A DNA stretch of 21,531 bases. Source: a virus. Where the stretch lies: the IMG/VR virus record IMGVR_UViG_3300045118_000097, positions 1 to 21,531 of that record. One strand, written 5' to 3'. Positions 1-21,531 of the stretch are shown in pieces (positions within the stretch are counted from its first letter, which is position 1; every line of letters starts with the position of its first letter). Below the pieces are notes generated by a model. That model did not search any database. It saw only the letters and a list, made by a program, of their open reading frames with translations, and was not told the origin of the DNA. The translations under genes and the position numbers were made by a program.

Positions 1-70
1 TATGATATTTCCAATCCTCTTTGGCAGTTTCCTCTATCCAGTTTTGTATTTTTTTTGCTGTTAGTTTCAT
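1..70 (-). CDS. Partial gene, unknown, cut by left edge
   Basis: The reading frame opens with ATG at 70-68 and runs off the window start without a stop. The visible N-terminus (MKLTAKKIQNWIEETAKEDW) is short and hydrophilic and has no motif I recognise. The start is supported by a GGGGA Shine-Dalgarno-like stretch about 6 bases upstream, one of the few clear ones in this window, and by its position just after the stop of the preceding gene (TAAA then ATG). It is probably the next member of the leftward early operon. No function can be given. Confidence 0.55.
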   Translation of the reverse strand, partial: MKLTAKKIQNWIEETAKEDWKYH

Positions 71-71
71 T

Positions 72-218
72 TTAATTCCCCATACCAATAACCAATAACC
101 CAAAAGCAAAAATAAGTAATGCTGTTATGGCTTCGGCTGTGTGGTATAGTATTTTAATTACTAATTCCTTTTTTTGCCGACCTTGATATTTTTTGATATT
201 TTGTAATGCGTAGCTCAT
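72..218 (-). CDS. Small membrane peptide, 48 aa
   Basis: ATG at 218-216 and TAA at 74-72 encode 48 residues. The first half is basic and polar (many K, Q). The second half, about residues 28-45, is a run of A, L, I, F, G and V long enough for one membrane-spanning helix. It sits 4 bases downstream of the preceding stop and immediately before the next start, the tight spacing expected within an operon. It could be a small inner-membrane protein of the early region; a lysis or superinfection role is possible, but nothing in the sequence demonstrates it. Confidence 0.55.
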   Translation of the reverse strand: MSYALQNIKKYQGRQKKELVIKILYHTAEAITALLIFAFGLLVIGMGN

Positions 219-222
219 AAAA

Positions 223-429
223 TTATGCTTTTACTAAATATGCTTCGTATGCTAAACCTATTTTGGAAATTGTCCCTGTTGAATTGTTTATTTCTTTTGT
301 TTTGTATCTTATATCTCCAAAAACATCTTTGACGACTTCTGTTATTATATCTATTCTTTTGTTGTCGTGATGGTATTTTCCATCATTCCATTTTACTTTA
401 TCACCTATTTTATATTTTGCGTCTGTCAT
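223..429 (-). CDS. Small protein with SH3-like look, 68 aa
   Basis: This encodes 68 residues in the leftward early cluster. The start of the protein (KIGDKVKWNDGKY) followed by alternating beta-type stretches (IDIITEVVKD, IRYKTKEI, GTISKIGLAYEAYLVKA) resembles small SH3-like or KOW-like barrels that often bear the pattern 'GDKVKV...G.I.EV'. This is a fold impression only. It ends 4 bases before the membrane peptide gene. Function unknown. Confidence 0.6.
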   Translation of the reverse strand: MTDAKYKIGDKVKWNDGKYHHDNKRIDIITEVVKDVFGDIRYKTKEINNSTGTISKIGLAYEAYLVKA

Positions 430-464
430 CTTTTTGCGGTATTGCTCCGCCTTTTAATAATAAT

Positions 465-686
465 TTACCTAATAATAGCCCAATGCCCTGCTTTTTCGCT
501 TGCTTTTTGAGCTTCAAGCATTGCGTCGTGCTTTTTGTTTTGTTCCGCGTCTGCTTGCTTCAACTCTTTTATATATTGCTTCGCCTCTTTTTCTGTATCA
601 ACAATGGCTAATGCGACCATTGAGCCGTCTTGTTTATATATCTTTACGCGTCCGTCTATCCTTGATATGTTATAATAGTATTCCAT
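465..686 (-). CDS. Hypothetical early protein, 73 aa
   Basis: This encodes 73 residues. The N-terminal half has beta-like stretches (YYYNISRIDGRVKIY, SMVALAIVD). From about residue 31 a charged, alanine-rich helix follows (KEAKQYIKELKQADAEQNKKHDAM and on), probably amphipathic or a short coiled coil. No known family is recognised. It is part of the leftward early cluster, 35 bases from the next gene. No clear ribosome binding site precedes the ATG. Confidence 0.55.
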   Translation of the reverse strand: MEYYYNISRIDGRVKIYKQDGSMVALAIVDTEKEAKQYIKELKQADAEQNKKHDAMLEAQKASEKAGHWAIIR

Positions 687-716
687 ATATATTATGTTAT
701 ATTATTTTACTTTATA

Positions 717-750
717 GCAAGCACAATCAACGGCGGTTTTTTGTGCTGGC
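717..750 (-). repeat. Spacer stem-loop GCAAGCACAA/TTGTGCTGGC
   Basis: The arms 717-726 and 741-750 form a 10-bp stem with one mismatch around a 14-base loop. It lies in the spacer between two early genes. The sequence TTTATAGCAAGCA just here recurs in inverted orientation at about 2119-2131, also in a spacer. No T-run follows on the minus strand, so it is not an obvious intrinsic terminator. RNA processing or transcript stabilisation is possible. Confidence 0.45.
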
Positions 751-760
751 TAAAAATAAA

Positions 761-1042
761 CTAATTCATTACTGGTGTTTTATCTGATAACCAACTTGCT
801 AAAATGCTTTTATGCACTGTGCCTTTTCGCTCTGACGGATAACCTCTCTCGTGGTCTATATCAAATCTAATGCGACCATTTTTTACAATTACAGAAACCC
901 AAGCATCTGTCCACCTCTCTTTTTCTTTGTCGTTAATTCTAATGTGTGCGACTTGTGTGCAATTCCAATCGGGGTAAACTTCAATTTCGTCTTTTTCTAA
1001 TTCTATAAAACTTGCTCCGTTTACTAATTTTGTTGTTTTCAT
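761..1042 (-). CDS. Hypothetical early protein, 93 aa
   Basis: This encodes 93 residues and is the one clear gene here ending in TAG, which shows that TAG is a stop in this genome. The protein is rich in beta-forming residues with several tryptophans (PDWNCTQVAHIRIND, RWTDAWVSVIVKNGRIRFDID), suggesting a small compact beta domain. An AGGT sequence lies about 7 bases upstream of the ATG. No family is recognised. It is flanked by spacers carrying stem-loops and is probably co-transcribed leftward with its neighbours. Confidence 0.6.
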   Translation of the reverse strand: MKTTKLVNGASFIELEKDEIEVYPDWNCTQVAHIRINDKEKERWTDAWVSVIVKNGRIRFDIDHERGYPSERKGTVHKSILASWLSDKTPVMN

Positions 1043-1089
1043 TTTTTTACCTATTCGCCGTGCATAGGTTGTTAATGTACTTATAGGTA

Positions 1090-1115
1090 TTATTCCCTAA
1101 AAATATACAACATAA
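1090..1115 (-). repeat. Spacer repeat copy 1 (26 bp)
   Basis: Read on the minus strand, this 26-base stretch matches the plus strand at 1771-1796 at 23 of 26 positions. Both copies lie in apparent spacers between small early genes and contain the core TTGTATATTTTTA followed by GGAA. The inverted arrangement suggests a dispersed regulatory or processing element of this early region. Confidence 0.5.
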
Positions 1116-1163
1116 GCGGAACGGCAACGGCTATTATTTTTATTATTTGACTTTTCGCTGACG

Positions 1164-1197
1164 GCTTCGCAAGTCGCCAGCAAGAAACCTGCGAAGC
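1164..1197 (-). repeat. Stem-loop just after an early gene
   Basis: GCTTCGCA at 1164-1171 and TGCGAAGC at 1190-1197 form a perfect 8-bp stem around an 18-base loop, starting 2 bases after the stop codon of the gene on its right. The spacing is typical of a 3'-end hairpin. However, the minus strand continues with CGTCAGCG and not a T-run, so a processing or stability role is as likely as termination. A second weak stem (GCTGACG with CGCCAGC, one mismatch) overlaps it. Confidence 0.4.
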
Positions 1198-1198
1198 T

Positions 1199-1744
1199 TC
1201 ATAAATTATCTAAATCCCAAAAGTCAATTCCTGCATATTGTAGTTTATTATTATTTAATAATACTGGCTCATTGCTACAATATGTTATTTCGGTTTTGGC
1301 TTTTTTATCTGGATTGATATTGTTTAAATCAATGGTATATTTCATTTTATATTCATTGACATAAACATTTATTTCATTGTCTATGTTGGCTTTTTGCGTT
1401 TCGTTTAATAAATTATAGTCTGTTATTTTGTTTTTTCTTTTTACAAAATATAATGCTATATTCTTTTTATTACCGAAACGGATTTGCCCGTAATACCAAG
1501 ATGTTGGTGCATTCCATTCTGTTTCTGCTATTTTATCATTCTTTACTGCATTTTCATCTCCTATTGCTACCAAATGCCAGTTACTTTCCCGGCTTTGGCT
1601 TCTGATAAATCTATTATTCCAGTCATTGTCTATTATTGTTTGAAACGGACAAGTAAAACAATTTTTACTGCCGTTTTTTACAAAATAATAGTATTTATCA
1701 TCTTTTTTTACAATATCTGCTTTATCGTAAATATCTATTGCCAT
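1199..1744 (-). CDS. Hypothetical early protein, 181 aa
   Basis: The frame is open as far as a TTG at 1855. I prefer the ATG at 1744-1742 because the upstream part contains a strong stem-loop (1783-1810) and dispersed spacer repeats, as in the other spacers here, and because a purine-rich stretch (GGGCAGAAAAAAT) precedes this ATG. The protein is then 181 aa, rich in N, K, Y and W, with a CFTCPF pair of cysteines near residues 27-30 that could bind metal with others. It has mixed beta character and no recognised family. Alternative starts are TTG 1855 (218 aa) and ATG 1816. It is part of the leftward early gene cluster. Confidence 0.55.
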   Translation of the reverse strand: MAIDIYDKADIVKKDDKYYYFVKNGSKNCFTCPFQTIIDNDWNNRFIRSQSRESNWHLVAIGDENAVKNDKIAETEWNAPTSWYYGQIRFGNKKNIALYFVKRKNKITDYNLLNETQKANIDNEINVYVNEYKMKYTIDLNNINPDKKAKTEITYCSNEPVLLNNNKLQYAGIDFWDLDNL

Positions 1745-1782
1745 ATTTTTTCTGCCCTTGCCTTGTCCCGTTATATTGTATA

Positions 1783-1810
1783 TTTTTAAGGAACAACTAT
1801 TCCCTAAAAA
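1783..1810 (-). repeat. Stem-loop in early spacer, perfect only in minus-strand RNA
   Basis: The arms 1783-1793 and 1800-1810 form an 11-bp stem around 6 bases. The single plus-strand A-C mismatch becomes a G-U pair in the minus-strand transcript, so the structure fits leftward transcription. The left arm belongs to repeat copy 2 (1771-1796). The right arm with 1811-1819 forms a 20-base repeat matching 2056-2075 in inverted orientation at 17 of 20 positions. Confidence 0.5.
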
Positions 1811-1838
1811 CTGCATAAGAGATTGTGTGGCTTGGCGG

Positions 1839-2033
1839 TTAGGTTTGTAATTCAATTAATTCCCTTTTATACATATCCCTGCCTGACGCTGATAACATTG
1901 TATTTACTTCCTTCCCGTCGGGATAGACCAAATACCAAGTTAGGCCTCCTCCGTAGCAATTCGGTAATCTTTTTAATATCGGTTTTAATTCAATACCATT
2001 TTTATATCTTTTTTCGGGATTTATTTTCATCAT
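1839..2033 (-). CDS. Hypothetical early protein, 65 aa or less
   Basis: This small gene starts at one of two adjacent ATG codons (2033 or 2030). The protein reads as a compact beta-rich unit (LKPILKRLPNCYGGGLTWYLVYPDGKEVNTML, then a basic helix SGRDMYKRELIEL). The 'TWYLVYPDGKEV' part resembles many small phage proteins but gives no specific family. It is separated from the next gene by a spacer with a strong stem-loop. Confidence 0.55.
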   Translation of the reverse strand: MMKINPEKRYKNGIELKPILKRLPNCYGGGLTWYLVYPDGKEVNTMLSASGRDMYKRELIELQT

Positions 2034-2055
2034 TTTATTTCAAGCCCTTTTCTCT

Positions 2056-2127
2056 TTTATGCAGTTTTCAAGGAACATTCAATAATGTCTTTAATGGCAA
2101 GCACTACTGGCTTGTAGTAATGCTTGC
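2056..2127 (-). repeat. Spacer with repeat copy and 11-bp stem-loop
   Basis: Positions 2056-2075 are an inverted copy of 1800-1819 (17 of 20). Next to it, 2097-2103 (GCAAGCA) pairs with 2121-2127 and 2104-2107 (CTAC) pairs with 2114-2117, giving a 7+4-bp stem with a 3-base bulge. The spacer between two small early genes therefore holds two elements seen in the other spacers. The function is unknown; RNA processing sites or regulator binding sites are possible. Confidence 0.45.
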
Positions 2128-2137
2128 TATAAAGCCG

Positions 2138-2353
2138 TTATATTATATTTATATCCCCGTTTTCAATATCTTCCATCGCCATTCCAAAGTTCCCGTTTTC
2201 CATATCATAATCAAACATTTCCCGCTGATTATTATAATTTTTTTCGTCTGCCGTTTCTTTACATTCCGGGTTATTACAATATCCGTAATTATAATTGTAT
2301 CCAAAGTAGTTATCCCCTTTGCTATCGCAAATATCACACTTATATGTATTCAT
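2138..2353 (-). CDS. Small zinc-ribbon-like protein, 71 aa
   Basis: This encodes 71 residues and is the first gene after the leftward promoter at 2407-2435. Four cysteines form two pairs, C6-x2-C9 and C26-x4-C31, the layout of a small zinc ribbon. A Y/N/G-rich linker lies between them, and an acidic tail follows (MFDYDMENGNFGMAMEDIENGD). Such proteins often bind nucleic acid or another protein, but no specific family is recognised. The overlapping frame at 2149-2337 lacks this pattern and is rejected. No Shine-Dalgarno is seen before the ATG. Confidence 0.6.
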   Translation of the reverse strand: MNTYKCDICDSKGDNYFGYNYNYGYCNNPECKETADEKNYNNQREMFDYDMENGNFGMAMEDIENGDINII

Positions 2354-2406
2354 TTTTAATTGTAAAATAGCAAGCCCTATTTTGTTATTTATATTATCCT
2401 ACTTCT

Positions 2407-2435
2407 ATTATATTCCTATCAAGCTTCCTTGTCAA
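2407..2435 (-). promoter_or_regulatory. Consensus sigma-70 promoter for left early genes
   Basis: On the minus strand TTGACA (2435-2430), a 17-base spacer and TATAAT (2412-2407) match the sigma-70 consensus exactly. Transcription would start near 2400 and lead straight into the zinc-ribbon gene (ATG 2353) and the small genes beyond it. The leader contains a small hairpin (AAAATAG with CTATTTT). Confidence 0.8.
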
Positions 2436-2453
2436 TAGGCAAACAACATAAAG

Positions 2454-2462
2454 TTATCCACA
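2454..2462 (+). promoter_or_regulatory. DnaA box TTATCCACA
   Basis: This is an exact match to the high-affinity bacterial DnaA box. It lies 18 bases upstream of the -35 of the leftward promoter at 2407-2435. A second exact box lies upstream of the other leftward promoter (5417-5425). It could serve replication initiation or DnaA-dependent transcription control. Confidence 0.6.
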
Positions 2463-2529
2463 GATTAAAATGTTTATTATTATAGGCATATAAAAAGACG
2501 ATGTAAACACCGGCTTAACTAAAAATAAC

Positions 2530-2557
2530 GCGTTGTAGGGCTTTTAAATGCGTTGTA
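2530..2557. repeat. Direct repeat GCGTTGTA x2
   Basis: GCGTTGTA occurs at 2530-2537 and 2550-2557, 20 bases apart start to start (about two helix turns). That spacing suits binding sites on one face of the DNA. It lies within the gene-free region; the binding protein is unknown. Confidence 0.4.
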
Positions 2558-2723
2558 TTTTTACCAACTCCCTCCAAAAAGGCCTATTTTACCAATAATA
2601 GCCTGTAATATATTGTTTATATTATTACTTTAATAGAATAAAGATAAAATATCCAATAATATAATAATAGAGTTAGTTAGAGTCAGAGTAATATGGGTTT
2701 AGAGTAGATATAATACCCACACC

Positions 2724-2767
2724 ATATAAGTCCCATATAATATAAGTCCCATTATATATATTCCCAT
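2724..2767. repeat. Iteron-like repeats ATATAAGTCCCAT
   Basis: ATATAAGTCCCAT is found exactly at 2724-2736 and 2740-2752, period 16, and in degenerate form (ATATATTCCCAT) at 2756-2767. They lie in the most AT-rich part of the gene-free region. Directly repeated boxes of this size beside a replication gene resemble replication iterons. Confidence 0.5.
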
Positions 2768-2910
2768 AATAAAACCATTATAATAAGCGTATATACTATG
2801 CTATCAAGACATCTAAAATAAAAATAGACGGGGGGGGATATGCCAAGTCTGATGGCGAGAGTGAAAATATGATATATCCCTACCACACACACTAAAAAAT
2901 AGAAACATAT

Positions 2911-2937
2911 ATTAAAACACAGATTGTTAGTCTGTGT
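2911..2937 (-). terminator. Possible intrinsic terminator of primase transcript
   Basis: ACACAGA (2917-2923) and TCTGTGT (2931-2937) form a 7-bp stem with a 7-base loop. On the minus strand it is followed by TTTTAAT. It lies about 145 bases downstream of the stop codon of the primase-helicase gene and could end its transcript. The stem is short and the T-run imperfect. Confidence 0.4.
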
Positions 2938-2946
2938 CAATATCTA

Positions 2947-3076
2947 TTTACCATAGGGGTAAATGCATTTTGTCAAGACCCTTTCCCTCTTATTTACCCC
3001 GTAAATTACCCCGTAAATGACCATTATTTACCCCTACTTTACCCCCCTATAGGGGTAAAGGGTAAATGGTAAATGG
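2947..3076. repeat. Cluster of TTTACC/GGTAAA boxes
   Basis: TTTACC or its complement GGTAAA recurs densely: TTTACC-ATAGG-GGTAAA at 2947-2963, TTTACCCCGTAAA at 2993-3005, ATTACCCCGTAAA at 3005-3017, TTTACCCC at 3027-3034, a perfect 9-bp inverted repeat CTTTACCCC/GGGGTAAAG at 3037-3060, then tandem GGTAAAT at 3061-3074. The cluster ends 6 bases from the primase stop codon. Such mixed inverted and direct sites suggest cooperative binding of a replication initiator or a repressor. Confidence 0.6.
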
Positions 3077-3081
3077 AGTAG

Positions 3082-5070
3082 TTATATGTTTAGTTTCCAC
3101 TTCCCTTCTTCGTTTTTTAACACCCCTCTGGATTTCCCTGTTGTAAGGTTTTTAGCTATACTTGCTTTAGATATATTTAAAGATTCAACAATCTCATCAA
3201 GCCCAGCCTCCGTATTATCCTTGAGGAATTTCTCAATCCTTTGGAGAACAGTATATTTATCCTCGAAGTAATTCTGGGCTGATTCCTGTGTAATACGTAT
3301 TGCCGTTGGTGTGTACTCAATACAATATCCCACAGGTTCACGTCTCAGATATGTATTATTTGCTTTAGTATGAGACATTGCAATATGTATTATAGAGTTA
3401 TTAGACTCATCAGGATTGCCTTTGACATTCCAAACATTTCTGCTTTGGTTCTCGTATTGTATGCTTCCAATAGGCGTTCTATCCCCATCATTCTTTCTCT
3501 GGTGGGCGATAATCAAGCAAGTAGTTCTGAGAAGTTTAAGTGCTGATACTAGCCTTACCGCTGCTTTTTCATCAGACGTTGAGTCACCTGTAGCCAAAGA
3601 AGCGGAGTCAATAATAACCAGGTCAATCTTGTGCTTTCTGACTACTTCTTTGAGTTTTTCAACTTGTTCAGCTACGGGTATTTGTTCTGAATTGAAATAT
3701 ATAAACTTATTCAAATCAACGTTGATTTCAGTAAAAGATTCAATCTTAGAGAGTTTATTCTTCCAACTCCCTGCTGTATCTTCAAAGTCAACAAACAGAG
3801 TATTTATTCCAAGATTAAAACACGCCATCTTAGAAAAAAATAAAGACATTAAGGTCTTTCCCGAACTTCCCATCCCGAAAATAGTATTAATTTGGTTCTT
3901 TTGAATAAATGGTTCGATTAACCATTCCGGTTCTTCTGGGGTAATCTCAGTAGCTAAGAAGTCTTGCTTTTTGGATTTAACAAACCTCTCAACTTCATCA
4001 GAAACTTTAGCCGTAATTATAGTCCATGGATAAACCTCCTTATCATCTTTCTTATCAAAAGCCTTGCTTAGAATTCTAACCCATTGCTCTTTATTTGAGT
4101 CTGAGTGTGTTTTTAAATAAAAAGGCATCTCATAAGAAAGTCCAGTAGCCTTATTAATCCAACAAATCGTATTCGCCTCAGAAAGGGTAGATATTATATT
4201 CTTAATTTTAAAACAAATAATCGTTTGCTCTAACACAATATCAATCCTCAATTCTTCGTTATCTTCAGAATATTCTGTTTTAATATCTTTGATAATCCCG
4301 CCCTTGTTTCTGGATTGTTTTTCTCTATTGGAAATGGAATTAAAAATCGACCTTAATTCGTTCAGTGACAGGGGTTTTTCTTGAAGTTTATTCTTATCTT
4401 GAACCGTTTGCCAAACAATCGTTTCCCATTCGTCTTGAGGAAATCTGTGAAGTAGTCCGCCAATAACAGAAGTAAAATCCATGTTTCTTTCTCCGACAGA
4501 AATAGGGGAAATTAGTTTTTCTTTCCACGTGTTATTTTCTTGATTAAAATTTTCCTGATACCATCCAATAGGGAAATCCGAGACCGGTATATCTTTGATA
4601 ATTTTGTATTCAGAAAAGTTTCCATCAGGAAGTTTATATCTTGTTGGTGGTGCGAAGACAAATCCTCCATCATTTCGTATATCGATATTGTTTGACGTAT
4701 TTTGTGTTTGTTTCGCATTTGAGTTATATTTAAAATAATAATGGAAACCCTTTTTAGTTTCTACGGTGTATGTTTCTGGAAAGTTGTTTGGTAATACTTT
4801 ATCTTTCGTATCAACGTCAACAACGGTGATTCCAGATATCTTTCCTGTTGCAATACCAACGTGTTCAAAAACAATCCAAGCGAAATCAATTTGGTCTTCA
4901 GTTATTCGTTCTGTTTGAAACTTTTTCCAAGATTCTTTTCCGTCTTGAATTGGAAATGAAACATCTTTTTTTACAACTCCATTTTCAATTTTTGTTGAGA
5001 GTTGAACTGGAAAAGCCGACCAACCTCTTTTTAAATAATTTTTAATAATTTCTACGTTCCCAGAGTCCAT
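3082..5070 (-). CDS. Primase-polymerase / RepA-like helicase fusion
   Basis: This 662-aa replication protein appears to join primer synthesis and DNA unwinding. Residues 1-165 look like a bifunctional DNA primase/polymerase (prim-pol) domain: VVDVDTKD at 83-90 supplies the catalytic acidic pair D85/D87, GFHYYF at 108-113 carries the conserved histidine H110, and DIRNDGGFVFAPPT at 130-143 is the typical third motif. Residues about 380-570 are a RecA-fold RepA-type ATPase with Walker A GMGSSGKT (399-406), Walker B DLVIIDS (483-489) and a 'GSIQYENQSRNVW' arginine motif (535-547). The last 60 residues look like a winged helix (DEIVESLNISKASIAKNL). It is transcribed leftward from the promoter at 5379-5407, behind a 34-aa gene. 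It probably initiates phage replication at a nearby origin; both active centres look intact. Confidence 0.85.
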   Translation of the reverse strand: MDSGNVEIIKNYLKRGWSAFPVQLSTKIENGVVKKDVSFPIQDGKESWKKFQTERITEDQIDFAWIVFEHVGIATGKISGITVVDVDTKDKVLPNNFPETYTVETKKGFHYYFKYNSNAKQTQNTSNNIDIRNDGGFVFAPPTRYKLPDGNFSEYKIIKDIPVSDFPIGWYQENFNQENNTWKEKLISPISVGERNMDFTSVIGGLLHRFPQDEWETIVWQTVQDKNKLQEKPLSLNELRSIFNSISNREKQSRNKGGIIKDIKTEYSEDNEELRIDIVLEQTIICFKIKNIISTLSEANTICWINKATGLSYEMPFYLKTHSDSNKEQWVRILSKAFDKKDDKEVYPWTIITAKVSDEVERFVKSKKQDFLATEITPEEPEWLIEPFIQKNQINTIFGMGSSGKTLMSLFFSKMACFNLGINTLFVDFEDTAGSWKNKLSKIESFTEINVDLNKFIYFNSEQIPVAEQVEKLKEVVRKHKIDLVIIDSASLATGDSTSDEKAAVRLVSALKLLRTTCLIIAHQRKNDGDRTPIGSIQYENQSRNVWNVKGNPDESNNSIIHIAMSHTKANNTYLRREPVGYCIEYTPTAIRITQESAQNYFEDKYTVLQRIEKFLKDNTEAGLDEIVESLNISKASIAKNLTTGKSRGVLKNEEGKWKLNI

Positions 5071-5075
5071 AGATT

Positions 5076-5180
5076 TTATTTTTTAATAATATAACTTCCG
5101 TCTTTTTGTTCCTCAATAATTGGAATTTGATTAGGATGTTTTTTACACCATCTAATCATTTTTAATTTTGATTGATTCAT
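5076..5180 (-). CDS. Tiny early protein, 34 aa
   Basis: ATG at 5180-5178 and TAA at 5078-5076 encode 34 residues beginning MNQSKLKMIRWCKKHPNQIP and ending in a basic KK. It is basic, with one likely helix followed by a short beta pair. It is the first frame after the leftward promoter and ends 5 bases before the primase-helicase start, fitting an operon. There is no visible Shine-Dalgarno; the start lies 11 bases after a long RNA stem. No family is recognised. Confidence 0.45.
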   Translation of the reverse strand: MNQSKLKMIRWCKKHPNQIPIIEEQKDGSYIIKK

Positions 5181-5191
5181 ATAAATTTACA

Positions 5192-5257
5192 ACGAAAAAG
5201 GAACTGCCGTGAGTCCAAGGGTTATGACGCCCATTAACACAGCAATTCCTTTCTCGT
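5192..5257 (-). ncRNA. 20-bp stem-loop in early leader RNA
   Basis: The arms 5192-5211 and 5238-5257 pair over 20 positions around a 26-base loop. On the plus strand three pairs are mismatched; in the minus-strand RNA all three become G-U pairs, giving an uninterrupted 20-bp helix. This fits a structure in the leader transcribed from the leftward promoter at 5379-5407. It ends 11 bases before the start codon of the 34-aa gene, so it could control translation, RNA stability or readthrough. No terminator T-run follows. Confidence 0.55.
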
Positions 5258-5306
5258 AATAAATTATATTAATTATTTTTGTCATATTTTAGAACTTTTG
5301 ATAATC

Positions 5307-5352
5307 TTTGGAACAGACTAATCGTGTCCTTAACCCGACCGTCCGTTCCAAA
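5307..5352 (-). ncRNA. Second stem-loop in early leader RNA
   Basis: The arms 5307-5318 and 5341-5352 form a 12-bp stem around a 22-base loop. The one plus-strand mismatch (A-C) is a G-U pair in the minus-strand RNA. It starts about 20 bases after the predicted leftward transcription start. With the 5192-5257 stem it makes a roughly 190-base structured leader. Confidence 0.5.
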
Positions 5353-5378
5353 AATTAGCAATTAATCTTTGTATATTA

Positions 5379-5407
5379 ATTATAATCCCAAATCAAATCC
5401 GTGTCAA
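5379..5407 (-). promoter_or_regulatory. Consensus sigma-70 promoter for replication genes
   Basis: On the minus strand TTGACA (5407-5402), 17 bases, then TATAAT (5384-5379): an exact sigma-70 consensus. The predicted start is near 5372, giving a leader of about 190 bases before the 34-aa gene and the primase-helicase. Being identical in both boxes and spacing to the promoter at 2407-2435, it suggests strong early transcription by host polymerase. Confidence 0.8.
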
Positions 5408-5416
5408 CTCACACCC

Positions 5417-5425
5417 TGTGGATAA
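5417..5425 (-). promoter_or_regulatory. DnaA box TTATCCACA
   Basis: The plus strand reads TGTGGATAA, so the exact DnaA box lies on the minus strand. It sits between the two divergent promoters, 9 bases upstream of the leftward -35 and 19 bases upstream of the rightward -35, so a bound DnaA could affect both. Confidence 0.6.
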
Positions 5426-5444
5426 GTCAAAATTTTTGAAAGAC

Positions 5445-5474
5445 TTGACAAAATTATTTGATAAGACTTACAAT
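5445..5474 (+). promoter_or_regulatory. Rightward promoter for packaging/head genes
   Basis: TTGACA (5445-5450), an 18-base spacer and TACAAT (5469-5474) form a good sigma-70 promoter, 11 of 12 consensus positions. The start site would be near 5481, leaving only about 8 bases before the ATG of the small terminase gene. The first message would be nearly leaderless. Confidence 0.6.
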
Positions 5475-5488
5475 TAGTGTGATGAAAT

Positions 5489-5899
5489 ATGGAAATAATT
5501 TTACCAGAAAAAAAAGAAAACGTAAGAAATTGGAAGAGAGTTAAGCCATACACTTACACAAAAAAGAAAGCTGACTTTACTTTGAAGTCTGGGAAATTCG
5601 CTATTGCCAAACAACAAGGTATGACTGATGCAAACGCAGCTAGGTTTGCTGGTTTGGGTTCTACTGATAATTCTACAAAAATGAAAGAAACACAGAATTA
5701 TAAATTGTGTATGGAAACTTTTAAAGATGCCTATTTGGGTCAGACTACTGTGGAAAGAATTGTTGGGTTGAGTATAAGAAATATGGAACAAGATAAAGAT
5801 ATTGGTGGGAGTAACGCTGCGATTAAAATTGCAATGGATAAAATTGAACCAGAAGACAAACCACAACAAGCACAAATGATTCAAGTTACATTTGAATAA
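5489..5899 (+). CDS. terS: Terminase small subunit
   Basis: This is a 136-aa protein directly before the large terminase, the usual place of the small, DNA-recognising packaging subunit. Residues 35-60 (SGKFAIAKQQGMTDANAARFAGLG) look like a helix-turn-helix. A long helical part then precedes a short acidic tail with a terminal beta strand (QAQMIQVTFE), as in other small terminases. It would bind phage DNA and recruit the large subunit for head filling. The TAA stop overlaps the next ATG (TAATG), suggesting coupled translation. The ATG at 5489 has no Shine-Dalgarno and lies only about 8 bases after the predicted transcription start. The call rests on position, size and the HTH-like part. Confidence 0.75.
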   Translation: MEIILPEKKENVRNWKRVKPYTYTKKKADFTLKSGKFAIAKQQGMTDANAARFAGLGSTDNSTKMKETQNYKLCMETFKDAYLGQTTVERIVGLSIRNMEQDKDIGGSNAAIKIAMDKIEPEDKPQQAQMIQVTFE

Positions 5900-7395
5900 T
5901 GTCAGAAATTATAAATTTAAATTTTGAGCAAATAGGGCAAAAAATCCTAGAAGGGAAAAAATTAAAAGACATAACTCTCAACGGGAAAAAATATGTTTTT
6001 AATCCTGCACAGAAAGATTTCATTTTTGACTGGAAATCAGATTACTGTCTTTCTTATGGTGGTTTTGGCTCAGGAAAATCGCTTGCACTTTATATCAAGA
6101 TGTATTTGTTTTGCATGTGCTTCCCAAAGAACACAGTTTTGTTTGGAAGAAAAACTCTAGCAGATATTACAAAAGCAAATTTAAAAGATTTTTTTGATTT
6201 AATACCCGAAGGTTCATACGAACATAAAATAAAAGATAGTTTGATAAACTTTAGTAATGGTTCGCAAATAATTCTTTTTGGTCTAGATGCGATGCAGGGT
6301 GGTAGTGAGGCTGATATTAAAAAAGCAGAACAGAAAATTAAGTCAATAAACCTGGGTGCGTATTTTATAGACCAACTTGAGGAAATAGAATATTCGGTGT
6401 TTGATGCTCTTAATAGTCGATTAAGAAATATTGTTATGCCATTTGGACAGGGGAATATGACAAGCAATGTAGCGAACTATTGGGCTTATCATTATTTCAT
6501 TAGGGGATTAAATAAGTCGGGCGATAATTGGGTAGAAAGAAAGCCAGTAATGGTCAATGGAAAATTGAGAGAGATAAAAACTGCAGTTTTTAAAAGTTCA
6601 ACAAGAGAAAATGAAAGAAATCTTCAAGAAGATTATATTGGAAGACAACTTGCTGGACATGATGAAAAATGGATTGAAAGGTATTATGAAGGTAATTGGA
6701 CAGCAGATTTATTATCACATAGACAAGTGTTTGGAGGATATTCTACACAATGGATTGCACGACAACCTATCGCAAAAGAAAATGGTTGTGAGATTTACGA
6801 AGAACCTTTTAGAAATAAAATGTATCAGATAGGAATTGACCCATCAGAAGGTGTGGTTGACCCCGCTTCAATAACAGTAGTTTCAGAAGATGGGAAGAAA
6901 GTTGCTAAGTTTAATGGAAAGATTCCGATAGGGGGCTTGACAGATAAAGTTAGACATTTGTATTATAAATATGGAAGACCAAAAATTATTTTAGAAGTTA
7001 ATGACAAAGCAGGTGGGGCATTGCTTGAAAATATAAAAGATTTGAATGTTGCTAGGAGAGAAACATTTGATTATAAAGAAAAAAGAATTGTTGAAAAATT
7101 AGGATTTAAAACGAATCATCAAACGAAAAGAATGTTGATTGATAATTTTCAACAGTTGATGAAAGATGGTTTCCCAAAAATATTTGATAGAAATACGATT
7201 GAAGAATTTTCACATTTTGTATGGTCAGATGAGGCGAAACATCAAGGGGCTGCGGCACAAAAGGATTTTCACGATGATGATGTACTCAGTACTCTTTTAG
7301 CTTTCTGGAACTTTACCCCCAAGAAGATAGAAGTGATACAAGTAGCACAGGCGATGCAAGCAATTAAAAAGAAAAAAATATTCCAATACAAATAA
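5899..7395 (+). CDS. terL: Terminase large subunit
   Basis: This 498-aa ATP-driven packaging motor and nuclease acts at the portal of the empty head. The N-terminal ATPase has Walker A YGGFGSGKS (53-61) and Walker B AYFIDQLEE (154-162, D158 followed by L160-E161). Near 188-201 (TSNVANYWAYHYFI) is the region coupling hydrolysis to motion. The C-terminal RNase H-like nuclease has its three acidic positions: D314 in IGIDPSEG, E366 in ILEVND and the D459-D461 run in HDDDVLS. The length is normal for the family and no domain is missing. It overlaps the small subunit gene by one base and is followed one base later by an HNH gene, which looks inserted between packaging and portal genes. Confidence 0.92.
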   Translation: MSEIINLNFEQIGQKILEGKKLKDITLNGKKYVFNPAQKDFIFDWKSDYCLSYGGFGSGKSLALYIKMYLFCMCFPKNTVLFGRKTLADITKANLKDFFDLIPEGSYEHKIKDSLINFSNGSQIILFGLDAMQGGSEADIKKAEQKIKSINLGAYFIDQLEEIEYSVFDALNSRLRNIVMPFGQGNMTSNVANYWAYHYFIRGLNKSGDNWVERKPVMVNGKLREIKTAVFKSSTRENERNLQEDYIGRQLAGHDEKWIERYYEGNWTADLLSHRQVFGGYSTQWIARQPIAKENGCEIYEEPFRNKMYQIGIDPSEGVVDPASITVVSEDGKKVAKFNGKIPIGGLTDKVRHLYYKYGRPKIILEVNDKAGGALLENIKDLNVARRETFDYKEKRIVEKLGFKTNHQTKRMLIDNFQQLMKDGFPKIFDRNTIEEFSHFVWSDEAKHQGAAAQKDFHDDDVLSTLLAFWNFTPKKIEVIQVAQAMQAIKKKKIFQYK

Positions 7396-7396
7396 A

Positions 7397-7846
7397 ATGT
7401 CATCAGGCAATTTCGGTCATAAATATATTCCAGGTACAGGATTTAAGAAAGGAAACAAGTTGTGGAAAAAATATGGTTTTAAAAAGGGCAACAAACCTTT
7501 TAAACCATTTAGAAAGGGAAATGAATTTCATAAGATTTATGGATTTAAAAAAGGTAATAAAATGAATAAAATAAGAGAAAGAGAAGAACATCCAAGATGG
7601 ACAGGGGGGAATAATACAAGGTCAAGAAGAAAATATGCCCCACGACCTTGCCCTCAAAAATGTGAAATATGCGGAGTTAATGGTAAAGAATTTAGAAAAG
7701 GATTGTGTTATGACCATGACCACAAGACTGGTAAATTTCGTGGCTGGATATGTCTTAGATGTAATTTCGCATTAGGTTATGCAAAAGAAAATATAGATAT
7801 TTTAAAATTATTAATAAAATATTTAGAAAATAATATGGCAAAGTAA
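7397..7846 (+). CDS. Endonuclease VII-like HNH endonuclease
   Basis: This encodes 149 aa. The N-terminal third contains four copies of an F(K/R)KGN unit (near 16-20, 28-32, 38-42 and 50-54), like the DNA-binding NUMOD3-type repeats of homing endonucleases. HPRWTGG (65-71) is a frequent linker in phage HNH proteins. The C-terminal half is of the endonuclease VII type: zinc pairs C89-x2-C92 and C119-x2-C122 flank the catalytic DHDHKTG (106-112). T4 endonuclease VII resolves branched DNA; this copy, with its repeat front, is more likely a free-standing homing endonuclease. It lies between the large terminase and IF-1. Its end forms part of a long stem-loop reaching the IF-1 start. Confidence 0.85.
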   Translation: MSSGNFGHKYIPGTGFKKGNKLWKKYGFKKGNKPFKPFRKGNEFHKIYGFKKGNKMNKIREREEHPRWTGGNNTRSRRKYAPRPCPQKCEICGVNGKEFRKGLCYDHDHKTGKFRGWICLRCNFALGYAKENIDILKLLIKYLENNMAK

Positions 7847-7884
7847 AAATCAGACAATTTAATTAATCCCTGATTTTACTTGCC
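7837..7884 (+). promoter_or_regulatory. Long stem-loop before IF-1 start codon
   Basis: GGCAAAGTAAAAATCAG (7837-7853) pairs with CTGATTTTACTTGCC (7870-7884): 15 base pairs with two bulged A residues and a 16-base loop. The left arm contains the stop codon of the HNH gene and the right arm ends 3 bases before the IF-1 ATG. No T-run follows, so it is not a plain terminator. It may control translation of IF-1 or protect an RNA end. Confidence 0.55.
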
Positions 7885-7887
7885 AAA

Positions 7888-8112
7888 ATGAAGAATTTAA
7901 CAAAAGCCATTGGTATTGTTGTGGAAACATTACCAAATGGGCAATTTATAGTAGATTTGGAAGGTTATGGAAAAGTGAGGTGTTATTTATCTGGGAAGAT
8001 GAATAAAAATCATATTAGGATTATTCTTGCAGATAAAGTAGAAGTAGAATTAACAACTACTATAAAATTAGAAAATCAAATAGGAAGAATAATTTTTAGA
8101 AAAAACTATTAA
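7888..8112 (+). CDS. infA: Phage-encoded translation initiation factor IF-1
   Basis: This 74-aa protein matches bacterial IF-1 over its full length. Signature stretches are G9-x-V-x-ETLPNGQF-x-V (9-22), LSGKMNKNHIRI (34-45), then the DKVEVEL strand (49-55) and the closing GRIIFRK (66-72), with the order and spacing of the S1/OB-fold of IF-1. IF-1 binds the ribosomal A site in the 30S subunit and works with IF-2 and IF-3 in start-codon selection. Only a slightly longer loop (TTTIKLENQI, 56-65) differs from the common form. It sits between terminase and portal genes, so it would be made with the late genes. A stem-loop precedes its start and no Shine-Dalgarno is visible. I recognise the family firmly; its role in infection is inferred. 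Confidence 0.9.
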   Translation: MKNLTKAIGIVVETLPNGQFIVDLEGYGKVRCYLSGKMNKNHIRIILADKVEVELTTTIKLENQIGRIIFRKNY

Positions 8113-8133
8113 GAAAATTTCAATATCGTTAAT

Positions 8134-8331
8134 ATGAAAAAAATACCTCAAATAAATATTTGGTCAGCAGATACACCAGAGAAAAGAAGGGCAATTTTAG
8201 ATGCCCAAGAATCAGCTTTGGAAAATTATCTTTCAAAGAAAAAAACAGAAGATTTTTCCAAGAAGTTAAAAAAAGATATAAAGTCTGGTAAAGCAATACC
8301 AAACTACGGATATAAAAAAAATTACGCATAA
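8134..8331 (+). CDS. Hypothetical small protein, 65 aa
   Basis: This encodes 65 residues: a short N-terminal segment (MKKIPQINIWSADTPEKRRA), a long charged helix (AILDAQESALENYLSKKKTEDFSKKLKKDIKS) and a basic tail ending YGYKKNYA. It is highly lysine-rich. It lies 21 bases after IF-1 and 5 bases before the next small gene, in the same transcript. No family is recognised. Small basic proteins between terminase and portal genes are common in tailed phages and may accompany packaging or head assembly. Confidence 0.6.
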   Translation: MKKIPQINIWSADTPEKRRAILDAQESALENYLSKKKTEDFSKKLKKDIKSGKAIPNYGYKKNYA

Positions 8332-8336
8332 AAAAT

Positions 8337-8438
8337 ATGCCATATAAATCAAAAAAACAAAGAGCGTGGATGCATATTAACAAGCCTAAACTTGCCAAAA
8401 AGTGGGATAAAAAATACGGAGGTAAAATTAAAAAATAA
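8337..8438 (+). CDS. Tiny basic protein, 33 aa, common near phage portals
   Basis: ATG 8337 to TAA 8438 encodes 33 residues. Its opening MPYKSKKQRAWMHINKPKLA is the familiar pattern of very short proteins (MPxKSKAQxRxM...P..A..W) often seen between terminase and head genes in phages and mobile elements. It is extremely basic and ends YGGKIKK. It lies 9 bases before the portal gene. The GGAGG inside its 3' end is about 22 bases from the portal ATG, too far for a standard ribosome binding site. Function is unknown, though the conserved pattern argues that it is real. Confidence 0.7.
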   Translation: MPYKSKKQRAWMHINKPKLAKKWDKKYGGKIKK

Positions 8439-8447
8439 AAAAATAAC

Positions 8448-10256
8448 ATGGCAGATGAAATTCAAGAGACATCTGATATTTTAAGACAGATAAATACTGA
8501 GATAAATGATTTTGAAACTAAAGAAATTCAGGTAGTCCCTGGTTTTTATTTTAATCAAAAAACCACATTAGAGCAGATTTATAGATATTACAATGGAAAA
8601 TACGAAGAGGGAGACATTGATGAAGATGGAGATAAAAAATATTTTTATAATATTGTAAAAAATCCTTGTAAGGTTTTTTCAAAAGCGATAGATTTTGATA
8701 CAAAAAATATCAGATTATTAACAACGGCAGGTGGAAATGAATTAAAAACTTGGTTTATGGAAAGGGATTTAAAATATTGGATGAGAGATAAGCAATTCGG
8801 AAAAGTTTTAAATAGAATATTTTATGAGTTGCCGATTTATGGTTCTGTTGTTTTAAAAGAAGTAAGTGGGTATTTATATTTTGTTGATTTAAGGAATTTT
8901 ATTGTTGAACAATCTGCAGATAATTTATCAGAATCAAATTATTTGATTGAAATTCATAATTATACTCCTGCTGATTATAGAAAGGTAGCTAAGAAAATGG
9001 GTTGGCAGAAAACTGATGAGGTTATTGAAGAGTTTCGAAAGATGAAGGGAGTAAATCATATCAGGGTTTATGAAAGATATGGTGAGGTGGAGAAGACAGA
9101 TTCTAGGGGGAAGAAAACTTATCCTTATATGAGAACATTTATTGCTGATGTGGGAGTTGATGTTCAAGATGCACAGACTCAAAAAATGATTTATCATAAA
9201 GGAGTTTTATTGAGAGAAGATGAATGGGAAGGAAATCCATACTGGGAATATCATTTAGAAAAAATAATGGGTAGATGGTTGGGGGTAGGAGTCGTGGAGC
9301 AATTATTTGATAATCAAATCAGAGAAAATGAGGTTGCTAATTTAGAAAGCAAGGCATCTTATTGGAGGGCATTAGTTTTATTTCAAAATCCTGACCCTAC
9401 AATGGCTGGTAAGAATTTACAGACCGAAAATAAAAATGGAGATGTGCTTGATGCTTCAAATGGTTTAACGACTCAAGTGGATATTTCAGATAGAAACCTT
9501 GCATATTTTAACGACCAGACAAACAAATGGTTAAAGAACAGAGATGAATTAACATTTTCTTATGATGTAGTTCAGGGTGAAAGGTTGCCAGCGGGAACAC
9601 CACTTGGTTCTGCTCAAATAGCAATAACACAAACGCTTTCTTATTTTGAACAGATACAAGAAAATATTGCACTTGACGTAAAAGAAATGTTATACTCAGT
9701 TATTATTCCTCAATTTCAGAAAGAGATTAATGGTGAACATATTTTAAGATTGGTCGGAAAAGACCTTGACACATATATTTCAATGATAAAGGGCGATATG
9801 GTTAAAGAAGAAATTGTTAAACAATTTTCAAAAGGCAAATTATTAAGCAGTTATGATGCGGAAGTAATTGGGATAACTATTGAAAATGCTTTGAAACAAA
9901 AAGGAGAATTACTAAAAGAGTTCCCGAAAGATTTTTATAAAGATGTTAAGCCAGAAATTGATATTGATATAACTGGAGAAAGTGTTGATACAAGGGTAAG
10001 GAATGCTACAAAGTTTGCAATTCTCCAAGCAATCCAGTCAGACCCAATGATGTTGCAAGACCCAGTTAAGAAAAGGATATTATTTAGTATTGCAGAAGAT
10101 GGTGGGATAAATCTTAATGATTTTATTGGTCAAGAACAGAAATCTATTGAGGCACAAATGACAGGAGCAATGGGTCAGAAAATGGGAGGAGGTGGAGTTT
10201 CAGCACCTGTTCTTCCTCAAATGAGTATGGCAGGAAATAATATGAAAACAATATGA
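8448..10256 (+). CDS. Portal protein
   Basis: This 602-aa protein has the size, position and make-up of a phage portal, the dodecameric ring at the head vertex through which DNA enters and to which the terminase docks. The N-terminal half carries a clip/wing-like mix of strands (GKYEEGDIDEDGDKKYFYNIVKNPCKVFSKAIDF near 50-83, LPIYGSVVLKEVSGYLYFVDLRNFIVE near 128-154). The C-terminal part has the long helices of the stem and crown and ends in a Gly/Met-rich tail (GQKMGGGGVSAPVLPQMSMAGNN). It follows the terminase block and precedes scaffold and capsid genes. Its TGA overlaps the next ATG (ATGA). No Shine-Dalgarno precedes the start. Confidence 0.82.
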   Translation: MADEIQETSDILRQINTEINDFETKEIQVVPGFYFNQKTTLEQIYRYYNGKYEEGDIDEDGDKKYFYNIVKNPCKVFSKAIDFDTKNIRLLTTAGGNELKTWFMERDLKYWMRDKQFGKVLNRIFYELPIYGSVVLKEVSGYLYFVDLRNFIVEQSADNLSESNYLIEIHNYTPADYRKVAKKMGWQKTDEVIEEFRKMKGVNHIRVYERYGEVEKTDSRGKKTYPYMRTFIADVGVDVQDAQTQKMIYHKGVLLREDEWEGNPYWEYHLEKIMGRWLGVGVVEQLFDNQIRENEVANLESKASYWRALVLFQNPDPTMAGKNLQTENKNGDVLDASNGLTTQVDISDRNLAYFNDQTNKWLKNRDELTFSYDVVQGERLPAGTPLGSAQIAITQTLSYFEQIQENIALDVKEMLYSVIIPQFQKEINGEHILRLVGKDLDTYISMIKGDMVKEEIVKQFSKGKLLSSYDAEVIGITIENALKQKGELLKEFPKDFYKDVKPEIDIDITGESVDTRVRNATKFAILQAIQSDPMMLQDPVKKRILFSIAEDGGINLNDFIGQEQKSIEAQMTGAMGQKMGGGGVSAPVLPQMSMAGNNMKTI

Positions 10257-10483
10257 AGACAGAAATAAGAAATGAACTTATAAAATTAGGTGGAACAGTT
10301 GAGGGTAAAATGCTTAAAGGATATATTAATGAAAAGATTTTTGAAATATCTTCTAGCACTCTTAATGCTAAGGTGATAGAAGAAGTAAGGGGAAGTCAAG
10401 TTGCTGTTAAGATATTGAAAGAATTATTTTCATTTTTAGATGCAGACAGACCGAAGGACAAGAAAGGAAATCAATATTTGTAA
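10253..10483 (+). CDS. Hypothetical protein after portal, 76 aa
   Basis: This encodes 76 residues starting at the ATGA overlap with the portal gene, which implies coupled translation. The predicted helical protein (MKTEIRNELIKLGGTVEGKM..., AKVIEEVRGSQVAVKILKELFSFLDADR) ends with a basic, disordered-looking tail. No known family is recognised. Its place between portal and scaffold suggests a head assembly or minor structural role, but this is context only. Confidence 0.6.
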   Translation: MKTEIRNELIKLGGTVEGKMLKGYINEKIFEISSSTLNAKVIEEVRGSQVAVKILKELFSFLDADRPKDKKGNQYL

Positions 10484-10496
10484 AATATTATTAATC

Positions 10497-10535
10497 GGGA
10501 GAAAACCCACCAAATCAATTTGGACACAAAAGTCC
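10497..10535 (+). promoter_or_regulatory. Tandem small stem-loops before scaffold gene
   Basis: In the 68-base gap before the scaffold gene lie GGG-6-CCC (10497-10508), CCAAA-TCAA-TTTGG (10510-10523) and GGAC-6-GTCC (10522-10535). The last two share two G residues, so they compete. The third lies 16 bases before the ATG. They may tune translation or mRNA processing at the scaffold/capsid boundary. The stems are short and the evidence is weak. Confidence 0.3.
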
Positions 10536-10551
10536 TTAAAATGATAAATCT

Positions 10552-11196
10552 ATGGAAAAAGAAATCCAAGAAGAGTTGCAAGAACTCCAAAATCTTGAAA
10601 CTGCTGGTACATTAGATGATGCACAGACAGCTCGCTTAAAGATTCTAAACTCTTTAAGTGAGGCAGAGAAAACTGCTCAACAAAAATCAAAAGATTTAGA
10701 ATCTGCTTTAGCCCAAAAAGAGCATTTCAGAACAAAATCTGAAAAAGAAGAAGCAGATAAAAAGAAAGCTCTTGAAGAATTAGAAAACTTCAAAAAGGGC
10801 AATTCTCCAGCAGGAAATAAATCTTTAGAAGTCTCAGACTTCATTGATATTTCTGCTTCTTTGGAGGGACTAGACCAGAGAGAAAAAGAGTATTTGGCTA
10901 AACAGTACAAACTCACTGGTCAGCCGTTAAGTGAGATTAGGAAATCAGAAGATTTCGGTTTCTGGCAATCCGCTTATCAGGCAAAAGTAGAAAAAGATAA
11001 AACATTAAATCCCTCTACCAGACCAAGTGAAACGACCAAGGAAAAATCTTTTACTGAAAAATTAGAGGAGAATGACCCAATAGATATTAGGGAATCAATT
11101 CGCTTATTAGATGAAAAAGAAAAACTTTTGGCTGAAAAAGGCATGTGGGTAAATCCACGCCAAAATAGACATACAAAAGTTGACCTTGGGAAATAA
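10552..11196 (+). CDS. Capsid scaffolding-like protein
   Basis: This encodes 214 aa directly upstream of the major capsid gene, the standard place of the internal scaffold that guides prohead assembly and then leaves. Residues 1-85 are almost entirely charged helix with coiled-coil character (EEADKKKALEELENFKK). A more ordered middle follows (LEVSDFIDISASLEGLDQREKEYLAKQYKLTG, about 91-122), then a linker rich in T, S and P, and a basic C-terminus (PRQNRHTKVDLGK) that could contact the capsid protein. The composition (K/E-rich, no cysteine) is typical of scaffolds, which are poorly conserved. The call rests on position and composition; a minor head protein is the alternative. Confidence 0.65.
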   Translation: MEKEIQEELQELQNLETAGTLDDAQTARLKILNSLSEAEKTAQQKSKDLESALAQKEHFRTKSEKEEADKKKALEELENFKKGNSPAGNKSLEVSDFIDISASLEGLDQREKEYLAKQYKLTGQPLSEIRKSEDFGFWQSAYQAKVEKDKTLNPSTRPSETTKEKSFTEKLEENDPIDIRESIRLLDEKEKLLAEKGMWVNPRQNRHTKVDLGK

Positions 11197-11224
11197 CAAG
11201 GTTTGAGTGAGGAAAGAAAACAAT

Positions 11225-11437
11225 ATGGGACGAGTAGTAAGTAATGATGTTTCTGCTATCCAACCAATTATATTTGACCCAATGGTTCAAGTACCATTGT
11301 ACAAATCATTAGTTGCGTTGGAAGTAGCAGCAGTTAAACCAATCCCAGCTGGCGCAACTGTGAACATCAGGAGATATGGAGATATGTCTGCACAGACATA
11401 TACACCTGGAACTCCATTATCTGCCACAAACCAGGAT
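11225..11437 (+). CDS. Major capsid protein, exon 1
   Basis: This exon encodes the first 71 residues of the major capsid protein and ends with a complete codon (GAT, D71) at the group I intron 5' splice site. I chose ATG 11225 because GAGGAAAG lies about 10 bases upstream; a GTG at 11207 in frame is less likely. The protein reads MGRVVSNDVSAIQPIIFDPM, then the N-arm and first strands (KPIPAGATVNIRRYGDMSAQTYTPGTPLSATNQD). Joined to exon 2 at 12169 the frame continues with WAYDTIVITTYKHATFYVDE, restoring the usual strand-and-helix order of an HK97-fold capsid protein, 307 aa in all. Without splicing the frame ends at 11623, giving a truncated 133-aa product. Confidence 0.82.
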
Positions 11438-12168
11438 AAGATTAGCCCAGTCCTGGATAAATTGTTACTGAACATCGTGAAACTCTTGACAGTATCATTC
11501 GTATTTAATACAATGATACTATATGAACAAAAATATCAAGACAACACGAGGCAAGCTAAGCCTAACTACTCTATCCTACGCAGCGGGTTTTATAGATGCA
11601 GATGGATGTATTGCTATAACTAAACAAAAAAATAGATATAGCGAAAAATTACTTCCATCTTATTATCTTAGAATTACTGTTATGGGAGTGGATAAACCTA
11701 TAATAGATTGGTTCAAAGATAAGTTTAATGGTTCAGTAAATTGCAAAATGTCCAGACACGGTGAGAGTTGTTATAAAGACCATCATCGTATTCAATGGAG
11801 ATGGGAAGCGTCTGGAAAAATAGCAATGAATACCATTAAACAAGTAATTCCATATTTAATGGTTAAAAAAGACCAAGCAATTATAGGAATAAAATTTCAA
11901 GAGGAAAAAGAAAAAGAATGGAAAAAATATAGAGGTAAAAATGTTCCGATTGAAATTTCAAAAAATAGAGAGTATCTTTATAAACAAATGCGTGAATTAA
12001 AAACTAAGGGAGAGACCTTAGAGGCTTATCGCAGCCGAAGAGACTAAGCGTAACAACACCAAATGGTGATGCTATAGTCCGACCACCAACTATAAATAAA
12101 ATTGGTGAGGCAAACAGAAATGATTTGCCACTCTTAAAAAGAGATTAACAAATGTCATATAAAAACAG
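11438..12168 (+). ncRNA. Group I self-splicing intron in capsid gene
   Basis: A full group I core can be drawn. P1: exon CCAGGAT (11431-11437) pairs with guide GTCCTGG (11450-11456), with the required U-G at the splice site. P10: guide GCCCA (11445-11449) pairs with exon 2 TGGGC (12169-12173). P3: TTGTTAC (11462-11468) with GTAACAA (12050-12056). P4: TCGTG (11475-11479) with CACGA (11545-11549); J4/5 is AAAC and J5/4 CAA. P5: TCTTGA/TCAAGA (11484-11489, 11536-11541), capped by an AGTATCAT/ATGATACT hairpin. P6: GGC (11550-11552) with GCC (12034-12036). P6a: TAAGCCT (11557-11563) with AGGCTTA (12022-12028). P7: GACTA (12042-12046) with TAGTC (12075-12079). P8: CACC/GGTG (12057-12068). P9: CACCAA/TTGGTG (12084-12107). 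The terminal G is 12168. The 731-base intron leaves both exons in phase 0. The endonuclease gene fills the P6 loop and overlaps core strands on both sides. Confidence 0.92.
11523..12047 (+). CDS. LAGLIDADG homing endonuclease inside the intron
   Basis: This encodes 174 aa in a frame different from the capsid exons. The motif YAAGFIDADG (19-28) is a clear LAGLIDADG helix ending in the catalytic acidic residue. Only one motif is visible, so the enzyme should act as a homodimer. The rest has alternating strands and basic helices (IDWFKDKFNGSVNCKM, HHRIQWRWEASGKIAMNTIKQVIPYL) as in the small family members. It would cut intron-free alleles of the capsid gene and so spread the intron; some such proteins also help splicing. 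The coding sequence contains the 3' strands of P4 and P5 and both strands of P6 and P6a, and its stop codon lies within the P7/J7/3 region, so the RNA core constrains its ends. Confidence 0.92.
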   Translation: MNKNIKTTRGKLSLTTLSYAAGFIDADGCIAITKQKNRYSEKLLPSYYLRITVMGVDKPIIDWFKDKFNGSVNCKMSRHGESCYKDHHRIQWRWEASGKIAMNTIKQVIPYLMVKKDQAIIGIKFQEEKEKEWKKYRGKNVPIEISKNREYLYKQMRELKTKGETLEAYRSRRD

Positions 12169-12180
12169 TGGGCATATGAC
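12154..12180 (+). repeat. Hairpin bringing the 3' splice site into its loop
   Basis: GTCATAT (12154-12160, intron) and ATATGAC (12174-12180, exon 2) form a perfect 7-bp stem. The 13-base loop holds the terminal G 12168, the splice junction and the exon bases used in P10. It could present the 3' splice site, or compete with it. Confidence 0.5.
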
Positions 12181-12879
12181 ACAATAGTCATAACGACCTA
12201 TAAGCACGCTACATTTTACGTGGACGAAGCTCGCCAAGTCACCGTAGATATAGACCAAGCCAGAGAATTGGCATCTAATACTGCATATCAATTAAGAGAT
12301 AAAATTGATACACATGTATTTGCTAATATTACTGGTACAGATGGTTTCACAACTTTCGGTGCTGATGCTGGTCTAGTTGGTGGAACAGCTCACAGGTCAG
12401 TGTCTGCAACCACGGCTAACATTATCAACCTTTTTGCCAATGCCAAGAGATTGTTATTGACAAATAATGTTGAACAAATGGGAGACTGGTGTGCAGTTAT
12501 CGGTCCGAAATATGGTGCTATCTTGGATATTAAAGCTGCATCAAGTGGCTTTAATACAGCAGATGCAACTTTAAAGAATGGTTATTCAGGAGATTTCATG
12601 GGCTTCCAAGTCTATGTTTCCAATAACCTTCCAACAGGTGTTTGCTCAACAATAGCTCCAACAGTATCTGGTGGAGTATCATCAGGAACTTGCAAGTCAA
12701 TATACTTTGGTAGGAAGAACATGATTAATTTGTATTTACAACCTCCTCGCACAATCGTAAGACCATGCGAAGATAAGATTGGTACAAACTATATCACCTA
12801 TGCAGTATATGGAAGCGGGGTCACGACAAAAAACAGGTCTCGTGGTCTGAATGTTGGTGCACATGCCGCCACCGCATAA
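12169..12879 (+). CDS. Major capsid protein, exon 2
   Basis: This exon supplies residues 72-307 of the major capsid protein. It opens with TGG GCA (WAYDTIVITTYKHATFYVDEARQ), followed by the helix VDIDQARELASNTAYQLRDKIDTHVFANI and the A-domain part with GGVSSGTCKSIYFGRKNMINLYLQPP near the end. The order of a long spine-like helix and then a beta-rich domain fits the HK97 fold. The 5' boundary is set by P10 pairing and the intron's terminal G; the open frame continues upstream into the intron, and the first in-frame GTG at 12220 is not a start. It is followed by a spacer with two interlocked inverted repeats and an HNH gene. Confidence 0.82.
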   Translation, partial: WAYDTIVITTYKHATFYVDEARQVTVDIDQARELASNTAYQLRDKIDTHVFANITGTDGFTTFGADAGLVGGTAHRSVSATTANIINLFANAKRLLLTNNVEQMGDWCAVIGPKYGAILDIKAASSGFNTADATLKNGYSGDFMGFQVYVSNNLPTGVCSTIAPTVSGGVSSGTCKSIYFGRKNMINLYLQPPRTIVRPCEDKIGTNYITYAVYGSGVTTKNRSRGLNVGAHAATA

Positions 12880-12906
12880 GTTTAACTAATATAATTTAGT
12901 CGTTTG

Positions 12907-12949
12907 GTTGGAGATAACTTGATTCGTTCTTCTCCAACTAACGAATCAA
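12907..12949 (+). promoter_or_regulatory. Two interlocked inverted repeats before HNH gene
   Basis: Arms in the order a-b-a'-b': GTTGGAGA (12907-12914), TTGATTCGTT (12919-12928), TCTCCAAC (12931-12938), AACGAATCAA (12940-12949). Both stems are perfect, 8 and 10 bp. Only 1 base joins a' to b', too short to span the first helix, so the two hairpins should exclude each other rather than form a pseudoknot. The second ends 1 base before the ATG of the HNH gene. A translation switch is plausible. A weak ACTAA/TTAGT hairpin lies just upstream. Confidence 0.55.
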
Positions 12950-12950
12950 A

Positions 12951-13355
12951 ATGACTAAAGAAGAAAAAAAAGAACGTAATAAGAAATGGAGATTAAAACA
13001 TCTAGAAGAAAAAAGGGAATATGATAGAAAATATTATTATGAACATAGAGACGAAATACTTACTTATGGAAGAGAATGGAATAAAAACAATAAAGAACAT
13101 GTTCATAGATATAATAAAGAATATTTTAATAAGCACTATCAAAAAATTAAAAAGCTGAAAGAGAAATTAGGTAATCATTGTTTATTTTGTGGATTCTCAA
13201 AAGAACCAAAAATATTACACTTTCATCATTTGAGAGATAAAAAATTTTCAATTAATAGGATGATAAAACTTCCAATAGAAGAAATTAAAAAAGAGGTCGA
13301 TAAATGTGTATTATTATGTCCAAATTGTCATGCAATAGAACATCTTAAAAAATAA
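12951..13355 (+). CDS. Free-standing HNH endonuclease
   Basis: This encodes 134 aa. The N-terminal 65 residues are a strongly charged, tyrosine-rich helix (EEKREYDRKYYYEHRDEI), as in many phage HNH proteins. The HNH domain follows: zinc pair C77-x2-C80, the catalytic HFHH (90-93), then a second pair CPNC (123-126) with H127 and H131. All expected residues are present. It lies between the capsid gene and the next small head gene and is probably a mobile, homing-type gene. No Shine-Dalgarno is present; its ATG abuts the interlocked inverted repeats. Confidence 0.85.
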   Translation: MTKEEKKERNKKWRLKHLEEKREYDRKYYYEHRDEILTYGREWNKNNKEHVHRYNKEYFNKHYQKIKKLKEKLGNHCLFCGFSKEPKILHFHHLRDKKFSINRMIKLPIEEIKKEVDKCVLLCPNCHAIEHLKK

Positions 13356-13359
13356 ATAT

Positions 13360-13602
13360 ATGATTACAAAAACAAAAGAACTTTTTAACAAAATATATAA
13401 ATGGTATTTGAGGAGAAAAGCCAGATTAACTCTTATCAGACGATACGAGTATTTGGTTGAAGTTAATAATTTAATGGAAGAGTTTGATACAGAAAGAATA
13501 CTTAATTTTGATGAGAAGGAGAGAAGAAATGATTTGCTCAAAGTCCAACAGGAAAGCAAAGGAATGAATACGATGATAAGTTTCTTAAAAAATATTAAAT
13601 AA
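13360..13602 (+). CDS. Hypothetical protein after capsid, 80 aa
   Basis: This encodes 80 residues, almost all helical and highly charged (KWYLRRKARLTLIRRYEYLVEVNNLMEEFDTERILNFDEKERRNDLLKVQQESKGM). It begins 4 bases after the HNH stop and ends 8 bases before the first glycosyltransferase, so it belongs to the same transcript. No family is recognised. It may be a minor head or assembly protein, judged by position only. Confidence 0.55.
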   Translation: MITKTKELFNKIYKWYLRRKARLTLIRRYEYLVEVNNLMEEFDTERILNFDEKERRNDLLKVQQESKGMNTMISFLKNIK

Positions 13603-13610
13603 TTACTTCT

Positions 13611-14726
13611 GTGAACATAACTTTTTTAATAGAGACCCCCATGGCATTTCAATCGGGTATTTGGTGGCATAGGGTAGAACAACCTATGAGAGCAATGTCT
13701 AAAAGAGGACACGCCATTGCTCAAACAATTATTAGACCTCAATTAACCGAACAAGAATTAAGTTTTCCAGACGTAGTTATTTTTGCAAGAACTTACCCTC
13801 CAGCATATCAACCTCTTGCTTTGATGAAAGAATTTAAGAAAAGAGGTAAGAGAGTTTTATATGATATGGACGATGATTTTTGGCAGGTTGCAAAAGATAA
13901 CCCGTCTGTTTTGGTTTCTAATGCTTTTAAAGACCAATATGAAAGTTTAATAAAAGAAGCTGACGCTATAATTACTCCAAGTAGAATATTGGTTAAAAAG
14001 TTTAAAAGATTAATTGGGAAAAAACCAATTTATATTTGTCCTAATGGAATTGATTATGCTGAATACAAAGAACGACCTCATAAAAGAAATGAATTAGTAA
14101 TTGGTTATATGGGTGCTACTTCTCATTGGAAAGACCTTCAAATAATTATTGAAGCACTTTCAGAACTTTATCAGAAATATGATTTCTCTTTTGATGTTTA
14201 TGGTATGTGTTCTGAACCGATAGAGAGTGCGATGTATATGTATGGAAAATATTTACAAGGTCAATTTGAGCCAGAAAAGAATGAATATTTTAGGGCGGCA
14301 CTTAAATTCTATGATGGTATGAAACAACTTCACGGAAGACACACTCCATTTATGCCACCAGAATTACACCCAACAGTTATGGGAAGAGTTGATTTTGACA
14401 TAGGTATTGCCCCATTAGAAGATACAGAATTTAACAGGGGGAAATCTTGTATCAAGTTTTATGAGTATGCTTCGGTAGGAACTGTTACTTTGGCTTCCGA
14501 TGTATTACCTTACAAAGATGAAGTCAATTACAGGGCAAAAAATACTAAAAAGGATTGGTACAACAAATTAGAAAAACTTATTGTTGATGAGAAGTTTAGA
14601 AAATCACTTCTTGAAAAACAACAGAATTGGGTTAAGGAAAATAGGAGTTTAGAAGAAATAGGAGTTATCTGGGAGAAGGCTTGTCAGAAAGAGGGCGGTC
14701 TCAAAGTATTAAATCAACAGAAATGA
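13611..14726 (+). CDS. GT-B glycosyltransferase (GT4-like)
   Basis: This encodes 371 aa and starts at GTG 13611; this start keeps the first strand of the Rossmann fold (NITFLIETP). The N-terminal domain holds an acidic stretch (LYDMDDDFW, 83-91) and PNGIDYAEY (144-152), the hinge motif of GT4-type enzymes. The C-terminal domain has VIGYMGATSHWKDL (163-176) and the donor-binding FDIGIAPLEDTEFNRGKSCIKFYEYASVG (262-290) with the usual glutamate (E285). It should transfer a sugar from a nucleotide donor in the cytoplasm; donor and acceptor are unknown. It opens the sugar cassette and overlaps the next gene by ATGA. Confidence 0.85.
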   Translation: MNITFLIETPMAFQSGIWWHRVEQPMRAMSKRGHAIAQTIIRPQLTEQELSFPDVVIFARTYPPAYQPLALMKEFKKRGKRVLYDMDDDFWQVAKDNPSVLVSNAFKDQYESLIKEADAIITPSRILVKKFKRLIGKKPIYICPNGIDYAEYKERPHKRNELVIGYMGATSHWKDLQIIIEALSELYQKYDFSFDVYGMCSEPIESAMYMYGKYLQGQFEPEKNEYFRAALKFYDGMKQLHGRHTPFMPPELHPTVMGRVDFDIGIAPLEDTEFNRGKSCIKFYEYASVGTVTLASDVLPYKDEVNYRAKNTKKDWYNKLEKLIVDEKFRKSLLEKQQNWVKENRSLEEIGVIWEKACQKEGGLKVLNQQK

Positions 14727-15646
14727 AAATACTAATCTTTAATTTTAATTCGGTATTGTCCGACGTTGCAGAAGAATTAAGAAAACGAGGACACGAAGTC
14801 AAAGAAATGGTTAAGTCTTCTGAACTTAAAGGTTGGCAGAAATATGACCCAATTGTTGTATGGAATGAAACTGCATTAGCAGGCTGGAGAGATTTTGTTA
14901 AATTAGCACAGAAGAAAGGTAAAACAGTAATTCTTGTTCAGCATGGAAGACGAGGAACTTCAAGAATATATCCACCATTTAATGAGGAACTTATATCAGA
15001 TATAGTTTGTGTTTGGGGGGAGAATGATAAGAAAAGGCTAATGTCAGTTGGTGTTCCGAAAGAAAGAATTAAGGTAACAGGTAGTCCAATTTTTAATCAC
15101 TTAAAACCAAGAGTAAAGCATGAAGGGATAAATGTAGTATTTTCTCCAGAGCATTGGGACGGAGAAGTTGAAGAAAATTTAATTGTCGCAGGGAAATTAA
15201 GAAGAATAAGAGATGTGAATATAATTACTAAATGTCTTCAACACGAACATAATCCTTTAATTTACGATAATCCTATTATTTCAAATAGATGTGAAAGAAA
15301 TCATCTTGATATTACTACTGATGTGTTGTCAAGAGCAGATATAGTGGTTGGTATTTCAGAAAGTACATTTGAACTTATGGCAGAAATGTTAGATATACCA
15401 GTTGTAATAGCGGATATTTGGAAAGATAAAGATTGCGGTGGAGATAATAGATATAAAGAATATCATAGAGAATATTCTAATGCTTGTTATAGAGAAAAGA
15501 ATATTTCCAAATTAGGAGATGCAATTAAATATTGTATAAAACATCCAGAATATTTAAGGAAAGAAAGAAAGGAAATATCTTTATTAGATGGTGGAGACGT
15601 TAATAATGCACTTAATAATATTTGTCAAGTTATAGAAAATATATGA
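14723..15646 (+). CDS. CDP-glycerol-transferase-like GT-B protein
   Basis: This encodes 307 aa from ATG 14723, which overlaps the previous stop (ATGA). A first Rossmann half (MKILIFNFNSVLSDVAEELRKRGHEV) leads to LVQHGRRGTSRIYPPF and VWGENDKKRLMSVGVPKERIKVTGSP, the strand-turn pattern of CDP-glycerol glycerophosphotransferase-like and related GT-B proteins. Later SRADIVVGISESTFELMAEMLDIPVVI carries the serine/glutamate donor site. It may attach a sugar or polyol phosphate to a surface polymer, or act as a glycosyltransferase of another kind; the sequence does not tell which. It is translationally coupled on both sides. Confidence 0.65.
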   Translation: MKILIFNFNSVLSDVAEELRKRGHEVKEMVKSSELKGWQKYDPIVVWNETALAGWRDFVKLAQKKGKTVILVQHGRRGTSRIYPPFNEELISDIVCVWGENDKKRLMSVGVPKERIKVTGSPIFNHLKPRVKHEGINVVFSPEHWDGEVEENLIVAGKLRRIRDVNIITKCLQHEHNPLIYDNPIISNRCERNHLDITTDVLSRADIVVGISESTFELMAEMLDIPVVIADIWKDKDCGGDNRYKEYHREYSNACYREKNISKLGDAIKYCIKHPEYLRKERKEISLLDGGDVNNALNNICQVIENI

Positions 15647-16953
15647 AACAAATTATAGAAGACCTTTTTAAATATAATATAAATCTGGTAGGACATAATT
15701 TTTACAAAGCCTTGGAATATATTAGTAAACTTATTCCATTAGATTTAATTACCATTCAATCAGATACTAAATTAGAAACCTGGGATATTCCGGAAGAATG
15801 GATTGTCAAAGATGCTTGGGTTAAATTTAATGGGGAAAAGATTTTAGATTATCAAAAAGAACCATTATGTTTAATGGCATATTCTATTCCTTTTCAAGGA
15901 AAAATAAATAAGGAAGAATTTATTAAGCATCTTTTTACATCAGATACAAGAAAGAATGCTTATGAATATAATTATAATTTTTATAAAAGAGATTGGGCGT
16001 TTTCAATGCCCTGGCATAAAATTAAAGAATCAAGATTAGATAAAGAAAAACAAAAAGTAGAACATGTTGATATTTTACCGGAGGGAGAATATGAGGTTTT
16101 TATAGATACAGAATTTAAAAAAAGTCCATTACATATAGGAGTTCATACTATTAAGGGAAAGACGGACAGGGAAATACTTTTATTTGCGCATTTAGACCAC
16201 CCATACCAAGCAAATGATAATTTAAGTGGAGTTGCTTGTTTGATAGATTTAGCGAAACAATTACAAGATAAATTTGAACACACAATAAAAATTATTTTTT
16301 GTCCAGAAACAATAGGAAGTATTACTTATGCTTTAACACAAGACATTTCAAAGGTTGATTTTGTAATTGCGGTTGATGCGATAGGAAATGACAATACGCT
16401 TTTATTTCAGAAAGCATTTGATAAAATAGCAAAAATAAATACGATTGCTCATTTGGCTCTTCACGAACTTGGGATTAGTTATAGAAAAGCAGACTTCAGA
16501 TTAGAAATAGGGTCAGATGAATATGTATTTAATGACCCAAAGATAGGAATACCAGGAATACTTTTAACTCGTTGTCCTTATGATGAATATCATACATCAG
16601 ATGATAAGCCAGAAATCATAGTTGAAAATAAATTAAAAGAAGTTCAGAAGTTAATTTTAAAAATAATAGAGATTTACGAAAAAGATTTTATACCAGCAAG
16701 AAACAAAAAAGCACCTTTAATGAGAAGTAAATATGGATTGCAAACCATACATAAAATGGTTAATTTAGATATGGATTATCTTTGGTACTGTATAGATGGA
16801 AAAACTCCTTTATCAGAAATTGTTTCGGGATTAGGAATAACTTATGATTATTGCTATAAATTTATTAGTAAATTAATTGAAAATGGCATCTGTTTGCGCT
16901 CTGATTTGCGCCAAAGGAAACAGCGAAAGACTTCCAAACAAAAACAAGCTTGA
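15643..16953 (+). CDS. M28-like DUF4910 peptidase with winged helix
   Basis: This encodes 436 aa from ATG 15643 (ATGA overlap). The middle is the DUF4910/DUF2172 version of an M28-type zinc aminopeptidase: LFAHLDHPYQANDNLSG (180-196, H183/D185 and D192), FCPETIG (219-225, E222), VDAIGND (244-250, D245) and DEYHTSDD (314-321, H317) supply the metal ligands. A winged-helix tail follows (MDYLWYCIDGKTPLSEIVSGLGITYDYCYKFISKLIENG, 377-415). Proteins of this kind often sit in O-antigen and nonulosonate clusters, where their substrate is unclear; a deacylase or amidase role on an amino sugar is possible. The last 20 or so residues are basic and encoded in DNA that also codes for the next enzyme's CTP-binding loop. 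Confidence 0.78.
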   Translation: MKQIIEDLFKYNINLVGHNFYKALEYISKLIPLDLITIQSDTKLETWDIPEEWIVKDAWVKFNGEKILDYQKEPLCLMAYSIPFQGKINKEEFIKHLFTSDTRKNAYEYNYNFYKRDWAFSMPWHKIKESRLDKEKQKVEHVDILPEGEYEVFIDTEFKKSPLHIGVHTIKGKTDREILLFAHLDHPYQANDNLSGVACLIDLAKQLQDKFEHTIKIIFCPETIGSITYALTQDISKVDFVIAVDAIGNDNTLLFQKAFDKIAKINTIAHLALHELGISYRKADFRLEIGSDEYVFNDPKIGIPGILLTRCPYDEYHTSDDKPEIIVENKLKEVQKLILKIIEIYEKDFIPARNKKAPLMRSKYGLQTIHKMVNLDMDYLWYCIDGKTPLSEIVSGLGITYDYCYKFISKLIENGICLRSDLRQRKQRKTSKQKQA

Positions 16954-17422
16954 TTTTAATGGAAAGCCAATGTTCCTTTGGAATGTAGAAAAGTGTTTGA
17001 AGATTTTTTCAAGAACATTTGTTTCAAGCGATGATGATTGGATATTGGAAGAGGCAGAAAACGTTGGAGCAATACCAATTAAAAGACCGATAGAATTGTG
17101 TGGCGATACTCCTAATATACCAGTATATAAGCACGCTTTACAATTTATGAATGGAGTTGATGGGATTGTAGCAGTTCAAGCCAATAGTCCAACGATAGAT
17201 TCGAGGTTGATAATTAAAGCAAAACAACTTTTAGAAATGGGATTTTTAGAAATAATGACGCAACATGAAAATGGAAAGATTTATGGTTCTGTTTGGGCTT
17301 TAGAAAGAAATAGGTTATTAAGTTATGTAAACCCATATAATCCAAAACCTGAATATTTAATTAGAGATAAATCAATAGATGTTCATACACGAGAGGATTT
17401 GAATAAAGCATTAAAAATATGA
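16883..17422 (+). CDS. CMP-nonulosonate cytidylyltransferase (NeuA/PseF-like)
   Basis: This encodes 179 aa from ATG 16883 (a TTG six bases earlier is less likely). CALICAKGNSERLPNKNKLDF (5-25) is the nucleotide-binding loop of acylneuraminate cytidylyltransferases, followed by GKPMFLW, VSSDDDWI, VAVQANSPTID and the closing IDVHTREDLNKALK. It would join CMP from CTP to a sialic-acid-like nine-carbon sugar, giving the donor for transfer. The KGNSERLPNKN form resembles PseF and legionaminic enzymes more than classic NeuA. It is shorter than the usual 220-230 aa but keeps both ends. It overlaps the previous gene by 71 bases in another frame, exactly over its catalytic loop. Confidence 0.85.
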   Translation: MASVCALICAKGNSERLPNKNKLDFNGKPMFLWNVEKCLKIFSRTFVSSDDDWILEEAENVGAIPIKRPIELCGDTPNIPVYKHALQFMNGVDGIVAVQANSPTIDSRLIIKAKQLLEMGFLEIMTQHENGKIYGSVWALERNRLLSYVNPYNPKPEYLIRDKSIDVHTREDLNKALKI

Positions 17423-17532
17423 CGAAAAAACAAAAAAAAATAGAGAAAGAATATTTAGTTAATTTAACTTTGGCGCACAGGGCAGCATTAGAAGATGGGA
17501 GGATGGAAGAAGCTGAAAAATTAGAAAAGTAA
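17419..17532 (+). CDS. Tiny protein, 37 aa, in sugar cassette
   Basis: ATG 17419 overlaps the stop of the cytidylyltransferase (ATGA) and TAA ends at 17532, giving 37 residues. The protein is basic at the start (MTKKQKKIEKEY) and then one amphipathic helix with acidic and alanine residues. The ATGA overlap suggests translational coupling, which favours a real gene. No family or function is recognised. Confidence 0.5.
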   Translation: MTKKQKKIEKEYLVNLTLAHRAALEDGRMEEAEKLEK

Positions 17533-17563
17533 TTTGAAGAAGAATTTAAAGAATATTTTAAAA

Positions 17564-18229
17564 ATGTCAATAGATACAACAATCATCATTCCAACGCATA
17601 ATAGACAAGATTTAGTAGGAAGGGCGATTAGAAGTGTATTAAAGCAGTCTTATTCTAAAGACCGTTATGAGGTTATTGTCGTTGATGACAATTCTAAAGA
17701 TAATACAAAAGAAGTTTTAAAAGATTTTGGAGATAAAATCATACCAATCTTCCTTAAAAAGAATTTAGGAATAGCTGGTTCCTCTAACGTTGGGATTAAA
17801 AAAGCAATGGGGCAGTTTATATTTCGTCTTGATGATGATGATTATATTTCAGAACATACTATTTTAATAATGACAGAAATAATGAAGGCAAATCCACAGA
17901 TAGGATTTGTTTATTGTGACAAGGTTTTATTCGATAAGAAAGGATTAGAGGTAAGATTAGAAACAGATACTCTTGATAGATTAAAAAGAAATGGTTCTGG
18001 AATAATGTTTCGCAAATCTAATTTAGAAGCTCTAGGACTTTATGACAAAAATTTTAAGAACGCAGAAGATAATGAACTGATGACGAGATACATTAAAAAC
18101 TTTGATGGTTATTATTTAAAACTGCCACTTTATAAGTTCTTTTGGCATGGTAAGAATATGACTTACAAGAAAAAAGCACGAAGAAGGTGGGAGAATAAAG
18201 CGTATGAAAAGCACTTTAACTACAGATAA
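17564..18229 (+). CDS. Family 2 glycosyltransferase (GT-A)
   Basis: This encodes 221 aa from ATG 17564; a TTG 30 bases earlier is rejected because the fold starts at TTIIIPTHNRQDLVGRAIRS (5-24), the standard opening of GT2 enzymes. VIVVDDNSKDNT (37-48) and FRLDDDDY (87-94) carry the UDP- and metal-binding aspartates, and later NAEDNELMTRYIKN resembles the catalytic-base ED motif. It transfers a sugar from a nucleotide donor with inversion. The C-terminus is very basic (YKKKARRRWENK), possibly for membrane binding. Its end overlaps the NeuB-like gene by 26 bases. Confidence 0.88.
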   Translation: MSIDTTIIIPTHNRQDLVGRAIRSVLKQSYSKDRYEVIVVDDNSKDNTKEVLKDFGDKIIPIFLKKNLGIAGSSNVGIKKAMGQFIFRLDDDDYISEHTILIMTEIMKANPQIGFVYCDKVLFDKKGLEVRLETDTLDRLKRNGSGIMFRKSNLEALGLYDKNFKNAEDNELMTRYIKNFDGYYLKLPLYKFFWHGKNMTYKKKARRRWENKAYEKHFNYR

Positions 18230-18911
18230 GGTTCTAAAAATCGCAGAAATTGGTCATAATCACAATTCAGACATGGAATTGGCTAAAAAAATGATACAAG
18301 AAGCCAAGGATTGCGGGGCAGATATAGCAAAGTTTCAACTTTATGATGTCAATAAACTTCCTTTTTCTGATGAAGAAAAAAAAAATGGGATTTATGATGA
18401 TTTAAAATTAGGTCAACTTACTAAAGAGCAACTCAAGATTTTAAAAGATGAATGTGATAGAGTTGGGATAGAATTTTTTGCTTCAGCATTTGATATTGAA
18501 AGAGTGGGGTGGCTGGAAGAAATAGGTGTTAAAAGACATAAAATAGCGTCAAGAATGATTACTGATAAGGATTTCATAAAAGCAGTAGAAGATACAGGTA
18601 AACCAATAATTGTTTCCCTTGGCTGGTGGAATAAACCAGAGTTTCCAGAGATAAAGAATTGTGAATTTCTATATTGTATATCAAAATATCCAACAGAAGA
18701 TAGAGATTTAATCAATTTTCCAGATAAGTTTGATAAATATACGGGATTTTCAGACCATACCATTGGAACGAAATGGGCTAAAAAAGCTATAGATAGGGGG
18801 GCGAAAATAATAGAAAAACATTTTACTTTAGACAAAAAGATGTTTGGTTGTGACCAAGCAGGAAGTGCTGAGCCACAAGAATTAAAAGAAATTTGCAATT
18901 ATAATGGATAA
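18204..18911 (+). CDS. NeuB-like nonulosonate synthase, no SAF domain
   Basis: This encodes 235 aa. It has the TIM-barrel motifs of N-acetylneuraminate/pseudaminate/legionaminate synthases, which condense a six-carbon sugar with phosphoenolpyruvate: KIAEIGHNHNSDMELAKKM (12-30), ADIAKFQLY, KIASRM, YCISKYPT, GFSDHTIG and IIEKHFTLDKKMFGCDQAGSAEPQEL near the end. The usual STGM step reads SLGWW. The protein stops right after the barrel, so the C-terminal antifreeze-like (SAF) domain that closes the active site in typical 340-aa enzymes is missing. It may be inactive, use another substrate, or pair with a separate domain. It overlaps the genes before (26 bases) and after (8 bases). Confidence 0.85.
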   Translation: MKSTLTTDKVLKIAEIGHNHNSDMELAKKMIQEAKDCGADIAKFQLYDVNKLPFSDEEKKNGIYDDLKLGQLTKEQLKILKDECDRVGIEFFASAFDIERVGWLEEIGVKRHKIASRMITDKDFIKAVEDTGKPIIVSLGWWNKPEFPEIKNCEFLYCISKYPTEDRDLINFPDKFDKYTGFSDHTIGTKWAKKAIDRGAKIIEKHFTLDKKMFGCDQAGSAEPQELKEICNYNG

Positions 18912-19476
18912 ATCTGTACAAAAAGAACTTGAAATTATACATTCTGTTTTTGAGAAAAATGGAGTTAGACTGTTTCTACTTTATGGAGCATTGCTTGGAC
19001 TTTATAGAGATAAAGACTTAATACCCTATGATGATGATATAGATTTTGGGATTATAGATGATATTTCTTATGAACAAAGAATAAAATTATGGAGAGGGTT
19101 AAGGGATTTGGGTTTTAAAAATCAAGAGATAGCATTTGATATTTATGGGGAATGGGTCAATGCAAATGGTTATAATGGTAATGAATATACCGGGATAATA
19201 GTTTGTGAGAAGAATTTTAAATATACATTCTTTTTTTATCAATTAGAGGATTGCAATAAGCATGGCAAAGAATATGTATGTACACCAATGCAGGGGTCAA
19301 GAAAATTAATTTCTATTCCGTCATTATATTTTGAAAAAAATGATATAATGAAAATAGGGAGTAAGAAATTTCTAACTCCTTATCCAATCAAAGATTATTT
19401 AGATTTTACTTATGGCAATTGGAAAATTCCTGAAAAGGGGAAACATGCACAGCAATATAGAGAAGCTCATCAATAA
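18904..19476 (+). CDS. LicD-family transferase
   Basis: This encodes 190 aa. FLLYGALLGLYRDKDLIPYDDDIDFGI (24-50) is the signature of the LicD/fukutin nucleotidyltransferase family, with the metal-binding DDDID. LicD enzymes move phosphocholine or similar phospho-groups to surface sugars. A second conserved stretch (SRKLISIPSLYFEKNDIMKIGSKKFLTPYPIKDYLDFTYGNW) completes the family pattern. It lies in the cassette, overlapping both neighbours, which argues for coupled expression and for phospho-decoration of the same glycan. The exact donor is unknown. Confidence 0.85.
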   Translation: MDKSVQKELEIIHSVFEKNGVRLFLLYGALLGLYRDKDLIPYDDDIDFGIIDDISYEQRIKLWRGLRDLGFKNQEIAFDIYGEWVNANGYNGNEYTGIIVCEKNFKYTFFFYQLEDCNKHGKEYVCTPMQGSRKLISIPSLYFEKNDIMKIGSKKFLTPYPIKDYLDFTYGNWKIPEKGKHAQQYREAHQ

Positions 19477-19981
19477 AAAATACTGGAATAAGTTTTATGA
19501 AAATTTTAAGGAAGAAAAACCAAGTTCTTTTGCGAGATTTTGTTTGCCGTATATTAAAGGAGAAATGGTAGAACTTGGTTGTGGTAATTGTAGAGATTTA
19601 TTATTTTTTTCAAACAAAAAAATAAAATGTATTGGAATTGATAATATATTAAATATTGGAGCAGAAGATTATATTAAAAATAATAAAAGTCCGAAATATG
19701 TTTATACAAGATTTTTCTGGCATGCCATTGATAGACGATTACAATTAAAAATATTAAAATGGGTTAAGGGGTGGTTATTTATTGAAGCAAGGACTGACGA
19801 AGATAAACCAAAGGATTTATTCGGAAAGCACAAAAGAAATTTAGTTAATGTCTCGCAACTTATAGAAGATTTATTAAAAGAAGGATTTATTATTAGAAAG
19901 TTTAAGCAAGGTAAAGGTTTATCTCCATATAAAGGAGAAAACCCGCATCTTGTACGAATTATATGTCAAAAAAATGTGTAA
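19445..19981 (+). CDS. SAM-dependent methyltransferase-like protein
   Basis: This encodes 178 aa from ATG 19445, chosen because AAAGGGGA lies 4 bases upstream, one of the few good ribosome binding sites here; a longer frame starts at 19412. MVELGCGNCRDLLFF (41-55) is the glycine-rich SAM-binding loop and KCIGID (61-66) ends in the ribose-binding acidic residue. The rest is short, with ARTDEDKPKDLFGKHKRN and a closing beta pair. It probably O- or N-methylates a sugar of the cassette product. It starts within the LicD gene and ends 19 bases inside the next gene. Confidence 0.75.
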   Translation: MHSNIEKLINKKYWNKFYENFKEEKPSSFARFCLPYIKGEMVELGCGNCRDLLFFSNKKIKCIGIDNILNIGAEDYIKNNKSPKYVYTRFFWHAIDRRLQLKILKWVKGWLFIEARTDEDKPKDLFGKHKRNLVNVSQLIEDLLKEGFIIRKFKQGKGLSPYKGENPHLVRIICQKNV

Positions 19982-20970
19982 TTACTGGAGGGTGTGGATT
20001 TGTAGGTTCGCACATCGTAGAACATTTATTAAAAAACACTGATTGGAATATTGTAGTTCTTGATAAATTGAATTACGCTTCTAGCGGATACGACAGGTTG
20101 AGAGATATAGAATGTTTTGATGAGAGTAGAGTTAAGATTTTTACACCAGATTTACAAGAACCCTTATCTGACGGATTAATACGAGAGATAGGAAATGTTG
20201 ATTATATTATAAATATGGCATCAGAAAGCCACGTGGATAATTCAATTAAAAACCCAGTTAATTTTATATTGAATAATGTGAAATTAACATTGAACATGCT
20301 TGAGTATGCAAGACATGCAAAGCCTAAAAGATTTATACAATTTAGTACAGATGAAGTTTATGGGGCAGCACCAGAGGGAGTAAATTATAAAGAAGGTGAT
20401 AGATTTAATTCTACCAATCCATATTCTGCTTCAAAGGCTTGCCAAGAAAATATTTGTCAGGCTTATGCGAATACTTATGGAATTCCAATAGTGATTACGA
20501 ATGGAATGAATTTTATAGGAGAACGTCAACACCCAGAAAAGTTTGTACCATTGGTAATCAAAAATATTTTAAATAACAAAACTACCCTGATACATTCTAA
20601 CTCAGAAAAAACAAAAGCAGGGTCAAGATTTTACATACATTGTAGGAATGCAGCAGAGGCATTATTGTTTATTTTGAAGAATACCGAAGAGGTACTTGAC
20701 AAACTAAATGCCTCAATGGGAAAATATAATATAGTGGGGGAAAAAGAGACAGATAATTTAGAACTTGTAAAAATGATAGGTAAAATAATGGGGAAAGAAC
20801 CATTATATGAATTAATTGATTTTCATGGAAGTCGCCCTGGGCACGATTTACGTTATGCATTAGATGGTTCAAAATTATTAAACATTGGATTTAAATATCC
20901 AAAAACATTAGAAGAGTCTTTGGAGAAAACAGTCAAATGGTATCTGTCTAATCCAAAGTGGTTGAAATAA
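19963..20970 (+). CDS. Nucleotide-sugar 4,6-dehydratase (RmlB-like SDR)
   Basis: This encodes 335 aa, an extended short-chain dehydrogenase with TGGCGFVG (8-15) for NAD, LDKLNYAS (33-40), MASESHVDNSI (85-95), the catalytic STDEVYG (128-134, T129-D130-E131) and Y154-x3-K158 in PYSASKA. These are the marks of dTDP-glucose or similar 4,6-dehydratases, which make 4-keto-6-deoxy sugar nucleotides, the entry to deoxy- and amino-sugars and to pseudaminic/legionaminic precursors. The length is normal. It ends the visible cassette, one base before an HNH gene that is cut by the window edge. The nucleotide and sugar cannot be fixed from sequence alone. Confidence 0.88.
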   Translation: MSKKCVITGGCGFVGSHIVEHLLKNTDWNIVVLDKLNYASSGYDRLRDIECFDESRVKIFTPDLQEPLSDGLIREIGNVDYIINMASESHVDNSIKNPVNFILNNVKLTLNMLEYARHAKPKRFIQFSTDEVYGAAPEGVNYKEGDRFNSTNPYSASKACQENICQAYANTYGIPIVITNGMNFIGERQHPEKFVPLVIKNILNNKTTLIHSNSEKTKAGSRFYIHCRNAAEALLFILKNTEEVLDKLNASMGKYNIVGEKETDNLELVKMIGKIMGKEPLYELIDFHGSRPGHDLRYALDGSKLLNIGFKYPKTLEESLEKTVKWYLSNPKWLK

Positions 20971-20971
20971 A

Positions 20972-21531
20972 ATGAATAGATTTATTTGTAAGCAATGTAA
21001 TAAAGAATTTAGTTCTTACAAAAAAATAAAACCTTTTTGTTCTTTATTATGTAGAAATAAATCTTATATCGGAAGAACACCATGGAATAAAGGTAAAAAA
21101 TGGGAATTTATGAGTATTTTAAAAAAAGGAAAAATTCCAAAATGTGCTGGTTGGAATAAGGGTTTAGTATGGTCAGATGAAGTTAAAAATAAAATGAGTA
21201 AAATCAAAATTGGTAAACTCCCTTGGAACAATGGATTAATAGGATATAGAAAAGGAATTAAGCATCCATGGATGAAAAGTGGAGAAAAATCTTCTAATTG
21301 GAAGGGAGGAATAAGTATAAATCATCATTCAAATACACATCCAGAATATAAAGAATGGAGAAAATTGGTTTTTGAAAGAGATAATTATAAATGTAGAATT
21401 GATAATAATTGTAAGGGTTATCTAGAAGCACATCATATTTTGTCTTGGCGAGATTATCCAGAATTACGATATAATATTAATAACGGCATCACATTATGCC
21501 ACTCCCATCATCCAAGAAAATGGGGGGAAGA
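20972..21531 (+). CDS. HNH homing endonuclease, cut by right edge
   Basis: The frame opens at ATG 20972 and is still open at the window end (186 residues visible). The N-terminus has a zinc-finger-like set (CKQCNKEF, then CSLLC). NUMOD3-like DNA-binding repeats follow (GRTPWNKGKKW, GWNKGL, GKLPWNNGL, KGIKHPW). Then comes SSNWKGG, and an HNH domain with FERDNYKCRI, LEAHHILSW and GITLCHSHH. It is the fourth homing-type endonuclease in the window and shares its repeat-plus-linker design with the gene at 7397-7846. It lies one base after the dehydratase gene. Confidence 0.85.
   Translation, partial: MNRFICKQCNKEFSSYKKIKPFCSLLCRNKSYIGRTPWNKGKKWEFMSILKKGKIPKCAGWNKGLVWSDEVKNKMSKIKIGKLPWNNGLIGYRKGIKHPWMKSGEKSSNWKGGISINHHSNTHPEYKEWRKLVFERDNYKCRIDNNCKGYLEAHHILSWRDYPELRYNINNGITLCHSHHPRKWGE

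Follow-up and report, generated by a model that had tools for sequence, protein, structure and literature searches.

A widespread, uncultured, podovirus-like phage lineage carries a conserved cassette of sugar-related genes next to its capsid gene. With moderate confidence, we propose that this cassette is expressed late, as seems probable, and makes a LicD-modified glycan containing a nonulosonate, an unusual acidic sugar, in the cytoplasm, most likely for attachment to the virion. The window analyzed was a 21,531-nt stretch of virus DNA (IMG/VR record IMGVR_UViG_3300045118_000097, positions 1 to 21,531), with the cassette at 13611-20970. The original prediction of nine sugar-related genes directly after the head genes was borne out, as all nine ORFs (g1 to g9, Table 1) lie there on the + strand. 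They are also packed as had been described, with most overlapping by ATGA or more: seven of the eight junctions overlap, by 4 to 71 bases. Four-base ATGA overlaps occur at g1/g2 (start 14723) and g2/g3 (start 15643), and the others measure 71 (g3/g4), 26 (g5/g6), 8 (g6/g7), 65 (g7/g8) and 19 (g8/g9) bases. The sole junction with a gap is g4/g5, with 141 bases up to the ATG used.

The window contig is linear and its end at 21531 falls within an HNH gene, probably a mobile insert outside the pathway; thus, the genes downstream of the cassette are outside the view of the window. Downstream of the cassette in relatives, virion genes appear again (SU10_adaptor, PF24175). With the capsid gene before the cassette, this agrees with the earlier description of a sialic-acid-like pathway within a structural operon. 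The capsid gene itself is split in the window by an insert of ~730 bases (exon junction 'SATNQD / WAYDT'), whereas that of the relatives is uninterrupted. No Rfam intron match to the insert was found, even at loose thresholds.

Table 1. Cassette genes and neighboring features of the window
Feature	Position	Strand	Evidence
Terminase large subunit (context)	5899..7395	+	Terminase_6N; closest IMG/VR relatives 45-54% identical
Portal protein, SU10-like (context)	8448..10256	+	SU10_portal E=3e-4, below cut-off; ~60% identity, closest relatives
Major capsid protein gene, two exons	11207..12879	+	Phage_capsid_4
LAGLIDADG ORF in capsid-gene insert	11523-12047		LAGLIDADG_1
h80, small conserved protein, capsid gene-cassette interval	13360..13602	+	42 homologues, same position
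g1, GT4-type glycosyltransferase	13611..14726	+	phrog_7162 E=3e-31; Glyco_transf_4 below cut-off
g2, GT-B fold transferase, QHG motif	14723..15646	+	AlphaFold mean pLDDT 94
g3, DUF4910 + DUF2172, M28-like	15643..16953	+	PF16254 E=1e-49; PF09940; alignment to 3k9t
g4, compact NeuA/PseF-like CMP-nonulosonate synthetase, 179 aa	16883..17422	+	PF02348
g5, GT2 glycosyltransferase; part of lineage only	17564..18229	+	PF00535 E=1e-30
g6, short NeuB, TIM barrel only, without SAF	18204..18911	+	PF03102 E=1e-47
g7, LicD-type phospho-/phosphono-transferase	18904..19476	+	PF04991; conserved YG..LG..RD...DDDID
g8, class I SAM methyltransferase	19412..19981	+	Model pLDDT 82, methyltransferase matches
g9, RmlB-like NDP-hexose 4,6-dehydratase	19963..20970	+	TIGR01181 E=8e-78; LegB 4e-30; phrog_540
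HNH/NUMOD3 endonuclease, cut by contig end	20972..21531	+	Profile matches

Searches with Pfam, PHROG and NCBIfam profiles exceeded the Pfam cut-offs for CTP_transf_3, NeuB, LicD, GDP_Man_Dehyd/Epimerase, Glycos_transf_2 and DUF4910+DUF2172; the GT-B enzymes g1 and g2 gave Pfam matches below cut-off only. Through these matches or predicted folds, the CMP-nonulosonate synthetase, 4,6-dehydratase, LicD transferase and several other transferases of the original prediction were confirmed. The putative CMP-nonulosonate synthetase g4 (PF02348, 43.7 bits against a cut-off of 22.6) has the cytidylyltransferase domain of such enzymes, with a nucleotide motif in its N-terminal part and a metal-binding Asp in its C-terminal part, and its RLPNKN, SSD and D-x-HT motifs are conserved across the phage set. 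Its nearest PDB relatives are CMP-NeuAc synthetases and its best NCBIfam match is PseF, but since it falls under the PseF equivalog cut-off, the specific sugar was not assigned. LicD was recognized in g7 by PF04991 (31.8 bits against 22.6) and its DDDID motif. The TDE and YxxxK motifs of g9, together with its missed RmlB equivalog cut-off (261.7 of 365.1 bits), make it a 4,6-dehydratase with no substrate assigned.

The predicted NeuB-like synthase does belong to the NeuB/sialic-acid-synthase family (g6, PF03102, 162.6 bits against 22.1), but in the form of a 235-aa, single-domain protein without the C-terminal SAF domain. It is not a classical two-domain NeuB (barrel plus SAF), because the ORF stops after the barrel; it covers positions 4-249 of 329 in TIGR03569, and its best PDB relative, 6ncs, is a 290-aa chain. 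The SDHT and EKHF histidines, which we take to be metal-binding, are invariant among 17 short NeuB forms. Among the relatives, L022 encodes a full-length NeuB with SAF, and L029 and L124 have full-length ORFs. Since g6 scored under the N-acetylneuraminate and pseudaminic acid synthase equivalog cut-offs (165.6 of 399.65 and 147.4 of 340.25 bits, respectively), its product was not assigned. No NeuC or other recognized source of the NeuB substrate was found within the window. The predicted fold of g2 gave Z scores of 19.7 against UDP-GlcNAc 2-epimerase, 19.7 against TarL and 19.5 against TagF. A role for g2 as a NeuC-type epimerase feeding NeuB is disfavored despite the shared fold, as its match to the 2-epimerase profile is weak and the three catalytic acids appear replaced in the marginal alignment. 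The DUF4910 protein g3 (PF16254, 169 bits against 26.6) keeps the Zn ligands (His185, Asp191, His316) in an alignment to 3k9t, with the peptidase residues replaced by Tyr187 and Pro220 (PMC4000134).

Relatives were found through terminase, DUF4910 and g1-alignment routes. The search of related phages that the original prediction had proposed recovered the cassette in 85 contigs (65 clusters), all from one lineage. The order of capsid gene, first glycosyltransferase and, where reached, SU10-type adaptor is unbroken in all of them, placing virion genes on both flanks of the cassette, and g1 is the invariant first sugar gene (85/85 loci). DUF4910, NeuA and NeuB show nearly all-or-none occurrence across loci, the cassette ORFs are kept at ~50% identity across the lineage, and cassette GC follows head-gene GC (r=0.94). 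Divergence of the core genes tracks that of the portal (Mantel rho 0.40-0.66, compared with 0.53 for capsid and 0.69 for terminase), whereas that of PepM (-0.12) and the methyltransferase (0.22) does not. The cassette is therefore lineage-wide, with a vertically inherited core and a modular, exchanged end that includes phosphonate biosynthesis in some relatives. A genome scan with g1 returned one phage contig in a Crystal Geyser MAG, which has no second DUF4910 gene, plus a single weak match in Patescibacteria, too little to name a host.

What follows LicD is always a methyltransferase (in 11 clusters) or else a phosphonate module (in 9), never both (p=6e-6). The module, PEP mutase (PepM) plus partners, is found in relatives, with no such gene in the window. 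PepM is accompanied by LicD in 9/9 clusters, and its EDKx5NS motif in L022 and L023 is that expected of a phosphonate biosynthesis enzyme. In L022, L023, L037, L038 and L073, PEP mutase, phosphonopyruvate decarboxylase and cytidylyltransferase genes adjoin LicD. A HAD phosphatase-like gene accompanies the short NeuB (9/11 versus 0/9). LicD-like genes are also found with surface-directed phosphonate pathways in bacteria, and these phosphonoglycan pathways share PEP mutase, cytidylyltransferase and LicD-like transferases with the phage relatives (PMC6697681). The relatives' module differs in being phage-borne and in having an alcohol dehydrogenase in place of the aminotransferase, which points to hydroxyethylphosphonate rather than aminoethylphosphonate. 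Judging from the PEP mutase, decarboxylase, dehydrogenase and cytidylyltransferase genes, the end group in sister phages is probably phage-made 2-hydroxyethylphosphonate.

Gene identities, at the level of fold or family, were established here, as were conservation, position and modularity; from these we infer the product chemistry, order of steps, timing and acceptor. NeuB would use PEP and an aldose, host-supplied or partly phage-modified, to form a nonulosonate, which NeuA would convert to CMP-nonulosonate. The sugar may be tailored by DUF4910 and the methyltransferase/dehydratase. Soluble GT-B and GT2 enzymes would then assemble a short glycan and transfer it in the cytoplasm, and LicD would add an end group through a phosphodiester or phosphonate linkage. 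In the window's phage, the methyltransferase would take the place that the phosphonate module has in sister phages. The acceptor would most likely be a virion protein encoded by neighboring genes, because the cassette always lies between the capsid gene and the SU10-type adaptor, with further virion genes after it. To our knowledge, mycobacteriophage glycosylation involves no nonulosonate, DUF4910, LicD or phosphonate genes. Mycobacteriophages are likewise tailed phages, however, and PMC12619734 and PMC10568470 (citing Freeman et al. 2023) describe glycans on their capsid and tail-tube proteins, a precedent that argues for virion decoration.

Host-surface remodeling, the main rival, is possible but clearly less probable. 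In this case, host carriers and flippases would bring a nonulosonate or phospho(no)-glycan to the LPS, capsule or S-layer, where it would block superinfection or alter recognition. Both destinations had been proposed originally, and both fit the sequence. Bacterial NeuB-SpsF-DUF4910 clusters, such as Clostridium acetobutylicum CA_C2186-2199, share NeuB, nucleotidyltransferase, DUF4910, epimerase, methyltransferase and glycosyltransferases with the cassette and have been proposed as surface-glycan builders; they differ in being chromosomal, in having a NeuB with SAF and acyl carrier and acetyltransferase genes, and in lacking virion genes (PMC4000134). Phosphonates have been hypothesized on cell-surface glycoproteins, limiting phage and grazing (PMC8931226), and g5 matches GtrB-type O-antigen conversion PHROGs. 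The gtrABC seroconversion operons of temperate phages are likewise phage-borne glycosyltransferases, but they need a GtrA flippase and a membrane GtrC, neither of which is among the cassette proteins. Of 472 cassette proteins, only one is convincingly membrane-bound, leaving the cassette without a flippase, oligosaccharyltransferase, membrane glycosyltransferase or export component, and this leans toward the virion. The head-to-neck position also suggests late expression, when exclusion would be less useful. Soluble enzymes could equally use host lipid-linked intermediates that the host then exports.

Another explanation, which we consider improbable, is that the product is a free nonulosonate or related metabolite, or that the cassette is neutral cargo without a virion or host-surface role. 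DUF4910 is a domain without assigned chemistry and the end module is freely exchanged, but several dedicated transferases plus LicD imply an acceptor, and the ORFs are retained lineage-wide. Less probable still is DNA hypermodification, in which the transferases would glycosylate phage DNA bases for nuclease evasion: we know of no nonulosonates or LicD end groups among DNA modifications, and eight contigs, several of them 40-45 kb long, contained no gene of the thymidylate-synthase/hydroxymethylase family. Virus-encoded glycosyltransferases with this activity are known (Pyle et al. 2024, through PMC12619734). Although the contig of the window is a linear one that stops within this region, a contig-joining artefact or the recent transfer of one host chromosomal cluster is refuted by the same junctions in many independent contigs from different metagenomes and one MAG contig, by the GC match and distance correlation, and by the virion genes after the cassette in relatives.

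Podoviridae sp. ctQWt234 (MW202801; circular, spring water) carries Fe/S oxidoreductase, glycosyltransferase, PhyH, methyltransferase and NodB genes between its capsid and phage stabilisation genes; these are other enzymes in the same slot, and NeuB, NeuA and DUF4910 are not annotated. Scanning viral contigs with a single NeuB sequence gave no match, and a DNA-level search of annotated phages returned the dehydratase only. Among 50,697 phage records, DUF4910 had 0 matches; in phage records, NeuB had three and PEP mutase five, of which two carry a methylisocitrate lyase annotation. Nothing on point for phage nonulosonate or phosphonate synthesis was found in the open literature. Every enzyme class is already known, but none of the open papers searched described this conserved and modular cassette beside the capsid gene.

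A more specific proposal, which we offer tentatively and think unlikely to hold in full, is a lineage-wide capsid coat of virus-made nonulosonate glycan, built largely by phage enzymes, with an outer group that is a phosphonate or a methylated variant depending on the member and swappable like a serotype. Its single-domain NeuB would use a sugar phosphate and depend on a phage HAD phosphatase. Clear, testable predictions follow from a core that is nearly all or none and an end module that is one or the other, and the cassette provides compact, single-domain versions of NeuB and NeuA to study. If the virions are glycan-coated, these phages would share an elaborate, self-made coat with some large eukaryotic viruses, with a serotype-like end group. 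Phosphonate synthesis, proposed as a cellular defense against phages and grazers (PMC8931226), would then be in phage hands.

The IMG/VR virus record is linear (21,531 bases), and its head module is followed by nine sugar-chemistry genes, g1-g9 (13611-20970, + strand). The original prediction of a sugar-gene cassette after the head genes was borne out, with all nine genes found and overlaps at seven of the eight junctions, two of them of the ATGA type. The capsid gene is split at 11438-12168 by about 730 bases carrying a LAGLIDADG endonuclease ORF, with the border 'SATNQD' / 'WAYDT'. This insert is apparently an intron, and the relatives' capsid gene, unlike that of the window, is unbroken; comparison of the insert with Rfam intron families gave zero matches. 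Three more small endonuclease-like genes (7397-7846, 12951-13355 and 20972-21531; endonuclease VII, HNH-like and NUMOD3/HNH) are interspersed with the head genes or border the cassette. HNH genes are also found within the cassette of the relatives L016 and L059.

Head genes and sugar-chemistry cassette of the window
Feature	Position	Strand	Assignment
terminase	5899-7395	+	head module
portal	8448-10256	+	head module
scaffold-like protein	10552-11196	+	head module
capsid protein	11207-12879	+	head module
g1			GT4-type transferase
g2			GT-B transferase
g3			DUF4910/DUF2172
g4			cytidylyltransferase
g5			GT2
g6			NeuB
g7			LicD
g8			class I methyltransferase
g9			4,6-dehydratase

A terminase scan of IMG/VR returned 20 relatives, several of which run on through capsid, the small conserved gene h80, g1, g2, g3 and beyond at about 45-65% protein identity. 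Scanning with a g1 alignment returned 99 relatives (80 retained), and one further cassette copy came from a search through 84,980 species genomes. The order capsid, g1 and, where reached, SU10-type head-tail adaptor was found in all 85 loci having capsid and g1 (65 clusters at 90% g1 identity; adaptor reached in 24), the universality of g1 being partly due to selection since the majority of loci were retrieved through it. g1 was also present in terminase-only finds covering the capsid gene and just beyond (e.g., L002, L003, L004, L010, L012, L014 and L016). This recurrence, which includes a contig from a Crystal Geyser MAG, argues against an artefact of contig joining. Nor is the cassette a host cluster lacking phage genes after it, since the adaptor and then other structural genes follow 3' in relatives. 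The Crystal Geyser phage contig (L124, JAACVK010000015.1), binned in a bacterial MAG, carries a full cassette with a long NeuB; its binning is the sole, weak pointer to a host. NeuB is located 5' of the portal instead of 3' of the capsid gene in L081 and L087, as is NeuA in L087, which shows that the pathway's genomic location can shift.

As seen from divergence and GC, the cassette core has descended together with the virion genes over a long time, while the end module has been exchanged. Pairwise divergence of g1, g2, g3, g4, NeuB and LicD tracks portal divergence (Mantel rho 0.40-0.66, compared with 0.69 for terminase, 0.53 for capsid and 0.83 for adaptor). No such relation to the portal was seen for PEP mutase (rho -0.12, p=0.8) or for the methyltransferase (rho 0.22, p=0.15). 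GC of cassette and head also agree (r=0.94, mean difference 2.6 points; 30 loci, some of them overlapping records). Of the 24 adaptor-reaching clusters, 18 have both DUF4910 and NeuB, 2 have NeuB but no DUF4910 and 4 have neither, and the counts for NeuA and NeuB are the same (p=0.0014 each). Because these statistics assume that contigs are independent once clustered at 90% or stripped of near-identical sequences, significance is somewhat overstated.

The end module is an either-or choice. The g8 methyltransferase was found in 11 of 20 LicD-bearing clusters and PEP mutase in the other 9, with no cluster having both or neither (p=6e-6). The module of the window is the methyltransferase one, and phosphonate genes are absent up to the window's end. 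In L022 and L023, profiles identify the phosphonate module as PEP mutase (TIGR02320), phosphonopyruvate decarboxylase in split form (TIGR03297), an Fe-alcohol dehydrogenase of the phosphonate type (TIGR03405) and a CTP_transf_like protein of small size, at scores below the NCBIfam equivalog cut-offs. Both PEP mutases contain EDKx5NS, a mark of this enzyme, and aminoethylphosphonate clusters with LicD-like transferases have been described in bacteria (PMC6697681). A reductase rather than an aminotransferase follows the decarboxylase, which, from pathway knowledge, suggests hydroxyethylphosphonate as the product, with a CMP ester as its activated form and LicD as the enzyme that would transfer it. 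Phosphonate genes adjoin LicD in L022, L023, L037, L038, L073, L074, L076, L111 and L113; PEP mutase also occurs in virus contigs without capsid-linked g1 (L112, L114, L116-L118, L120 and L122).

NeuB of the window is a barrel without the SAF domain. The same short form is complete in eighteen other loci, and others have a full-length NeuB at the same place. A HAD-type DxDGT protein of about 100 aa accompanies short NeuB in 9 of 11 adaptor-reaching clusters and long NeuB in 0 of 9 (p=3e-4). In animals, the sugar-phosphate route makes a nonulosonate phosphate that is then dephosphorylated. By analogy, one reading is that short NeuB would make a nonulosonate phosphate for the HAD protein to dephosphorylate. 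No HAD gene was seen in the window, which stops short of the adaptor. Examples of this phosphatase-like gene, found in the lineage only with short NeuB, are L053 14803-15108, 3' of the methyltransferase, and L023 10366-10671.

The GT-B fold of g2 (predicted structure, pLDDT 94) is as close to UDP-GlcNAc 2-epimerases (Z 19.7) as to TarL/TagF, the polymerases of teichoic acid (Z 19.5-19.7). In a marginal profile alignment with the epimerase (E=0.004), g2 has other residues at what we take to be the catalytic-acid positions; a QHG motif is also present. On balance g2 seems more likely to be a transferase than an epimerase; if an epimerase, it could supply the substrate of NeuB. For g3, a DUF4910 relative of solved structure keeps its zinc site and has lost the M28 peptidase residues; its gene neighbours include NeuB, SpsF, an epimerase and a methyltransferase, and a part in making modified carbohydrates has been proposed for it (PMC4000134). 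In alignment, g3 retains all zinc ligands (His185, Asp191, His316) and has Tyr187 and Pro220 at peptidase-residue positions; since the peptidase residues are missing, peptidase activity would not be expected. A B12-binding radical SAM protein, possibly sugar-modifying, lies between g2 and DUF4910 in L022 (7299-8804), and homologues are inside the cassette in eight loci.

We lean towards the virion as the cassette's target because of the capsid-adaptor slot, the shared descent with virion genes and the near-absence of membrane proteins. Only one of 472 cassette proteins is a convincing membrane protein; three others flagged, labelled NeuA or decarboxylase, look like hydropathy or start-site effects. 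The host surface is a less likely target and the main rival: comparable clusters in cells produce glycans of the surface, and lipid-linked intermediates can serve as substrates for soluble enzymes. DNA modification by the transferases is unlikely, as eight contigs held zero thymidylate-synthase-type genes. In the circular spring-water podovirus L138 (MW202801), the corresponding slot (5336-9999) is occupied by genes for Fe/S oxidoreductase, PhyH, NodB, methyltransferase and glycosyltransferase, so sugar genes have settled in this slot repeatedly. Among annotated phages, g1 has its best match in Streptomyces phage Zuko, just 5' of terminase and portal beside a UDP-glucose dehydrogenase.

Lone NeuB or PEP mutase genes are found in a few phage records. 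In the open literature, our coverage of which is far from complete, no description was found of a conserved nonulosonate core that keeps its place between capsid and adaptor throughout an uncultured lineage while its end is swapped between a methyltransferase and a phosphonate module. Virion glycans and phage glycosyltransferases are already known (PMC12619734).
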